In this document: positions 1 through 64,000 of the stretch, one piece after another
Numbering within the stretch: the stretch's first letter is position 1
Layout of the letters: every line of letters begins with the position of its first letter
Assembly: GCF_036013915.1 (NCBI RefSeq)
Contig: NZ_CP107899.1
Location: forward strand, 1 to 64,000
Reading direction: 5' to 3'
Origin: Streptomyces sp. NBC_00464
GTDB lineage: Bacteria; Actinomycetota; Actinomycetes; Streptomycetales; Streptomycetaceae
Length of the DNA: 64,000 nucleotides
Position numbers and translations under genes: made by a program
The notes under the pieces: model-generated
What the model saw: the letters and a program-made list of their open reading frames with translations, nothing else
What the model was told of the DNA's origin: nothing
The model's database searches: none

Positions 1-108
1 ACAGCCACGTGCGGTGCCGGCGGCGCCCGGTGGCACCGGCCGGGGAACAGCGCGGGCCCGGCGTTACGGGGTGCGCCGTGGCGCGCGGGCACGTAAGGTC
101 CTCTCCTC

Positions 109-1393
109 GTGGGCAGCTTCGTCGAAGGTCTCGTGCCGGCGCGGCTGGGCACCGGCTTCCGGTGCTGCTGGCGTCGTCGTGGACGAGCAACCTCGGCGAC
201 GGGATCGCGGTCGCCGCCGGGGCCGTTGCTGGTGGCGTCGCTCACCGGCAACGCGTTCCTGGTGTCGCCGGCGGCGCTGCTGCGGTGGGCGCCGCCGCTG
301 GTGTTCGGCCTGTACGCGGGGGTGCTGTCCGACCGGCTCGACCGGCGGCGGATCGTGATGACGGCCGACGGGGTGCGCGCCGCGGCCCTCGTCGTCGTGG
401 TCGCGCTGCTGGCCGCGGACCGGCTCACGGTGGTGCCCGCCCTCGTCGCGCTCGGCGCTGCTGACCACGGCGGAGGTGTTCGCCGACAACGCCGCCGCGA
501 CGCTCACGCCGACGCTGGTGCACCGCGACGACCCGGCCGTGGCCAACGCCCGCATCCAGGCCGGGTTCCTGACCCTGAACCAGCTGGTCGGCCCGCCGAT
601 CGGCGCGCGGCGTTGTTCGCGGCCGGCCTGGTGTGGCCGTTCCTCGCCGAGACGGTGCTCGTCGCCGCCGGGGTGCTGCTGGTCTCCCGGGTCGTCCTGC
701 CTGCCCGGACCAGGCCCGGGACCCGGCAGCCCGGGACCCAGCAGCCCGAGGCGAAGCGGTCCAAGGGGGTGCGGCACGAGGTCGTCGAGGGGCTGCGGTG
801 GACGGTCCGGCACCCCGCGGTGCGCACCCTGTCGCTGACGATCCTCATCTTCAACGTCACGTTCGGCGCCGCCTGGTCGGTGCTGGTCCTGTACGCCCAG
901 CAGCGCCTCGGCCTCGGCGCCGTCGGGTTCGGCCCGTTCACCACCGCCGGCGCCCTCGGCGGGCTGCTCGGCACCGCCATGTACGGCCGGCTGACCAGCA
1001 GGGTGAGCCTCGGCAACGGATGCGGGCCGGGCTGATCATCGAGACGCTCACCCGACCTGGCGCTCGCGGTCGACGTCGGCGGATCGCCGGTGCGGTCATG
1101 TTCGTCTTCGGCGCGCACGCGTTCATCTGGGGCACCACGTCGATCACCGTGCGGCAGCGGGCGGTGCCGAGCACCTGCAGGGCCGCGTCGGCAGCGTGAA
1201 CACGATCAGCGTCTTCGGCGGTCTGGTCGTCGGCTCCGCGATCGGCGGGGTCCTGGCGACCCGGGTGGGCGTGACGGCACCGTTCTGGTTCGCCTTCGCC
1301 GGCTCCGCGGTGTTCGTGGCGCTGCTGTGGCGCGAGCTGGACCTGCATCGCCCACGCCGACGACGTGCCGCCCACGACCCGGCGGAGCGATGA
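109..1393 (+). pseudogene. MFS exporter, frame-disrupted
   Basis: Major facilitator exporter of the EntS/MFS_3 type, an inner-membrane efflux protein. Hydrophobic pieces lie in all three forward frames and join into one protein. One frame carries LLVASLTGNAFLVSP and the loop SDRLDRRRIVM. Near 460 the sense moves to another frame (VFADNAAATLTP), near 605 it returns (FLAETVLVAAGVLLV), and the last helices are in a third frame from 1196 (VFGGLVVGSAIGG). At least four single-base shifts are needed. The GTG at 109 is a nominal start and the true one is uncertain. Codon bias is intact in every piece, so sequence error is as likely as real decay. The substrate cannot be told. Confidence 0.7.
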
Positions 1394-1487
1394 CCCCGCC
1401 GGCCAGGTGGACGACGCCCGGTAGCCGGCGGCACCTGGACGCCGTCGAGGGCAGCGGTGAGGGGCGCCGCTGGGACACAATGCCCGG

Positions 1488-2262
1488 ATGACGACGGACG
1501 AGCCCGCCTGGCGGCGCTGCCCGATGCCGGGTACTTCGACCGGTGGTACGCCGACATCGCGGACTCGACCAGCCGCGACGCGATCGTCGCCCGGATGCTG
1601 CAGCTGCCGGCGTACCTGCGCTCCACCAGCCTGTCTACCTGGCAGGGCGTCGCCGACGTGGAGGAGGCGCTGCGGGTGCCGCACGACGGGCTGCTGCTCG
1701 ACATCGGCTGCGGCCGCGCCGGGTACGGCATCGAGATCGCCCACCGCACGGGCGCCCGGCTGGTCGGCGTGGACTTCTCCGGCCACGGCGCTGCGGCAGG
1801 CGGCGGACGCGGCGGCGGAGCGGCTGCCGGCCGGGCGGGCCGAGTTCCGGGTCGGCACCCTGCTGGACACGGGCCTGCCGGGCGGCGCGGCGGACGCGGT
1901 GATGTGCGTGGACGCGGTGCAGTTCGGTGAGCCGCCGCTGGCCGCGCTGCGGGAGTTCCGGCGGCTGCTGAAGCCGGGGCGGCCGGGTGGCGCTGACCTG
2001 CTGGGAGGCCGCCGACCTGGACGACCCGCTGGTGCCGCGGATCCGGGCCGTACAGCTGCTGCGGGACCTGCACGAGGCCGGCTTCGCCGACGTCGACGTC
2101 CGGCAGCGGCCGGACTGGCGGCAGGCCGAGCGGACCTGTGGGAGGCGGTCGTCGCCGAGCCGGAGGCCGACGCGGCGATGCGGTCGCTGCAGGAGCAGGC
2201 GCCGGTCCCTGGAGACGTTCGCCTCGCTGCGCCGGGTGTTCGCCACCGCCACGGCACCCTGA
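1488..2262 (+). pseudogene. Class I SAM-dependent methyltransferase, frame-disrupted
   Basis: Cytoplasmic methyltransferase of the Methyltransf_11 type, moving a methyl group from SAM to a small molecule. The glycine-rich SAM motif is LLLDIGCGRAGYGIEIA (about 1694 to 1744), followed by the acidic end of strand 2 (LVGVDFSG). The frame then shifts near 1790 and again near 1980, where an extra G breaks the KPGGRVALTCW motif typical of this family. The C-terminal part resumes as LLRDLHEAGFADVDV. Four or five fragments must be joined for a protein of about 255 residues. The substrate is unknown. It lies between two transport genes on the same strand. Confidence 0.7.
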
Positions 2263-2395
2263 CCGCCGGTCCGCTCACCTCCTGCACGACCTGGCCGGAA
2301 GCAGGATTGACCGGCGCGCGCCGGGGCATTGCCGCGCCATGGGTGTGCACAACCCGCCGACCTGGCTGGCGCTCCGCATCGGCCGGTCGGGCTGA

Positions 2396-3596
2396 TGCCG
2401 GTGACCGGCGTCATCGTCGGTGCCGCCGCCGTCATCGCCGGGCTGGGCGCGGTGCTGGCGGGTGCTGGCGCCGCTGCTGGTCACCCTGGTCGTCGCCGCC
2501 GCGCTGCAGCCGTTCGTCCAGTGGCTGCGCCGGCACGGCCTCGCCGGCCCTGGCCGCGCTCGTCGGGGCGCTGCTGGTGCCGGCGCTGCTCGTGGTGCTC
2601 GGCTGCTCCTGGCGCACTCGCCGGCATGGGCGCGGCGTGGAGCGACGTCCTGGCCGGCGCGGGGGACGAGGTGCACGCCGCGCTGGGCGCCGACCCGCTC
2701 GACACGCCGCTGGGCTCGCCGCAGCGGCGCACCGCCGTGCTCGGCGTCGGCTCGGCCGTGCTGAGCGGCGCGCGGCGCTGGCCGTGCAGGCGGCGATCGG
2801 GGTCTTCGTGGCCGCGTTCGTCCTGTACTACCTGTTCAAGGACGGCCCGGCGGGCGTGGCGTGGCTCGAACGGCGGCTGCCGCTGCGGCCCGGCCTGACC
2901 CGGCAGCTGGTGTGGATGGTGCGGCGCTGCGGATGCGCCGGTACATCGTGGGCACCACCATCGTCGCGGGCATGGACACCGTCGTCATCACCCTCGGCGC
3001 CGTGGCGCTGCGGCTGCCGCTGATCGGGATGACGCTGATCACGTTCGTCGCGGCGTACGTGCCGTACCTCGGCGCGTGGGTCTCGGCGGCGTTCGTGGTG
3101 GTCGTCGCGCTCGGCGCCGGCGGCCCGGCCGCGGCCGTAGTGGATGCTGGTGATCGTGCTGGTGACGCAGAACATCCCGAGGTGCTGCGCCCGTTCGTGT
3201 TCGGCCGCGCCCTGGACCTGCACCCTGCGGTGATCCTCGCGGTCACCGTCGTCGGGGGCGCCCTGGCCGGCCTGGTCGGGGTGCTGCCGGCGCCACCGGT
3301 CGCGGCGATCGCCGTCTGGTGGAGCCAGATGCTGCACGACGAGCCGCATGCCGAGCCGCCTGCCGGGCCGCCTGCCGAGCCACCTGCCGAGCCACGTACC
3401 GAGCCACGTACCGAGCCGCCTGCCGAGCCGCCTGCCGAGCCACCTGCCGAGCCGCCTGCCGAGCCGCCTGCCGAGCCACGTGCCGAGCCGCCTGCCGAGC
3501 CGCCTGCCGGGCCGCGGGACGGGCCACGTGCCGAGCTGCGGCAGGAGCCGCCTGACGGGCCGCGGACACGGTGCCGGACGTGCTGGGAAAGCGTGA
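2396..3596 (+). pseudogene. AI-2E family transporter (UPF0118), frame-disrupted, with repeat tail
   Basis: Polytopic membrane protein of the AI-2E/PerM exporter family. The family core is clear from about 2930: GTTIVAGMDTVVITLG, LITFVAAYVPYLGAW, then QNIPEVLRPFVFGRAL and LHPAVILAVTVVGGALAG, which match the conserved C-terminal helices. The N-terminal half (LVTLVVAAALQPFVQWL) is split by frameshifts near 2460, 2545, 2620, 2770 and 2930. After the last helix the reading continues into a long Glu-Pro-Pro-Ala repeat (3341 to 3562), which is unusual for this family. The end is uncertain because all forward frames are open through the repeat; 3596 is the first plausible stop. It converges with the minus-strand cluster. 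Confidence 0.65.
3341..3562. repeat. 12-bp tandem repeat coding for (A)EPP
   Basis: About 18 near-identical units of GAGCCGCCTGCC with variants (ccg to cca, cctgcc to cgtacc or cgtgcc). In the transporter frame they read Ala-Glu-Pro-Pro or Ala-Glu-Pro-Arg. The unit length is a multiple of three, so copy number can change without altering the frame. No stop codon occurs in several frames, so open readings here on either strand are not evidence of extra genes. Confidence 0.9.
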
Positions 3597-3616
3597 CGCG
3601 CCGTCCCCGGCCCCGG

Positions 3617-4354
3617 TCAGTGGTCGCGCAGGCCGCCGGCGCCGTACACCTTGTCCTGGACGCCGTTGTCGCGCAGCGCCATCCACCAGGTGGCCGCGTT
3701 GATGGCGATCACCGGCTTGCGCAGCCAGCGTTCGGCCTCGTCGGCGAGGCGGACCATCGACAGGTTCGCCTGCACCGCACGATCGCGTCGACGTCGGGGC
3801 CGTCCACCTCGAGGATCGCCGCGCGTACTCGGCCTCGGTGACGTGCGCGATCGACACCGCTGTCGGGCAGCGCAGCCCCTTGATCCGCACCACCTCGAAA
3901 CCGAGCTCGGAGAGACCCGGACCACGTTCTCGTCGCCGACCGGCTGGTACGGGGTCACCACACCGATGCGGCGGGCGCCGTACAGGTGCAGCGCGCGCTC
4001 GCAGGCCTGGCGCCGGTGGCGACGCCCAGGCCGGTGATGCCGTGATCTGGGCGACGAACTTCGCGGTTGCCCTCGACACCGCCCCAGAACGTCTCCGCTG
4101 ACATGCCCATGACCATGAAGTCGGGCTCGCACGTCAGCACCCGCTCACAGGCGTGGCCGATCTCCGCCCGGATCTGGGTGAGGAGGTTCTCGAACCCCTC
4201 GTCGCTGGACAGGTCCTGGTTGCGGGATGTGGATGCGGGAGAAGTGGGCGGTCACGCCGGGCACGCCCATGGCGTAGAAGTCGGGTTCGACGATCGTGTT
4301 GGTCGAGGGGGCGATGACGCCGAACTTGTGGCGCCAGCCCAGGGCGTCGGTCAT
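3617..4354 (-). pseudogene. Maleate isomerase-like Asp/Glu racemase family protein, frame-disrupted
   Basis: Cytoplasmic enzyme of the Asp/Glu/hydantoin racemase fold, closest by motif to maleate cis-trans isomerase and arylmalonate decarboxylase. The N-terminus FGVIAPSTNTIVEPDFYAM is characteristic of that branch, followed by VTAHFSRIHIP and a middle segment with VLTCEPDFMVMGMSAETFW. The C-terminus ends GAGGLRDH before a TGA at 3617. Frameshifts near 4215, 4050, 3900 and 3780 split it. The ATG at 4354 overlaps the stop of the upstream membrane gene (ATGA), so it looks like the last gene of the minus-strand operon. Maleate isomerase gives fumarate; the substrate here is inferred only. Confidence 0.7.
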
Positions 4355-4986
4355 GCGGGCACCTCGATGGAGGGGAGCGGGCGAGCGACGGCAGGCGCGG
4401 ACGGTGAGCCACGCCGCGGTGAGGAACGCCAGCTGCGCGGCGGTGTTGGTGCCCTGCTCGATCCACTGCAGGCGCAGCGTCTCGTGCTCGGGGTGGTTGC
4501 GCAGCGGCACGAGCGCGGTCACCAGGACGATGCCGAGCGTGTACAGCGCGATCGCGGTCCTGGCCTGGCCGCCCGGCGTACCCGGCGCCGATGACGCTCA
4601 CGGTGGTGACGCCCGCGGTGGCGAGGACGAAGACCGGCTTCATCGTGCCGGCGACCAGGGCGCCGCCGGCCACCGCGGTGGAGACGGCCGCGAACGGCCA
4701 ACACGGCGCCGTCGGCAGCAGCGCCCAGACGAGGGTGACGGCGCCGGCGGACATGAGCGGGAACAGGGCGGCCTCCAGCCACGGCAGGTCCACGCCGAAG
4801 CCGGCGACGAGCAGCTTCCACGCCGACGGCTGGGCCGCCGGCGCCGATGAGCACCGCGCCGGCCCGCCCGGCGGTGACTCTCCCGGCGGTGCCGAGCCCG
4901 GCGAGGAGCCAGAACCCGGCCAGGGCCAGCAGCGTCGGTACGAAGTCCTCTACCGCCAGAATCACCGGGTAATCATTCGTGGTCAT
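4351..4986 (-). pseudogene. Small integral membrane protein, frame-disrupted
   Basis: Unrecognised membrane protein of about 210 residues with five or six predicted helices. Segments include VPTLLALAGFWLLAGLG near the start, a middle segment LMSAGAVTLVWALLP, VSTAVAGGALVAGTM, and a C-terminal helix LAFLTAAWLTVRA. Frameshifts near 4825 and 4575 break it. Its ATG at 4986 overlaps the stop of the dehydrogenase gene (ATGA) and its own stop overlaps the start of the racemase gene, so the three are probably translationally coupled. It could serve transport for the pathway, but no family signature supports a specific role. Confidence 0.55.
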
Positions 4987-5733
4987 GCGAAGAGGTCCCG
5001 TTTGCGGAAGGCGGCGGTGGCGAACCGGCCGACCGCCTTCGGGGTGGTGAGCCAGGCGACCGCCCGCCGTTGGGCACCCCGGCGAGGACCTGCTCGGCGA
5101 GCCACGGGGTGACGGTCTCGACGGTGTCGGCGAGGATGTTGAAGATCTTCTTCGCCTTGGCGAGCTCCTCCGGGGTGTAGTCCTGGGCGAGCAGGTCGGT
5201 GACGACCATGCCGGGCGACAGGTGCGCCACGGTGACGGGGGAGTCCTTGCCGAGCTCTTTGGCCAGGGCGTCGGTCAGGTACGTGACGGCGCGTTTCGTG
5301 GTGCCGTACGCGGCGAGCCCGGGCGCCTTCTGGTTGCCGGAGCCGAAGCCCTCCATGTTCCACAGGCCCCGTGCCCCCAAGGCGCGCATGGCGGCCAGGA
5401 CGACGGCGCTGGCGTGGGCGAGGCCGCGGAGGTTGACGTCGATGACGGCACGAGTTGCCGGCGGCGGTCCCGGCGGCCGGCGGCGGTGGGTGGTCCTTCG
5501 CGTTGTTGATCAGGATAGCCGAGCCCAGCCGTGCCGCGGCGGACGGTGGCCTGCTCCAGGTCGCGCACGCATGCGGTCGGTGACGTCGGCGACGACGCCG
5601 CGCACCGCGGTCCGGGTCACCGGCCGGCACTTGCCCGTCCACAGGACGACGGAAGCCCGGCGGAACGCCAGCACCAGCTCTTCGGCGCGTCGAGCGCGCC
5701 GCGGGTCCTCCCGGTCACCACGACGACGGTCAT
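4983..5733 (-). pseudogene. Short-chain dehydrogenase/reductase, frame-disrupted
   Basis: NAD(P)-dependent oxidoreductase of the SDR superfamily. The start MTVVVVTGRTRG gives strand 1 and the glycine-rich cofactor loop. The middle carries an NNA-type segment (ILINNAK). The active-site YGTTKRA fits the YxxxK catalytic pair and is followed by VAHLSPGMVVTDLL, the usual PG motif after helix 5. Frameshifts near 5690, 5560, 5450 and 5070 separate the parts. ATG at 5733 overlaps the stop of the upstream gene (ATGA). The length of about 250 residues fits the classical SDR size. The substrate is unknown; the operon suggests a carbonyl or alcohol intermediate of the same pathway. Confidence 0.75.
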
Positions 5734-6656
5734 GCCGCGCTCCAGGTGAGCGAGCCGTGCACGACGCCGGCGAGGGTGGCGCCCTCGTACACCCGGTACG
5801 CGACGGCCAGCACGGTGCCGGCGCCCATGCCGGGGGTGGCGTCGAGCATGAACTCCCCGGCCGGTCAGCTTCACCAATGGTGCAGTGCACGGTGCTGTAG
5901 CTGGCCCGGCCGAACGCGATCGTTGCCCCACGCGCCCGGCCCCTCGTAGAAGGCGCGGAACTCGTCGCGGCGCCAGTCCACCGTGTACGCGCGCTCCAGC
6001 GCGCCGGTCCAGGTGACCGACAGCCGGGTGCGCAGCAGGTCGAGCGGGGTGAGCGCGAGCTCCACGTCGACCGGCCCGGCGAGCTTCTGGTCCGCGCCCC
6101 ACAGCTCGCATCGTCCACTGTAGACGCCCGCCTGCTTGGTCGGCAGGACGAACGGCACCGGGCCGTTGGGGTCTCCGCCGCGAGGTGCGCGGCGAGGGTG
6201 TCGCCGTCCACGCCGCGCTTGTACACGCCGTTGAAGCAGCCGACGACCGCCGGTCCCTGGTACAGCATCGAGGAGTACACCTGGGTGTCGTCGCCGAGCA
6301 CCTGGTTCCAGGTGTTGAGGTCGACCCGCGCCAGCCGGGGCCGTAGTAGTGCGCGTCGACGAACGTGCCGTAGGCTGGCCGGTGCCGTAGAAGTCGGGGC
6401 CGGTGTAGATCCGGTCGGCGTCGGAGTCCACGACGCCGAACGCGAACGGCGCGCCGAGCCGGAACCGCCTGGCGAGCGGGCTGCCGCCCCTCGAGACCGG
6501 CCGTCCATGTAGTACGTGGTGACGCCGTCGGCGAAGACGGAGGAGCGGCGGGATGTCCTCGTAGCCGCGCCAGGTGCCGTCGGCGTCGAAGAGGCTCGGC
6601 CGGCCGTGCCACTCACCGGCGATGCGCTGCTGCCACTGCGAAGGCGAGGCGGTCAT
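5730..6656 (-). pseudogene. Protein of unknown family, possible beta-barrel fold, frame-disrupted
   Basis: Unrecognised protein of about 300 residues. The N-terminus is MTASPSQWQQRIAGEW. Later segments alternate short beta-like runs rich in aromatic residues and glycine (DRIYTGPDFYGTG, SMLYQGPAVVGCFNG, CELWGADQKLAG, and a C-terminal FMLDATPGMGAGTV). The pattern is compatible with a lipocalin or calycin-like barrel, but no known family is certain. Frameshifts occur near 6540, 6490, 6375, 6340, 6170, 5920 and 5870. It overlaps both neighbours by ATGA, which places it firmly inside the operon next to the two RCCR-like genes. Confidence 0.5.
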
Positions 6657-7384
6657 GACAGCGGACCGCCGATGAGCACGCCGCGGATCTCGTCGGAGGC
6701 GGCCTCGCCGAGCAGCCGCGACACCTGCGCCCACACCGGGTCGACCGCCGGGCTGGAACAGGTTGGCGCGCACGGTCGCGTCCCGGGCGGCCAGGTCGGT
6801 GTCGGCGAGCGTCGCGGTGACCTGTGCCGGCAGCCCGGCCGCGACCAGGTCGAGCCAGCGTGACGTAGGCGTCGACGATCGGGTCCATGCCCCGGAACGC
6901 GGCCTCGTCGGCGCGGTGCACCAGCATCCACGGCGACATCAGCGCGTGCTGGCGCGGGCCGATGTGCGCGCGGGTGAGCCCCTCGCGCTGCGACGCCTCC
7001 TCGTAGCACGCGGTCAGCGGATGGTACGCGCTGTCCATGTACGCCAGGTGCGACGACAGCTCGGCCCGGGGGATGAGGTCCAGGTGGTAGGCGTGGTAGC
7101 GCCGCTGTACACGGAGTCGAGCGTGAAGTGGCGGCACCGCCGACGCCGGGTCCGTGAACGCGAAGACCATGTGGCTGTCGAGGTCGATCGGGGTGCACGA
7201 CGAGGCCGACGTACACGATCCGGGACACCTCGCCGTCGCCCTGCCAGACCCGCATCGTGCCGACCGGCGCCGGCGACATGGGTGAGCGCAGCTCCCGGTA
7301 GGGCCCGCCGGCCTCGGTCAGCGGCTGCCGGGCGAGGATCGCGTCCAGGGCCCGGGTGGCCAGGGCGAAGGGCAGCGACGTCAC
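6653..7384 (-). pseudogene. RCCR/bilin-reductase-like protein 2, frame-disrupted
   Basis: Threaded across its frames, this protein of about 240 residues resembles red chlorophyll catabolite reductase, a ferredoxin-dependent bilin reductase relative from plants. Matching blocks in order: a strand ending in VVHP, HLDLIPRAELSSHLAYMD (plant counterpart LDLPHRKDLVLNPDYLKE), ALMSPWMLVHRAD (plant YVSPSLFVRSAF) and a C-terminal LAARD...LLGEAASDEIRG (plant ERRD...MFGEEVSSRV). These matches are from memory of the Arabidopsis protein. GTG at 7384 overlaps the Rieske stop (GTGA), preceded by GGAGGAAC. Frameshifts lie near 7190, 7110, 6850 and 6755. Whether it reduces a tetrapyrrole is inference. Confidence 0.55.
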
Positions 7385-8586
7385 AGTTCCTCCAATGTGC
7401 CGTTGTCCTCGGCGTCGCGGCGGGCCTTGCCGATCCGCTCCGCCTCGGCGACCGTGGGGTGTTCGCCCTTCGCCTTGTGCACCCAGGCGCGGGCCAGCTC
7501 CGGGTGCCCCCGCCGGGCCGGTGAGGCGATGACCGTGGCCTCTCGGCGCGGGACGTCGCCCATGATGCGGTCCTCCTCGCCCAGCAGCCAGCTCCTGCTC
7601 GGCCAGTTCCTGCCGGCGCCGCCGGTAGTGCACGGCGATGAGGCTATTCTTGACGTGCAGCTCGGCGCCGAGATCGAACGGCAGCAGCTCGGGGCGGACC
7701 CGGTCGATGACCGGGGCGTCCTGGCCGAAGATCTTCTCGACCCGCTGGACGGCGTTCCGGTCGGCCCAGTTGCCGGTGAAGCGTCGCGCAGCGCGACCCA
7801 CTTGACCAGCGTGGTCGTCTCGTCGACGGGGATGTTCGTGTCGTAGATGATGAGATTGCCCAGCGGCAGCCGGACGTGCAGCTTGATCATGTTCGGCAGC
7901 ATCCAGCCGGCGGTCGTCGCCACCGGCGGGCGGTCCTTGAGGTTGTGGCCGCGCCGGCCGACCAGCGACCAGATGCCCTTCGGCGCGGGCGGGGTGCAGC
8001 CGGACCGTCGCGAACGCCGACCACTGGTCGGGGATCTCCAGCTCGTACTCCTCGACGTCGGGGCGCTCCGGGTTGCCGAAGGCGCTGGCGTGCACGAACG
8101 GCGTGTGCGCGATGTCGCAGCCGTTCTCGAGGATCCGCTCGTAGTTGATCTCCACAGGTACTCGCCGGTGACCGCCTTGTACTGGCCGCCGTCGCCGACG
8201 AGGTCGTCGAACTCGGGCCAGACCGGGATCGGCGGGCGCTCGGCCTCCGGCAGGTCGCCGAGGAACACCCAGAGGAACCCGTAGCGCTCCCGGACCGGGT
8301 ACGAGTCGACCCGGGCCTTCTTCGGGATGCCGCGGCCCGGCTGGTTGGCCGGATCTTTCACGGCGCCGCCGGGCTCGTACTCCCAGCCGTGGTACGGGCA
8401 CACGATCGAGTCGTTGCTGACCCAGCCGCCGGACAGCGGCGCCGCGGTGGACGCACAGGTCCGACAGCGCGATCGCGGCCTCGGGTGCGGTACAGCACCA
8501 GCTCCTGGCCGAGGCACATGGCGCGCAGCGGGGTGGTGGTGACACGGTCGGCGAACTCGACCGCGTACCAGGTAGTTCTTCAACAT
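7381..8586 (-). pseudogene. Rieske [2Fe-2S] oxygenase, alpha subunit type, frame-disrupted
   Basis: Aromatic-ring or macrocycle oxygenase. The Rieske cluster motif is complete when frames are joined: CVHRGAPLSGGW followed by CPYHGWEYEPGG (CxH and CxxH ligands). The mononuclear iron site follows in NGCDIAHTPFVHASAF, the usual N/D-xxH-xxxxH arrangement. The C-terminus ends EDNGTLEEL. Length is about 400 residues. ATG at 8586 has AGGAG seven bases upstream. Frameshifts lie near 8510, 8450, 8160, 7990, 7790 and 7590. No reductase or ferredoxin gene is adjacent. Architecture fits both VanA-type and pheophorbide-a-oxygenase-type enzymes; the neighbouring RCCR-like genes make the second reading attractive but unproven. 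Confidence 0.75.
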
Positions 8587-8597
8587 GCGCGAGGCTC

Positions 8598-9558
8598 CTA
8601 GCGGCGCCGGACGGCCCACCAGGTCCGTAGAGTCGAGGGCGGCGGGGTCGCCGCCGCGCAGATGGGTGCGCAGGAACGCGGACAGCAGGCCGGCGATGAC
8701 GCCGCGGACCGTGGAGCCGCCGGCGGTGGACGGCCGGTCGAGGAACGAGCGGGCTGCGGTCGGGTCGGCGGGTTCCACGACGCTGAAGTGGTTGGCCCCC
8801 GCCGACGGTCGCCAGGACGTGCGCGCCGTCGCGGTCCTCGAGCGCCTCGTCGAAGGTGCGGCTGACCGGGTCGTGCGGGTCGCCGCCGGCGGCGCCGTAC
8901 CGGTCGGCGGAGGCGGCGATGACGCCGTCCTCGGTGCCGGCCAGCAGCAGCACCGGCGAGTCGACGAGTGCCTCCGCGACGGTGCCGGCGGGCCAGCCGA
9001 GCATCGTGGAGACCATGGTGTGCGCGCCGTAGGTGGCGACCGCCCGCACCTGCGGGAAGAAGCGGCCGGACTGCAGCGCGACGGTGCCGCCGGCGGAGTG
9101 GCCGAACAGCGCCACCCGGTCCAGGTCGAGCGCGCCGCGCAGGGCCGTCGGCGTGCAGCGCGGCGAGCTGCCGCAGGACCGGCTCGATCGCCTGGCAGGT
9201 GGGGCCGTCGCCGTACGTGCCGGGCCGGGCCAGGGCGAGGTCGACGCCGGGCGTGATGCCGACCTGGCCGGCGAACAGGGGGCCGACCCAGTCGTAGGTG
9301 ACCGTGGCGAAGCCCTGCCGGGCCAGTTCGACGGCGAGCCAGCGGTAGCCGTCCTGCCCGACGTTGACGCCGCTGAGCACGAGCACCACTGGTACGCCCC
9401 GCCGGCCGGGTCGGCCTGGAAGACGCCGCTGAGCCGTTCGGCGTCCGACCCGGTGACCAGCGCCGGGTAGTGCACCTTCAGGTGCGCGGTGGCGTAGGGG
9501 GCCTCGGCGCCGGAATCGTGACGGCGGACCACAGGGATCGGACTGTAAAGTGCGTCAC
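8598..9558 (-). pseudogene. Alpha/beta hydrolase, chlorophyllase-like, frame-disrupted
   Basis: Serine hydrolase with the nucleophile elbow GHSAGGTVALQ (reading VALFGHSAGG near 9100), a strand VVLVLSGVNVGQDGYRW for the oxyanion region, PVLLLAGTEDGV for the acid strand and a His in NHFSVVEP (near 8790). Order, spacing and the C-terminal VIAGLLSAFLRTHLRGGD resemble plant chlorophyllase (GHSRGG, then GHLDML, then VVSFLKAYLEGDD). General dienelactone-hydrolase or lipase identity is also possible. GTG at 9558 overlaps the stop of RCCR-like gene 1 (GTGA). TAG at 8598 lies 12 bases before the Rieske ATG. Frameshifts occur near 9520, 9390, 9160 and 8800. Confidence 0.6.
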
Positions 9559-10351
9559 GGGCGCGGCAGTTCGCGGTCGCCGCCCCACAGGGCGCGCACG
9601 AGACGCTGGGTATTCCTCGCCGAAGTACCGCACACCCATCACGTTGGCCGGGTCGCGCTCGGCGGATGTTGCGCCGGGTGGCGAGGTCCCGCTCGCGCAG
9701 CGCGGCGCGCTCCTCCTCGGGCACCGGGCGGCGCCTCGTCGACCCAGGCGAGCCACCGGTCGACCCGGGCGTGCAGCACGTCGCTGACGACCGTCAGGTT
9801 CCGTTCGGTGCGTTCGAAGGAGTACACGCCGTAGGCGTTGGGGACAGCGAGGCGCGGATGAACGCGGCCCGGCTGGTGAACCAGGCGAACTGCGGTCGGC
9901 CTTGTGCGCCAGCCAGTCGTCGTTGACGGGCGCGTAGTAGCGGTCGAAGTAGCCGCCGTCCACGACGATGTCGGTGCGCGGGATGTAGTCGGTGTAGAAC
10001 CAGCCGCCGGGCCAGCACAGCAGCGCGACGCCGAGGTGCAGGCCCGGACCTGCGGGCCGAGCCAGCAGGTCAGGCAGGTTGACGAAGCTGCGCGACGGGT
10101 CGCCCAGCCACGAGTGCACCATCCAACGGACCTCCGGCCCGGTTGTAGGCGGCCACCCGGCCGCCGGGTCCTTCCGGATACGTCCCGTACTGCTCCAGGA
10201 TGTCCGTGGACGGGTCGCGCGTCGTGGTGAACCTCGCGTCGATCTTGGCCTTGAGATCCGTCAGGAGCTGCTGGAACTGTGCGAAGGTGTCGACGTCGAT
10301 GACGGGCGAGGCGTCGAGCATCTCCTCGACGTGCTGGACGGTTTCCTCCAC
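9555..10351 (-). pseudogene. RCCR/bilin-reductase-like protein 1, frame-disrupted
   Basis: The better of two matches to plant red chlorophyll catabolite reductase. After joining frames, blocks run in the plant order: RWMVHSWLGDPSRSF (plant DFVIGSWIHCKI), YIPRTDIVVDGGYFDRYY (plant DLPHRKDLVLNPDYLKEYY), FTSRAAFIRASLSP (plant VSPSLFVRSAFSP) and RERDLATRRNI with RYFGEEYTQRLVRA (plant ERRDKSFRRKSI, MFGEEVSSRVVHA). Length near 260 fits mature RCCR. The GTG at 10351 with GGAGAG upstream is the chosen start. Frameshifts lie near 10140, 10040, 9895, 9840 and 9640. Known family members are ferredoxin-dependent reductases of linear tetrapyrroles. Activity here is inference. Confidence 0.6.
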
Positions 10352-10413
10352 GCGCTCACTCTCCAAGTCGTGCCGCAGCAATGGAAACAGTGTTTCGCCA
10401 CGGGTAACGGATG

Positions 10414-12004
10414 TCAACGGGTGAGGGCGTCGACGAGCTGCCACGGCCGGCCGTCGAGCAGGTCGGTGCCGCGCGACACGAGCTTGTTGCGGCTCTGCGC
10501 CGGCGCGAGCACCGCGGCCGCGGGCGCGTCGGCCGCCACGCCGGTGACGATCGGGTGGCTGATCCGGCCCGTGAACGGGCCCCGCCACGCGGTCCACAGC
10601 GTGAAGTCGGGGCTCAGCGCGTAGAAGGCGGCCGGCAGGCTCGGCGGCGCCGCGGCGACGATGTTGAGCCGGTTCTCCGCGGCCCGCTCCGGCAGCCCCA
10701 GCGCCAGCTCCCAGTCCTCGGCCGGGGTGAACGGCACGGCCACCACGTCCACGCCGGCGATCGCGGCCAGCCGGAACACCTTCGGGGTAGATGGCGTCGT
10801 CGCCGACGACCACCGCCAGGCGCCCCCACGGCAGGTCGAACGTGGCGAGGCCGTCGCCGTGCCGGCTGACGTCGGCGCCAGCCGCGCGACCGGGTGCAGC
10901 CGCGCCGCCGGCCGACGGTCCCGGTGCCGGACACCACCACGCCGGTGTGCGCGCCGTCGGCCAGGACGCTGGTCACCGCGACCGCGTCCGTGCCGTCCAG
11001 CAGCTCGCGCATCGCCGGCACCACCCAGGGCTCCGCCAGCTCGCAGCACGAGCAGGGCCGCGCCGGCGGCCAGCACGTCGCGCGTGGCGCTGCAGCGCCG
11101 GGTGTCGTCGCCCGTACGATGGCGGCCCGCACCGACCCCGAGGGCCTGCGGCCGGGCCGGGGCTCGCGGCGGGCGGCCGATCGCCGCGTAGAGCGGGCTG
11201 GCGGCGGGCGCCGAACCGGTCGGTGCCGTCGGGCCGGCGCTTGTCGAGGGCGGCGGCCGGGTCGATGTCGGCGACCACCACGGCCTCGCCGGTGCGCGGG
11301 CCCTTCGCCACGACGAAGCCGTCCGGCGCCACGACCTGGAGTTCTCCCCGGCGCCGTGCAGCCACTGCGGCGGCACCTTGAGCCCGGCGCTGATCGCCTC
11401 GAGCTTGTCCTCCGGCAGCAGCGGGCCGACCTTGCTGGCCGCCACCACCCAGACCCGGTTCTCCGCCGCCCGCACCGGATGTGCAGGCTCGCCTCGTCCG
11501 TGGCGAACGAGTTGGTGTTGTTGAGCAGCACCTGCGCCCCGCGCAGCGCGAGGCCGCGGGCCACTTCCGGCGCGACGCCCTCCATGCAGGCATACATGCC
11601 GACGGTACCGAACGCGGTGGGCACGACCGGGCCAGCTCCTCGCTCCCCAGGCGATACCGCCCGCCGTCCATCAGCACCTGCTCGTCGCTCGTCGAGCATT
11701 TCGGCGACGGCACGTAGAGCAGGCTGCGCCGGCGAAGTCACGTCGGCGAAGACGATGCGCGGAGTCGACGCGGATGCGCGGGTGCCCGGCCTTCCGCGAC
11801 CGCGGTCAGGAACGCGTCGCCGAGCCAGCAGGCCATGCGCCGGGCGTGGTCGCGGTCGTCGTACCACGACAGGTGGTTGCAGAAACCCGGCAGGACCACC
11901 AGATCCGCGCCCTCGGCGGCGGCCTGGTCGATCATCCGCAGGCAGCCCGCGAGGTTCGCGGACACGTCCTGACCGACGGCGAACTGGACAGCGGCAACCC
12001 TCAC
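10414..12004 (-). pseudogene. Double-domain nitrilase/amidohydrolase-like protein, frame-disrupted
   Basis: Carbon-nitrogen hydrolase superfamily protein of about 520 residues with two copies of the fold. Domain 1 starts RVAAVQFAVGQDVSANL, has the Cys motif MYACMEGVAPE near 11580 and ends RAAENRVWVVAASKVG. Domain 2 has the equivalent turn VVVGDDAIYPE near 10810 and ERAAENRLNIVAAAPP, with Gly where the catalytic Cys should be. The catalytic Glu and Lys are not clearly visible in domain 1 either. GTG at 12004 has a strong AGGAGG seven bases upstream, so it probably opens the minus-strand operon. Frameshifts lie near 11800, 11640, 11480, 11340, 11200, 11040, 10890 and 10785. Confidence 0.65.
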
Positions 12005-12082
12005 GAGGGCCTCCTGGTTCCTCTAGCGGAACAGTGTTTCCCGAACATACACTCGCCGCATGACCTGGCGAAAGAGAGGCCG

Positions 12083-12229
12083 ATGGTGGTGCTGACCCAT
12101 GTCGTCGTCATGAAATTCACGGATCCGGCCGGACGCGCCGAAGGCCAAGGAGCTGCTGGGCCGTCCGGACAAGAGCCTGCGCCGAGACTGTCCTGCCGGA
12201 CAGAGACTGGGGGGCGACCATCACCGACT
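12083..12229 (+). pseudogene. Dabb (stress-responsive A/B barrel) protein, truncated
   Basis: The start MVVLTHVVVMKFTDPA is typical of Dabb-domain proteins, small ferredoxin-fold dimers of about 95 residues. After one frameshift near 12133 the reading continues as PKAKELLG and is lost by about 12,200, roughly half the expected length. It is divergent from the nitrilase-like gene, 78 bases away. Loss of its second half next to the clean gene at 12238 marks the edge of the frameshift-rich region. Confidence 0.5.
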
Positions 12230-12237
12230 CTGATTCC

Positions 12238-13599
12238 ATGAGCCTTTCGCCGTTCCCCTCCGCCCCGCCCTCCTCCGAGCGTGTCGCCGCCGCGGTCCGC
12301 CACGCCGTCGCGACCGGCCTGCTGGGCGAGTCCAGCCCGGTCGTCGGGTTCGTCGACACGGACGGGGTACGCGACTCGGTCGCCGCTCTCCACGAGGCGT
12401 TCGCGGGGGTTCCCGGAGTGCTCCACACCTTCGCCGCGAAGGCCGCGTCGCTCGTCCCCGTGCTGCGGCTGCTCGCGGAGTGCGGCATGGGCTGCGAGGT
12501 CGCGAGCCCGGGTGAACTGCGGATCGCGCTCGATGCCGGGTTCGCGCCGTCGAAGATCGTCCTCGACTCCCCCGCCAAGACGCGTGACGAGATCAGGTGG
12601 GCACTGGCCCTAGGCGTGGCGCTCAACGCCGACAACCTCGACGAGGTGGACCGGATCGCGTCACTGCGGCCGTCAAACGCGGTGTCCGCCATCGGGCTCC
12701 GGGTCAACCCCCAGGTCGGCGGCGGCTCCATCGGCGCGATGAGCACGGCCACCGCCACCTCCAAGTTCGGCGTGGCGCTGCGCGATCCCGGCGCGCGGGA
12801 GCGGGTCGTGGAAGCGTTCGCGGCGCACCCGTGGCTGACGCGTCTGCACGCTCATGTCGGTTCGCAGGGCTGCTCCCTGGAGCTGATCGCAGCAGGCATC
12901 GGGGAGACGTACCGACTGGCCGAGGAGGTCAACGTCCGGGTCGGCCGCCGGCAGATCACCGGCCTCGACATCGGCGGCGGCCTGCCGGTCAACTTCGCCG
13001 ACGACACGGTCCGCCCCACCTTCGCCGCCTACGTGGCCGCGCTGCGCGGGGCGGTGCCGGGGCTGTTCGACGGGCGGTACGAGCTCGTCACCGAGTTCGG
13101 CCGGTCGCTGCTGGCCAAGAACGGCTTCATCGGCGCGCTGGTGGAGTACACGAAGGACGCCGGGGGCCGCCGGATCGCGCTCACCCACGCGGGCGCGCAG
13201 ACCGCCACCCGCACCGTCTTCATGCCGGACGCCTGGCCGCTGCGGGTCGGCGCGTTCGGCGCCGATGGACGAGCGAAGGCCGGGCCTTCGCTCGTCCAGG
13301 ACATCGCGGGTCCGTGCTGCTTCGCGGGGGACGTCGTCGCGCACGCCCGGGAGCTTCCGGAACTGCGGGCGGGCGACTACGTGGTGCTGTACGACACGGG
13401 CGCGTACTACTTCTCCACGCCGTGGGCGTACAACAGCCTGCCGCGGCCTGCGGTGTACGGATTCGGCACGGTGGCGGGCCCCGGGCAGGACGGCCCGGCG
13501 GTCCGCTTCGCCCCGGTGCGCGACGCCCAGTCGCTGGACTCGATCGCCGAAGAGAGCGGGCTGGCACACGCCGACGCCCTGCTGGAGCTGAACGCCTGA
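12238..13599 (+). CDS. PLP-dependent diaminopimelate/ornithine-type decarboxylase
   Basis: Fold-type III PLP decarboxylase (LysA/ODC group), 453 residues. The PLP lysine is K68 in HTFAAKA. The barrel carries HAHVGSQ (substrate/PLP His), LDIGGGLPV (phosphate-binding glycines) and TEFGRSLLAKNG. The C-terminal domain has GPCCFAGD, the active-site Cys motif that completes the dimer partner's site, and GAYYFSTPWAYN with the conserved Tyr. The substrate is not certain: it departs enough from housekeeping LysA to suggest a specialised amino acid decarboxylase. The ATG has no convincing ribosome binding site, and the upstream DNA belongs to the frameshifted region, so its true promoter may be missing. 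Confidence 0.85.
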   Translation: MSLSPFPSAPPSSERVAAAVRHAVATGLLGESSPVVGFVDTDGVRDSVAALHEAFAGVPGVLHTFAAKAASLVPVLRLLAECGMGCEVASPGELRIALDAGFAPSKIVLDSPAKTRDEIRWALALGVALNADNLDEVDRIASLRPSNAVSAIGLRVNPQVGGGSIGAMSTATATSKFGVALRDPGARERVVEAFAAHPWLTRLHAHVGSQGCSLELIAAGIGETYRLAEEVNVRVGRRQITGLDIGGGLPVNFADDTVRPTFAAYVAALRGAVPGLFDGRYELVTEFGRSLLAKNGFIGALVEYTKDAGGRRIALTHAGAQTATRTVFMPDAWPLRVGAFGADGRAKAGPSLVQDIAGPCCFAGDVVAHARELPELRAGDYVVLYDTGAYYFSTPWAYNSLPRPAVYGFGTVAGPGQDGPAVRFAPVRDAQSLDSIAEESGLAHADALLELNA

Positions 13600-13623
13600 G
13601 CCCTGGGGCACCTCTCCGATATT

Positions 13624-13649
13624 TAGTAGCCATGGACATAGTAGCCATG
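13624..13649. promoter_or_regulatory. Direct repeat TAGTAGCCATG x2, probable MarR operator
   Basis: The 11-mer TAGTAGCCATG occurs at 13624 and again at 13639, one and a half helical turns apart. The second copy lies inside the near palindrome ACATagtagccATGT. It sits 14 bases before the MarR gene start, a common place for autorepression. Confidence 0.5.
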
Positions 13650-13662
13650 TACTGTATCTGCC

Positions 13663-14148
13663 ATGGGCAACGCACTTGACGGTCCGACCCCCGGCTTCCT
13701 GGTCTGGCGCCTGTCGATGAAATGGCGGGTCGCCATCGACCGGGCGCTGAGGCCGCTCGGACTGACGCACGCGCAGTACTCGCTGCTGGGATCCCTGCTG
13801 GGGATGCAGCGGACAGGGCTGCGGCCGAGTCAGCGCGCACTCGCGGACCACACCGGATTCGAAGCGCTCTATGTCTCAAAACTGGCACGCAGCCTGGAAG
13901 CTGCCGGGCTCGTCGAACGGGCCGCCGACCCCGCCGACACCCGGGCGGTCCAGCTGTCCCTGACCGTCGAAGGCCTCAAGGTCGCCGACCACGCGGTCGG
14001 GATCGTGCGCCGGCTCGTCGACGGACTGCTCGCACCCCTGGGCGGTCTGGACGGCCCTGACGCCGAGGCGTTCACCCGGGCGCTGACGGCCCTGCTCGAC
14101 GTACCGGTTCCCGCAGTCACCGATCCACCCACCGAGGAGTCATCATGA
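13663..14148 (+). CDS. MarR family transcriptional regulator
   Basis: Winged-helix regulator of 161 residues. Residues about 30 to 110 hold the MarR domain: HAQYSLLGSLL, the recognition region QRALADHTGFEALYVSKLARSL and the wing DPADTRAVQLSLT with the family's D-x-R. It probably acts as a dimer responding to a phenolic or other small ligand, and may bind the repeated 11-mer just upstream. Its stop overlaps the start of the next gene (ATGA), so both are expressed together. Confidence 0.9.
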   Translation: MGNALDGPTPGFLVWRLSMKWRVAIDRALRPLGLTHAQYSLLGSLLGMQRTGLRPSQRALADHTGFEALYVSKLARSLEAAGLVERAADPADTRAVQLSLTVEGLKVADHAVGIVRRLVDGLLAPLGGLDGPDAEAFTRALTALLDVPVPAVTDPPTEESS

Positions 14149-14588
14149 CCACCGCACCCAGCGTCAACGGCCAGGTCATCGGGCAGGCCCACTACGCCAC
14201 GCGCGCCGTTCTGGAACGGCTGCTGGCAGAGACGGGCGCCACCTTCCACGAGTCCGTCGCACTGAACGCGACGGCGGACGGCGACGGGAGCATCGAGCGC
14301 GACCGGCTGGTCGAGCGGATGACCTCCACACTGAAGGTCGACACCACGACGGCCGAGGCAGCACTGTCCGGCCTGCTCGCGCAGGGGCTGCTGGAGGAGC
14401 AGTCGGCAGACGTGGCACGGCTGACCCTGACAGCCGCGGGCAAGGAGACGCACCGTGCGCAGCGGGCCGGGATCGCCACGATCACTGCCCGGCTGTACGC
14501 GGACCTGCCGGCCGAGGACATGGCAGCGGCCGGCCGGGTGCTGACCGAGCTCACGGCCCGCGCCAACGCCGTACTGGCCGAGGGCTGA
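14145..14588 (+). CDS. MarR-like winged-helix protein
   Basis: Protein of 147 residues coupled by ATGA to the MarR gene before it. It has a winged-helix-like organisation: a helix with AVLERLLAETG, a segment ERMTSTLKVDTTTAEAAL in the position of the helix-turn-helix, and LLEEQSADVARLTLTAAG as a wing. The sequence is more divergent than its partner and lacks the DxR wing signature, so it may be a heterodimer partner or a ligand-sensing companion. Confidence 0.7.
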   Translation: MTTAPSVNGQVIGQAHYATRAVLERLLAETGATFHESVALNATADGDGSIERDRLVERMTSTLKVDTTTAEAALSGLLAQGLLEEQSADVARLTLTAAGKETHRAQRAGIATITARLYADLPAEDMAAAGRVLTELTARANAVLAEG

Positions 14589-14616
14589 GCTCTCCGGCCG
14601 CCGGCGTCGGTGCCCG

Positions 14617-14841
14617 TCAGCCGACCGGTGAAGGCTCCGGCTCGGGCGGCGGCACCGGCTCGGGGTTCGGCGCGGGCGGCTGCGGGATCGGGTCCGGCGC
14701 CGGACCCGGGGGTGTGGGCACGGGCGGCGTCGGCCCCGGGCCGGGCGGAACCGGCGTGGGCTCCGGCAGCGGCCGGGGCGGCCCCGGCATCGGTCCGGGG
14801 GTGGGCGCCGGCGGTACCGGGTCGGGGAACGGGTGGGTCAT
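14617..14841 (-). CDS. Small proline-rich protein
   Basis: Seventy-four residue product from ATG 14841, chosen because GGAGG lies eight bases upstream. After MTHPFPDPVPPAPTPG almost the entire protein is Pro with Gly, Glu and Thr, with PEP and PTPP runs. It has no signal peptide or transmembrane segment, so it may be disordered and cytoplasmic or a spacer-like protein. Low-complexity composition makes coding status uncertain, but the ribosome binding site and the position, convergent with the MarR pair, support it. Confidence 0.45.
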   Translation of the reverse strand: MTHPFPDPVPPAPTPGPMPGPPRPLPEPTPVPPGPGPTPPVPTPPGPAPDPIPQPPAPNPEPVPPPEPEPSPVG

Positions 14842-14945
14842 CTCGGGCCTCCGAACGGTCGGGGTGGATCTCCTCCACCGTCTCCCGGAGCGGCTGCCCG
14901 CGCCCGGCGAGTCCACACGTACGGGCTGCGGATGCTCCGGCCGGT

Positions 14946-15584
14946 TCAGCGGGCGGCCGCGGCCGCCGCGGCCGCCAGGCCCGGTCGGGGGCTGGCCAGG
15001 ACCGGGATCCGGGTAGCCGTACGGGTGACCGCGCCCGCCATGGAGACCTGGGCCAGCACGATCGCATCGGCACCCGTCACGGCGTCGGCCGCTGCCGCCA
15101 CGAGATCCAGGTACCCGTCATGATCACCGGCTTCGAAACGCTCCCAGGCGCCGTCGACGAGAGCGGTGCGCACCTGCGCGGCCCGCTCCCCCGCACGCTC
15201 CGCCTCCTGGGCGAGCAGCGCCCGGGTCGGCTCCAGGGTCGCGGGGTGTGCCGCCAGAACGGTGACCCGCCCGGCACGGACGGCGTCGGCCGCCATCGGC
15301 CGGTCGACCCGAAGGACCGGAACGCCGAGGCGCGCCCCGACGGCCTCCGCGACTCCGCCGATCGTCGAGCAGGTGCAGAGCACGGCGGTGTCCCCGTCGG
15401 CGACCGCACCGGTGACCAGCGCCTCGACATCACCCTCGACCGCCTCCGGTCCCAGCACCCCGGCCCGGTCGAGCAGGTCCTTGTGCACGAGGTGGCGCAG
15501 GGCGAGGTCGGGGTGATGGGCGTCGCGCAGGGCGTCGAACACCGGGATGTGGGCCGGGGAGGTGTGCAGGAGTGCGAGGCTCAT
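14946..15584 (-). CDS. Asp/Glu racemase family protein
   Basis: Cytoplasmic protein of 212 residues. The N-terminal half has MSLALLHTSPAH and the first cysteine region TAVLCTCSTIGG; the second half has VTVLAAHPATLEPT and IVLAQVSMAG where a second catalytic Cys would be in a true racemase. Absence of that Cys suggests a one-base or non-racemising activity, as in some maleate-isomerase or decarboxylase relatives. The start at 15584 is the first Met in a sensible context. The C-terminus is a run of alanines. Confidence 0.75.
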   Translation of the reverse strand: MSLALLHTSPAHIPVFDALRDAHHPDLALRHLVHKDLLDRAGVLGPEAVEGDVEALVTGAVADGDTAVLCTCSTIGGVAEAVGARLGVPVLRVDRPMAADAVRAGRVTVLAAHPATLEPTRALLAQEAERAGERAAQVRTALVDGAWERFEAGDHDGYLDLVAAAADAVTGADAIVLAQVSMAGAVTRTATRIPVLASPRPGLAAAAAAAAR

Positions 15585-15607
15585 CCGCGACACGCTATCC
15601 CGAAGCC

Positions 15608-15970
15608 TCAGTAGAGCTCGGGGTGGACGGCGAGCTCCTTCTTGGCCCGCTCCACCAGCTCCGCCGGGGCCTCGGGGGCCTCGTCGGGGTGGCGCGACGC
15701 CCACTTCGCGGCGTACGGGCAGAGCGGGACGACGGGGACACCCTCTCGGGCCGCCATGGCGTAGAACTCCTTGACCAGGGAACCGCCGATGCCCTTGCCC
15801 TCGTGCCCCTGCTCGACGACGGTGTGCACGGCGACGAGCGCCGCGGGCGTCCCGTCCAGCACGAAGTACACGATGACCCCGGCGGCCTCACCGTCCAGGT
15901 ACGCGAGCAGCTTGCCCGCGGCCCGGTCGTCACTGATCCGGGGTCCGGTCTGTCCGGCCTGCTCCGCCAT
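15608..15970 (-). CDS. GNAT-type N-acetyltransferase (YjdJ/COG2388-like)
   Basis: Short acetyltransferase of 120 residues. The acetyl-CoA loop is EQGHEGKGIGGSLV (Q-x-x-G-x-G type), followed by PLCPYAAKWASRHPD, the usual end of this minimal GNAT group. ATG at 15970 has AGGGAGCAGGAG just upstream. It lies 24 bases beyond the start of the racemase gene and may share its transcript, as well as that of panD upstream. The substrate is unknown. Confidence 0.85.
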   Translation of the reverse strand: MAEQAGQTGPRISDDRAAGKLLAYLDGEAAGVIVYFVLDGTPAALVAVHTVVEQGHEGKGIGGSLVKEFYAMAAREGVPVVPLCPYAAKWASRHPDEAPEAPAELVERAKKELAVHPELY

Positions 15971-15999
15971 GGCTCCTGCTCCCTTGTGAGTGAGACGCT

Positions 16000-16425
16000 T
16001 CAGCGCGCCGCGGGCACGGCATGCGGGCTGCGCTCGGTATCGGTCCCCGGCACGGGCGCGGAGGCGTCGGCGCCGAGCTCGACGATCCGGTTTGCCGCGT
16101 CGACATGGACGATACGCGGAATTAGGCCGCGCGCCTCGGTGTCGTCGACCTGCGCATAGCTGATCAGGATGACCAGGTCGCCGGGGTGCACGAGATGGGC
16201 GGCGGCACCGTTGATCCCGATGACACCGGAGCCGCGCTCGCCCTCGATGACGTACGTCTCCAGGCGGGCGCCGTTGTCGATGTCGACGATGTGGACGAGC
16301 TCGCCGGGCAGCAGGTCGGCGGCCTCCATCAGCGCGGCGTCGACCGTGACGGACCCGACGTAATGCAGGTCGGCCTGGGTCACGGTGGCTCGGTGGATCT
16401 TGGACTTGAACAGAGTGCGCAGCAC
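16000..16425 (-). CDS. panD: Aspartate 1-decarboxylase
   Basis: Makes beta-alanine from L-aspartate for pantothenate and CoA. The product has 141 residues. Gly24-Ser25 in HYVGSVTVD is the self-cleavage site that creates the pyruvoyl cofactor; K9 ([10 protein letters not shown]) and the INGAAAHLV segment match the family. The C-terminus is a little longer than in E. coli, as usual in actinobacteria. AGGAG lies upstream of the ATG at 16425. Downstream on the same strand lie the GNAT and racemase genes. Confidence 0.95.
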
Positions 16426-16949
16426 TTTGGACTCCTCTAAGACGGCTCCCTGCCTGCTTTGTGCAGGTCAAGGGCGGTCTCGACCTTACACCGACGCCCC
16501 CGTTCGACGTTTGTGAGAAACATCGCTCCGATCGGGCAAGGCGGCTCGATACCGGGGCTTTCCCTTCGCACCGGCGCCCGTTGGGACGATCACCCCGGGA
16601 CGCGCGGGGGCTCATGCTGACCGGATGCCGACTTACCTGATAAGCCATCAGGCATACGGGAAGTCACTCTGCACACACGGATGACGTGCGCCCACGCATC
16701 ACCGACCTGTCGGGCACCGACATCGCTCTGGCTCACGGGGCACGGCCCCTTTGGCCATCAGCCGGCCGACGCTCGACTGCTCCGGGGGTCGGCTCGCTGG
16801 TTGCCGCCCGCCCGAGGCCGCTCGGCAGCGCGGAACTCTCGAGCAAGGCGGGGCCAAGGCGCCGACGCCGGCCCGCCCGGGCCGAGGCCAAGGTCACGCT
16901 CCCCTGCGCACTCGCGTGCGCCGCTCCTCCCTTCCGTACGGTCCAACCG
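16426..16949. other. Intergenic region with one palindrome
   Basis: No supported gene in 524 bases. A perfect inverted repeat, CCTGAT-AAGCC-ATCAGG, lies at 16636 to 16652 and could be a regulator site. Open readings across this stretch do not have a credible start or codon pattern before 16950. The promoter of panD should lie at its left edge. Confidence 0.5.
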
Positions 16950-17309
16950 ATGGCGAACGCCCGCGCACACCGTGAAGGCGAGCTGTTGAAGCCGACCGAG
17001 CAAGTACTCCAGCACCTGACCCAGCCGTCTAACATCTCCGTCCACTCCGACGAAGCGCTCGTCGGGAAGGTGAAGTCCGCCATCGCGGCGGAGGACAAGA
17101 AGCGGAAGGAGAACCAGGACGAGCCGCCACGCCGGAAGCCCACCCTCGCCCCGATCCCGCAGACGGAGGAGCTACGCGCGATCGGTGCGACGTCGATACG
17201 CCTCAAGGTCGGGGCATCGCGGTATGAGATTCAGGCCGTGGTTCGGGCTGCTGCTGACCAGGCCGGGCGGAGAAGCATCGCATCGTACTGCGCGCCCTGG
17301 ACGTACTGA
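16950..17309 (+). CDS. Hypothetical protein, possible frameshift at 3' end
   Basis: Unrecognised product of 119 residues from ATG 16950. It is charged and mostly helical (LLKPTEQVLQHL, VGKVKSAIAAEDKKRKE), then has a proline linker and the segment IRLKVGASRYEIQAVV. The last residues (RRSIASYCAPWTY) use poor codons, while the next frame reads AEKHRIVLRALDVLM to a stop at 17339 with normal third positions. A one-base insertion or deletion near 17270 is therefore likely and the native end is probably 17339. Confidence 0.5.
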   Translation: MANARAHREGELLKPTEQVLQHLTQPSNISVHSDEALVGKVKSAIAAEDKKRKENQDEPPRRKPTLAPIPQTEELRAIGATSIRLKVGASRYEIQAVVRAAADQAGRRSIASYCAPWTY

Positions 17310-17390
17310 TGCCCGCGTGCTCTGCGACAACGCGGCACTAGCGTGCTGCACCCCCCTGACCTGGGGAGCGCAGCACGCCATGACGTCCTG

Positions 17391-17963
17391 TCAGGGGAAG
17401 AAGTCGGTCAACGTGCAGCCGTCAACGAGCGCCTTTTCCTTCTTGTAGCCGCTCGGAATCCGAGTCTCCGGATCGCAGACGAGAGCCAAGAGCCCGGAGT
17501 CCTTGAGATCATTGGTGGGCTGATCAAAGCGCGCGAAGATGGCGAAGTCCGCCCCCACCAGGTACGCGGAGTTGTGGCGCTTCGCCTGTACCTGGAAGGT
17601 CTTCATGTCGCCGATGGACATGAGCGTGATGTCCATGCCTTTGTCGTCCCAACAAACGGCTCGCTCCTTAATGCCCCAAGCCTTGCCTACTGCTGGTGCC
17701 TCGGGATCCTCCTCGTCCGCACTGTCCTCCATGTGCAGGTCGCGGCAGGTGGTGCGCTGGCTGACGAACGTCTCGATGTCCGACATGGTCGCAGCACTCG
17801 GCCTGGGCGGCGGCTCAGCGTCCGCGAGCCGCCCTCCGCTGCCGGCGGACTGCCCATAGCCGTCGGAGCGCTCGGCTCCGTCCTCGCTGCCACCGCCACA
17901 GCCACTGACCGCCGTCAGCGCCACAACGGTAGCCGCGACGAACACCCAACCTCGCAACCGCAT
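17391..17963 (-). CDS. Secreted lipoprotein of unknown function
   Basis: Protein of 190 residues with a lipoprotein signal peptide: MRLRGWVFVAATVV and lipobox AVSGC, followed by a Gly/Ser-rich linker. The mature domain contains four further cysteines (TTCRDL, RAVCWDD, ALVCDPE, VDGCTL), which could form two disulfides outside the cell. No known domain recognised. It follows the small CxxCxGxG gene by 33 bases on the same strand and is probably cotranscribed. Confidence 0.75.
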   Translation of the reverse strand: MRLRGWVFVAATVVALTAVSGCGGGSEDGAERSDGYGQSAGSGGRLADAEPPPRPSAATMSDIETFVSQRTTCRDLHMEDSADEEDPEAPAVGKAWGIKERAVCWDDKGMDITLMSIGDMKTFQVQAKRHNSAYLVGADFAIFARFDQPTNDLKDSGLLALVCDPETRIPSGYKKEKALVDGCTLTDFFP

Positions 17964-17996
17964 TTCGTCCTCCTCGACATCGCCGTTCAGCTTGGA

Positions 17997-18158
17997 CTAC
18001 CAGTCGGGTGTGGAGCCCGACCCGTTACACCCGCAGCAGACTCCGTCGCCTCCGCACTTGTCACATTTGCGCGGGCCGGACCATGCGTAGACCTTGCCGG
18101 TGCCCTTGCACGTGCGGCACTGGCCCTTCCTCTCGGGACATGCCTTGCATCGAGCCAT
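17997..18158 (-). CDS. Small zinc-finger-like CxxCxGxG protein
   Basis: Fifty-three residue product starting MARCKACPERKG, with GAGGAAG upstream of ATG 18158. It contains CRTCKGTGK and CDKCGGDG, both DnaJ-type CxxCxGxG units, plus CCGCNGSGS. Twelve percent or more of the residues are Cys, arranged as metal ligands. DnaJ central domains have four such units; here there are about three, standing alone. A metal-binding adaptor or nucleic-acid-binding role is possible. It lies just ahead of the lipoprotein gene. Confidence 0.65.
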   Translation of the reverse strand: MARCKACPERKGQCRTCKGTGKVYAWSGPRKCDKCGGDGVCCGCNGSGSTPDW

Positions 18159-18255
18159 GAATGATCTTCCTCGCGTATCGAAAATGGCATCCGCCGTTGG
18201 TGGTTCGCCCCGTAGGCCCGGCGGCCGGACTGGTGTCTTGTGACTCCCCTCAGGT

Positions 18256-18606
18256 TCAGGCGCGAGCGGAGTTCCACGCCTCGCTCTGCTGGAAGTACGT
18301 GTCGTACAGCTCTTGGACGTCCAGCAGGCTCTCCGGCGGGACCGTTCCGTACGCGATGCGCTCGAGGTGACGGGAGTACTCGAACCGCTCCACCCCCGGG
18401 GTGATCACGATGAGGATGTCCGCGCTCTCACGGGTTCGCGCCGTTCGCGCCGTCGCTGAGGGTGACACGCTGCGTGGAGAGCGCACCTCCCGTGACGTGG
18501 CTGTCGGCCAGCAGACGGATGGTGGTCGGGGCCCACGTCCGATGATCTCGGCGTCTGCCTCGCGCACGACAAGAGACCGGTCGAAATCCGGGTGGATGAG
18601 GGACAT
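18256..18606 (-). pseudogene. Cupin domain protein, decayed
   Basis: Starts as a normal cupin protein, MSLIHPDFDRSLVVREADAEIIG. The frame then slips near 18540; the adjacent frame reads TTIRLLADSHVTGGAL and VTLSDGANGANP, the usual entry to the metal-binding HxH strand. Close to 18440 the frame slips back and joins SADILIVITPGVERFEY directly, so the HxH motif and about 60 residues of the barrel are gone. The tail (LDVQELYDTYFQQSEAW) is family-typical. The product cannot be a functional cupin even though the reading stays open. Confidence 0.7.
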
Positions 18607-18652
18607 CTGCTCGCTTTCCCAGAAGCTGCGGAGTGGCGGCGTGGCGTAGAGG

Positions 18653-19024
18653 TCAGGCTGCGAAGAGAAGTGCGGCCGAGACAAGGACTGCGACTGCCGT
18701 GGCCAGGTGGATGCCGAAGGCCACCGCCCTGGTACCACCGTTACGGAGGACGATCACCGTGTCTCCCAGCGGGGTCAGCGCGATCACGAGCATGAACCAT
18801 GCCGCTGCGTCGGTGTCCGAGAAGGCCAGCAGGGCGAGCCCGAGAAGGCCCGAGACGAGGTCGCGCAGCCCTTTGATGGTCAGGTACGCGGAGTCGCCGT
18901 TCTCCTTGGCCGGCACACCGTAGCCTGCGGCAGCGGCCCGCGGCTGGAAGAAGAAGCGGAGCCCGATGAAGACCACCAGGAGATCAAGCACCACCGCCAA
19001 GCCGTACGCGAGCGGTGTGAGCAC
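18653..19024 (-). CDS. DUF4267 membrane protein
   Basis: Integral membrane protein of 123 residues with four helices: VVLDLLVVFIGLRFFF, GLRDLVSGLLGLALLAF, AAWFMLVIALTPLGDTVIVL and LATAVAVLVSAALLF. GTG 19024 is preferred over a longer GTG-less extension because AGGGAGAAG lies just upstream and the length fits the family. It is divergent from the LysR regulator, with a palindrome between the two starts, and is the likely regulated target. Function of DUF4267 proteins is unknown. Confidence 0.75.
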   Translation of the reverse strand: MLTPLAYGLAVVLDLLVVFIGLRFFFQPRAAAAGYGVPAKENGDSAYLTIKGLRDLVSGLLGLALLAFSDTDAAAWFMLVIALTPLGDTVIVLRNGGTRAVAFGIHLATAVAVLVSAALLFAA

Positions 19025-19130
19025 GTCTTCTCCCTGCGCCTGCGCCGAGTACCAGTGGATGTCCTCGGAGAGGACGTGATCCAGGATGCAGCGCACGAAA
19101 CGCGCGAACAATCCTCGGCTTCACATGGTC

Positions 19131-19150
19131 TGATAACCCAGGAGTTATCA
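19131..19150. promoter_or_regulatory. LysR-type operator
   Basis: Perfect palindrome TGATAAC-CCAGGA-GTTATCA, 7-bp arms, 16 bases before the LysR start and between the two divergent genes. It contains the T-N11-A core expected for LysR-type binding sites. Confidence 0.65.
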
Positions 19151-19165
19151 CTGAAGGCGGGGACA

Positions 19166-20056
19166 ATGGAACTACGGGACATCGAGATCTTCCTGACGCT
19201 GGCCGAGGAACTGCACTTCGGCCGGACCGCGGACCGCCTCCACGTCTCACAGGCGCGAGTGAGCCAGTCGATCGCCAAACAGGAACGGCAGATCGGCGCG
19301 CGCCTCTTCGCCCGGAACAGCCGCCAGGTCGAGCTCACTGCCATCGGAACACAACTTCGGCAAGACCTCAGCGCGGGCTACCAGCAGATACTCGAAGGCA
19401 CTCGCACCGCCACCGCTGCCGCCCGCGGCACCACCAGCACACTGACCCTCGGGCTGCACGGCCCGCAGGCACACGACCAAGTACGCATACTTGACCTGTT
19501 CCGGAGCCGGCACCCCGAGGTCGACCTCCGCATCCAGGAGATCATCTTCACGGACCCCTTCGGCCCTCTGAGGAACGGCTCGGTCGACGTGGCGACCGCC
19601 TGGCTGCCCGTCCGTGAACCAGATCTCACCGTCGGCCCGATCGTCATCACCGAACCCCTGCTTCTCATGGTCGCCAGCGACCACCCCCTCGCCCGCCGGG
19701 AAACCGTCAGCATGGAGGACCTGGCCGACTGGCCTCTCCCCCACTCCGCCACACCCGTCCCCGACTACTGGCTGCAGACGCTGGTCCCCACCCACACCCC
19801 CGGCGGCCGGCCCATCCGGCGCGGCCCGAAGGTCTCCTCGTTCCAAGAGCTCGCCGCCGTGGTCGCGGCAGGCGAGACGATCAGCCTCGTCCACGGCGAT
19901 GCCGCACGCTACTACCAGTGGCACGGCCTCCGCTATCTCCACCCGCACGACGCCCCGATGGCGAGCTGGGCCCTGATCTGGCCGACGGCCGGAGAGACAG
20001 AACTGGTCCGTGCACTCGCAAGGGCGGCGCGGGACACGGGACCACTCACAGGATGA
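19166..20056 (+). CDS. LysR family transcriptional regulator
   Basis: Regulator of 296 residues. N-terminal winged helix: MELRDIEIFLTLAEELHFGRTADRL, then the recognition helix VSQARVSQSIAKQE. The effector domain runs from about residue 90 (STLTLGLHG) with the two lobes joined around LLLMVASDHPLARR. The start at 19166 is chosen because the domain begins there; upstream reading is non-family. It probably controls the divergent DUF4267 gene through the palindrome at 19131. Confidence 0.9.
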   Translation: MELRDIEIFLTLAEELHFGRTADRLHVSQARVSQSIAKQERQIGARLFARNSRQVELTAIGTQLRQDLSAGYQQILEGTRTATAAARGTTSTLTLGLHGPQAHDQVRILDLFRSRHPEVDLRIQEIIFTDPFGPLRNGSVDVATAWLPVREPDLTVGPIVITEPLLLMVASDHPLARRETVSMEDLADWPLPHSATPVPDYWLQTLVPTHTPGGRPIRRGPKVSSFQELAAVVAAGETISLVHGDAARYYQWHGLRYLHPHDAPMASWALIWPTAGETELVRALARAARDTGPLTG

Positions 20057-20118
20057 GAGGCCGACCAAACGTCACAGGAGACGGGTCCGTCTGACGGTCG
20101 ACGACCGGGTCCGCCTCG

Positions 20119-20151
20119 CCGTATGGGGGTGGACGCTCTCCCCCCATACGG
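20119..20151. promoter_or_regulatory. Perfect 11-bp inverted repeat (hairpin or operator)
   Basis: CCGTATGGGGG at 20119 to 20129 is repeated as its exact complement at 20141 to 20151 with an 11-base loop. It lies between the LysR stop and the next gene and lacks a U-tract. It could be a terminator, but a symmetric regulator site ahead of the membrane gene is equally possible. Confidence 0.6.
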
Positions 20152-20245
20152 AGGAGACGGAGATAGGGACATCCTCCCAAGCCTGCTCCAAGGACCATCC
20201 ACAACGGCGATGCCGAAGCATTCGCATGCCGAGAAAAGGGTGCAC

Positions 20246-20788
20246 ATGACAACCGCACCACTCGACACGAGCCCTCCGCCCCCACCTCGTTGGGCCGTCC
20301 GTGCCGCCCACGCCACCGCACTGGTCACCCTGCCGTCGGGAATCTGGCGCCTGCTGCTGGCAGCCGGCGTCACCGCCGGGTACACCGAGCTGGATACGAG
20401 GCGATGGGCTTCACCGGCTGGGGTGCGGTGTACGTGGTTGGACTCACCGTGAGCGGGGAACTGCTCGCTGCTCACGCTCAGGCTGGTCCGCCCGTGGGGT
20501 GAGGCACCGCCGCGGTGGATCCCGCTCTTCGGCGGGCGGCGGCCGAACCCGCGCACGGTGACCATGACGGCAGGCGTCGGCGCCCGGCTACTGACCCTGG
20601 TCCTCACCCAGTTCGCCTTCTGGTGGGCCGTCCCCCACCCGGACAGGACTCCGCTCGGCAGCAGCATCGCCGGGGTGCTGTACCTGCCGCTGGCCGCCTG
20701 GGGGCCCCTGCTCGCCGTCGTCACCCTCGCCCACCACCGGCGGCACCGCGCCGCGGGAGCCCTGGCAGAGGTTGCCCCGCCTCAGTGA
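20246..20788 (+). pseudogene. Integral membrane protein, frameshifted
   Basis: The product would be about 180 residues. It starts MTTAPLDTSPPPPPRWAVRAAH, passes HATALVTLPSGIWRLLL in frame one, moves to another frame for WGAVYVVGLTVSGELLA (near 20400 to 20470), and returns for RLVRPWGEAPPRWIP, TQFAFWWAVPHP and YLPLAAWGPLLAVVTL. Two single-base changes break it. The family is a common Streptomyces membrane protein of unknown role. Its stop codon abuts the transposase fragment, so insertion and decay may be linked. Confidence 0.7.
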
Positions 20789-21477
20789 GCGTTTTGTTCT
20801 CCGGTGTCTGTTTCATTTGGTCTAGCTGTCGCGTGGAAGCCTCGGGTGGTGGGGTCGCGTTGGACGATCTCGAGGTCGATGCCGAGTCGGGCTGCGTGTT
20901 CGACGGCTTTGGTCTTGTAGCCGTTGTCGGCCCAGGCCTTGCTGATCGTCGGGTGGAGTGCGGCGACGTTGGTCATGAGCTGGGTGCCGGCCGCAGAGTC
21001 GTGGACGCTCGCGGCGGTGACGGCGACGGCCAGGAGGAGGCCGAGGGTGTCGGTGACGGTGTGCCGTTTGCGTCCGATGATTCTTTTGGCCGGGTCGATG
21101 CCTTGGCTGGCCAGGGGGACGGTGGCGGAGGTTTTCATGCTCTGGCTGTCGATCAGGCAGGCGCTGGGCTGGCTCGTGCGGCCTTCGGCCTTGCGGACTT
21201 TGCCGCGGAGGATGGTGGTGAGCTGGTCGAAGATGCCGTCGGCTTCCCAGCGGGCGAAGTAGCCGTAGACGGTCTGGTGGGGTGGGAAGTCGTGGGGGAG
21301 GTAGCGCCAGGGTATGCCGGTGCGGTCGACGTAGAGGATGGCGTTCATCAGGGTGCGTAGGTCGTGGGTGGGCTTGCGGATGCCGGCGCGGGCTTGGCGC
21401 CAGGCTTCCAGGGTGGGGCGGATGAGTTCCCAGCGGGCGTCGGACAGGTCGCTGGGGTAGGACTGCGAGGGCTGCAT
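20782..21477 (-). pseudogene. IS5-family transposase, C-terminally truncated
   Basis: Typical Streptomyces IS5-type enzyme: MQPSQSYPSDLSDARWELI, TGIPWRYLPHDFPP, first catalytic Asp in LIDSQSM and second in WADNGYK. Full-length relatives continue after TTRGFH with a WxVERTF segment that supplies the third catalytic residue (Glu). Here TTRGFH is followed by unrelated residues ending GEQNAH, so the DDE triad is incomplete. The start at 21477 is the family start; upstream reading is not. No matching terminal inverted repeats were identified. Confidence 0.85.
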
Positions 21478-21795
21478 GATGCCTGGGTACGTGGCTGCAG
21501 CCGAACATGGGCAGGGCGTGTGCCGAGGCATCCGGGGCGCCGGGGCGCGGGTTCGCAGACCCGCGTGAACCAGGTTGCTTCCGAATGAGACGGGATCTCT
21601 CATAAGAAACTCGGCGCATTACTGGTCCACAGATTGCCTCTTAAGCCACATACCCGGCGAATCATCGCTCAGTCGACTCCGCTTGACCGCTCAGAATCGT
21701 AGCCAAACACCTGATATACGAACCAAACGCTCGCTGACAGAACGGCCGGGTCGCGCTTCTTCTCGCGAAACGCCGACTCCGGCCTCCGAAGCCCC
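21478..21795. other. Intergenic remnant next to IS fragment
   Basis: No gene seen in 318 bases. The part from about 21600 to 21740 has visibly lower GC than its surroundings, compatible with acquired or non-coding DNA beside the transposase fragment. No clear terminal repeat or duplicated target site was found by eye. Confidence 0.4.
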
Positions 21796-22221
21796 TCAGA
21801 GCACCCCTGCCAGCACCACGGCCGTCACCAGAGCGAATGCGCCGCCCACCCCCGTGACCAGCGTCCTGACGTGGCGCGGCACGAAGGACGGGGGGCGGGC
21901 GGTCGCCGACTCCGGCTCGTGCTCGCCGTAGTACACCGTCACGAACCCACCTTGTTTCACGTCGAGCTGAGCCTGAAGTTCCTCGAACCTGACGGTGCGG
22001 CCGTCCGGCGTCCGGAATTCCAGCGTGGGATGGGAGAGGACCATCGGCACACCCTCGACATCCGTGATCTCCTCCGTGCGCACCCCCGTGCACCGCGCCT
22101 CGGCCGTGAGGCCGTCCCAGGCGGCCCGCAGTCGCGGACCCTGGAGTTGGCGGTCCAGGGTCCTGCCGAACACCACGGCAGCGGTCAGGGCGACGACGAA
22201 GTAGACGACAGCGATAACCAT
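21796..22221 (-). CDS. DUF3592 domain membrane protein
   Basis: Protein of 141 residues with one N-terminal helix (MVIAVVYFVVALTAAVVFG), an extracytoplasmic beta domain (TEARCTGVRTEEI, LEFRTPDGRTVRFEE, GGFVTVYYGEHEPES) and a C-terminal helix (TLVTGVGGAFALVTAVVL). This two-helix plan with a conserved YxGxxPE-type turn is that of DUF3592. Role unknown; possibly cell-envelope related. Confidence 0.8.
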   Translation of the reverse strand: MVIAVVYFVVALTAAVVFGRTLDRQLQGPRLRAAWDGLTAEARCTGVRTEEITDVEGVPMVLSHPTLEFRTPDGRTVRFEELQAQLDVKQGGFVTVYYGEHEPESATARPPSFVPRHVRTLVTGVGGAFALVTAVVLAGVL

Positions 22222-22564
22222 GACTCTCCAGGAATGGGTCCGGTGTCCGGCGTCCGCCCCGCATGACGACCGGTAGCCGGACGTGGCGGCGCGATCGCCA
22301 TGATCCCCCGGTGCGACCCGGCCGACAAGGGCTTCCCGCGGCCCCGGAGTTCGCCTTCGCGTGGAGAGATCGTACGGATTCCCTCCGCAGGGCTAGGCCC
22401 ACGCGGCCCTCTTGCTATACCTTCCGTCTAACAGCTTGCTAGACGTCGCGTCTAACAAGCGAGGGCGGCGCCCGGCAGCCGTCGATCTCATCGGGCAGAC
22501 ACGGGATGAGAGAAGAGGCCGGGCAGCCGTCGGGTCGATCTGTCTCGATTCAAGGAGCCGCAGC
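22222..22564. other. Intergenic region, promoter of the diiron oxygenase
   Basis: No gene seen in 343 bases. The right part carries a strong operator (22434 to 22460) with a possible -10 (TATACC) just left of it. The left part should hold the promoter for the DUF3592 gene. Confidence 0.5.
22434..22460. promoter_or_regulatory. TetR-type operator
   Basis: Imperfect palindrome with 11-bp arms, GCTTGCTAGAC and GTCTAACAAGC, one mismatch and a 5-base centre. A third half site (GTCTAAC) lies immediately to the left at 22427. Such TTAGAC/GTCTAA arrays are typical of TetR-family repressors. No TetR gene is adjacent, so the regulator is encoded elsewhere. Confidence 0.6.
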
Positions 22565-23479
22565 ATGGCAAGCAGCACCGTTCGGCCGGAGGACCAGAAC
22601 CGGATCGCCGAGCAGGACGTCGCCCGGCGCCTGCTCGACTCGGCCGCGAAGCTCTCGTACGACCCGGCCACCGAAGTGGACTGGGACACCCCCCTGGACA
22701 CCGGTCACCACGGCGCGAGCCCGGAGTGGAGCACGCTCTACGGCACCGCGTACTGGCAGGAGTTGACCGAGACGCAGCGCAAGGCGCTCACGCGCCAGGA
22801 GGCCGCTTCCGTCGCCAGCACCGGCATCTGGTTCGAGATGATCCTCCAGCAGATGGTGCTGCGCGACATGTACGCCAAGGACCCCACCGACCCGCGGTTC
22901 CAGTGGGCGCTCACCGAAGTCGCCGACGAGTGCCGGCACTCGATCATGTTCGCCCGGGGCGCCGCGAAACTGGGCGCACCGGCCTACCGGCCGCGCCGTC
23001 CGGTGGTCGAACTGGGCCGCGCCTTCAAGACACTTGCCTTCGGCGAGGCCGCCTACGCGGCGATCCTCGTGGCCGAGGAGGTGCTCGATGTGATGCAGCG
23101 CGACTGGATGCGGGACGAGCGGGTCGCACCGTTCGTCCGGACGATCAACAACATCCATGTGGTGGAGGAGTCGCGGCACATGAAGTTCGCCCGCGACGAG
23201 ACCCGCAGGCGCCTGCGCACCGCGGGACCGCTGCGCCGGCAGATCAACTCGCTCGTGGTCGCCATCGCCTCGTACTACATCGTCACCAGCATGGTGAACC
23301 GGGACGTCTACGCGAACGCGGGCCTGGACAGCGAGCGCGCCCGAAGCGAGGCAAGGGGCAATGAGCACCACAAATCCCTGATGCGGTCCAGCTGTTCGGG
23401 ACTGATGGAATTCCTGGCCTCGGCCCGGCTCCTCACGAAGCCCGCCCTGTTCTTCTACAAGCGCGCCCACCTGATCTGA
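22565..23479 (+). CDS. AurF-like diiron oxygenase
   Basis: Protein of 304 residues in the p-aminobenzoate N-oxygenase (AurF) family of non-haem diiron enzymes. Iron ligands are seen in the two helical pairs: Glu in GIWFEMILQQ with DECRHSIMF, and Glu in LVAEEVLDV with EESRHMKF. ATG 22565 has AAGGAG upstream. Family members oxidise amines or hydroxylate; the true substrate is unknown. The next gene supplies a ferredoxin and flavoprotein reductase on one chain, so the two probably form an oxygenase with its electron donor. Expression is likely repressed through the palindrome upstream. Confidence 0.85.
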   Translation: MASSTVRPEDQNRIAEQDVARRLLDSAAKLSYDPATEVDWDTPLDTGHHGASPEWSTLYGTAYWQELTETQRKALTRQEAASVASTGIWFEMILQQMVLRDMYAKDPTDPRFQWALTEVADECRHSIMFARGAAKLGAPAYRPRRPVVELGRAFKTLAFGEAAYAAILVAEEVLDVMQRDWMRDERVAPFVRTINNIHVVEESRHMKFARDETRRRLRTAGPLRRQINSLVVAIASYYIVTSMVNRDVYANAGLDSERARSEARGNEHHKSLMRSSCSGLMEFLASARLLTKPALFFYKRAHLI

Positions 23480-23541
23480 CCCGAGACCCCCGCAAGCGCG
23501 CCGCCCCGATCTGATCCGAGCCGAGAGCCCGAGCTGACGCG

Positions 23542-25188
23542 ATGACCTACGCCATCACCCAGACCTGCTGCAGCGATGCCACCTGCGTCGCCGTGTGCCC
23601 CGTCAACTGCATCCATCCCACGCCCGAGGAACGGGCCTTCGGCAGCACGGAGATGCTCTACGTCGACCCGGAGACCTGCATCGACTGCGGAGCCTGCGCC
23701 GATGCCTGCCCGGTCGACGCGATCTTCCCGGTGGACAGCCTGTTCGGGGCGCAGAAGGAGTACGCCGGGATCAACGCGGCGTACTACGCGGACCGTGAGC
23801 CGGAGCCGGCCGCAGGGCCGAACTTCCATGCCTGGGGCGAACCGTCGTTCGCGCGCAGCCTGCCGTCGGACTTCGCACCGATCCGGGTGGCCGTCGTCGG
23901 CACCGGCCCGGCCGGGATGTACGCGGCCGAGGACCTGCTGCTGCACACCAACGCCGAGGTGACGCTGATCGACCGGCTGCCGGTGGCGGGTGGCCTCGTC
24001 CGGTACGGGGTGGCGCCCGACCACCCGGCGACGAAGGGGGTCGGCGAGACCTTCGCACGGTTCCACTCCCACCCCCGGGTACGGATGCACCTGGGCGTCG
24101 AGGTGGGCAAGGACCTCACCGCCGAGGAGCTCGCCGCCCATCACGACGCGGTGATCTACGCGGTCGGCGCCTCCGCCTCCCGCCGGCTCGGGATCCCGGG
24201 CGAGGATCTGCCCGGCAGCATCCCGGCCACGTCGTTCGTGTCCTGGTACAACGCTCACCCGGAGGTCCCGCCGGAGGCTGTCGGCCTGTCCGGGGAACGG
24301 GTGATCGTCGTCGGCAACGGCAACGTCGCGCTGGACGTGGCACGCATCCTCGTGACCGACCCCGGCTCACTGGCCGGCACCGACATCGCCGGCCACGCGC
24401 TGGCCGCCCTGCGGGACTCCACCGTGCGCGAGGTCGTCCTGCTCGGCCGGCGCGGCCCCGACGACACCGCCTGCACGGCGTCCGAACTGCTGGCGCTCAG
24501 GCATCTGCGGGGCGTGGAGCTGGTGGTCGACACCGGCGATCCGCGCACCGGTGCGGCGATCGACGAGGCGGCGGCGGGCGACAAGCCTGCCCTGCTGAGG
24601 GAGTTGCCCCGTGAGGCGGTCGACTGGTCGAAGCCCCCGCCGCCGGGGCGTCGTATCGTCTTCCGCTTCCACTCGGCGCCCGTGGAGGTGCTCGGCGAGG
24701 ACCGCGTCAAGGCGGTCCGTGTGACGGCCGCGGCCGGTGCTCAGGAGATACCAGCGGACCTGTTCCTGCGGGCGATCGGCTACCGGGGCCTTCCGGTTCC
24801 CGGTCTGCCCTTCGACGAGGCGACCGGCACCGTGCCGCACGAGGGCGGCCGGGTGGCGGGTCTGCCCGGCAGCTATGTCGTCGGCTGGATCAAGCGCGGC
24901 CCGTCGGGCGGCATCGGGGCCAACCGCACGTGCGCCGCCGAGACCGTCGGCACCCTCCTGGCGGACGCCGTCGCGGGCACCCTGCCCTCGCCCGCGTACC
25001 CGGCCAAGGCGTTCGGGCGGCTGGCCCGCAGCCGTGGCCGCCAGGTGGTCGACGCCCGGGGGCTGGCCGCCATCGACCGCGCCGAGCAGGCCCGGGGCCG
25101 CGAGCAGGGCCGCCCGCGGATCAAGTTCGCCACGGTGCCCGCTTTGATCGCCGCGTCGAAGGGGAGCCGCCTGCGGTCTCCGCGCTGA
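23542..25188 (+). CDS. Ferredoxin fused to ferredoxin-NADP+ reductase (FprB-like)
   Basis: Protein of 548 residues. Residues 1 to about 80 form a bacterial 7Fe/8Fe ferredoxin: CCSDATCVAVCPVNC and CIDCGACADACPVD. From about 113 an adrenodoxin-reductase-like flavoprotein begins with VAVVGTGPAGMYAAE (FAD) and carries VIVVGNGNVALDVAR (NADP). Near the end GWIKRGPSGGIGANR closes the FAD site. Electrons pass from NADPH through FAD to the iron-sulfur domain. It lies 62 bases after the diiron oxygenase and is most likely its reductase. Confidence 0.9.
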   Translation: MTYAITQTCCSDATCVAVCPVNCIHPTPEERAFGSTEMLYVDPETCIDCGACADACPVDAIFPVDSLFGAQKEYAGINAAYYADREPEPAAGPNFHAWGEPSFARSLPSDFAPIRVAVVGTGPAGMYAAEDLLLHTNAEVTLIDRLPVAGGLVRYGVAPDHPATKGVGETFARFHSHPRVRMHLGVEVGKDLTAEELAAHHDAVIYAVGASASRRLGIPGEDLPGSIPATSFVSWYNAHPEVPPEAVGLSGERVIVVGNGNVALDVARILVTDPGSLAGTDIAGHALAALRDSTVREVVLLGRRGPDDTACTASELLALRHLRGVELVVDTGDPRTGAAIDEAAAGDKPALLRELPREAVDWSKPPPPGRRIVFRFHSAPVEVLGEDRVKAVRVTAAAGAQEIPADLFLRAIGYRGLPVPGLPFDEATGTVPHEGGRVAGLPGSYVVGWIKRGPSGGIGANRTCAAETVGTLLADAVAGTLPSPAYPAKAFGRLARSRGRQVVDARGLAAIDRAEQARGREQGRPRIKFATVPALIAASKGSRLRSPR

Positions 25189-25236
25189 AGCGGGCGTCCC
25201 GCACCCCGGCGTACGCGTAGCGCGGGACGGTCCTGC

Positions 25237-25761
25237 TCAGAACTCCTCCGGCTCCGCGACCTGCCCCTTGGCCCGCTTGCCGACGACGGCTACCGCAGCC
25301 GCGGCGCTGCCCACAAAGGCCAGGGCGACCATCCAGGGCTGGTTGAAGACATGCCGGGTGGCGTGGTCCACGGAGTAGCGGCCGGGGCCGGTCAGGCCGA
25401 TCGCGGCCGCGGTGAAGCCGAGGAAGGCGGGGTATTCGTAGCCACCGCCCTGCGCGAAGAATCCGGCCGGGGCGTGGACGGCCACGGCCCCCGCCATGGC
25501 GCCCGCGGCGGCGGCTCCGGCCGCCGGGGTGGCCAGGCCCAGGGCCAGCAGGACGCCGCCGCCCGCCTCGCCGAGGCCGGCCGCGACCGCGCTGTGCTTC
25601 GGCGGATGGAAGCCCATGGCCTCCATCGCGGCCGTGGTGCCCTCGATGCCTCCGCCGCCGAACCAGCCGGCGAGTTTCTGGCTGCCGTGCGCGGCCAGCA
25701 CCGCTCCGGTGCCGACACGAAGGACAAGCAGGCCGAGGTCACGACGGTTGACGCTGCCCAT
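25237..25761 (-). CDS. DoxX family membrane protein
   Basis: Four-helix membrane protein of 174 residues. DoxX signatures are LGLLVLRVGTGAVLAAHGSQKLAGWFGG and a glycine-rich second half with AAGLGEAGGGVLLALGL. The start at 25761 is the family start; upstream reading is not. It is divergent from the FadH-like gene and shares the region containing the long palindrome at 25925. DoxX proteins are linked to redox or membrane stress, so co-control with an oxidoreductase makes sense. Confidence 0.85.
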   Translation of the reverse strand: MGSVNRRDLGLLVLRVGTGAVLAAHGSQKLAGWFGGGGIEGTTAAMEAMGFHPPKHSAVAAGLGEAGGGVLLALGLATPAAGAAAAGAMAGAVAVHAPAGFFAQGGGYEYPAFLGFTAAAIGLTGPGRYSVDHATRHVFNQPWMVALAFVGSAAAAVAVVGKRAKGQVAEPEEF

Positions 25762-25924
25762 GAGGCTCTCCGGGAGGTTCGGGGGCCCGGCCGGAAAAGG
25801 GAAGAAGGGGCCCCGGGTGCGGTACGCACTCCACTCTCCGCGCACCGGCGTCCCTACGGGGTGCGTTGTTACGCCGTCCGGGCGAGCCCGGAGCAGCACG
25901 TGACCCGTGGCACAGTGCGACGTA

Positions 25925-25954
25925 CGTCATTGTGCAACTTGTTGCACAATGACG
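25925..25954. promoter_or_regulatory. Perfect 13-bp palindrome, probable PadR operator over a -35 box
   Basis: Arms CGTCATTGTGCAA and TTGCACAATGACG match perfectly around a 4-base centre. The right arm contains TTGCAC (25942), and TAGAAC lies 18 bases later (25966), a reasonable promoter for the oxidoreductase gene. A repressor bound here would block the -35. The PadR gene just downstream of that enzyme is the natural candidate. Confidence 0.7.
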
Positions 25955-25979
25955 ATTCGGTGGTCTAGAACTGGCGTAA

Positions 25980-28019
<2,040 letters not shown>

Positions 28020-28027
28020 CCGGGGCC

Positions 28028-28060
28028 CCGCAGGGCCGGACCGCTCGTCCGGCCCTGCGG
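28028..28060 (+). terminator. Hairpin after the FadH-like gene
   Basis: 14-bp perfect stem (CCGCAGGGCCGGAC and complement) with a 5-base loop, starting 9 bases after the stop at 28019. No strong U-tract, as usual in Streptomyces. Confidence 0.7.
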
Positions 28061-28080
28061 CCGTCCTTAGGATGCACCCC

Positions 28081-28632
28081 ATGTCACTCCCGCACGCGAT
28101 CCTCACAGCCCTGCTCGAAAAGCCTTCGTCGGGGCTGGAGCTGACCCGCAGGTTCGACCGGTCGATCGGCTACTTCTGGTCGGCCACGCACCAGCAGATC
28201 TACCGCGAGCTGGGAAAGCTGGAGCAGTCCGGGCAGATCAGGGCACTGGCACCGGCCCAGCCGGCCCGGGGGCAGAAGAAGGAGTACGAGGTGCTGCCCG
28301 CGGGCCGCGAGGCGCTGTCCGCCTGGGTGGCCCGCCCGGAGGACCCGAAGCAGATCCGCGATCCGCTGCTGCTGCGGATGCGCGCGGCGGCGGTCGTCGG
28401 TGCGCCCGGTCTCGACGCGGAACTGCGCCGCCACCTCGGCCTGCACCGGCGCCGGCTCGCGGAGTATCTGGAGATCGAGGAGCGGGACTTCCCGCCCGGG
28501 CGCGACGCGTCGAAGGACCGGCTGCACCATCTCGTGCTGCGCGGCGGCATCGATCTGGAGAACTTCTGGATCGGCTGGCTGACCCGGGCGCTGGACGAGG
28601 ATGCCGGCGCCGCGGCGGCCGACCTCGGGTAA
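28081..28632 (+). CDS. PadR family transcriptional regulator
   Basis: Protein of 183 residues. The N-terminal PadR winged helix has LPHAILTALLEKPSSGLELTRRF and the recognition region HQQIYRELGKLEQSGQI, with the wing KKEYEVLPAGREAL. The C-terminal half (LHRRRLAEYLEIEERD) is the helical dimerisation arm of the Vir_act_alpha_C type. ATG 28081 is preferred to one nine bases earlier. It probably represses the preceding oxidoreductase and perhaps DoxX through the 25925 palindrome. Confidence 0.9.
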   Translation: MSLPHAILTALLEKPSSGLELTRRFDRSIGYFWSATHQQIYRELGKLEQSGQIRALAPAQPARGQKKEYEVLPAGREALSAWVARPEDPKQIRDPLLLRMRAAAVVGAPGLDAELRRHLGLHRRRLAEYLEIEERDFPPGRDASKDRLHHLVLRGGIDLENFWIGWLTRALDEDAGAAAADLG

Positions 28633-28645
28633 CGGGCAGCCGGCC

Positions 28646-29605
28646 CTACGAGCGGCCGGCCCGGATGCGCCGCAGGTGTCCGTGTTCCAGGTGGAGTCCG
28701 GCCCGCGGGCTCTTGATGACCACCCTCGACGGGGCGCTCGGAGGCGGTACCGCAACGGCCGCCCCGGCGGCGGGTGCGGTCTGTGCCTGGGCGCGGCTGA
28801 GCAGGATCACGCCTCGTACGGCCGCCGCCGTGCCCAGCAGCGCCGGAACCAGGCTGATCGTCCCGCCCTGGAGCCGCTCCCCCAGCAGGGCCAGGCCGAT
28901 CGCCGCCGCGGCAACCGGGTTGGCCAGGGTGACGACGGCGAGCGGTGCGCCGAGACCGCCCCGGTAGGCGGTCTGGGAGAGCAGCAGCCCGCCCATCGCG
29001 AAGGCCGACACGAGCACCGCGACGACCACCAGGTGCCAGCTGAACAGCGGGCCCGTGGTGTGGTCGGTGACGGAGACGGTCAGTGTCTGGGTCAGCGCGG
29101 AGGCTACGCCCGAGGTGATGCCGGAGGCCGCCGCGTGCCGCAGACCCGGACGCGTGCCCGGACGGCTGAGCCCGGCGACGACGGCCATGGTCGCCGCGCC
29201 GACGGCCAGCGCCTCGGTGAGGCTCAGCGTCTCGTGCGGAGCGGAACCGCCCGCGGTCATCAGCAGGGCCCCCAGGCCCAGCAGGGTCAGGAACGTGCCG
29301 CGCCATTCGGTCGTCGAGACCTTGCGGCCTGCGGCCCGGGCGCCCAGCGGGACGGCGGCGACCAGGGTGAGTGCGCCGAGCGGCTGGACGAGGGTCAGTG
29401 GGCCGTACTTCAGCGCGGCGACGTGCAGCAGCGCGCCGCCGGCGTTCAGCCCGACGGCCGACCACCACGCCCCGCTCCCGAGCAGCCGGAGCGTCCCGGT
29501 GCCCGGTGCGGTGCGTCCCGCGAGCCGCGCCTGCGCCACCGCGGCCGAGGCGTAGGCGGCGGCGGAGACGAGTGACAGCGCGACGGCGACCAGGGTGGCG
29601 TTCAT
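28646..29605 (-). CDS. DMT/EamA-like membrane transporter
   Basis: Polytopic membrane protein of 319 residues with nine or ten helices. Two repeats of the drug/metabolite transporter fold can be seen: LVSAAAYASAAVAQARLAG to GPLTLVQPLGALTLVAA, and a second half with GLLLSQTAYRGGLGAPLAVVTLANPVAAAAIG. The tail after VILLSRAQAQTA is Pro/Ala-rich and cytoplasmic. ATG 29605 overlaps the stop of the PAP2 gene (ATGA). The cargo is unknown; this branch resembles magnesium or small-molecule NIPA-like carriers. Confidence 0.8.
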   Translation of the reverse strand: MNATLVAVALSLVSAAAYASAAVAQARLAGRTAPGTGTLRLLGSGAWWSAVGLNAGGALLHVAALKYGPLTLVQPLGALTLVAAVPLGARAAGRKVSTTEWRGTFLTLLGLGALLMTAGGSAPHETLSLTEALAVGAATMAVVAGLSRPGTRPGLRHAAASGITSGVASALTQTLTVSVTDHTTGPLFSWHLVVVAVLVSAFAMGGLLLSQTAYRGGLGAPLAVVTLANPVAAAAIGLALLGERLQGGTISLVPALLGTAAAVRGVILLSRAQAQTAPAAGAAVAVPPPSAPSRVVIKSPRAGLHLEHGHLRRIRAGRS

Positions 29606-30438
29606 CGCCCGGTCCCGGAGGAGGCGTAGGAACGGCCCGAAGTGCGAGCGGCGGCGACGGCGTGGGCCGGCGCCCCGGCCGTGGACGGCCACGGCAGGTG
29701 CGCCTTCACCGGCTCCGTGCGCGGCAGCCGCAGCGCCGCGAACGCCACCGAGAGCAGCGCGGCCACCACGATCGAGTCCAGCCAGTAGTGGTTGGCGGTG
29801 CCGACTATGACCAGCAGCGTGATCACCGGGTGCAGCAGCCACAGCCAGCGCCACCGCGAGCGGGTGGCTACGACGAGACCGACGCCGACCATGACCGCCC
29901 AGCCGAAGTGCAGCGAGGGCATGGCGGCGAACTGGTTCGCCATCGAGTCGGCGGCGGGTGTGGACCCGTACACCGTCGGTCCGTAGACCTGGCCGGTGTC
30001 GACCAGGCCGGTGGCGGCCAGCAGCCGCGGCGGGGCGAGCGGGAACAGCAGGTGCAGGGCCAGCGCGGCGCCGGTGAGCACGGCGAGGATGCGGCGCGAC
30101 CAGACGTAGTGGCGCGGGCGGCGCCAGTACAGCCAGCCGAGGAAGAGCAGGGTGGCCGGGAAGTGCACGGTCGCGTAGTACGTGTTCGCGAGGTGGATCA
30201 GCGTCTCGTTGTGGAGCAGCAGAGCCTGTACGGCACCTTCGCCGGGCAGGTGCACGGCGCGTTCGAGGTCCCACACGCGCCCGGCGTTGTGGTACGCCTC
30301 GTCGACGTGACCGTTGGCCGCCTGGCGGCCGAACTTGTAGATCACGAAGAGTCCTACGACGAGAAGAAGCTCGCGGACGAGGGGCGGTCGGGCAGAACTG
30401 TCCGGCTCCCGATCGGCGGGCCTGCTACCGGCGAACAT
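29602..30438 (-). CDS. PAP2-family phosphatase/phosphotransferase, membrane
   Basis: Membrane enzyme of 278 residues in the PAP2_3 (inositolphosphotransferase-like) group. Six helices; catalytic segments are MPSLHFGWAVMVG and GTANHYWLDSIVVA, giving the two active-site His and the Asp facing outside. It may hydrolyse or transfer a lipid phosphate. It is coupled by ATGA to the DMT transporter and divergent from the TetR gene, with the operator array between them, so both membrane genes are likely under that repressor. Confidence 0.85.
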   Translation of the reverse strand: MFAGSRPADREPDSSARPPLVRELLLVVGLFVIYKFGRQAANGHVDEAYHNAGRVWDLERAVHLPGEGAVQALLLHNETLIHLANTYYATVHFPATLLFLGWLYWRRPRHYVWSRRILAVLTGAALALHLLFPLAPPRLLAATGLVDTGQVYGPTVYGSTPAADSMANQFAAMPSLHFGWAVMVGVGLVVATRSRWRWLWLLHPVITLLVIVGTANHYWLDSIVVAALLSVAFAALRLPRTEPVKAHLPWPSTAGAPAHAVAAARTSGRSYASSGTGR

Positions 30439-30498
30439 CACCCGGTGCCCCTTTGCTGACGAAGCGGTGTTTCGGTGGCAGGGACGGGCCCGTGCCGT

Positions 30499-30568
30499 AT
30501 CGATACGCCAGTGTACCGATACGGACGCGTATCGGAACACTCACGTATCGGTACACTGGCGTATCGAT
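30499..30568. promoter_or_regulatory. Array of GTATCGRTAC operators inside a 25-bp perfect inverted repeat
   Basis: Bases 30499 to 30523 and 30544 to 30568 are exact complements of each other, separated by 20 bases. The arms and the spacer hold five forms of one decamer: GTATCGATAC, GTACCGATAC, GTATCGGAAC, GTATCGGTAC and GTATCGATGG. This is a multi-site operator in the divergent PAP2/TetR promoter. Confidence 0.8.
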
Positions 30569-30603
30569 GGACCTCGTCGCAGAGTCGCAGAGAGGGAAAG
30601 CGC

Positions 30604-31233
30604 ATGTCGTCGCTGGAAACGGAGCCCGAGCAGGCCACCGCGTCGCGCCGCTCGAAGATCACGCCGGAGAGGGCCCAGGAGCTCTACACCGCCGTGCTCG
30701 ACATGCTGAGAGAGGGCGGCTACGAGTCGCTCACCATGGAGGGGGTCGCTTCCCGGTCGCGCTGCGGCAAGTCCACGCTCTACCGCCAGTGGGGCTCGAA
30801 ACCCGAGCTGGTCGTCGCCGCACTGCACGGGACCCGGCACGGGCTGCTCGGCCGGATCGACACGGGCACACTGGCCGGGGACCTGCGTGAGGCGGCGCGC
30901 GCCATCGGCGAGGGCTCCGGGCGCGACACGCCGCTGATGCTGGCCCTGAGCCATGCCGCACTGCAGAGCCCCGAGCTGCTGTGCGCGCTGCGCGAGTCGC
31001 TGATCCTGCCGGAACTGGCGGCGATCGACGCCATGGTGGCGCGCGGCGTGGCGCGCGGCGAGGTGGCCGCGGACAACCCGGCCACGGAGTTCGTCTCCGC
31101 GCAGTTGCTGGGCGTGATGCGCGCCCGTCCGCTGCTGGAGTGCGCCTACGCGGACGAGACGTTCCTCATCCGCTTCGTGGAGGGCGCGGTCTTTCCCGCA
31201 CTCGGCCTGGACGCGCACGCGTCCGGGTCCTGA
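30604..31233 (+). CDS. TetR family transcriptional regulator
   Basis: Protein of 209 residues. The N-terminal helix-turn-helix covers about residues 25 to 70: LYTAVLDMLREGGYESLTMEGVA then SRCGKSTLYRQWGSKPELV. The C-terminal ligand domain is of the TetR_C_16/11 type (ELAAIDAMVARGVARGEV). AGAGGGAAAG lies before ATG 30604. It probably represses itself and the divergent PAP2/DMT pair through the five-site array. Confidence 0.9.
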   Translation: MSSLETEPEQATASRRSKITPERAQELYTAVLDMLREGGYESLTMEGVASRSRCGKSTLYRQWGSKPELVVAALHGTRHGLLGRIDTGTLAGDLREAARAIGEGSGRDTPLMLALSHAALQSPELLCALRESLILPELAAIDAMVARGVARGEVAADNPATEFVSAQLLGVMRARPLLECAYADETFLIRFVEGAVFPALGLDAHASGS

Positions 31234-31240
31234 CAGACGT

Positions 31241-31271
31241 GGACCGTCGTCCCAGCGGATGACGACGGTCC
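31241..31271 (+). terminator. Hairpin after the TetR gene
   Basis: 11-bp perfect stem GGACCGTCGTC and its complement, 9-base loop, 8 bases past the TetR stop. Confidence 0.65.
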
Positions 31272-31310
31272 GCCCGCGCCGCACCGTGGGGACGGGGGCG
31301 GCGCACAACC

Positions 31311-31350
31311 CGGGCGGCCGGTGACTTCTTCGGAAGTCACCGGCCGCCCG
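31311..31350 (+). terminator. 18-bp hairpin with UUCG tetraloop
   Basis: Stem 31311 to 31328 pairs perfectly with 31333 to 31350 around TTCG closed by C and G, the extra-stable cUUCGg loop. It follows the first TetR hairpin and precedes the SPFH promoter, giving strong insulation. Confidence 0.75.
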
Positions 31351-31448
31351 CGTGTTCCCGCCGAAAATCGCGCCCCCCCTTCTCGTCCCCTTGACGATAT
31401 GAGGCCGCCTCCTTTATCGTCTCCATGACGAGAACGAGGGGGCCCATC

Positions 31449-32462
31449 ATGGCCGACATCACCCGGCGCTTCGGCTGGCGCCATCTGCGCTCAGCGCCCA
31501 CCGCCCACATCCGCCACCACAAGCGCGGCCGGCTCGCCCACGACGGGGCGGGGCTGAGCTTCTGGTTCCGGTCGCTGAGCGCCGCGCTCTCCGAGGTGCC
31601 GGTCAACGACCGCGAGCTGGCCATGGCGTTCCACGCGCGCACGGCCGACTTCCAGGACGTCACCGTGCAGGCCACCGTCACGTACCGGATCAGCGATCCG
31701 GCCGAGGCGGCCGCGCGCCTCGACTTCTCCGTCGACCCCGACACCGGCGCCTGGCGCGGCGCCCCGCTGGAGCAGATCGCGACACTGCTGACCGAGACGG
31801 CCCAGCAGCACACCCTGGACGTCCTGGCCCGCACCCCGCTGGCCGCCGCACTGGTGGACGGTGTCGCCGCGGTACGCGAACGGGTGGCGTCCGGACTCGC
31901 CGACGAGCCCAGGCTGCCCGCCACCGGCATCGACGTGGTGGCGGTGCGCGTCGTCGCCATCCGCCCCGAGGCCGAGGTGGAACGGGCCCTGCGCACCCCC
32001 GCCCGCGAACAGATCCAGCAGGAGGCCGACCGGGCCACCTACGAGCGCCGGGCGGTGGCCGTCGAGCGCGAGCGGACGATCGCCGAGAACGAGCTGGCCA
32101 GCCAGATCGAGCTCGCCCGGCGCGAGGAGCAACTGGTCGAGCAGCGCGGCACCAACACCCGCCGCGAGGCGGAGGAGCACGCGGCCGCCGACGGGGTGCG
32201 CGCCGAGGCGGAGGCGGCGCGCACGGTGCGCCTCGCCCGCGCCGAGGCCGAGGCGGCCCGTGAGGTCGGCGCGGCCCGTGCCGAGTCGCAGGCGGCCTGG
32301 CTGCGGGTGCACGGCGAGGTGGAGGCCGCGACCCTGCACGCGCTGGCCGCGACCCGGCTCGCCGAGAACCTGCCGCGCATCGACAGCCTCACCCTCTCCC
32401 CCGACGTCCTCACCGGCCTGCTCACCAAGCTCGGCCGGACCGCGCCGGAGACCCGGGCGTGA
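31449..32462 (+). CDS. SPFH/Band 7 domain protein
   Basis: Protein of 337 residues. An N-terminal hydrophobic or lipid-facing stretch is followed by the Band 7 domain (LAMAFHARTADFQDVTVQATVTYRISDPAEAA, about residues 58 to 95) and then a long Ala/Glu/Arg coiled coil (about 185 to 290: ERRAVAVERERTIAENELA, EAEAAREVGAARAES). This is the prohibitin/flotillin-like plan of a membrane scaffold. No obvious transmembrane helix is seen. It overlaps the next gene by GTGA, so the two are translationally coupled. Confidence 0.85.
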   Translation: MADITRRFGWRHLRSAPTAHIRHHKRGRLAHDGAGLSFWFRSLSAALSEVPVNDRELAMAFHARTADFQDVTVQATVTYRISDPAEAAARLDFSVDPDTGAWRGAPLEQIATLLTETAQQHTLDVLARTPLAAALVDGVAAVRERVASGLADEPRLPATGIDVVAVRVVAIRPEAEVERALRTPAREQIQQEADRATYERRAVAVERERTIAENELASQIELARREEQLVEQRGTNTRREAEEHAAADGVRAEAEAARTVRLARAEAEAAREVGAARAESQAAWLRVHGEVEAATLHALAATRLAENLPRIDSLTLSPDVLTGLLTKLGRTAPETRA

Positions 32463-33358
32463 GCCTGGCGCCCCGGGCCGTACTGGTCCACCGCACCACC
32501 GAGTACGAGGAGTTGCTGGCCCGGCACGGCACGCACGGCCAGGCGGCGTTCTTCCTCTCCAGCCGGGGCCGGTCCATCGACGAGGTGGCCCGGCGGCACG
32601 AACGGGCCCGGCAGGCACTCGCCGATGTGGCGGCGGCTGTCCCGCTGCAATGGCGCCGGTCCCGGGTGGAGCGCGCGGACCTCGACCGGTTCCTGTTCGC
32701 GCCGGAGGACGTGGTGGTCGTCGTCGGGCAGGACGGGCTGGTCGCGAACGCCGCCAAGTACCTCTCCGGCCAGCCGGTCGTGGGCATCGACACCGACCCC
32801 GGCCGCAACCCCGGCGTCCTGGTACGCCACCGGCCCGCCGACGCGGCGGCCCTGCTGCGGGCGGCCGTGGCGCCGGGCAGCGCCGCGGACGAGCTCACCA
32901 TGGTCGAGGCGGTGGCCGACGACACCCAGCGGCTCCTGGCCCTCAACGAGATCTACCTCGGCCCGGCCGGCCACCAGACGGCGCGCTACCGGCTCGGCCC
33001 CGACGCGGCGGATTCCCCCGCCGAGCCGCAGGCCTCGTCCGGAGTCCTGGTCGGCACGGGCACCGGCGCCACCGGGTGGCTGCGGTCCCTGTGGCAGGAA
33101 CGACGCAGCCCGCTCGCCCTGCCCGGCCCCACCGATCCCCGGCTGCTCTGGTTCGTACGCGAGGCCTGGCCCTCGCCCGTCACGGGCACCTCGCTGGTCT
33201 CGGGGGAACTGGGCCGCGGACAGGGGCTTCGGATGACCGTCGAGTCCGACCGGGTGGTGGTCTTCGGCGACGGCATGGAGGCCGACGCACTGGAGCTGAC
33301 ATGGGGCCAGTCCGTGCGGCTCGGCATCTCGGCCACCTCGCTGCGGCTGACCGGCTGA
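32459..33358 (+). CDS. NAD kinase-like protein
   Basis: Protein of 299 residues with the ATP-NAD kinase fold. The region VVVVVGQDGLVANAAKYL corresponds to the catalytic GGDG loop but has Gln in place of the second Gly. LALNEIYLG and SSGVLVGTGTGATGWLRSL match the NExxI and STPTGSTAY segments, again altered. The catalytic Asp is kept. It may bind NAD or a lipid rather than act as housekeeping NAD kinase. GTG start overlaps the SPFH stop, which suggests a joint membrane function. Confidence 0.75.
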   Translation: MSLAPRAVLVHRTTEYEELLARHGTHGQAAFFLSSRGRSIDEVARRHERARQALADVAAAVPLQWRRSRVERADLDRFLFAPEDVVVVVGQDGLVANAAKYLSGQPVVGIDTDPGRNPGVLVRHRPADAAALLRAAVAPGSAADELTMVEAVADDTQRLLALNEIYLGPAGHQTARYRLGPDAADSPAEPQASSGVLVGTGTGATGWLRSLWQERRSPLALPGPTDPRLLWFVREAWPSPVTGTSLVSGELGRGQGLRMTVESDRVVVFGDGMEADALELTWGQSVRLGISATSLRLTG

Positions 33359-33435
33359 CCGCAGCAGCGACGGTGTGCATGGCCCCGCCCGTAGGCTCTG
33401 TGCCCCGCCGGTCACCGACCTCATCAGGAGCCGCC

Positions 33436-33939
33436 ATGGACAGCGCCGAGACGCCCCAGGTCCCCGCCCGCAACTCCCGTCCGCCCCAGGCCCAGGCGGC
33501 GCTGGGTGTAGGCGTGCTCGTGCAGGACGGGCAGGGGCGGATCCTGCTCGGCCGGCATCACAGCGGCACCTGGGAGCTGCCCGGCGGCAAGGTCGATCCG
33601 ACGCATGAGTCGATCGCGGCGGCGGCGGTGCGTGAGCTCCGGGAGGAGACGGGGCTGGAGGCCGCCGAGCACGAGGTGCGCGTCTTCGCGATGCTGCACG
33701 ACGTGATCCACGGGATCAACCGGGTGACGATGGCCGCGCTGGTCACCGTCGGGGACGGCGCCGCGCAGGTGACCGAACCCCATCTCATCAGCACCTGGCA
33801 GTGGATCCGGCCCGAGGAGCTGCCGACGCCGCTCTTCGACCCCTCGGCACAGATCCTCGCGGCCTGGCGCCCCGATCTCGGCATCGTGCACCCGCCCGCG
33901 CACCGGCTGGACATCATGACCGAGAGCGCACAGGCATAG
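33436..33939 (+). CDS. Nudix hydrolase
   Basis: Protein of 167 residues. The Nudix box is complete: GGKVDPTHES followed by AAVRELREETGLE (GX5EX7REUXEEXGU), near residues 55 to 77. The start GVGVLVQDGQGRILLGRHHSG resembles MutT/8-oxo-dGTPase and NUDT15-type enzymes. It hydrolyses a nucleoside diphosphate derivative; the substrate is unknown. ATG 33436 has AGGAG six bases upstream. Confidence 0.9.
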   Translation: MDSAETPQVPARNSRPPQAQAALGVGVLVQDGQGRILLGRHHSGTWELPGGKVDPTHESIAAAAVRELREETGLEAAEHEVRVFAMLHDVIHGINRVTMAALVTVGDGAAQVTEPHLISTWQWIRPEELPTPLFDPSAQILAAWRPDLGIVHPPAHRLDIMTESAQA

Positions 33940-33995
33940 ACCTACATCAATTAATGATTTGCCTAGGGCTCATAGGCAGAGTTAGCGTCGTCGGT

Positions 33996-34490
33996 ATGAA
34001 GGCCGTGACCGAGCAGGACATCCGCACATCGTTCGTCAACTGCTCCAAGGGAGAAGCGGGGCGGCTGCCGCTGCCCCGCGATCTCGACGAGCTCCCGTGG
34101 GACGATCTCGACTTCCTCGGCTGGCGTGACCTCTCCGCCCCGGGGCGCAGCTACATCGTCACCGAGCGCGAGGGCGGGCTGACCGGGATCACGCTGCGCT
34201 TCCCCTCCCAGCAGCGCGGATTCCTTCACCGGAGCATGTGCTCGCTCTGTCTGACCACGCACCCGGGCAGCGGGGTGTCGCTGATGACCGCCCGCAAGGC
34301 CGGCCCGGCGGGGCGGGACGGCAATTCGGTCGGGCTGTACATGTGCACCGACCTGGCCTGCTCGCTCTATGTGCGGGGGAAGAAGGCCGTGGCCTCGGGT
34401 GCCCGCTTCAAGGAGTCGCTGACCCTGGAGGAGCAGATCGACCGCACGACGGGCAATCTCGCCGCGTTCGTCGACAAGCTCTTCGGCTGA
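33996..34490 (+). CDS. FBP domain (EF-G-binding type zinc finger) protein
   Basis: Protein of 164 residues like the C-terminal zinc-binding domain of fusidic-acid-resistance FusB/FBP proteins. Cys pairs are CSLCLTTH and MCTDLACSLYVRGKK, the four ligands of the treble-clef type finger. N-terminal half LPRDLDELPWDDLDFLGWRD is typical of the actinobacterial family. It probably binds elongation factor G. It stands alone and is followed by a terminator. Confidence 0.85.
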   Translation: MKAVTEQDIRTSFVNCSKGEAGRLPLPRDLDELPWDDLDFLGWRDLSAPGRSYIVTEREGGLTGITLRFPSQQRGFLHRSMCSLCLTTHPGSGVSLMTARKAGPAGRDGNSVGLYMCTDLACSLYVRGKKAVASGARFKESLTLEEQIDRTTGNLAAFVDKLFG

Positions 34491-34507
34491 ACCGGGCGGG
34501 CACGCCC

Positions 34508-34544
34508 GTGCCCGCTCCGACGGTCCTGCTGCCGGAGCGGGCAC
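34508..34544. terminator. Bidirectional terminator between FBP and GH35 genes
   Basis: Perfect 12-bp stem GTGCCCGCTCCG and complement with a 13-base loop, placed between two convergent genes. Confidence 0.7.
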
Positions 34545-34563
34545 AGGTCGGTGCGCGGACCGG

Positions 34564-37500
34564 CTACCGCGCCGTGCGCTTGCTGTGCACCGCCGCGTAG
34601 TCCGGCGCCGCGTTCTGCCGGCCCGCGACTCCTCCCAGCACGGTTCCCTGGTTCACCAACGCGACCGAGTCGGGTCCGAGGCCGCTCTGTTCAGCGGTGA
34701 CCGCCAGCGCGATGGTGTTGTCGCCCTGCGGCTTCAGGAATCCGGAGGGGATGACGAACTCCTTCTGCGGACCGACGTTGTTGACGTACTGGCCGGTGTT
34801 CCAGCCGTTGACGAAGATCTGGACGCGGTACTTGTCCGCCTTGGCACTGTCGTCGTCGATCCGCAGACCGACCGCCGTGTCCGCGTCCTTGGGCAGGTTC
34901 AGCCGGGCGGTGATGCGGTACCACCGCACGCCCGCACGGGCACTCTTGAACGCGCCGGTGCGCGCCCAGGAGGTGTCCGGTGCGCCCGGCAGGTGCCAGC
35001 CCATGCGCTCCCCGTACAGCCCTCCGTTGTTGTAGAGACCGCGCGCGGTGTCCGCGGGCTTCGGACCGCCGAGGGCGCCCTGGATCCGCCAGTCGACCTT
35101 GCCCGCTCCGGCTATGTCGACGTCGGCCAGACCCCGGCCGCCCTTGGAGCGGCCGTCGGAGCTCCAGTCCTCGTACTGGCCCATGTTCCGTACCAGGACC
35201 GCCAGTACGGCGGGTTTGCCCGGCTCGACGAGCCCTGCCGGGACCGAGTGGGTGGCGGTGCCGTCGCCCTGGGCGCCGAGGTAACGGCCGTTCAGCCAGA
35301 CCAGGGCATGGCCGGCGGTGCCGGTCTTCACCGTGACCTTCACCGTGCTGCCGGCGGTGGCCGGTGTGTAGTGGCCGCGGTACCAGGTGTCGCCCTCGTG
35401 GAATCCGTACTCGTCCGTGTCCAGCACGACGCCGGATACCGCCCCGGGGCCATGGAGCGGGTTGGCGGCCGTGGTCCGGTCCGCCGCCGTCCAGCCCGAG
35501 TCGTCGAACGCTGCCGTCCGTTCGGGATCGGACTCGGCGGTGCGCCACGTGCTCAGCGCCGGCAGCGACACGTCCGCGGGGCCGGGCAGATCGGCGACCA
35601 GCGCTCCTGCCGCGTCCGTGGTCGTCGGCAGGACGCGGTTGTTCCAGGTGAGGACATTCACGCCGGTGGGCGCGAAGACCCTCAGCTTCCCGGCCCGGCG
35701 GGTGTCACCGGTCAGTTCGAGCCGGGATCCGCCGACTCGGGCCGTCCGTGCGAGTTCCGGTCCCAGGACCAGCACGTCGCTGCTCCCGGCGTCGAGCTGC
35801 CAGGTGTCCGCGACGCCGTCCCTGTCGGAGATCACGATCGTGAGTGCGGCGCGACCACCGCCGGAGATCCGCACCGTCCGGGTGCCGTCGTGCACGTAGT
35901 TGATCCGCAGGTCCCCCCGCTCCGGGTCCCAGGTGGTCTCCACCGGCGCCCCGTCCAGGGTGGTGACCTCGGGCTTCTGCGCGTAGCGCAGGACGGTCTC
36001 GCCGTCCGTACCCTTCGCACCGTCGAGGGCGAGCAGATCGCGTCCGGCGTTCAGCCGGGTGAGCACCTGCGAGGTGGAGTAGACGAGGCGGTGCGGTCCG
36101 AAGGCGTAGTCCGCGACGAGGGGGGCGGCGTCGCGCCCGTCCACGGTGATCGCGGTGCCCGGCTTCTGCGGGACGCGCGGGTAGGCCGCATCCCCGACGG
36201 GCTGCGTGCTCGGGCTCGTGTCGATGGCGTCGACGGAGACGAACGTTCCCTGCGAGGCGGCCGTGCCCTTCTCTCCGGTGACGACGATCTTGAGCGTGTG
36301 CGAGCCGGCGCCGAGGTCGTTCGCCTCGTACAGGACCCGCTGGAAGGCGGGTGACGCGGCGTAGCTGTCGACCGTCGCCTTCTTGACGCCGTCGATGTAC
36401 ACGTCCGCGGTGCCGTGGTTGGAGGAGTCCGGGCCGATCCAGCGCACGGTCGGTCCGTCGAAGGTGGCTTCGACGCTGTCACCGGCCGCCGAGGAGAACG
36501 TCTCGTCGTCCTCGAAGTCCCCGCCGGTCCACGACTGGCCGGCGGCGCGCTCCCAGGAGCCGGTGAACTTCAGCGCACCGGTGTCCGAATCGTTCCAGCG
36601 GTACGAGGGATCCTCCGGCGGAGCGGGAGGGGTGGCCAGGTCGAGGGGGAAGGTGACACGGCTGGTCGATGTGTCGTTGGAGTCGGGATGGCGCAGCGTG
36701 ATCAGCCGCATGCCGTTGCCCGAGACGGAGGTGTCGTCCGACTTCTCGGTGGACAGACGCTGCTGGGCCTTGACGGCACCGCCGCCCGTGACCGTGACCG
36801 GCGGGGCGGTGACGGCCTGGGCGGAGGCGATCGGCTTCACGGCGTTCTGCAGGTAGCCGAACTCCTTCTGGACGGCGAGCTTCGGGGTGATCGCGCGGTT
36901 CTCGGCGATCGCCGCCCCGTAGTCGTAGGAGGTGAATCCGGAGCCGGGGTCGCCGGTCCAGCCCCAGTTGGTGCCGCCGTACTCCATATAGGAGTTGAAA
37001 AGGGTGGCGCCGTTGGCGAGGTTGTTCACGGCGAACTGACGGGTGAACGCGGCGTCCGTGAACTCGGCGCACTTGTTCGTCTGGAAGTCGCGGCCCCAGG
37101 CGGTGAACGCGCCGCCCTGCCCCTCGGCGATGAAGACCGGCGTGCCGGGCGAGTAGCCGCGGACCCGGGTCTCGTAGTCGCTCAGCCGGCCCCGGCCGCC
37201 GGCGCAGTCGAAGCCCAGCGGGTACGTGTCGAAGGCGTAGAGGTCCAGCTTCGAGCCACCGGGCCCGCCCGGCACGTTCCAGCCGTGGCCGTTTCCGTAG
37301 TCGTTGTGGAACAGCGGGACGGTGATGCCCTGTTCGACGACGGCGCTCTGCAGCTTCTCGATGTAGTCGATGTGCTTGGCCGAGTTGTCGATCTGTTCGT
37401 TCTCGACCTGGTAGGCGATGACGCTGCCGCCGCCGTCGGTGATCTGGTGCCTGCCGATGATGGCGTTGACTGCCTTCAGCCACTCCAGGTCGGCCGCCAG

Positions 37501-38052
37501 ATTCTGCGGGTCGGCCGTGCGCTCCTCGCCCCCGTGCGTGCTCATGTACGGCGGCAGACCGCCCATGCTCACCTCGGCGTTGATGTACGGGCCGGGGCGG
37601 GCGATGACGTAGAGGCCCTCCTCCTCGGCCATGGTCAGGAGCCGGTCGATGTCGCGTACGCCGGTGAAGTCGTACGAGCCCGGCTCACTGGAGTGGTAGC
37701 CCCAGAAGAAGTACAGCGACACGGCGTTGAAGCCCGAAGCCTTCAGCTTCTGCAGGACGTCGCGCCACTGGTCGGGGCTCGGCAGCCGCCAGTAGTGGAA
37801 CTCGCCGGACCACACGACCAGCCGCTCGCCGTCGACCTTGAGCGACTTCTCGTCCCAGGCGACGGTGTGGGAACGGCCGTCGTTGCCGGGGAAGGGGTGG
37901 GTGACGGTCGCGCGGGCCGCCTGGACGGCCCGGCCGGTGGGATGCGCGGAGGCCGGCAGGGGTGAGGCGAGGGACAGCACGAGGCCGGTGGCCAGGCCGC
38001 CGACGACGGCGCGGCGCCATAAGGCGTGCGGCCGTTGGGGGTGGTTCGTCAT
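34564..38052 (-). CDS. Secreted GH35 beta-galactosidase
   Basis: Extracellular glycosidase of 1162 residues. Signal peptide: RRAVVGGLATGLVLSLASPLPASAH. The GH35 barrel starts near residue 75 (LVVWSGEFHYWRLPSPDQWRD) and has E219 in QVENEQ as acid/base and E310 in VFIAEGQGG as nucleophile. Beta-sandwich domains follow, including a jelly-roll near residues 500 to 610 and galactose-binding-like modules near the C-terminus. It removes terminal beta-galactose. It follows the GH84 gene on the same strand but is separated from it by a hairpin, so it may have its own promoter. Confidence 0.9.
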   Translation of the reverse strand: MTNHPQRPHALWRRAVVGGLATGLVLSLASPLPASAHPTGRAVQAARATVTHPFPGNDGRSHTVAWDEKSLKVDGERLVVWSGEFHYWRLPSPDQWRDVLQKLKASGFNAVSLYFFWGYHSSEPGSYDFTGVRDIDRLLTMAEEEGLYVIARPGPYINAEVSMGGLPPYMSTHGGEERTADPQNLAADLEWLKAVNAIIGRHQITDGGGSVIAYQVENEQIDNSAKHIDYIEKLQSAVVEQGITVPLFHNDYGNGHGWNVPGGPGGSKLDLYAFDTYPLGFDCAGGRGRLSDYETRVRGYSPGTPVFIAEGQGGAFTAWGRDFQTNKCAEFTDAAFTRQFAVNNLANGATLFNSYMEYGGTNWGWTGDPGSGFTSYDYGAAIAENRAITPKLAVQKEFGYLQNAVKPIASAQAVTAPPVTVTGGGAVKAQQRLSTEKSDDTSVSGNGMRLITLRHPDSNDTSTSRVTFPLDLATPPAPPEDPSYRWNDSDTGALKFTGSWERAAGQSWTGGDFEDDETFSSAAGDSVEATFDGPTVRWIGPDSSNHGTADVYIDGVKKATVDSYAASPAFQRVLYEANDLGAGSHTLKIVVTGEKGTAASQGTFVSVDAIDTSPSTQPVGDAAYPRVPQKPGTAITVDGRDAAPLVADYAFGPHRLVYSTSQVLTRLNAGRDLLALDGAKGTDGETVLRYAQKPEVTTLDGAPVETTWDPERGDLRINYVHDGTRTVRISGGGRAALTIVISDRDGVADTWQLDAGSSDVLVLGPELARTARVGGSRLELTGDTRRAGKLRVFAPTGVNVLTWNNRVLPTTTDAAGALVADLPGPADVSLPALSTWRTAESDPERTAAFDDSGWTAADRTTAANPLHGPGAVSGVVLDTDEYGFHEGDTWYRGHYTPATAGSTVKVTVKTGTAGHALVWLNGRYLGAQGDGTATHSVPAGLVEPGKPAVLAVLVRNMGQYEDWSSDGRSKGGRGLADVDIAGAGKVDWRIQGALGGPKPADTARGLYNNGGLYGERMGWHLPGAPDTSWARTGAFKSARAGVRWYRITARLNLPKDADTAVGLRIDDDSAKADKYRVQIFVNGWNTGQYVNNVGPQKEFVIPSGFLKPQGDNTIALAVTAEQSGLGPDSVALVNQGTVLGGVAGRQNAAPDYAAVHSKRTAR

Positions 38053-38091
38053 GAACGCCCTTTCGCTGGTGTGCCGATGGTGCGGTTCATC

Positions 38092-38128
38092 CGTCGCGCG
38101 GGGCCGGACGGACCGGCCCCGCGCGACG
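38092..38128 (-). terminator. Hairpin between GH84 and GH35 genes
   Basis: 16-bp perfect stem around CGTCGCGCGGGGCCGG with 5-base loop ACGGA, 30 bases after the GH84 stop. It should limit readthrough into the GH35 gene. Confidence 0.65.
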
Positions 38129-38157
38129 CGGCCCCCTTCGCGGCAGGGGCGTCCCGG

Positions 38158-40140
38158 CTACTGCATGCGGCTCGCGGCCTGCGCGAGGAAGGTGTCGAGC
38201 ACGCCGTCACCGACCTTGGGCTGGACGCTTCCCCACGAGTTGCGGGGCGGGTCGACCCGCACGGCGCGTGCCTGGCTCTGCAGCGCCTGCGAGGAGGCGA
38301 GCAAGCGCGCGGCGGTGTCCTTGTCGCCCGCGCTCCAGGCGTCGAGCGCGTCCAGCATCGTCACGGCGGCGCTGCCCCACAGCGCGGTGGCGTCCAGCCA
38401 GGGCGCGGAGTCGGTGACGAACCCGGGCTGGACGGCGCCGCTCCGGATGACCTCGGGAGCGCTCCTGACGGCGTCGGCGTACGGGCGCAGTTCCGCCAGT
38501 GCGCCGGCCTTGTGGCCTGCGTCCCAGGACGTCCAGAACTCCGTTGTACGGCGGGTGAGTTCGGGCGCCTGGGGCTGCCAGGGCGTGGCGCCGAAGGTGG
38601 GTGCCATGTGTTCGAGGTCGCCGAGGACCAGCAGGGCCTCCGTCGCCGCCCGGTCGCCGCCCGCGAGGTAGGACATGGCGCGGCGCCACTCGGAGCGTGC
38701 GTCGTAGGCCGTGTCGTTCCAGGCGAAGCCCGCTGCTCCGAAGACGGCGACCTTGCTGGCGTACGGCTGGTTCATGGGGTTGGCCACGATGCCGGTGAGG
38801 TGTGCGGACAGGCCCGCCTCACGCTTGTCGTACGGCGCGAGGAGCAGCCGCCCGCTGGTGTTCCCGAAGTCGTTGACGGGGTAGTTGTCCCACACGAACA
38901 CCTTGCGCCCGAACAGCTTCGCAGCGGCTTCGGCCTGCTCGTCGGTGATGCTCGGCGGCACGACGTCGGTGCCGGTCCACATCACCTCGATCGCGGGGTC
39001 CAGCGTGGCGCGCATGGTCTGCTTGTACGCGGTGTCGGTGAGGTCCCCGTATTCGGTCGGCACCATCTGCAGCGGCTGTGTGCCCGGGTGGGTGGCGATG
39101 AAGTCGTGCTGTACGCCGTTGAGGAGGTCGACCTGTGCCTTGGCGGCTGCCTCGCGGCCGGGCTCGCCGAACTTCGCCCGGTCGCCCTCGCAGTTCCAGC
39201 GGGTGTAGCTGATGTCGTCCAGCGGGATGGAGAACGCCCTTGTGCCCAGGTCGTACATGGCCTGGAGTTTGGCGTCGAGGTCCTTGCGGTGGGCCGGGTC
39301 GGAGTAGCAGATGGACTCGCCCGGGGAGACCGCGAAGGTGAACCGGACGTGGTTGGCCGTGGCGCGCTGCACCAGTTCGCCGAGCTCCGTGAGCTTGTCG
39401 GCCGGGTAGGGCTCGCGCCACTTGCCGCGGTGGTACGGGTCGTCCTTCGGCGCGTAGATATAGGTGTTGGCCTTCACGTCGCCGTAGAAGTCCATCTGGT
39501 CGAGCCGCTCGTCGTGTGTCCACGGCGTTCCGTAGAAGCCCTCGATGGTGCCGCGCAGGGGCATGGAGGGGAAGTCGGCGGCCTGTGCGCCGGCCACCTT
39601 CCAGCCGTCGCCGGCGCGCGTGAACAGCTGACGCAGTGTCTGCACGGCGTAGAACTGTCCGGCAGCGTCCGTGCCGCCGAGGGCTGCCGTGCGGCCGGGC
39701 CCGTGCCCGGAGACCCGCAGGGCGTATCCCTCCGCGTGATCGGGAGCCTTCGTGGCGCCGAGTGCGCGGGCGACGTCCGGGCGGGTGGCGGAACCCAGCC
39801 GCACGGTGAGCAGACCGGCGGCCGCCGCCGGCACATGTCCGGGTGTCACGACGTCGACCCGGCGGGCACCGTGCGCCTTGAGTTCGGCGACGAGGCGGTC
39901 GAGCGCCGCGGAGTCCGTCCCGTCGTCGGCGACGACGAGGACCCGGCCGGTGACGGGGGCGTCGGATCCGGCGCGGCCGATGGACTGCGGGGTGGGTGAG
40001 ACCGGCGGGAGGGCGGTGGCGGTGGCGGTGGTGCCGGCCTGATCGGCCGGTCGGGCGGTGGCGGCAGGCGATGCCAGGCACGTCACGGCGGTTGCCGTGG
40101 CCAGCAGGGATGCGAGCGTGGTCACATTGCGACGTCCCAC
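38158..40140 (-). CDS. Secreted GH84 beta-N-acetylglucosaminidase
   Basis: Protein of 660 residues with signal peptide (SLLATATAVTCLASPAATA). An N-terminal GH20b-like domain (to about 190) is followed by the GH84 barrel: LRGTIEGFYGTPW, VKANTYIYAPKDDPYHR and catalytic Asp308-Asp309 in SIPLDDISY, which act by substrate assistance from the N-acetyl group. The C-terminal helical region resembles the NagJ/hyaluronidase family. It releases terminal GlcNAc. A DasR-like site lies just before the start, so N-acetylglucosamine status probably controls it. Confidence 0.9.
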   Translation of the reverse strand: MGRRNVTTLASLLATATAVTCLASPAATARPADQAGTTATATALPPVSPTPQSIGRAGSDAPVTGRVLVVADDGTDSAALDRLVAELKAHGARRVDVVTPGHVPAAAAGLLTVRLGSATRPDVARALGATKAPDHAEGYALRVSGHGPGRTAALGGTDAAGQFYAVQTLRQLFTRAGDGWKVAGAQAADFPSMPLRGTIEGFYGTPWTHDERLDQMDFYGDVKANTYIYAPKDDPYHRGKWREPYPADKLTELGELVQRATANHVRFTFAVSPGESICYSDPAHRKDLDAKLQAMYDLGTRAFSIPLDDISYTRWNCEGDRAKFGEPGREAAAKAQVDLLNGVQHDFIATHPGTQPLQMVPTEYGDLTDTAYKQTMRATLDPAIEVMWTGTDVVPPSITDEQAEAAAKLFGRKVFVWDNYPVNDFGNTSGRLLLAPYDKREAGLSAHLTGIVANPMNQPYASKVAVFGAAGFAWNDTAYDARSEWRRAMSYLAGGDRAATEALLVLGDLEHMAPTFGATPWQPQAPELTRRTTEFWTSWDAGHKAGALAELRPYADAVRSAPEVIRSGAVQPGFVTDSAPWLDATALWGSAAVTMLDALDAWSAGDKDTAARLLASSQALQSQARAVRVDPPRNSWGSVQPKVGDGVLDTFLAQAASRMQ

Positions 40141-40150
40141 AGAGTCTCCA

Positions 40151-40166
40151 AGTGGTCTAAACCAGC
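40151..40166. promoter_or_regulatory. DasR-responsive element (dre-like) 1
   Basis: AGTGGTCTAAACCAGC matches the 16-bp dre consensus (A-C/G-TGGTCTAGACCA-C/G-T) with two changes. It is 11 bases before the GH84 start. Confidence 0.7.
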
Positions 40167-40226
40167 GAAGCGTTGAGGAGAATTCCGCACCAGCGCGAGC
40201 CCGTCAAGGACTTTCGTGCGATCCTG

Positions 40227-40242
40227 TTTGGTCTAGACGTTT
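40227..40242. promoter_or_regulatory. dre-like site 2 (half conserved)
   Basis: TTTGGTCTAGACGTTT keeps the left half and centre TGGTCTAGAC of a dre site, 87 bases upstream of the GH84 start, probably near the promoter. Confidence 0.5.
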
Positions 40243-40276
40243 AATAATGTTGGATATCGCGTGATCTATGGGCAGG

Positions 40277-40324
40277 CCATCCGACCGGCTCCGCCCGCCT
40301 CGGGCTGCGGAGCCGGTCGGATGG
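40277..40324 (-). terminator. Strong hairpin after the DUF4838 gene
   Basis: 17-bp perfect stem, CCATCCGACCGGCTCCG and its complement, loop of 14 bases, immediately past the stop at 40334. Ends the sulfatase/ABC operon before the GH84 gene. Confidence 0.75.
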
Positions 40325-40333
40325 TCACGCAGG

Positions 40334-42610
40334 TCAGCGGATGCCGACCGCCACCTCCGAGGGGACGAGCCGCGTCCCGTCGGCCAGCCGGAACTCCAGC
40401 GTGATCCGGTACGTGCCAGGCGCCGCGTCCGCGGTGGCGCGCACGGCCACCCGCTGGGCGGCGCCCCGCGTTCCACGCACCTTCAGCGTGCCGTTCGCCG
40501 GCTCCAGGAGGACTCCGTCGGGCGCGGCGGCGGACCAGTGGACGGTGTGGCCGGTGAAGTCGACGTCCTGGGCCTCGACATCGAGCGCCACGGAGTCACC
40601 GCCCGGTTCGAGCGCCAGGATTCCCGGGTTGCCGAAGCCCGCCGCCGGGCTCGCGTAGGTGTCGACGACATCCTGGCGGATCCTTGCGTCGTCGTACGGG
40701 GCCTGGCCCTGTGGGCCGTTCCACCGCCACCACGCCTGCATGTTGGGAAGGCAGACGCCGGTGAACCGGTTGCGGTGCACGAGCGCCCGGTACTCCTGGC
40801 GGGCGGCGTCGAGCTCGGCACTGCCCGCCGGCGCCAGACCGATCCTCATGTCGGCGAGGGCGATGTCGAGGTTGCGGGTCAGCCGGTCGAGCAGGGTGCG
40901 GGGCCCCGCACCCGTCGTCTGTCCGGTGGCCTCCTGGAGAGCGGCGCGTGCCTGGGTGTAGTTCGTGGTCAGCACGGCGGGGCCGTGGGTGTCCGGGTCG
41001 AAACGCGTCAGGTCGTAGTACCGCGCCGTCGCGGCTGCCGCCCCGGCGCCGAAGCGGGCCCGCAGGTACCCGTCGAGGAACGCACCGGCGTCCAGGGTGC
41101 CGTCCCAGGCCAGCGCGGCGAACAGGCTCTGGACGTGCTCGTACGTGATCCAGTCGGCCGGCTCGCTGTACATCCCGTAGCCGTTGAGCCCGAGCCCCGA
41201 CTCGAAGCCCACGTCGCCCGCGATGGTGGCGAGCGGGTGCACCGGCAGACTGCGCCAGCGGTAGCGCCGGTAGTACTCGTACATCGCGAGCGGGCCCCGG
41301 TGCGTGGTGCGCCAGGCGCGCAGCGCGTTGGCGAACGAGACGTTGGCACCGATCGCGGGGTCGCCGAGGTGGCCGTCGTAGTTCCGGGAGTACGGGGCGA
41401 AGTCCACGATGACCTCGGGATCGCTCGCGTACTCCGGGTCGGGCGGCCGCACGGTGGAGGCGTACGCGATCCGTTCGACCCGGACCCCGGGCAGTTCCTG
41501 CCGCAGCACCCGGACGAGTTCGTTGACGACCACCGACTCCGCGTTGGCGGGGCTGCCGTAGCGGTCGAGGATGGGCTTCTGGAAGGCACCGACGTCCGGC
41601 GGCCAGCAGTCGAACACCGTGATCTCCGGTCGCTCCCGGAGGAAGGCGAGGACCTTGGCCACGTACGCGTCCAGGGCCTCGGGGTTGTAGATGTCGAAGA
41701 GCGGTCCGCCGGACGCGTAGAACTGCGGATAGTCGGCCTTCGGCAGGAAGCTGTCGTAGCCGTGGCCGCCCGTCTCGATGCGCAGGGCACGCTTGCCCGC
41801 CTCCCGGACCAGTACGTCGCGCACCCCGTCGTACGTGGTGACGCCGAGGCCCAGGTAGTCGGTCGGGTAGACGAAGGTGTTGAGCCGGTTCTTGGCCATC
41901 CAGTCGAGCAACGGCGGCAGGCTCGCCACGGTGTGGCTGAAGCCCTCCTCGGCATACTGCCGTCGCAGTTGCGAGCCCGGCCGGTCGGTGAGGCGTACCG
42001 GCGGGAGGTCGAGGGTGCGGATGCCCGGTACGGATTCGTGGTGGCCCTCGTACGCGGGGAAGGCGGGGGCGAAGAAGCGCACGCCGGTCCGCTCCAGGAG
42101 CGCGTAGACGGCGTACAGCGGAGCCCGGTCGCCGCTGCCCGTCAGCAGCAGGCAGGTGTCGTCGCCGAGCAGGGTGAAGGAGTCCTCGGGAGCCCCGCCG
42201 AGTTCACGTCCGGCGTCCGCGAGCGCGGCCGCGGGTATGCCGTCCCGGCCGCGGGTGCCCGCGCGCAGGGCGACCAGGCCGGTGACGCCCTCGGGGATGT
42301 CGCCGCCGGGCGCCGGAAGGGCGTGCAGCGGCAGCCGGACACCGGTGATCCGGTGGAGGTAGTCGCGCAGTTCGGTGGCGGCGAACTCGGCGCTGCCGCC
42401 GCCCCACCAGAGCACCGAGGCGCGGGCCCGGCCGCCGGAGGCGACCCGGAGCGGGGCGCCGGACGGCTGCGCGGCGGCTGCCGCGGCCTCGGTGGCGGTG
42501 AGCCCCGGCAGGAGGGCCGCACCGGCCAGGCCGGCGGCTCCCACGAGGAATCCGCGCCGTCTCACGGTGCTCGGTGCGTTGGCGTGGTCTTCGTTCGAGG
42601 CGTCGTTCAT
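40334..42610 (-). CDS. DUF4838 protein with Tat signal
   Basis: Protein of 758 residues. Twin-arginine signal: VRRRGFLVGAAGLAGAALLPG. A GH20b/GH67-type N-terminal fold is followed by the DUF4838 barrel (TFVYPTDYLGLGVTTY, VFDCWPPDVGAF, IVDFAPYSRNYDGHL) and a C-terminal beta domain. DUF4838 proteins occur with glycan enzymes and resemble alpha-glucuronidase or hexosaminidase-like barrels; activity here is unproven. It is the last gene of the sulfatase/ABC operon, joined to the solute-binding gene by ATGA. Fully folded export by Tat fits a metal or cofactor-bearing enzyme. Confidence 0.75.
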   Translation of the reverse strand: MNDASNEDHANAPSTVRRRGFLVGAAGLAGAALLPGLTATEAAAAAAQPSGAPLRVASGGRARASVLWWGGGSAEFAATELRDYLHRITGVRLPLHALPAPGGDIPEGVTGLVALRAGTRGRDGIPAAALADAGRELGGAPEDSFTLLGDDTCLLLTGSGDRAPLYAVYALLERTGVRFFAPAFPAYEGHHESVPGIRTLDLPPVRLTDRPGSQLRRQYAEEGFSHTVASLPPLLDWMAKNRLNTFVYPTDYLGLGVTTYDGVRDVLVREAGKRALRIETGGHGYDSFLPKADYPQFYASGGPLFDIYNPEALDAYVAKVLAFLRERPEITVFDCWPPDVGAFQKPILDRYGSPANAESVVVNELVRVLRQELPGVRVERIAYASTVRPPDPEYASDPEVIVDFAPYSRNYDGHLGDPAIGANVSFANALRAWRTTHRGPLAMYEYYRRYRWRSLPVHPLATIAGDVGFESGLGLNGYGMYSEPADWITYEHVQSLFAALAWDGTLDAGAFLDGYLRARFGAGAAAATARYYDLTRFDPDTHGPAVLTTNYTQARAALQEATGQTTGAGPRTLLDRLTRNLDIALADMRIGLAPAGSAELDAARQEYRALVHRNRFTGVCLPNMQAWWRWNGPQGQAPYDDARIRQDVVDTYASPAAGFGNPGILALEPGGDSVALDVEAQDVDFTGHTVHWSAAAPDGVLLEPANGTLKVRGTRGAAQRVAVRATADAAPGTYRITLEFRLADGTRLVPSEVAVGIR

Positions 42611-43635
42611 GAGCGGTCCGCCTTTCCGGCTGCGGCGTACAGGTCGCCGAGGTAGTAGTCCGAGGCCTTGCCCGCCTTGGGCAGCTTTCCCATCCGGTTG
42701 AAGACGCCGGCCAGTTCGTCGAACCAGCCGTCGACGGTTCCGTCCTGGCTGAGCTTCGTCAGCTCGTCGGAGGGCAGGATCTTGACGTACTTCGTGGAGC
42801 CCTTGAGCTGGTCGGCCGGCAGCTTCAGGAAGTCGGCGGTGACGGTCTCCGACTCCTCGGGGTGCGCCGCGATCCAGTCACCGGCCTCCTTCAGCACCCC
42901 GGTCACCTTCTTGACGAGCTCCGGGTTCCCGGAGGCCAGCTTCGGCTGGGTGACGAAGACGTTGGGGAAGGTCAGCTTGGGGTAGTAGTCCTGCGTCCGG
43001 CTGATCTCCTTGAGATCGGGGACCTTCTTCTTCATCGTGTCGATCAGCGGGTACCAGGTGGCCGCCGCGTCGACCTGTCCGGAGGAGAACGCCGTGACGA
43101 CGGTAGAGGCGTCCATGGCGACCTTCGTGACGTCGTCCGGCTTCAGACCGGCCTCGTTCAGCGCCAGGTTGAGGATCATGTCGCCGGAGGTTCCTTCGGC
43201 GACGGCCACCTTCTTGCCCTTGAGGTCGGCCGGCGTCTCGATGCCGGAGCCGGGCCGGGCGATGACCCGGTCGGCGAGGCCCAGCATGTTGACGGAGACG
43301 ATGGAGGCGCGGCCCGATGCGGGGAGCCACAGCGCGCCGGGGCCGAGGTAGCCGAAGTCCAGGCTGCCGGACCCGAGGGCCGTGACCTGGAGCGGTCCGT
43401 TGGTGAAGACCTTCAGGTCGGGGGTGAGGCCCGCCTTCTTCCACAGTCCCTGCTTCTGGGCGACGGCCAGCGCGACGGAACCGCTGTAGTCGGCGATGTA
43501 GCCGAACTTCACCTTCTGTGCTCCGCCGCCGGCGGAGTCCGAGGAGTCGTCACCGCAGGAGGTGGCGGTGGAGACGAGTGCCAGGGCCAGGAGAAGTCCG
43601 GCGGTTCGGCGGCGGACGGCAGGGATCGACTTCAT
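42607..43635 (-). CDS. Sulfonate/nitrate-type ABC solute-binding lipoprotein
   Basis: Substrate-binding protein of 342 residues in the SsuA/TauA/NrtA group. Lipoprotein signal with cysteine in STATSCGDD. Two lobes follow: VKFGYIADYSGSVALAVAQKQG and ADLKGKKVAVAEGTSGDM. The ATG at 43635 fits the signal peptide. Family members bind sulfonates, sulfate esters or nitrate. Overlaps both neighbours by ATGA. The neighbouring sulfatase suggests a sulfate ester or sulfated sugar as the ligand. Confidence 0.9.
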   Translation of the reverse strand: MKSIPAVRRRTAGLLLALALVSTATSCGDDSSDSAGGGAQKVKFGYIADYSGSVALAVAQKQGLWKKAGLTPDLKVFTNGPLQVTALGSGSLDFGYLGPGALWLPASGRASIVSVNMLGLADRVIARPGSGIETPADLKGKKVAVAEGTSGDMILNLALNEAGLKPDDVTKVAMDASTVVTAFSSGQVDAAATWYPLIDTMKKKVPDLKEISRTQDYYPKLTFPNVFVTQPKLASGNPELVKKVTGVLKEAGDWIAAHPEESETVTADFLKLPADQLKGSTKYVKILPSDELTKLSQDGTVDGWFDELAGVFNRMGKLPKAGKASDYYLGDLYAAAGKADRS

Positions 43636-44414
43636 GACACCATTCCTTCGAGCGGGGCCGGCTGGTGGTGGACGGCGTGCCACACCTGGGCCCGCAGTTC
43701 GGCGAACTCGGGCGACAGGCGCTGTTCCTCGGTACGCGGATAGGGCAGCGTGACCGGGATGATCGTGTGGATGCGGCCGGGGCGGGCGGCCATGACGACG
43801 ACCCGGTTGGCGAGGAAGACCGCCTCGTCGACGTCGTGGGTGATGAACATGACGGTGCGCCGGTCGCGGCCCCAGGTGTCGAGGAGCGACTCCTGCATCC
43901 GGACCCGGGTGAGGGAGTCGAGCGCTCCGAAGGGTTCGTCCATGAGGAGGACCTTCGGGTCCACGGCGTAGGCGCGGGCGATGGCGCAGCGCTGCTTCAT
44001 GCCACCGGAGAGGGTCTTGGGCAGGGCGTCGGCGAAGTCGGTGAGACCGACGAGCTCGATGACCTCGCGGGCCCTGCGCCGGCGCTCCGCCTTCCTGACA
44101 CCCGCGACCTTGAGTCCGTACTCGACGTTGGCGGCGACGGTCATCCAGGGGAAGAGCGCGTACTGCTGGAAGATGACGCCGCGTTCGGGAGCGGGACCAC
44201 GGACAGGCGTGCCGTCGACGGTGACTTCGCCGTCGGTGGCGTCCAGGAGCCCGGCGGCGATGTTCATCAGGGTGCTCTTGCCGCAGCCGGAGGGGCCGAC
44301 GACAGTGACGAACTCGCCGTCCTCGATGTCGAGGCTGACCCGGTCCAGGGCCAGGAAGTCACCGCTCTTGACCGCGAAGTCCCGTGTCACGTCATGGAAT
44401 TGGATGGTGGGCAT
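43632..44414 (-). CDS. Sulfonate/nitrate-type ABC ATP-binding protein
   Basis: ATPase of 260 residues, SsuB/TauB-like. Walker A is GPSGCGKST, signature LSGGMKQR, Walker B VLLMDEPFGALD and switch His in FITHDVDEA. It drives import through the adjacent permease. Placed two bases after the permease stop and overlapping the binding-protein gene. Confidence 0.95.
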   Translation of the reverse strand: MPTIQFHDVTRDFAVKSGDFLALDRVSLDIEDGEFVTVVGPSGCGKSTLMNIAAGLLDATDGEVTVDGTPVRGPAPERGVIFQQYALFPWMTVAANVEYGLKVAGVRKAERRRRAREVIELVGLTDFADALPKTLSGGMKQRCAIARAYAVDPKVLLMDEPFGALDSLTRVRMQESLLDTWGRDRRTVMFITHDVDEAVFLANRVVVMAARPGRIHTIIPVTLPYPRTEEQRLSPEFAELRAQVWHAVHHQPAPLEGMVS

Positions 44415-44416
44415 GG

Positions 44417-45280
44417 TTACCGCCGTTCCTGCCAGTGAGTGAGCCGGCGCTCGGCAAGCAGGAGCAGCCGGTCCATGACGAGGCCGATCGCGCCGATGGC
44501 GATGAGCTGGACGAAGATGGTCGGCAGGTCGTAGTAGACCTGTGCCTGCTGCATCCGGTAGCCCAGCCCGCCCTGGGCCGCGATGAGTTCGGCGGCGACG
44601 ACGGTCGCCCAGGAGGCGCCGAGCCCGATCCGCATGCCGACCAGGATGAACGGGGTGGAGGCGGGCACGACGACGCCGAGGAAGACCTGCGGGTCGCGGG
44701 CGCCGAGCACCCGGGCCGCGTTGACGAGGGTGACGTCGACGGAGACGACGCCCTGGAAGGTGGAGACGACGCAGGACAGGAACGAGGCCAGGAAGATCAC
44801 GAAGATCTTCGGGGTCTCGTCGATGCCCATGAGGACGATGGCGAGCGGGATGATCGCGAGCGGCGGCACCATGCGGAAGAACTGCAGCCACGGCTCGATC
44901 AGCCTGCGGACGACCGGGTACCAGCCCATGAGGAAGCCGACGGGGATCGCCAGGACGACGCCGAGGACATAGCCGATGAGTACGCGTTCCAGGCTGGCGC
45001 CGGCGTCTTCGAAGAGCGTGCCGTCGGCGATGAGATCACCTGCGCGGCGGCCCACGGCGACGGGGCCGGGGAAGCCCTCGATGCCGCTGTTCGCGAGGAC
45101 GACCCAGACGAGCAGTCCCAGCGCGGCGGAGGCGAGGCCGAGCAGGGCGTTGGCCAGGCGGCCGGTTCCCCGCTTCCTGCTCCTGGGACCGCGCGTGTCC
45201 TTCGGGGGCGACGGCTTCGTGCTCCGCGGGCCCGGCGGGCTCGTCCGTTGTTCCTCGACAGCTTCGGTCGGTGTCTTCAT
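44417..45280 (-). CDS. Sulfonate/nitrate-type ABC permease
   Basis: Inner-membrane permease of 287 residues (SsuC/TauC-like) with six helices after a polar Pro/Lys-rich N-terminus. The coupling EAA-type loop is [24 protein letters not shown]. Core helices include [23 protein letters not shown] 45280 overlaps the sulfatase stop (ATGA). Imports the ligand of the lipoprotein above. Confidence 0.95.
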
Positions 45281-46764
45281 GCCACTTCCTCCGCGACGCC
45301 GTCGACATCCGCGGCCCGGTCGCCGCCGATGTCGGCCATGTAGCTCATCCAGGTGTAGGCAGGGTCGCCGCGGCGCAGCAGCTCGCGGTAGAGCCGGACG
45401 GTGAGGTCGCGCCGGATCCCGGCGTAGGCGGGCGCGTCGTACACGTTGTGCAGTTCGTGCGGGTCGGTCTCCAGGTCGTACAGCTCGTGCACGCTCTCCG
45501 GGTTGTGCACCAGCTTGTGGCGCCGGTCGCGGAGCATGCGCTGGGAGTACGGGAAGTGGTGGCCGTGGAACTCGGCGACGATCTCGTCGCGGCCGTCCCC
45601 GGAATCGGCCCCGTGCAGCAGGGGCAGCAGGCTGGTGCCGTCGCACAGCTCGGGCACGGGGGCCCCGGCCAGTTCGAGAATGGTCGGGTTGAGGTCGATG
45701 AGGGAGGCGAAGTCGTCGCTGACCTGGGCGGGGGCGCCGGGGATTCGGGCGATGCCGGGGATGCGGTAGATGTCCTCGTACATCGCCGGACCCTTGTCGT
45801 TCAGCCGGTGGGCGCCGGTGAACTCGCCGTGGTCGGCGGTGAAGAAGACCGCCGTGTCGTCCCACAGGCCGTGTCCCTTGAGCGCCTCGATCAGCCGGCC
45901 GGCCTGGTGGTCGATCATCGTGACGTAGCCCCAGTAGACGGCGATGAGCTTGCGCCAGGCGGCGGCGTCGAAGTCGTCCGACGACCAGTAGGCGCTGTAC
46001 TGGCGCTGCACCTCGGGCTTCCCGGCGAAGGTCTCGGCCATCGAGGCCGGCAGGGGCACGTCGTCGGGGTCGTACAGGTCGTAGTAGCTGTCGGGGATCA
46101 GGTAGGGCAGGTGCGGGCCGTACCAGTGGCAGGACAGCATGAACGGTGTGCCGGTCGCCTTCCAGTCGGCTGCGTAGCGGTCGAGCAGGCCGAGCGTGCG
46201 GTCGGCGAGGAAGGCCTCGATGGTGGCCTCGGCGGGCTGCTGGAGCCGGCCGGCGATGAGGTGGCCGCGGCCGGTGCCGTTGGCGGCGGTCCCGAAGACG
46301 GGTTCGCGTACGGAGAAGGGCGGGAAGCCGTTGTCCTCCAGCCACTTCTCGTACGAGGGGTGGTGGACGGGGTTGAGCGCGCCGGGCAGGTGCTCACCGT
46401 CCAGGCCGTAGAACTCGGGGCCGCGCTCGCGGCCGATGTGCCACTTGCCGACGTGGCCCACCGAGTAGCCCTGGTCCTTCAACTGACCCCAGAGCATGGG
46501 GTCTTCATCGGAGAGCTCGTCCTTGCTCCCCCCATTGCGCTCGGGGTTGTTCAGCATGCCGTGGCGGAAGGGGTGGAGGCCGGTGGCCAGCGAGGCGCGG
46601 GCCGGGGTGCAGATGGCGGTCGGGGTGTAGAAGCGGTCGAAGCGGGTTCCCTCGGCCGCAAGGGCGTCCAGGGCCGGGGTGTCGACGAGTGGGTTGCCGT
46701 AACAGCCCAGGGTGTCCACCCGGTGCTGGTCGGTCATCAGGAACAGGACGTTGCGCGGAGCCAC
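45277..46764 (-). CDS. Cytoplasmic Cys-type sulfatase
   Basis: Arylsulfatase/choline-sulfatase family enzyme of 495 residues. C52 in ICTPARASL is in the CxPxR motif that is converted to formylglycine. Metal ligands include the start [11 protein letters not shown] (Asp) and FFTADHGEF. No signal peptide, so it acts inside the cell on imported sulfate esters. First gene of the operon. The required activating enzyme is encoded 1.4 kb away on the other strand. Typical choline sulfatases have a longer C-terminus; substrate is unknown. Confidence 0.9.
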
Positions 46765-46970
46765 TCGGGCCGCCCTTTCGGTGGTCGCTCACGGTGCTGC
46801 CGGGGAGCCGGCCGACACGCCGTCAGGTGACGTCCCGACGCGTGCCGGTGTCGGCAATTGACCGGAACTGTAGGGACGGTGACTTTTTTACGTCAACCCT
46901 TGGGAATAAACATTGTGTGAATTCGTCCCGGGCGTTGACAGAAACCCCTTGACCGATCGACCATGCGTCC

Positions 46971-48215
46971 ATGACGGAACGCACCGATGCCCTCCAGCGC
47001 CTGCGCAGGGCCAACGAAGCCGCCGTACTCGGTGAACTCCGCAGGTCGGGCGCGCTGAGCCGCGGCGAGCTGAAGGCGCGGGTCGGGCTCTCCCGCACCA
47101 CCCTGTTCGCGATCGTGTCCGATCTGCTGGAACGCAAGGCCGTCGTCGAGCAGCAGGCCCCCGACCCCGAGCAGCCGCGCGGCCGCGGCAGGCCGGCCCT
47201 GGAGATCTCGCTCAACTCCCGCGGCGCCGAGCTGATCGGCATCGATCTCCAGCGCCACCACATCCATGTGGTCGTGGCCAACTGCGCCCATGAGATCGTC
47301 GGCCGCCACAGCGCCCCCGTCCCGGCGGACAGCGGCGCGGCCGAACGCGCCGCGCAGGCGATCCGGGCCGTCGAGGACCTGGTGCGGCGCGAGAACATCA
47401 GCCTCGCCCCCGTCGCCGGCATCGGCCTCGGCCTTCCCGGCTTCGTACAGAACCCGGCCTCCGGCGACCCGCGCACCATGACCCCGTTCGCCGGCCATGT
47501 CGCCGAAGAGCTGGGCCGGCATTTCGACGCCCCCGTGCTCACCGACAACAACTCGCGGCTCGCGGCTCTCGCCGAGGTGACCTGGGGAGCGGCGCGCGGG
47601 ATCGACAACGCGGTCTATCTGCGCTGGTCGGAAGGGGTCGGTGGCGGACTCGTCGTCAACGGCTCGCTGGTCCACGGCGCCCATGGCACCGCCGGGGAGA
47701 TCGGCCACACCAGCTGCGACCCCGAGGGAAAGCCCTGCCACTGCGGCGGCCGGGGCTGTCTGGAGGGCCTCATCTCCGTCCCGGCCCTGCTCGCCGCCTG
47801 CGCCGATCGCGGCGTGACGGCCGCGGACGCCGCGGAACTGATCGCGCTCGCCGCCGGGGGCCAGCCGGACACCGCCGAGGTGATCCGGGACGCGGCCGTC
47901 GTCGCGGGACGGGTGCTCGCGGCCCTCGCCGCCCAGGTCGACCCCGAGTGCATCGTCGTCTACGGGGAACCGGCGTCCCTCGACGCTCTCGTCCTCACAC
48001 CGATCCGGGAACAGCTCGCCGCGCTCTCCCTGCCGTCCGCGCCCCGCACCATCGAGGTACGCGGATCCACCCTCGGCGGCGAGGCGGCCGCGCTCGGCGG
48101 GGTGGCGCTGTTGCTGCGCACCACGGGCCAGGACCTGGCGGAGCTGCTCGACCGGCCGGCCCCCGGTGCGGATACCGGGGACGACCGGCCGCTCGACGAG
48201 GAGACCTCACCGTGA
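46971..48215 (+). CDS. ROK family transcriptional regulator
   Basis: Protein of 414 residues. N-terminal winged helix (LGELRRSGALSRGELKARVGLSRTTLF) followed by the ROK sugar-kinase-like domain: LIGIDLQRHHIHVVV, VAGIGLGLPGFV, GTAGEIGHTSC and the zinc motif CHCGGRGCLE. Likely responds to a sugar or amino sugar and controls the divergent sulfatase operon from the 206-base region between. Stop overlaps the start of the formylglycine-generating enzyme (GTGA). Confidence 0.9.
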   Translation: MTERTDALQRLRRANEAAVLGELRRSGALSRGELKARVGLSRTTLFAIVSDLLERKAVVEQQAPDPEQPRGRGRPALEISLNSRGAELIGIDLQRHHIHVVVANCAHEIVGRHSAPVPADSGAAERAAQAIRAVEDLVRRENISLAPVAGIGLGLPGFVQNPASGDPRTMTPFAGHVAEELGRHFDAPVLTDNNSRLAALAEVTWGAARGIDNAVYLRWSEGVGGGLVVNGSLVHGAHGTAGEIGHTSCDPEGKPCHCGGRGCLEGLISVPALLAACADRGVTAADAAELIALAAGGQPDTAEVIRDAAVVAGRVLAALAAQVDPECIVVYGEPASLDALVLTPIREQLAALSLPSAPRTIEVRGSTLGGEAAALGGVALLLRTTGQDLAELLDRPAPGADTGDDRPLDEETSP

Positions 48216-49177
48216 ACGCCTGCTGCGGGCCCGCCCGCGAGAGCACCACGCCTGCCGCCGCCACTCCCCCGGCGGACTTCGCCGTCCCCGTACGCCGCCC
48301 CGCCGAACTGCTGCGCGGCATGGTGGGGGTGCCCGGCGGTCCGTTCCTGATGGGCGGCGAGGACGAGGACGCGTTCCCGGCCGATGGCGAGGGGCCGGTA
48401 CGGGAGGTGACCCTCGCCCCGTTCCACATCGACGCGGCCGCCGTCACCAACGCCCGCTTCGCCGTCTTCGTCAAGGCCACCGGCTATCGCACCGAGGCCG
48501 AACTCATCGGCTGGTCCTACGTCTTCGGCTCCTTCGTCCCACAGGAGGCCCGGCACGCCGTGCTGCCCGGCACCGTGCCCGGCGCCCCCTGGTGGCGTGC
48601 GGTCACCGGAGCACACTGGCGTGCCCCCGAAGGGCCGGGCACCTCGATCGGCGACCGCCGCGACCACCCGGTGGTCCACATGTCGTGGCACGACGCGACG
48701 GCCTACGCCCGCTGGGCCGGCAAGCGGCTGCCCACCGAGGCCGAATGGGAGAAGGCGGCACGCGGCGGACTCGTCCGGGCCCGCTTCCCGTGGGGCGACG
48801 AGCTGACCCCGAACGGCCGGCACCGCTGCAACATCTGGCAGGGCGACTTCCCCGTACGCAACACGCGCGAGGACGGCTTCACAGGCACCGCGCCCGTCAA
48901 GGCGTACGCCCCCAACGGCTTCGGGCTCTACAACACCTCGGGCAACGTCTGGGAGTGGTGCGCCGACCGGTTCAGCACCGACTGGCACGCCGAGGCCCGA
49001 CCGGAAACCCGCTCCGACCCCGTCGGGCCACCGCACGGCGGGAGCCGGGTGCTGCGCGGCGGCTCGTACCTCTGCCACCGCTCGTACTGCAACCGCTACC
49101 GCATCGCCGCCCGCACCTCCAACACCCCCGACAGCACGACGGGCCACGGCGGGTTCCGCTGCGCGGTCACGGTCTGA
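48212..49177 (+). CDS. Formylglycine-generating enzyme
   Basis: Converts the active-site Cys of sulfatases into formylglycine. Protein of 321 residues with the SUMF1/FGE fold. Copper-binding catalytic cysteines C288 and C293 in GGSYLCHRSYCNRYR match the Streptomyces coelicolor enzyme's pair five residues apart. Other family segments: VPGGPFLMGGED, KRLPTEAEWEKAARGG and NVWEWCADRFS. GTG 48212 overlaps the ROK stop. It is certainly the partner of the sulfatase encoded divergently, and may serve others in the genome. Confidence 0.95.
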   Translation: MNACCGPARESTTPAAATPPADFAVPVRRPAELLRGMVGVPGGPFLMGGEDEDAFPADGEGPVREVTLAPFHIDAAAVTNARFAVFVKATGYRTEAELIGWSYVFGSFVPQEARHAVLPGTVPGAPWWRAVTGAHWRAPEGPGTSIGDRRDHPVVHMSWHDATAYARWAGKRLPTEAEWEKAARGGLVRARFPWGDELTPNGRHRCNIWQGDFPVRNTREDGFTGTAPVKAYAPNGFGLYNTSGNVWEWCADRFSTDWHAEARPETRSDPVGPPHGGSRVLRGGSYLCHRSYCNRYRIAARTSNTPDSTTGHGGFRCAVTV

Positions 49178-49226
49178 CCCCCCGCATCGCGATCCGCGCA
49201 CATCCGGCTATCCTGGCCGCCGCACC

Positions 49227-49303
49227 GGACACGGGGTGCCCCTCAAGGGGCTGAGAACACACCCGTCGAACCTGAACCAGTTAGCACTGGCGGAGGGATG
49301 TCT
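49227..49303 (+). ncRNA. TPP riboswitch (THI element)
   Basis: Conserved elements in order: GGGGTGCC, CTGAGA, ACCC, GAACCTGAACCAG, GTTAGCACTGG and a final CGGAGGGA. These are the TPP-binding core. The last element holds the ribosome binding site of the permease gene (GGAGGG, ATG at 49305), so thiamine pyrophosphate should block translation. Confidence 0.95.
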
Positions 49304-49304
49304 C

Positions 49305-50705
49305 ATGTCATTGCCGTATGCCCAGGACGAGCGCACAGCCCTGGACCCGCGACCCGCATTCGACGGGCGCATGCCCACCGCCCCCGGCGACCTGCGCATC
49401 GAGGCGCACGGCATAGCCCCCGTGCCCGAGGACCGCCGTTACGGCCGCCCCGGCCGGCTGTTCACCGTCTGGTTCGCCCCCAATCTGACCATGACCGGGG
49501 TCTTCACCGGCACGGTCGGCATCGCTCTGGGCCTGGACTTCGCCACGGCACTCGCCGCCGTCGTGCTCGGCACGCTCGTGGGCGCCGTGCCCACCGCGTA
49601 TCTGGGCACCTGGGGCAGCCAGACCGGCGCCGGTCAACTCCCGCTGGCGCGACTGGCGTTCGGCAGGAGTGTCGTACTTCCCGGCGCACTGCAGTGGCTC
49701 TCCTCCATCGCCTGGGACGCACTGATCGGCCTGTTCGGCGGGGAGGCGCTGGCCCAGCTGTGCGGCTGGCCGTTCTGGCTGGGAGTGCTGGTCATGATGG
49801 CCGCCCAGGGCGCGCTCGGCGTGCTGGGGTACGAGGTGATCCACCGGCTCCAGACCGTGATGACCTTCGCTCTGGCCGCCGCCTTCGTGGTGCTCGCGAC
49901 CAAGCTCCTGGACGGCGTCCACCCCGCGTCCACCAGTACCGTGCACGGCGCCGACCGGGCGGGCGCCTTCGTCCTGACGTGCACCATCGCGCTCAGCCTC
50001 GCACTGTCCTGGGCCCCGTACGCCAGTGACTTCAGCCGCTATCTGCCGCGCACCACGTCCCGGCCGCGCATGTTCTGGTGCACACTGCTCGGCATCAGCG
50101 CCTCCTTCGTGGCGGTCCAGACCCTCGGCCTGTGGGGGGCGTCCGTCTTCACCGACCAGACCGCGCACGGCATCGACACACTGCTCGGCGGGGGCGCCCT
50201 CGGAGCCTTCGGGCTGCTCGCCGTGGCACTTGCCGCGCTGTGCAGCAACGCCATGAACGACTACAGCGGATCGCTGGCGTTGCAGACCATGGGGGTCCGG
50301 CTGCCGCGCCCCGTCGCCGCGGCACTCGCCGCCGCACTCGGCTTCCCGCTCGTGCTGTGGATGCATGCGGCCGACACCACGACACGCTTCCAGAACGTCC
50401 TGCTGCTCGTCGGCTACTGGATCCCCGCATTCCTCGCGATCGTGGTCGTCGACTGGCTCGTCAGGGCGAGAGCCCGCGGCGGTTCCCCCGTCGACCTGGC
50501 CACCGAGAGCTCCCGCCCGCAGCCCTGGTGGCCGGCGCCGATCGCCTTCACGCTCGCCTTCGCAGCGGCGACACCGTTCATGAACACCACCCTGTACGTG
50601 GGTCCGGTCGCGAAGGCGCTGCATGGGGCGGACCTCGCCTACGGTGTCGCGTTCCTCGTGGCCCTGGCCCTCTACACACCGCTACGGCTGCGCAACCGGC
50701 CCTGA
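49305..50705 (+). CDS. cytX: NCS1 permease, CytX-type pyrimidine (HMP) transporter
   Basis: Membrane transporter of 466 residues with twelve predicted helices in the cytosine/purine NCS1 family. Signatures: RLFTVWFAPNLTMTG, TWGSQTGAGQLPLARLAFG and SWAPYASDFSRYLPR. Because it is under a TPP riboswitch, its cargo is probably a thiamine precursor such as hydroxymethylpyrimidine. This combination is the known CytX arrangement. The next gene is convergent. Confidence 0.9.
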   Translation: MSLPYAQDERTALDPRPAFDGRMPTAPGDLRIEAHGIAPVPEDRRYGRPGRLFTVWFAPNLTMTGVFTGTVGIALGLDFATALAAVVLGTLVGAVPTAYLGTWGSQTGAGQLPLARLAFGRSVVLPGALQWLSSIAWDALIGLFGGEALAQLCGWPFWLGVLVMMAAQGALGVLGYEVIHRLQTVMTFALAAAFVVLATKLLDGVHPASTSTVHGADRAGAFVLTCTIALSLALSWAPYASDFSRYLPRTTSRPRMFWCTLLGISASFVAVQTLGLWGASVFTDQTAHGIDTLLGGGALGAFGLLAVALAALCSNAMNDYSGSLALQTMGVRLPRPVAAALAAALGFPLVLWMHAADTTTRFQNVLLLVGYWIPAFLAIVVVDWLVRARARGGSPVDLATESSRPQPWWPAPIAFTLAFAAATPFMNTTLYVGPVAKALHGADLAYGVAFLVALALYTPLRLRNRP

Positions 50706-50778
50706 CGACGCATGGCATTCCGGTACGGGGGCGGGTTCCGCAGCCATGGACCTCGGGTCAGGTTCCCGTGCCGCCGCC

Positions 50779-51513
50779 TCAGCCGTCGGCCAGGGTGCGG
50801 CCGAGGAGGGGCAGCAGACGGTCCCAATGGCGTTGCAGCGCGGCGGGGTCGAAGGCGTCGGTGTCGGACATGGTGAAGCCGTGCCTGGTGCCGGGGTAGA
50901 TCTCGGAGGTGTGGGAGACACTCGCAGCGTCCAGAGCCCGGTTGAGCTCGCCGAGAGCCTCGGGCGCCAGGTCCGTCTCGGCGTGCCCGAAGTGGACCTC
51001 GCCGGTGAGGCGGCTCAGACTGTCGGGCCCGTCGGCGCCCACGGGGCCGTGGAATGCGGCGACGGCGGCCACCTGGCCGTGGTGGGCCGCGGCGGTGCGC
51101 ACCGCCAGGAGGCCGCCGATGCAGTAGCCGGTCACCGCGACCGGCCCGGCGACGACCTCGGGCTGGGCGGTCAGGAACCCGAGGTAGGCGTCGGCGTCGC
51201 TCAGGACACGTTCGACGGTGTGCGCCTCGATCAGGGGCATCAGCTGCTCGAACACCTTCGCCCGGGCTCCGTCTCCGATGTACTCGGGAAGATCGATCAC
51301 CGGCGCCGGACCGTTCCGGTAGAAGACGTTGGGGACGAGCACGTAGTACCCGTGCCCGGCCAGCTCGCGGGCCATCTCCCGCAGCACGGGCCGGATCCCG
51401 AAGCCGTCCGCGTACATCAGCACGCCCGGACACCGCTCGCCGCCGTCGGGGAAGGCGGCGAAAGCGTCGGCCCGGCCGTCCGCGGTGGGAATGTGCAACG
51501 TCTTGGCTGTCAT
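50779..51513 (-). CDS. Dienelactone hydrolase family protein
   Basis: Alpha/beta hydrolase of 244 residues. Catalytic Cys in VAVTGYCIGG replaces Ser as in true dienelactone hydrolases; Asp lies in HFGHAETD and His in YPGTRHGFTM. It hydrolyses lactone or ester rings, usually from aromatic breakdown. AGGAG lies upstream of ATG 51513. It stands alone, so its specific substrate is unclear. Confidence 0.9.
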   Translation of the reverse strand: MTAKTLHIPTADGRADAFAAFPDGGERCPGVLMYADGFGIRPVLREMARELAGHGYYVLVPNVFYRNGPAPVIDLPEYIGDGARAKVFEQLMPLIEAHTVERVLSDADAYLGFLTAQPEVVAGPVAVTGYCIGGLLAVRTAAAHHGQVAAVAAFHGPVGADGPDSLSRLTGEVHFGHAETDLAPEALGELNRALDAASVSHTSEIYPGTRHGFTMSDTDAFDPAALQRHWDRLLPLLGRTLADG

Positions 51514-51843
51514 GAGGTCTCCTGTCGTGGTTGACGTGTCGAGCTGTGGTCAACACGGCAGGAGGCGGAGCCCGCGCAGCAGCGCCTGGCCCTCGGTCCA
51601 ACAGCGGGCCGGTACCGGCCCGTACGGCGCTCAGAGGAGCGCCGGGTCGCCAATTCGTGTGTGGCGCAAGGCCGTCCCGGTGATCATCGCCTCATAACGT
51701 AGCCCATCGGACAGGAGGGTGCCAGGCCGCCCTGCCACCCCAGGAAATACTGTGTACCCTCTCAGTATGTCTACTCACTCACTAAGAGATGGATGCCACC
51801 ACTTCCCGGGGCGGCCGGCCCCGAGCGTCGCAGGAGTACGACG

Positions 51844-52305
51844 ATGAGCGCCCGCGGCAATGAGGTTCCCGACGCCCAGTCACTGCTGAACTCGTTCGCC
51901 GAGGTGGTCGGCCCACTGCTGGACCGCACGGCCGCGATCTTCGCGGGCCACCAGGTCCCGTTCTCCCAGGCCAATCTGCTGGTGCAGATGAACGAGATGG
52001 GCGGGCCGCGCCGGATGGCTGACCTGGCCCGGGCCCACGGGGTGGTACCGCGGACCGTGACCTCCCTGGTGGACGGTCTGGAGAAGCGGGGACTCGCCGC
52101 GCGCACCCCCGACCCCGACGACCGCCGGGTCGTTCTCGTCTCGCTGACGGAGAAGGGTGAGGCCCTGATGCAGCAGATCGACGAGACATCCGCGCAGCTG
52201 GCCGACGAGATCTTCGGGCAGGTGCCGGCCAAGGACCGGGTGGCACTGGCGAAGCTGCTGGGCAGGCTCCGCGTCCAGAGCGCCAACAGGGAAACGGAGT
52301 CATGA
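51844..52305 (+). CDS. MarR family transcriptional regulator
   Basis: Winged-helix regulator of 153 residues. HTH in RMADLARAHGVVPRTVTSLVDGL and wing TPDPDDRRVVLVSLTEKG, with the family's D-x-R-x. The ATG at 51844 fits the family start. It overlaps the efflux gene by ATGA and probably represses the pair until the exported drug binds it. The region before it carries a repeated CTCACT stretch (51775 on). Confidence 0.9.
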   Translation: MSARGNEVPDAQSLLNSFAEVVGPLLDRTAAIFAGHQVPFSQANLLVQMNEMGGPRRMADLARAHGVVPRTVTSLVDGLEKRGLAARTPDPDDRRVVLVSLTEKGEALMQQIDETSAQLADEIFGQVPAKDRVALAKLLGRLRVQSANRETES

Positions 52306-53786
52306 CCGTCGGGAACAGCACCCCGGCAGTGGTCCTCACCAAGGGCCACAACCGGCGGCGTTGGGCCGGCCTCGCCGTCGTGGCCTCGGCCCAGCTCGTG
52401 GCCATGCTCGACGAGACGGTCATCAATATCGCGCTGCCCTCCGCGCAGAAGTCGTTAGGCATGGCGCCTGCCGACCGCCAATGGATCATCACGGCCTACA
52501 CCCTGGCGTTCGGCAGTCTGCTCCTCTTCGGCGGCCGGCTGGCCGACCGCTTCGGCCCCAAGCGCACCTTCATGGTGGGGATCACCGGCTTCGCCATCAT
52601 GTCCGCCGTGGGCGGCAGCGCCACCAGTGGCGGCTGGCTCATCGCCGCACGGGCGCTGCAAGGTGTCTTCGCGGCCGTTCTCTCCCCCTCCACCCTGTCG
52701 ATGGTCACGGCTCTCTTCGACGACAGGAAGGAGCGCGCGAAGGCCTTCGGCATCTACAGCGGCATCATCGCCGGCGGAGCCGTTCTCGGTCTGCTGGTCG
52801 GCGGCGTGGTCACCGAGTATCTGTCCTGGCGCTGGTGCCTGTTCATCAACGTACCCATCGCCGCTCTGGCACTCGCCGCGGCCCCGCCGCTGCTTCCGAA
52901 CGTACGGGGCGACCGCACCGCCCGGCCGAATGTGCCGGACGTCGCGCTGACCGTCCTCGGCATGGCCGCGCTCGTCGTCGGCTTCTCCGAGGTGGAGGGG
53001 CACGGCTGGGGATCGGCCCGGGTGCTCGTACTGCTCGCGCTCTCCGTCGTCCTGCTCACCGCATTCGTCCTGCGGCAGACGCGCGCGCGGCAGCCTCTGC
53101 TGCCGCTGCGGGTGGTGCGCGACCGTAACCGCGCGGGCGCCTTCCTCGCCGTGGCGCTCGCGGAGTTCGGACTGCTGGGGATCTCGCTGTTCGCGTCGTA
53201 CCAGCTCCAGGTGATCATGCACTACAGCCCCGTCAGAGCAGGGCTGGCGTTTCTGCCCATGGTCGCGGTGACCGTGGTCGCGGCGACCCAGATCGCGGCC
53301 CGGCTGATGCCCCGGATACCCACCCGCTGGCTGATCGGGCCCGGTCTGCTCTGTATCGCGGCAGGCGTCGCGATGTTCAACCTGATGTCCGCGGAGAGCA
53401 CTTACCTGGGCACGATCCTGCCGACCTGGACCGTGCTCGGGCTCGGCCTCGGTCTGATCACTCCGTCCGCCACCCACACGGTCATGTACGGCACACTGCC
53501 GAACGACCGGGGCATCACGGCCGCGTTCCGCACCACCTCCCAGCAGGTGGGAGGTTCCGTGGGTCTGGCACTCACCAACACCGTCGCGGCCAGTGCGATC
53601 GCGTCCTTCGTCACCGCCCATCCCACCGGGAACATGTCCGCGGACTACACGGCGAGAGCTCTGGTGCACGGCACGGCAGTGGCCGCCACCTGGTCCGGCG
53701 TCCTGATCGCCGTGGGCACGATCGCGGTGTTCTGGCTCGTCAACTCCCACCCCGAACCCAAGGCTCCGCCCCCGGTCGCGGAATAG
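52302..53786 (+). CDS. MFS multidrug exporter (DHA2/EmrB-QacA type)
   Basis: Exporter of 494 residues with fourteen predicted helices. Family motifs: MLDETVINIALPSAQ (motif D1), GGRLADRFGPKRTF (motif A) and the C-helix ARALQGVFAAVLSPSTLSMV. It uses the proton gradient to expel drugs. Coupled to the MarR gene before it by ATGA, the usual regulator/pump pair. Specific drug unknown. Confidence 0.95.
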   Translation: MTVGNSTPAVVLTKGHNRRRWAGLAVVASAQLVAMLDETVINIALPSAQKSLGMAPADRQWIITAYTLAFGSLLLFGGRLADRFGPKRTFMVGITGFAIMSAVGGSATSGGWLIAARALQGVFAAVLSPSTLSMVTALFDDRKERAKAFGIYSGIIAGGAVLGLLVGGVVTEYLSWRWCLFINVPIAALALAAAPPLLPNVRGDRTARPNVPDVALTVLGMAALVVGFSEVEGHGWGSARVLVLLALSVVLLTAFVLRQTRARQPLLPLRVVRDRNRAGAFLAVALAEFGLLGISLFASYQLQVIMHYSPVRAGLAFLPMVAVTVVAATQIAARLMPRIPTRWLIGPGLLCIAAGVAMFNLMSAESTYLGTILPTWTVLGLGLGLITPSATHTVMYGTLPNDRGITAAFRTTSQQVGGSVGLALTNTVAASAIASFVTAHPTGNMSADYTARALVHGTAVAATWSGVLIAVGTIAVFWLVNSHPEPKAPPPVAE

Positions 53787-53892
53787 GGCCGGCGGTCGGA
53801 GACTCAGGGATTGCTCCTCCGGCCCGGCCCCTCGTGATCGCTCGCTGACGAGGTCGAGGACGTGTCGGTCCCATCCGGACCCCGAGAACGGG

Positions 53893-53930
53893 TCAGGGGC
53901 CGTTTCAGATTGCTCTGAAACGGCCCCTGA
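53893..53930. terminator. 17-bp perfect hairpin between MFS gene and tRNA-Pro
   Basis: Stem TCAGGGGCCGTTTCAGA and exact complement, loop TTGC. It lies just past the 3' end of the minus-strand tRNA gene and 107 bases after the MFS stop, so it can end both transcripts. Confidence 0.75.
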
Positions 53931-53947
53931 CCTGCGACTCTTTCGAG

Positions 53948-54021
<74 letters not shown>

Positions 54022-54070
54022 CTGCCAGTCCCCCGGACCTGCCGGGCGGCTGCGCAGGACAAACATTACC

Positions 54071-56704
54071 TCACTCCGCGGACCGGATCGACGCCCGTGC
54101 CTGCTGGGCGCGGGTCGCCAGCCCCTCGGCGCCGCAGGCCGTGGCCAGCTTCTGCGCCCGGGCGAGCTCCCGCGGCGACCGGATGGCGACGCCGTGGTCG
54201 AACAGGGCGAGCGCGAGTTCGTAGCCGGACGGCGATCCCTCCAGGTGGCGGACCGCCTCACCCAGCAGCTGGGCGGCCTCTTCCGGGCGAGCGAACAGGG
54301 CGACACAGCGCAGTGCCTCTCCGATGGCCGTGTCCGTACCGAACCGCTCGGCGTGCACCCGGGCGGAGTTGGCGATCTGCGCGGCGCGGCCCGGGTCGTC
54401 GTCGGCGAGGGCCCGGGCCAGGTCAGCGGCCCAGGGGGCCCAGATGCCGTTGAACCTGCCTCGCGGTTCGAGTGCCTGGCCGGCCGCCTCCAGCTCCGTG
54501 ACGGCCTCCTTCGTACGGCCTTCGGCGAGCAGCAGCCGGCCGCGGACACACGGGGCGTCGGGCAGCACCATGGCGCTGGGATAGGGCAGACCGAAGTCGT
54601 ACTGGTCGGCGACCTTGCGGGCCTCGGTGATACGGCCCCGGGCCAGCAGCGTGTCGATGAGCAGACAGGCGGCGTCCCAGTGGACCGGCAGTCCGCTGCC
54701 CACGCGGTCGGCGAGGCGGAGTCCCTCGCGCAGGAAGCCCTCCGCCTCGGCCAGGCGGCCGCGACGGCGGTGGACCAGACCCAGCAGCGTATGGGCGAAG
54801 GCCAGGTGGGCGCCGCTCCAGCCGGAGATCTCGAAGGCGCGCACCGCCTCGCCGAAGAGCTCCTCGGCGCGGTCGAGTTGGTCGGTGAAGGCGTAGGTGA
54901 TGCCGAGCAGCGTCGGGAGCTCGAAGCCCCATTCGGTGTCGGTCCAGCCGAGGCCCCGGGCGGGGTGGCCGTTGACCAGAGCCCGTTCGCAGAGGTCCAC
55001 GATCAGCTGGGAGTTCTCTCCGCGCAGCATCGCGTCGAAGGCGCGCAGCGTGAGCAGCGCCCGCTCGGCGTTGTCCCGGCCGGTGAGGTGGTCGGCGTTG
55101 GCTGCGAGCCTGCGGGAGCGGCCTGGGCCGTCCTCCTCGCCGGCCTGCATGCCCTCCCAGAGGAAGTGAGCGGCCTGGAGGCGCATCAGGCCCGGTCCGG
55201 GTGCCGTGCGCTCGGCCTCGGCGGCGAGGGCGAGCGCCGCCTCCTTCAGCTGGTTGTTGTGCGACAGCGCTGCGGCCAGCCGGTAGGTGGCGTCGACCCG
55301 CAGGTCGTCGGCGAGGCCCGGCATGTCGAGCGCGGACCGCAGGTGCTGCACGGTGGTGGGCGGCGAGCTGAGCAGCGTGGCGCAGCCCAGTTCGTAGAGA
55401 AGGGTGGCGCGAGCCTCATGGTGCGGGGGCTCCTGGAGCGCCCGCTCCAGGCAGCGGCGGGCGGCCTCGGGGGCGCCGACCGCGAGGTGCTGGTTGGCGG
55501 CCGCCCGGAGCTGCTCGACCAGCTCCTGGTCGTCGTCCGGGTGGACTTCGAGCAGGTGGCGGGAGGCGGCGGCCGGCCCGAGTCCGGCCCGGGCGATCGC
55601 CCAGGCGGCCCTGCCGTGCATGGCGGTGCGGGTGGCCGGCGGGATGGAGCGGTACACGGCGGTGGCGATCAGGGGGTGTACGAACTCCAGCGGGTCGAAG
55701 CCGCTGACGATACGGGCCTCGCGCAGCCGGGCGGTGCAGTCGGCCGCCTCGGCGGCGCTCATGCCGGCCAGGGTGGCGGCGAGTCCCTGGGAGATGTCCG
55801 TGCCGAGGACGGCTGCGGCCCAGGCGAACCGGTTGGCGTTGGTGCCGAGCCGTTCGAGACGGGCGACGAGTCCGCTGCCCCGGGCGGATGCGCCGAGCTC
55901 GCGCAACAGTCCGGCGGACTCCTCCAGCGGGGCCAGTTCGCGGTCCTGGACCTTGGCGACGAGTTCGACCGCCTCGTAGGGGTTGCCGCCGGTGACGGCC
56001 CACACCTCGCGGCAGAAGGGGTCGTCGGCGTGCTCGCCGAGCGCCGCCCTGACCAGTTCGGCGGTGGCGTCGGGGGTGAGCGCGCGCAGGGCGACCCGGA
56101 CCTGCGCCGGATGGCTGCCCGCCGCGACGCTCTGGGCCTCGCGGGCGGCGAGCTCCTCGGGGCGGTGTGCCTGGACGACCAGGACCTTCAGTTCGCCGAG
56201 CCGGGCGGTGAACGAGGCGAGCCAGGCGAGGGATTCGCCGTCCGCCCAGTGCGCGTCGTCGACGATGAGCAGCAGCGGGCGGTGGCTCCACCGGGAGGCG
56301 AGCTGGGCGACGACCCAGTCGAGGCCGTCGCGCACACCCTGCGGGTCGGGCTGCGTTCCGGTCGGCTCGGCGAGGCCGAGGGCCGGTGCCGCGATCTCGT
56401 ACCAGGCTCCGAACAGGGCCTTCACGTCGTCGGCGGGGAACTGGTCCAGCGCGGGCTGGAGCAGTTGGCGTACGACGTGGAACGGCACCGAGGTGACCGT
56501 CTCGCCGCCGCGGGCGGACCAGACGGTGCACCGGTCGGCCGCGATGGCCCGGATCTCGGCCAGTAGCGCTGTCTTGCCGATGCCTGCTTCGCCGCTGAAG
56601 ACCAGCAGCCCGCCGGTCGCCTGCGCGCCGCACAGTGCTTCAACGGCTTCTGCGGCAGCGGCGAGTTCCGGTTCTCGCTCGTACAGCGGCCGGGACGGCT
56701 TCAT
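54071..56704 (-). CDS. LAL-type AAA ATPase regulator without LuxR helix-turn-helix
   Basis: Protein of 877 residues built like LuxR-family large ATP-binding regulators (MalT-like). Walker A is GEAGIGKTAL (about residues 40 to 50), Walker B LLLIVDDAHWAD (about 135). Then comes a long TPR-like alpha-solenoid (TLLYELGCATLLSS, LAFAHTLLGLVHRRRGRLAEAEGFL). Such regulators normally end with a GerE helix-turn-helix; this one stops at QARASIRSAE after the last helices, with no such motif. It may act by protein contacts, or have lost its DNA-binding end. Next to tRNA-Pro. Confidence 0.85.
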   Translation of the reverse strand: MKPSRPLYEREPELAAAAEAVEALCGAQATGGLLVFSGEAGIGKTALLAEIRAIAADRCTVWSARGGETVTSVPFHVVRQLLQPALDQFPADDVKALFGAWYEIAAPALGLAEPTGTQPDPQGVRDGLDWVVAQLASRWSHRPLLLIVDDAHWADGESLAWLASFTARLGELKVLVVQAHRPEELAAREAQSVAAGSHPAQVRVALRALTPDATAELVRAALGEHADDPFCREVWAVTGGNPYEAVELVAKVQDRELAPLEESAGLLRELGASARGSGLVARLERLGTNANRFAWAAAVLGTDISQGLAATLAGMSAAEAADCTARLREARIVSGFDPLEFVHPLIATAVYRSIPPATRTAMHGRAAWAIARAGLGPAAASRHLLEVHPDDDQELVEQLRAAANQHLAVGAPEAARRCLERALQEPPHHEARATLLYELGCATLLSSPPTTVQHLRSALDMPGLADDLRVDATYRLAAALSHNNQLKEAALALAAEAERTAPGPGLMRLQAAHFLWEGMQAGEEDGPGRSRRLAANADHLTGRDNAERALLTLRAFDAMLRGENSQLIVDLCERALVNGHPARGLGWTDTEWGFELPTLLGITYAFTDQLDRAEELFGEAVRAFEISGWSGAHLAFAHTLLGLVHRRRGRLAEAEGFLREGLRLADRVGSGLPVHWDAACLLIDTLLARGRITEARKVADQYDFGLPYPSAMVLPDAPCVRGRLLLAEGRTKEAVTELEAAGQALEPRGRFNGIWAPWAADLARALADDDPGRAAQIANSARVHAERFGTDTAIGEALRCVALFARPEEAAQLLGEAVRHLEGSPSGYELALALFDHGVAIRSPRELARAQKLATACGAEGLATRAQQARASIRSAE

Positions 56705-56813
56705 GCCTACCCTCCCCCAAAGTCGTATCGATGACAGTCGAGCCTAGTCGTGCGCGGGGGGCCACCGACAGTGGTTCGGACAGTTCGTCGCAGGTACGGG
56801 GCACAATCAAGGG

Positions 56814-57344
56814 GTGGACGAGACGCGCAGGGACCGGGACACCGAAGGCCGGGCGCACAATGCGCGCCCCCGGGACGGGCTGGGGCGCCCGCTGCCGTAC
56901 GGCACGCCGGGGGTGGAGCGGCAGCCCGAGGGGGTGGTCCGCACCCCGGCGGAGACCGTTCGGGAGGCGCAGCGGCTGCTGGACGCCGGAATGCCGTTCC
57001 ATGCGCACGAGGTCTTCGAGGACGCGTGGAAGTCGGGCCCCGCGGCGGAGCGTGAGTTGTGGCGCGGGCTGGCCCAGCTGGCCGTGGGTCTGACCCATGC
57101 GGCCCGGGGGAACGTGACGGGCGGGGCACGGCTACTGCGGCGCGGTGCGGCGGCACTGACGGAGTTCGCCGGGTCCGGCGGGGCGGACGCCTCCACGGAG
57201 ACCGCCGCGGCAGCCGTGCACGGCATCGGCATCGGCGCACTGACCAGCTGGGCCCTGGAACTGGCAGCGCGGGTGGAGGACGCGGGCGTACCGGCCGTCG
57301 ACGCGGCCGCCGAGGCACCGCGGCTGCGAGCGGACGGCGGGTGA
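56814..57344 (+). CDS. DUF309 protein
   Basis: Protein of 176 residues. The DUF309 motif is clear: FHAHEVFEDAWKSGP and ELWRGLAQLAVGLTHAARGNVTGGARLLRRGA, a helical hairpin with conserved HExxE. A polar N-terminal extension of about 45 residues precedes it. GTG start, divergent from the LAL-like gene. Function unknown; the conserved His/Glu might bind a metal. Confidence 0.85.
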   Translation: MDETRRDRDTEGRAHNARPRDGLGRPLPYGTPGVERQPEGVVRTPAETVREAQRLLDAGMPFHAHEVFEDAWKSGPAAERELWRGLAQLAVGLTHAARGNVTGGARLLRRGAAALTEFAGSGGADASTETAAAAVHGIGIGALTSWALELAARVEDAGVPAVDAAAEAPRLRADGG

Positions 57345-57438
57345 CACGGGCCTGGGTGGCGCCGAACTCCCCTTACTTTCCCAGTCCTTGACCCGGAGCG
57401 GTGAACACTGCCGTGCGAAACCATTACCATCCGGCGTC

Positions 57439-57804
57439 ATGAGCACTTCTGACCAGGACCAGGACCAAGCCGTGGACGCACCCATAACCGCACCCGAGGA
57501 CACCGCGGACACCGCCGAGATCGCCGGAGCCGCCGAAACCACCGACCGGAGACTGACGCCGCGGCAGGCGAGACACCTGCGCATCGTCCTGTCCTCGGTC
57601 GGGATGGCGGCGATGGCGGTCGTTCTCGGGCTGCGGATCGCGAGCCGGTCCTCCGTCCTGGTGGTCGGGGTGTACGGACTCGCGCTGATCCTGTGCGGGA
57701 TCGTGATCGAGCTCAGCAGGAACGGCCGGACCCGGCTCGGCAGCTGGCTGCTGGGCGTCGGCCTGGTGGCGGCGATCGGTTCGGACTGGCTGCTGATCCC
57801 CTGA
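57439..57804 (+). CDS. Small membrane protein, DUF3017-like
   Basis: Protein of 121 residues: an acidic Ala/Thr/Asp-rich N-terminus, then RQARHLRIVLSSVGMAAMAVVL, SSVLVVGVYGLALILCGIVIEL and GSWLLGVGLVAAIGSDWLLIP, three helices. This is the pattern of the actinobacterial DUF3017 family. ATG 57439 is chosen because the acidic N-terminus begins there. Convergent with the FAD-enzyme operon. Confidence 0.75.
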   Translation: MSTSDQDQDQAVDAPITAPEDTADTAEIAGAAETTDRRLTPRQARHLRIVLSSVGMAAMAVVLGLRIASRSSVLVVGVYGLALILCGIVIELSRNGRTRLGSWLLGVGLVAAIGSDWLLIP

Positions 57805-57832
57805 GTGTCCGGATGGTCCCTGAGAACCCCGG

Positions 57833-59062
57833 TCAGCCGACCGAGACGCGCACCGTGCCACCGTGCGGATCGGCCCGGTCCAGCCAGTCGGCGGGCAGGT
57901 GGAGGGGGCGGCCCGGCCGGGCGGGGCGCAGCAGGCGTCGGCGGTACAGCTCCAGGCCGTCCTGCCGGACGACGAGCAGCGGGGCCGTCAGCGGCCGGCC
58001 GGTGCGCAGGATGAAGCGGTTGCCGGTCGGCCGGTCGCCGTCGGGGCCGGTCAGATTGGGTGCGATCCACTCCAGTGGGGCCGCGACGGTGAGCGCGGCC
58101 CGGCCGGCGGGCCACGCGCCGGTTGCCAGATGGCGTCGTACGGGGGCCGCGAGGGCCCGGCCCTCCGCCGCCGCGGTGCCGGCTCTCTCCACGGCGTGGA
58201 GCAGATTGCCGGCGGCGAAGACGCCGGGCGCGTGGGTGCGGTACGCGGCATCGTGGGCGGGGCCACGGGTGCCGGGGTCCAGCGGTACGTCACCGCGGCG
58301 CGCCAGTTCGTGGTCGGGGATCCAGTCACCGGTGAACACCACGGTGTCGCACGGCAGAGTCGTCGTTCGGCCGTCCCCGTGGCGCACCGCGACCCCGGTG
58401 AGCCGGGGGCTGCCCGCCAGTGCCGTGACGGTGGTACGGGTGAGCAGCGGGGCGCCGTGGTGTCGTCCCAGGGCTGCGGGCAGGGCCGCCGGGCGGTCGG
58501 TGACCCGGGCGACGACTTCCACTCCGGCGGCGCGCAGGGTGTCGGCGGCGGCGATGCCGACCGGTTCGTCGCCGACGATCACGGCGCGGGTGCCGATGTG
58601 CTGGTGGTGGATGTGGACGGCCTGCTGGAGTTCTCCGGTGGTGTAGACGCCCGCCGGTCGGGTGCCCGGGACGAGCCGGGCGCTGCGCGGGCGTTCGCGG
58701 GCTCCGGTGGCGAGGACGACGGCGTGTGCGGTGATCCGTTCGAGGCCGCCCGGTCCGGTGGCGTCGAGGGTGCGGGGTCCGGCCCAGCCGGTGACGGTGA
58801 TGCCGGTGCGCAGGGTGGCGCCCGCGCGTGCCGCCGCGGCCGTGGACCGGCGGGCGTACTCGGGGCCGCTCGTCCCGCCGTTCGGACGGCTGCTGCCGAA
58901 TCCCGCGTGGTGGCAGTGGCGCGGGATGCCGCCGGCGCTCTGTTCGCGTTCCAGGACCTCGACCCGCCGTACCCCGGATGCGGCGAGTTCGGCCGCGGCG
59001 CCCAGCCCGGCCGGTCCCGCTCCGACGACCAGCACGTCGACGGTCCGCTCGCGGCGGGTCAT
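57833..59062 (-). CDS. FAD-dependent pyridine nucleotide oxidoreductase (GlpB/HcnB-like)
   Basis: Flavoprotein of 409 residues. FAD-binding [22 protein letters not shown], second site RAVIVGDEPVGIAAADTL and ATGARERPR as the usual loop. The third motif GVFAAGNLLHAVERAGTAAAEG closes the fold. This family forms subunits of opine/proline or glycerol-phosphate-like dehydrogenases together with a DAO-type partner, which is the gene just upstream (ATGA overlap). Confidence 0.85.
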   Translation of the reverse strand: MTRRERTVDVLVVGAGPAGLGAAAELAASGVRRVEVLEREQSAGGIPRHCHHAGFGSSRPNGGTSGPEYARRSTAAAARAGATLRTGITVTGWAGPRTLDATGPGGLERITAHAVVLATGARERPRSARLVPGTRPAGVYTTGELQQAVHIHHQHIGTRAVIVGDEPVGIAAADTLRAAGVEVVARVTDRPAALPAALGRHHGAPLLTRTTVTALAGSPRLTGVAVRHGDGRTTTLPCDTVVFTGDWIPDHELARRGDVPLDPGTRGPAHDAAYRTHAPGVFAAGNLLHAVERAGTAAAEGRALAAPVRRHLATGAWPAGRAALTVAAPLEWIAPNLTGPDGDRPTGNRFILRTGRPLTAPLLVVRQDGLELYRRRLLRPARPGRPLHLPADWLDRADPHGGTVRVSVG

Positions 59063-60480
59063 GGCCCGTTCCCCTCGATCAGTGCGCGGAGCCCCGCCCC
59101 GCAGTGGAAGCCCTGGCAGCGTCCGTTGCCGGCCCTGGTCCTGCGGGCCAGGCCGGCGACGGATCGCGGTGGGAGCGTGGCGGCCAGCGCGTCGCGGATC
59201 TCGCCCGCGGTGACGCGTTCGCAGTGGCAGACCAGGGTGCCGTACGCCGGGTCGCGGGCGATGAGTTCCGCGTTCAGGTACGGGCGTTCGGCCGCCTCGC
59301 CGAGGCCTGGCATGGTGAGGGGTTCCAGTTCGGCGGGGGTGCCCGGGTCGAGTCCGGTCCGGGCGAGCAGGCCGGTGACGTGGTCCGCGATGGCCATGGA
59401 CGCGGTCAGCCCGGTGGAGCGGATGCCGCCGACGGCGATGTAGCGCCGGCCGGGGTACTCCTGGATCCGGTAGTCCTCCTGGCCGGTGGCTGCCCGCAGT
59501 CCGGCGTAGACGGCGGTCACCTCCTCGTCGAGGAGCCGGGGCAGGATCCTGCGGCCCTTCTCCCGCAGCAGGGCGATGCCCTCCTGCGTCGACTCGGTGG
59601 CGGTCTTGTCGTCGAGCTCCTCGGCGGTGGGGCCGAGGAGGACGTTCCCGAAGACCGTCGGCGCGACCAGAACCCCCTTGCCCGCGCTGGTGGGAACGGG
59701 AAGCAGGATGTGGCGGACGAGGTCGCGGGCGAGCTTGTCGAACACGATCAGCTGGCCGCGGCGCGGGGTGACGGTGAAGACGTCGTGGCCGAACCGGCGG
59801 TCGATCTCGTCGGCGTACAGCCCGGCGGCGTTGATCAGGAAGCGGGTGCGCAGCGGTCCGCGGCCGGTCGTCAGGGTGTGGACGGTGGACCCGGGTTCGA
59901 TGTCGCGGACCGGGCAGTCCAGGTGCAGATGGACGCCCGCGCGGACGGCCTGGGTGGCGAAGGCGAGGGGCGTGGTCCAGGGGCAGATGACCGACTCGTC
60001 GGGGACCTCAAGACCGCCGAGCGCTCCCGGGCCCAGGTGGGGTTCCCGTTCGGCGACCTCGTCGGCGTCCAGCAGCCGGGCCGCTCGGTAGCCGTTGGCT
60101 TCGGCCTTGGCCAGCAGGGCGGGCAGCGCGGCGAGTTGTTCGGCGTCCCAGGCGACCAGGAGGGCGCCGACGCGTTCGACGGGGATGCCCGTGTCGGCGG
60201 CGTATGCGGAGAGCCTGCGCTGTCCTTCGCGTACGAGGCGGGCCTCCAGCGTGCCGGGCACGGCGTCGAAACCGGTGTGCAGGATCGCGGTGTTGGCCTT
60301 GGACGTGCCGTTGCCGATGTCGTCGGACGCCTCGACGAGGGCGGTGCGCAGGGGGTACCGGGCCAGTTCGCGGGCGATCGCGGTGCCGACCACGCCCGCC
60401 CCGATGACGGTGACGTCGTACGGGGCTCCGCCGGGCAGGGCCGGCAGCGGGTCCCCGGCGGCCGTGACGGTGTGCGTCAT
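59059..60480 (-). CDS. GlpA-like FAD oxidoreductase with BFD [2Fe-2S] domain
   Basis: Protein of 473 residues. N-terminal DAO/GlpA fold with VTVIGAGVVGTAIARELAR and GNGTSKANTAILHTG, a glycerol-3-phosphate dehydrogenase-like region. C-terminal BFD domain from about 420: LVCHCERVTAGEIRDAL and GRCQGFHCG give four Cys ligands. It probably oxidises a hydroxy-phosphate or hydroxy-acid. Lies between a glycerol-kinase-like gene and a second flavoprotein in one operon. Confidence 0.85.
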   Translation of the reverse strand: MTHTVTAAGDPLPALPGGAPYDVTVIGAGVVGTAIARELARYPLRTALVEASDDIGNGTSKANTAILHTGFDAVPGTLEARLVREGQRRLSAYAADTGIPVERVGALLVAWDAEQLAALPALLAKAEANGYRAARLLDADEVAEREPHLGPGALGGLEVPDESVICPWTTPLAFATQAVRAGVHLHLDCPVRDIEPGSTVHTLTTGRGPLRTRFLINAAGLYADEIDRRFGHDVFTVTPRRGQLIVFDKLARDLVRHILLPVPTSAGKGVLVAPTVFGNVLLGPTAEELDDKTATESTQEGIALLREKGRRILPRLLDEEVTAVYAGLRAATGQEDYRIQEYPGRRYIAVGGIRSTGLTASMAIADHVTGLLARTGLDPGTPAELEPLTMPGLGEAAERPYLNAELIARDPAYGTLVCHCERVTAGEIRDALAATLPPRSVAGLARRTRAGNGRCQGFHCGAGLRALIEGNGP

Positions 60481-60499
60481 CGGGCCGCTCCGGCAGGGG

Positions 60500-61933
<1,434 letters not shown>

Positions 61934-62253
61934 CGGGTCTCCAGCGGTACGCAAGCCCTGCGGCTTGAACGGAATCGTGATCTTCGGTCGCCGGACCCCA
62001 GAGTGGTGCAGCCCAGCGGCTACGTCAAGCGCCCGCAAGGCATACGCCCGGAACTCCGCATCGAAGTTCAACCTCCGGTTTGTGGACGTTACTTGAAGAA
62101 GATCCACGATTCATTCGGGAGTTCGGCCCGGGGGGCTCTACACTCACCGCCGAGCAACAACCGGACGCTTTACAGCAGTTCATTTTTCAACTGCTGCTTC
62201 ACCCCCCACGTCCAGAGGATCGATGAGTCCGACACCACGTCCCGAGCACGTCC
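61934..62253. other. Promoter region between kinase operon and hypothetical gene
   Basis: No gene seen in 320 bases. It contains a near palindrome GAACTCCG-cat-CGAAGTTC (62051 to 62069), one mismatch, and a perfect 8-bp inverted repeat CAGCAGTT/AACTGCTG at 62173 to 62196. The first could be the operator of the kinase operon and the second sits 58 bases before the plus-strand gene. Confidence 0.5.
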
Positions 62254-63261
62254 ATGGCCAACAGTGAATTCCGGCCGGTCTACCATCCGGCCGGACACGA
62301 CAACGAACTCCGCTCCGCGTTACAGGACTTACGCACCGGGCGCTGGATCGCCATGCGCGATCTGCTGGAGAGCACTCCGGACTGGACCCTGTGGACCCAG
62401 CGGACCCAGGTGCTCGGGGCGGTTGCCGCAGGATCGGACGCGGTACAGGCCTGGCTGACCGAGGAACCGCGCAGCGTCGCGGCCACCGTGATGCACGCCC
62501 GGGTCGCCGTGGAGCGGGCGGTGCGCGCCCGCCGCGCCAACCATCCCAGCGGGCAGGAACTCTGGCAGGACGCCTGGGAGGCATGCCGTTCGGCCGCCCA
62601 CGCCTCGCCCGCGGACCCGGTGCCCTGGGTGTGCCTGCTGGCCCTGTCCCAGCTGGACGAGCGCCAGCGACTGGAGGAGCACCGGCTGCATCCGCCCGGA
62701 CCCATGCTCTTCCCCGGGCCATGGGGCCTGCTGGCGGAGGCCGACAAACGCGATCCGTACAACCGCGAGGCCTACCACCGGATGCTCCAGTTCGTGTATG
62801 CGCGCCGGGCCGGGGGTTCCCTCTCCGAGGCGGTCAACTTCGTTCAGTGGGCGGCCTCTTCGGCGCCCGACGGATCGGCGCTCCACGTACTGCCGCTGTA
62901 TGTGCGAGTGGAGCGGTACCGCCGCGAGAACGGCCACGAGAAGGCGCTGGACCTGCACTGGGTCACGGAGGACGCGGAGCGCGAGGCCTTGCGCGCCCTG
63001 GAGATCTGGTTCCACCGCACACCCCGGGCCACCCATACCCTGCTCGATCTCAATCATCTGGCGCACGCGCTCTGGGGGGCGCTCCAGTTCGCCGACGCCG
63101 CTCCCGTGTTCCAGGAGCTCGGCCCGTACTTCACCTCGCTGCCCTGGGCGTACCGCACCCGCACGCCCAAGGACTCCCGCGGCGCCGAGGAGGTGTTCCT
63201 GCGTGCCCGCAACCGCGCCCTCGCCGCCGCCCGCGATCCCGGCCGGGGGCCGCACGGCTGA
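62254..63261 (+). CDS. Conserved hypothetical protein, helical-repeat type
   Basis: Protein of 335 residues with no recognised domain. Helical pairs throughout (LRSALQDLRTGRWIAMRDLLE, AYHRMLQFVYARRAGG, HLAHALWGALQFADAAPVF) look TPR-like. No signal peptide. Proteins of this form are common and conserved in Streptomyces with no assigned role. Codon use is normal for the window. Confidence 0.75.
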   Translation: MANSEFRPVYHPAGHDNELRSALQDLRTGRWIAMRDLLESTPDWTLWTQRTQVLGAVAAGSDAVQAWLTEEPRSVAATVMHARVAVERAVRARRANHPSGQELWQDAWEACRSAAHASPADPVPWVCLLALSQLDERQRLEEHRLHPPGPMLFPGPWGLLAEADKRDPYNREAYHRMLQFVYARRAGGSLSEAVNFVQWAASSAPDGSALHVLPLYVRVERYRRENGHEKALDLHWVTEDAEREALRALEIWFHRTPRATHTLLDLNHLAHALWGALQFADAAPVFQELGPYFTSLPWAYRTRTPKDSRGAEEVFLRARNRALAAARDPGRGPHG

Positions 63262-63347
63262 GCGGGAATCCGATCTCCCCATGTCCTCGTGTTTCGTTCC
63301 CCCCTTTTTTTCTGCATTCCCCTTTTTCCGCTCACGGAGGTCTCCCC

Positions 63348-64000
63348 ATGTCCATATCCACCTCGAACCGGAAGGGTGCCGAGGCCGCCCCGCCCAAGGA
63401 CGAGGAACAGCGGCTGCGCGAGCTCGGCTACCAGCCGGTGCTGGCCCGCCGCATGGGCGGCTTCGGCAATTTCGCCATCAGCTTCTCCGTCATCTCGATC
63501 CTGTCCGGCTGCATGACCCTGTACGGCTTCGGCATGTCCACCGGCGGCCCGGCGGTGATGCTCTGGGGCTGGGCCGGGGTCGGCCTCTTCGTCATCTGCG
63601 TCGGCATGGCGCTCGCCGAGGTCACCAGTGCGTACCCGACCTCCGGGGCGCTGTACTACATGGCGGACCGGCTCGGCGGCCGCAAGTGGGGCTGGTACAC
63701 CGGCTGGCTGAATCTGCTCGGGCTGCTGGGCGCGATCGCCGGCATCGACTACGGTGCCGCGCTGTTCACCGGCGCGCTGATGAACCTGCAGTGGGGTTTC
63801 ACCCCCACCCCGGGCAAGACGATGATCATCTTCCTCTGCATCCTGCTGCTGCACGCCGTACTGAACCTCTTCGGTGTCCGACTGGTCAGCGTGCTCAACT
63901 CGATCAGTGTGTGGTGGCACCTGGCCGGTGTCGCGGTGATCGTGTCCGTGCTCGCGATCGTTCCCTCGCACCACCAGTCGCCGTCCTTCGTCTTCACCGA
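63348..64000 (+). CDS. APC family amino acid permease, partial (runs off window end)
   Basis: First 217 residues of a permease. Polar start MSISTSNRKGAEAAPP, then ELGYQPVLARRMGGFGNFAISFSVISILSG, the family's helix 1 with the broken GxG. Further helices: GLFVICVGMALAEVTSAYPTSGALYYMA and LNLLGLLGAIAGIDYGAALF. It matches the GABA/amino-acid permease branch. ACGGAGG lies upstream of the ATG at 63348. Reading is open to the window end. Confidence 0.9.
   Translation, partial: MSISTSNRKGAEAAPPKDEEQRLRELGYQPVLARRMGGFGNFAISFSVISILSGCMTLYGFGMSTGGPAVMLWGWAGVGLFVICVGMALAEVTSAYPTSGALYYMADRLGGRKWGWYTGWLNLLGLLGAIAGIDYGAALFTGALMNLQWGFTPTPGKTMIIFLCILLLHAVLNLFGVRLVSVLNSISVWWHLAGVAVIVSVLAIVPSHHQSPSFVFT

What the first reader, a model, noticed from the sequence alone, without database searches (positions are those of the whole stretch)
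3617..12004. Chlorophyll-breakdown-like gene cluster in an actinomycete
Nine minus-strand genes contain two proteins resembling plant red chlorophyll catabolite reductase (9555-10351 and 6653-7384), a chlorophyllase-like hydrolase (8598-9558) and a Rieske oxygenase of pheophorbide-oxygenase plan (7381-8586). These are the enzyme classes of the plant pathway. Blocks in gene 1 (YIPRTDIVVDGGYFDRYY, FTSRAAFIRASLSP, RYFGEEYTQRLVRA) follow the plant RCCR order. I know of no described bacterial operon with this set. The substrate could be chlorophyll, another tetrapyrrole or something unrelated.
Basis: partly seen in the sequence, partly recalled or inferred. Interest (0 to 1): 0.9.

Follow-up and report, generated by a model that had tools for sequence, protein, structure and literature searches.

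The report
Bacterial chlorophyll-breakdown-like gene cluster
Some soil actinobacteria share a tightly conserved set of genes, including two relatives of a plant enzyme that bleaches chlorophyll remains, which looks like an undescribed bacterial way to break down chlorophyll-like pigments, although the copy in this window is damaged and seems to be foreign DNA joined to the end of a Streptomyces contig.

The parts
10411..12004 (-). CNH: double carbon-nitrogen hydrolase (nitrilase/amidase superfamily), first gene of the operon; frameshifted in the window (ends approximate)
   Evidence: Pieces match intact orthologues; L018 orthologue PF00795 1.1e-37, two stretches
12028..12040 (.). operator-like palindrome, variant GGAACNNNGTTTC, upstream of CNH
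   Evidence: GAAACNNNGTTYC lies near the CNH start in 47 of 47 loci
12083..12159 (+). 5' part of a divergent Dabb-domain gene, cut off where similarity to Dactylosporangium ends
   Evidence: Sequence read; L014 orthologue PF07876 1.6e-14; similarity ends at 12159
10383..10396 (.). second operator-like palindrome GGAAACNNNGTTTC, about 33 bp upstream of RCCR1; the only exact copy in the 8.96 Mb genome
9555..10351 (-). RCCR1: RCCR/FDBR-superfamily protein
   Evidence: Orthologues: PF06405 55.3 bits, cut-off 24.9; profile vs AtRCCR 3.7e-15, vs GtPEBB 8.9e-9
8598..9558 (-). HYD: alpha/beta hydrolase, chlorophyllase/PETase/DLH-like; GGHSAGG motif invariant in 25 orthologues
7381..8586 (-). RO: Rieske non-haem iron oxygenase, VanA_C type (not PaO type), iron ligands invariant in relatives
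6653..7384 (-). RCCR2: second RCCR/FDBR-superfamily protein
5730..6653 (-). CAL: two beta-barrels, no Pfam family, fold of DUF3598/BFA1 (ends approximate)
4983..5733 (-). SDR: short-chain dehydrogenase/reductase (ends approximate)
   Evidence: PF00106 5.2e-37 in the orthologue; pieces
4360..4986 (-). MEM: membrane protein without family (ends approximate)
   Evidence: Orthologue: no Pfam match at 0.01; multi-pass judged by eye
3617..4354 (-). RAC: arylmalonate-decarboxylase-like protein, best conserved of the six proteins aligned
   Evidence: PF17645 72.7 bits, cut-off 25.9; maleate isomerase 4.4e-11 and AMDase 1.1e-10 structures; mean column identity 88% against 51-74% for the other five
63..12159 (.). 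segment collinear with Dactylosporangium aurantiacum NRRL B-8018 (three aligned pieces, 3372-3544 unaligned), indels throughout

Best explanation
The operon is the middle of an actinobacterial catabolic regulon for a chlorophyll-type tetrapyrrole (most likely Mg-free phaeopigments from dead plant or algal matter). Proposed working: esterases (secreted chlorophyllase-like enzymes and HYD) cut the ester groups; RAC, a cofactor-free decarboxylase, removes the acid freed on the isocyclic ring; the Rieske oxygenase RO, with ferredoxin, opens the macrocycle; CAL binds the open chain; RCCR1 and RCCR2 reduce it in two ferredoxin-dependent steps, as a PebA/PebB-type pair. The operator-linked neighbours (FAD and acyl-CoA-dehydrogenase-type monooxygenases, aldehyde dehydrogenases, imide/amide hydrolases, CoA-transferase, MmgE/PrpD, citrate-lyase- and PrpB-like lyases) would then take the pyrrole-derived pieces to central metabolites under an IclR regulator. 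Shown here: families, folds, conserved order, tight spacing, shared operator-like site. Inferred: substrate, every reaction and its order, the role of CAL, and that IclR binds the site.
For: RCCR1 is over the RCC_reductase cut-off and its profile matches AtRCCR over most of its length. RCCR2 has the RCCR/FDBR fold; nearly all strong structure matches of that fold are tetrapyrrole enzymes (RCCR, bilin reductases, coproporphyrinogen oxidase), with two exceptions given in the Against line. RO, RCCR1, RCCR2 and CAL keep order and strand in 47 of 49 distinct loci and remain adjacent in two distant genomes at 37-48% identity. CAL's fold is that of a Nostoc DUF3598 protein and of BFA1. RAC matches Amdase over its Pfam cut-off, has invariant C196 at AMDase Cys188 and an invariant Gly at Gly74, where racemases and isomerases carry their other cysteine (roles recalled). 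A hydrolase with a signal-like N-terminus next to the operon in L018 is over the chlorophyllase cut-off (31.1 vs 26; PETase higher, 37.6). GAAACNNNGTTTC occurs 72 times in 953,362 bases of 48 loci against 0-1 in ten resampled sets, and GAAACNNNGTTYC lies near the CNH start in 47 of 47 (the loci are related, so the counts are not independent). In one 8.6 Mb genome all five GGAAACNNNGTTTC sites lie within 26 kb at this cluster. Linked genes include amidohydrolase (allantoinase/dihydropyrimidinase-like) and isochorismatase-type hydrolases, MmgE/PrpD, CoA-transferase III and HpcH/HpaI lyases.
Confidence: 0.5

Rival explanations
1. The same kind of catabolic regulon, but for haem-derived bilins, urobilinoids or another non-chlorophyll tetrapyrrole, with RO acting on a side chain or on an already open chain.
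Against: An esterase and an AMDase-type decarboxylase in the core have an obvious job on chlorophyll's isocyclic ring and none on haem. No haem oxygenase was noticed in the cassette; it was not searched for.
Confidence: 0.22
2. The substrate is not a tetrapyrrole: the RCCR fold was recruited for another conjugated N-heterocycle (plant alkaloid, microbial pigment, humic compound).
For: RCCR1 lacks the central carboxylate of the family; the fold also occurs in chloroplast FtsHi motor complexes; RO is of a general VanA/SxtDIOX type; the linked hydrolases and lyases would serve many imides or lactams.
Against: Two separate members of a superfamily whose characterised enzymes act on tetrapyrroles, plus a barrel protein of the DUF3598/BFA1 fold, kept together over large distances.
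Confidence: 0.19
3. A biosynthetic cluster for a modified linear tetrapyrrole natural product.
For: Compact operon near a contig end in G074 (C1 about 69-78 kb of 8.7 Mb) and a patchy distribution: 7 of 392 genus genomes.
Against: Shared operator-like site with degradation-type enzymes, an IclR regulator nearby, hydrolases with signal-like N-termini, and conservation across many actinobacterial genera.
Confidence: 0.06
4. On the window copy alone: a recent horizontal transfer from Dactylosporangium into Streptomyces that is decaying, rather than a chimeric or contaminant contig end.
For: Streptomyces ends are recombinogenic (recalled); no sequencing adapter was found at up to 3 mismatches; only 57 of 148 indels lie in runs of three or more, so they are not mainly homopolymer errors.
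Against: Similarity runs through unrelated flanking genes and stops inside the Dabb gene; mismatches fall about equally on codon positions 1 and 2 (110, 104) with an excess only at 3 (201), as expected of random read errors on top of ordinary divergence; long intact ORFs resume at 12238.
Confidence: 0.2

Closest known systems
Plant PaO/RCCR (phyllobilin) pathway
   Same: Rieske oxygenase plus RCCR-family reductase plus chlorophyllase-type hydrolase; the redox enzymes would use ferredoxin (RCCR: passages of PMC4950323; PaO: recalled)
   Different: RO is VanA_C type, not PaO; two RCCR-family proteins instead of one; extra barrel, decarboxylase-like and amidase genes; a bacterial operon with degradation genes linked by one operator-like site
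Bacterial pre-PcyA / FDBR gene clusters (PMC10151467, passages only)
   Same: FDBR-superfamily enzymes in non-photosynthetic bacteria
   Different: Those clusters carry bilin-binding globins, V4R and Fe-S proteins; the term count found no 'Rieske', 'Streptomyces' or 'actinobacter' in the main text
BFA1 / DUF3598 (5yvf, 2o62)
   Different: 7-10% identity; no Pfam match; operon partner of a Rieske oxygenase
Arylmalonate decarboxylase
   Same: Amdase profile over the Pfam cut-off; Cys188 position kept, Gly at Gly74
   Different: AMDase Thr75 position is Met; below the NCBIfam arylmal_decarb cut-off (66.5 vs 225); maleate isomerase structures score equally well

Membership tests
RCC reductase (PF06405), RCCR1 | profile score over curated cut-off, near full-length match | tested here: met
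   L018 orthologue 55.3 bits vs 24.9, residues 28-256; AtRCCR 3.7e-15 by profile. The frameshifted window piece alone reaches 10.4 bits
RCC reductase, RCCR1 | acidic pair (AtRCCR Glu154 and Asp291, numbering recalled; GtPEBB Asp99/Asp219, PMC6755814 passages) | tested here: not met
   Asp291/Asp219 position kept (D234 invariant); Glu154/Asp99 position is Ala in 31 of 31 and in 10 of 10 of the wider set
RCC reductase, RCCR2 | profile score over curated cut-off | tested here: not met
   L018 18.1 bits vs 24.9; 8 of 30 members match PF06405 and 6 of 30 PF05996 at E<=0.01
RCCR/FDBR fold, RCCR2 | fold of RCCR and bilin reductases | tested here: met
   [not shown]
RCCR/FDBR, RCCR2 | acidic pair | tested here: inconclusive
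   First position met (D104 invariant); second (D229 of DPVW) only by motif, two residues off in the printed alignment
RCC reductase | ferredoxin-dependent reduction of RCC | not testable with these tools
   needs enzyme assays
Pheophorbide a oxygenase (PF08417) | PaO domain | tested here: not met
   0 of 26 RO proteins at E<=1; VanA_C in 26 of 26
Pheophorbide a oxygenase | C-terminal CxxC motif of the PAO/Tic55 group (recalled) | tested here: not met
   no cysteine after the NGCD iron-ligand motif in L018 RO (read)
Rieske oxygenases | CxH/CxxH cluster and D-x2-H-x4-H iron ligands | tested here: met
   C46 H48 C65 H68 and D161 H164 H169 invariant in 26
Chlorophyllase (PF07224), HYD | profile score over curated cut-off | tested here: not met
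   24.6 vs 26 for L018; 13 of 25 members match at E<=0.001, fewer than DLH (19) or PETase (17) (member scores against the cut-off not shown)
Chlorophyllase, hydrolase f17 beside the L018 operon | profile score over curated cut-off | tested here: met
   31.1 vs 26, but PETase is higher, 37.6 vs 28; the L048 copy is below, 23.8
Arylmalonate decarboxylase (PF17645), RAC | Pfam cut-off; single catalytic Cys188; no Cys at Gly74 | tested here: met
   72.7 vs 25.9; C196 and G83 invariant in 23; residue roles recalled
Arylmalonate decarboxylase (NCBIfam NF052327 equivalog), RAC | equivalog cut-off | tested here: not met
   66.5 vs 225
Staygreen Mg-dechelatase (PF12638) as pathway partner | present in operon genomes | tested here: inconclusive
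   0 of 20, with 0 control hits in the same search; the phylum search finds it in 3 other genomes of 396
DUF3598/BFA1, CAL | two-barrel fold | tested here: met
   [not shown]
DUF3598/BFA1, CAL | sequence family match | tested here: not met
   no Pfam family at E<=5, no PDB sequence match at E<=10

The most novel reading that the evidence does not exclude
Actinobacteria carry an IclR-controlled regulon, marked by the operator GGAAACNNNGTTTC, that fully mineralises chlorophyll. Secreted chlorophyllase-like esterases and neocarzinostatin/WxL-like surface proteins take the pigment in, a non-PaO Rieske oxygenase and two RCCR-fold reductases open and bleach it, and imide/amide hydrolases with CoA-transferase and C-C lyases turn its pyrroles into central metabolites. 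It would be the missing soil-bacterial counterpart of the plant pathway, built with an unrelated oxygenase branch.
Probability: 0.36. Interest if true: 0.93.

Novelty: new variant of a known kind. Interest (0 to 1): 0.8.

Why it matters
Chlorophyll turns over at an estimated billion tons a year (start of the abstract of PMC12930011, in the listing). I recall no bacterial pathway described for its breakdown in soil, and the literature searches showed none. A conserved, operator-marked operon with two RCCR-fold proteins gives named genes, genera and strains in which to test this. It also puts RCCR-type proteins in heterotrophic bacteria beside an oxygenase, which bears on where plant RCCR came from.

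Tried and rejected
PaO identity of the Rieske enzyme: rejected. PaO elsewhere in the genomes: 2 of 20 have a match at E<=0.001, 1 over the cut-off, at places other than the RO. Staygreen as partner: not found in 20 genomes, and that search had no positive control. Upstream catabolic genes in the own genome: only the FAD monooxygenase was searched for, with distant relatives found. Terminal inverted repeat: none seen for 12100-20000, so the true chromosome end is not located. Adapters in the window: none. Plasmid records: no match in 'near' mode. GTTCCN6GGAAC as operator: only 10 of 48, dropped for GAAACN3GTTYC. Window pieces against Pfam: nearly blank, which is why relatives were used. The first simple gene callers overcalled in this GC-rich DNA; a codon-model caller replaced them. 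Gene starts in relatives are best guesses, and some DABB, RO and MEM calls came out short or misframed; the misframed L037 RO was not used in alignments. In L060 and L061 the operator-like site falls just inside the guessed CNH start. For the PDB_via runs no conclusion is drawn from families that are not listed.

Sampling limits: the 45 named loci come from one scan seeded with one Actinomadura protein and lean to its kin. In evenly drawn samples RCCR2 is in 7 of 392 genus genomes, own included, and PF06405 in 2 of 396 phylum genomes (which misses the broken window copy). Protein searches listed the best 120 of 357 and of 411.

Literature: ten searches. Lists were capped (20 of 38; 20 of 282; 10 of 1,169, mostly a yeast protein of the same name). 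Three papers were looked at by passages only; the others only in listings. None shown describes this operon; subscription papers and preprints are not held.

Full report
What is in the window. Reading the minus strand from 12022 to 3617 gives coding sequence in ever-changing frames. Searched as pieces, little is recognised.

Gene order. The same nine genes, CNH-RCCR1-HYD-RO-RCCR2-CAL-SDR-MEM-RAC, stand in the same order and strand in 37 of 49 distinct loci. RCCR1-RO-RCCR2-CAL keep order and strand in 47 of 49; the exceptions are an inversion (L021) and a missing CAL match (L055). The genera of the loci include Actinomadura, Thermomonospora, Catellatospora, Actinoplanes, Paractinoplanes, Streptosporangium, Nonomuraea, Dactylosporangium, Nocardia, Yinghuangia and Streptomyces. 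Median gaps between neighbouring genes are -4 bases at six junctions and 7 to 8 at two. In two distant Actinomycetota found in an evenly drawn phylum sample (G635, G677), RCCR1-RO-RCCR2-CAL are still adjacent at 37-48% identity, with CNH nearby in both, an IclR gene in G635, and RAC and the FAD monooxygenase in G677. A relative of RCCR1 is also named from a Chloroflexi MAG (P0226).

Active sites. GtPEBB needs Asp99 and Asp219 (PMC6755814, passages). By the printed alignments the Asp99/Glu154 position is an invariant Ala in RCCR1 and an invariant Asp in RCCR2; the Asp219/Asp291 position is an invariant Asp in RCCR1 and probably D229 in RCCR2. Vascular-plant HY2 also lacks the central Asp and uses another (same passages), so RCCR1 need not be dead, but it may not do plant RCCR chemistry.

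The regulon. GAAACNNNGTTTC occurs 72 times in 953,362 bases of 48 loci, against 0 to 1 in ten resampled sets, and GAAACNNNGTTYC lies between 150 bases before and 30 after the guessed CNH start in 47 of 47 loci (related loci, not independent). It also precedes hydrolase family f14 (12 times), RCCR1 (7) and the flavin reductase (2). Whole-genome counts of GGAAACNNNGTTTC are 1 to 5 in seven genomes. In G778 (8.6 Mb) all five lie within 26 kb at the cluster; in G074 both lie within 25 kb upstream of CNH. Against a strict regulon, G784 has one place elsewhere, G089 one, and the three places of G781 lie on three contigs; I did not look at those of G784 and G781. The reversed control pattern hits once in all seven. 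Genes beside such sites, or in the same gene strings, include IclR, flavin reductase, acyl-CoA-dehydrogenase-like monooxygenase, two aldehyde dehydrogenases, FAD monooxygenase, CoA-transferase III, cyclase, MmgE/PrpD, HpcH/HpaI lyase, isochorismatase, HMGL-like lyase, an allantoinase/dihydropyrimidinase-like amidohydrolase (below the equivalog cut-offs), MFS, a neocarzinostatin-family protein and WxL-like proteins (below cut-off). Of 49 loci, 42 carry the FAD monooxygenase, 32 the acyl-CoA-dehydrogenase-like gene, 24 the flavin reductase, 22 IclR and 14 a PrpB-like lyase within the DNA held (locus ends cut some off). G635 has hydantoinase A/B, isochorismatase, MmgE/PrpD, CoA-transferase and an HpcH/HpaI lyase near its RCCR block.

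How it most likely works. Shown: the families, folds, order and shared site. Inferred: ester removal by secreted and internal hydrolases; decarboxylation of the freed beta-keto acid by RAC; ring opening by RO with ferredoxin; capture by CAL; two reductions by RCCR1 and RCCR2; then oxidative cutting to pyrrole-derived imides, whose hydrolysis and CoA-dependent cleavage the linked enzymes could do. The decarboxylase and esterase pair point to chlorophyll's isocyclic ring rather than haem. The lack of Staygreen would fit pigments that have already lost Mg, but that search had no positive control.

The window copy. Window 63-12159 is collinear with Dactylosporangium aurantiacum NRRL B-8018 in three pieces at 90.9, 93.7 and 92.5% nucleotide identity, including the unrelated genes at 63-3371, and similarity stops inside the Dabb gene. 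The Streptomyces cassettes compared are less similar to it. The genus was placed as Streptomyces because same-genus contigs G070:C60 (35,161 bases) and G312:C339 (5,704 bases) have the lengths of named Streptomyces contigs. There are 148 gap openings, 57 of them in runs of three or more; mismatches in the genes are 110/104/201 at codon positions 1/2/3, which looks like an even error floor plus ordinary synonymous divergence. I read this as an unpolished chimeric or contaminant contig tip (about 0.8) rather than a decayed transfer. It does not weaken the finding, which stands on the relatives.

Novelty. In ten searches of the paper library, some with capped lists, no bacterial operon of this kind appeared (calls listed under Tried and rejected). 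The nearest published thing seen is the pre-PcyA work (PMC10151467, passages), which uses RCCRs as outgroup and describes different clusters. I file it as a new variant of a known kind: in outline it would work like the PaO/RCCR pathway, one protein passes the RCCR profile test, but by its oxygenase it is not a member of the PaO pathway.

Noticed in passing
window 12159: Sharp end of similarity to Dactylosporangium inside a Dabb gene; error-rich DNA before it, long intact Streptomyces ORFs after it; probable chimeric contig end.
   Followed up: yes
L071 692-12346 (G635) and L072 (G677): Distant Actinomycetota keep the RCCR1-RO-RCCR2-CAL core; in L071 beside hydantoinase A/B, isochorismatase, MmgE/PrpD and CoA-transferase III genes, in both with an HpcH/HpaI gene nearby.
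   Followed up: partly
L093 6575-13510, L094 3529-6613, L092 11292-18852: Proteins with signal-like N-termini (neocarzinostatin-family, WxL-like below cut-off, chlorophyllase-like by similarity) near operator-like sites; possibly a surface apparatus for a hydrophobic pigment.
   Followed up: partly
L041 and L045: The HYD gene is missing from its usual place; the nearest match lies downstream of RAC at 28-29% identity and clusters with hydrolase family f17.
   Followed up: no
[not shown]
   Followed up: no
window 34564-49177: By eye: large glycosidases, an ABC transporter, a sulfatase, a ROK-type regulator and a formylglycine-generating-like enzyme in a row; looks like a sulfated-glycan utilisation region.
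   Followed up: no
window 22412-25188: By eye: an AurF-like di-iron protein followed by a ferredoxin-fused NADP reductase; lies beyond the junction, so no link to the operon is claimed.
   Followed up: no
G089:C1:2034025-2034038 (L095): An exact operator-like site inside a predicted gene, 52 kb from the cluster, next to genes that look by eye like molybdenum-cofactor genes; probably chance.
   Followed up: partly
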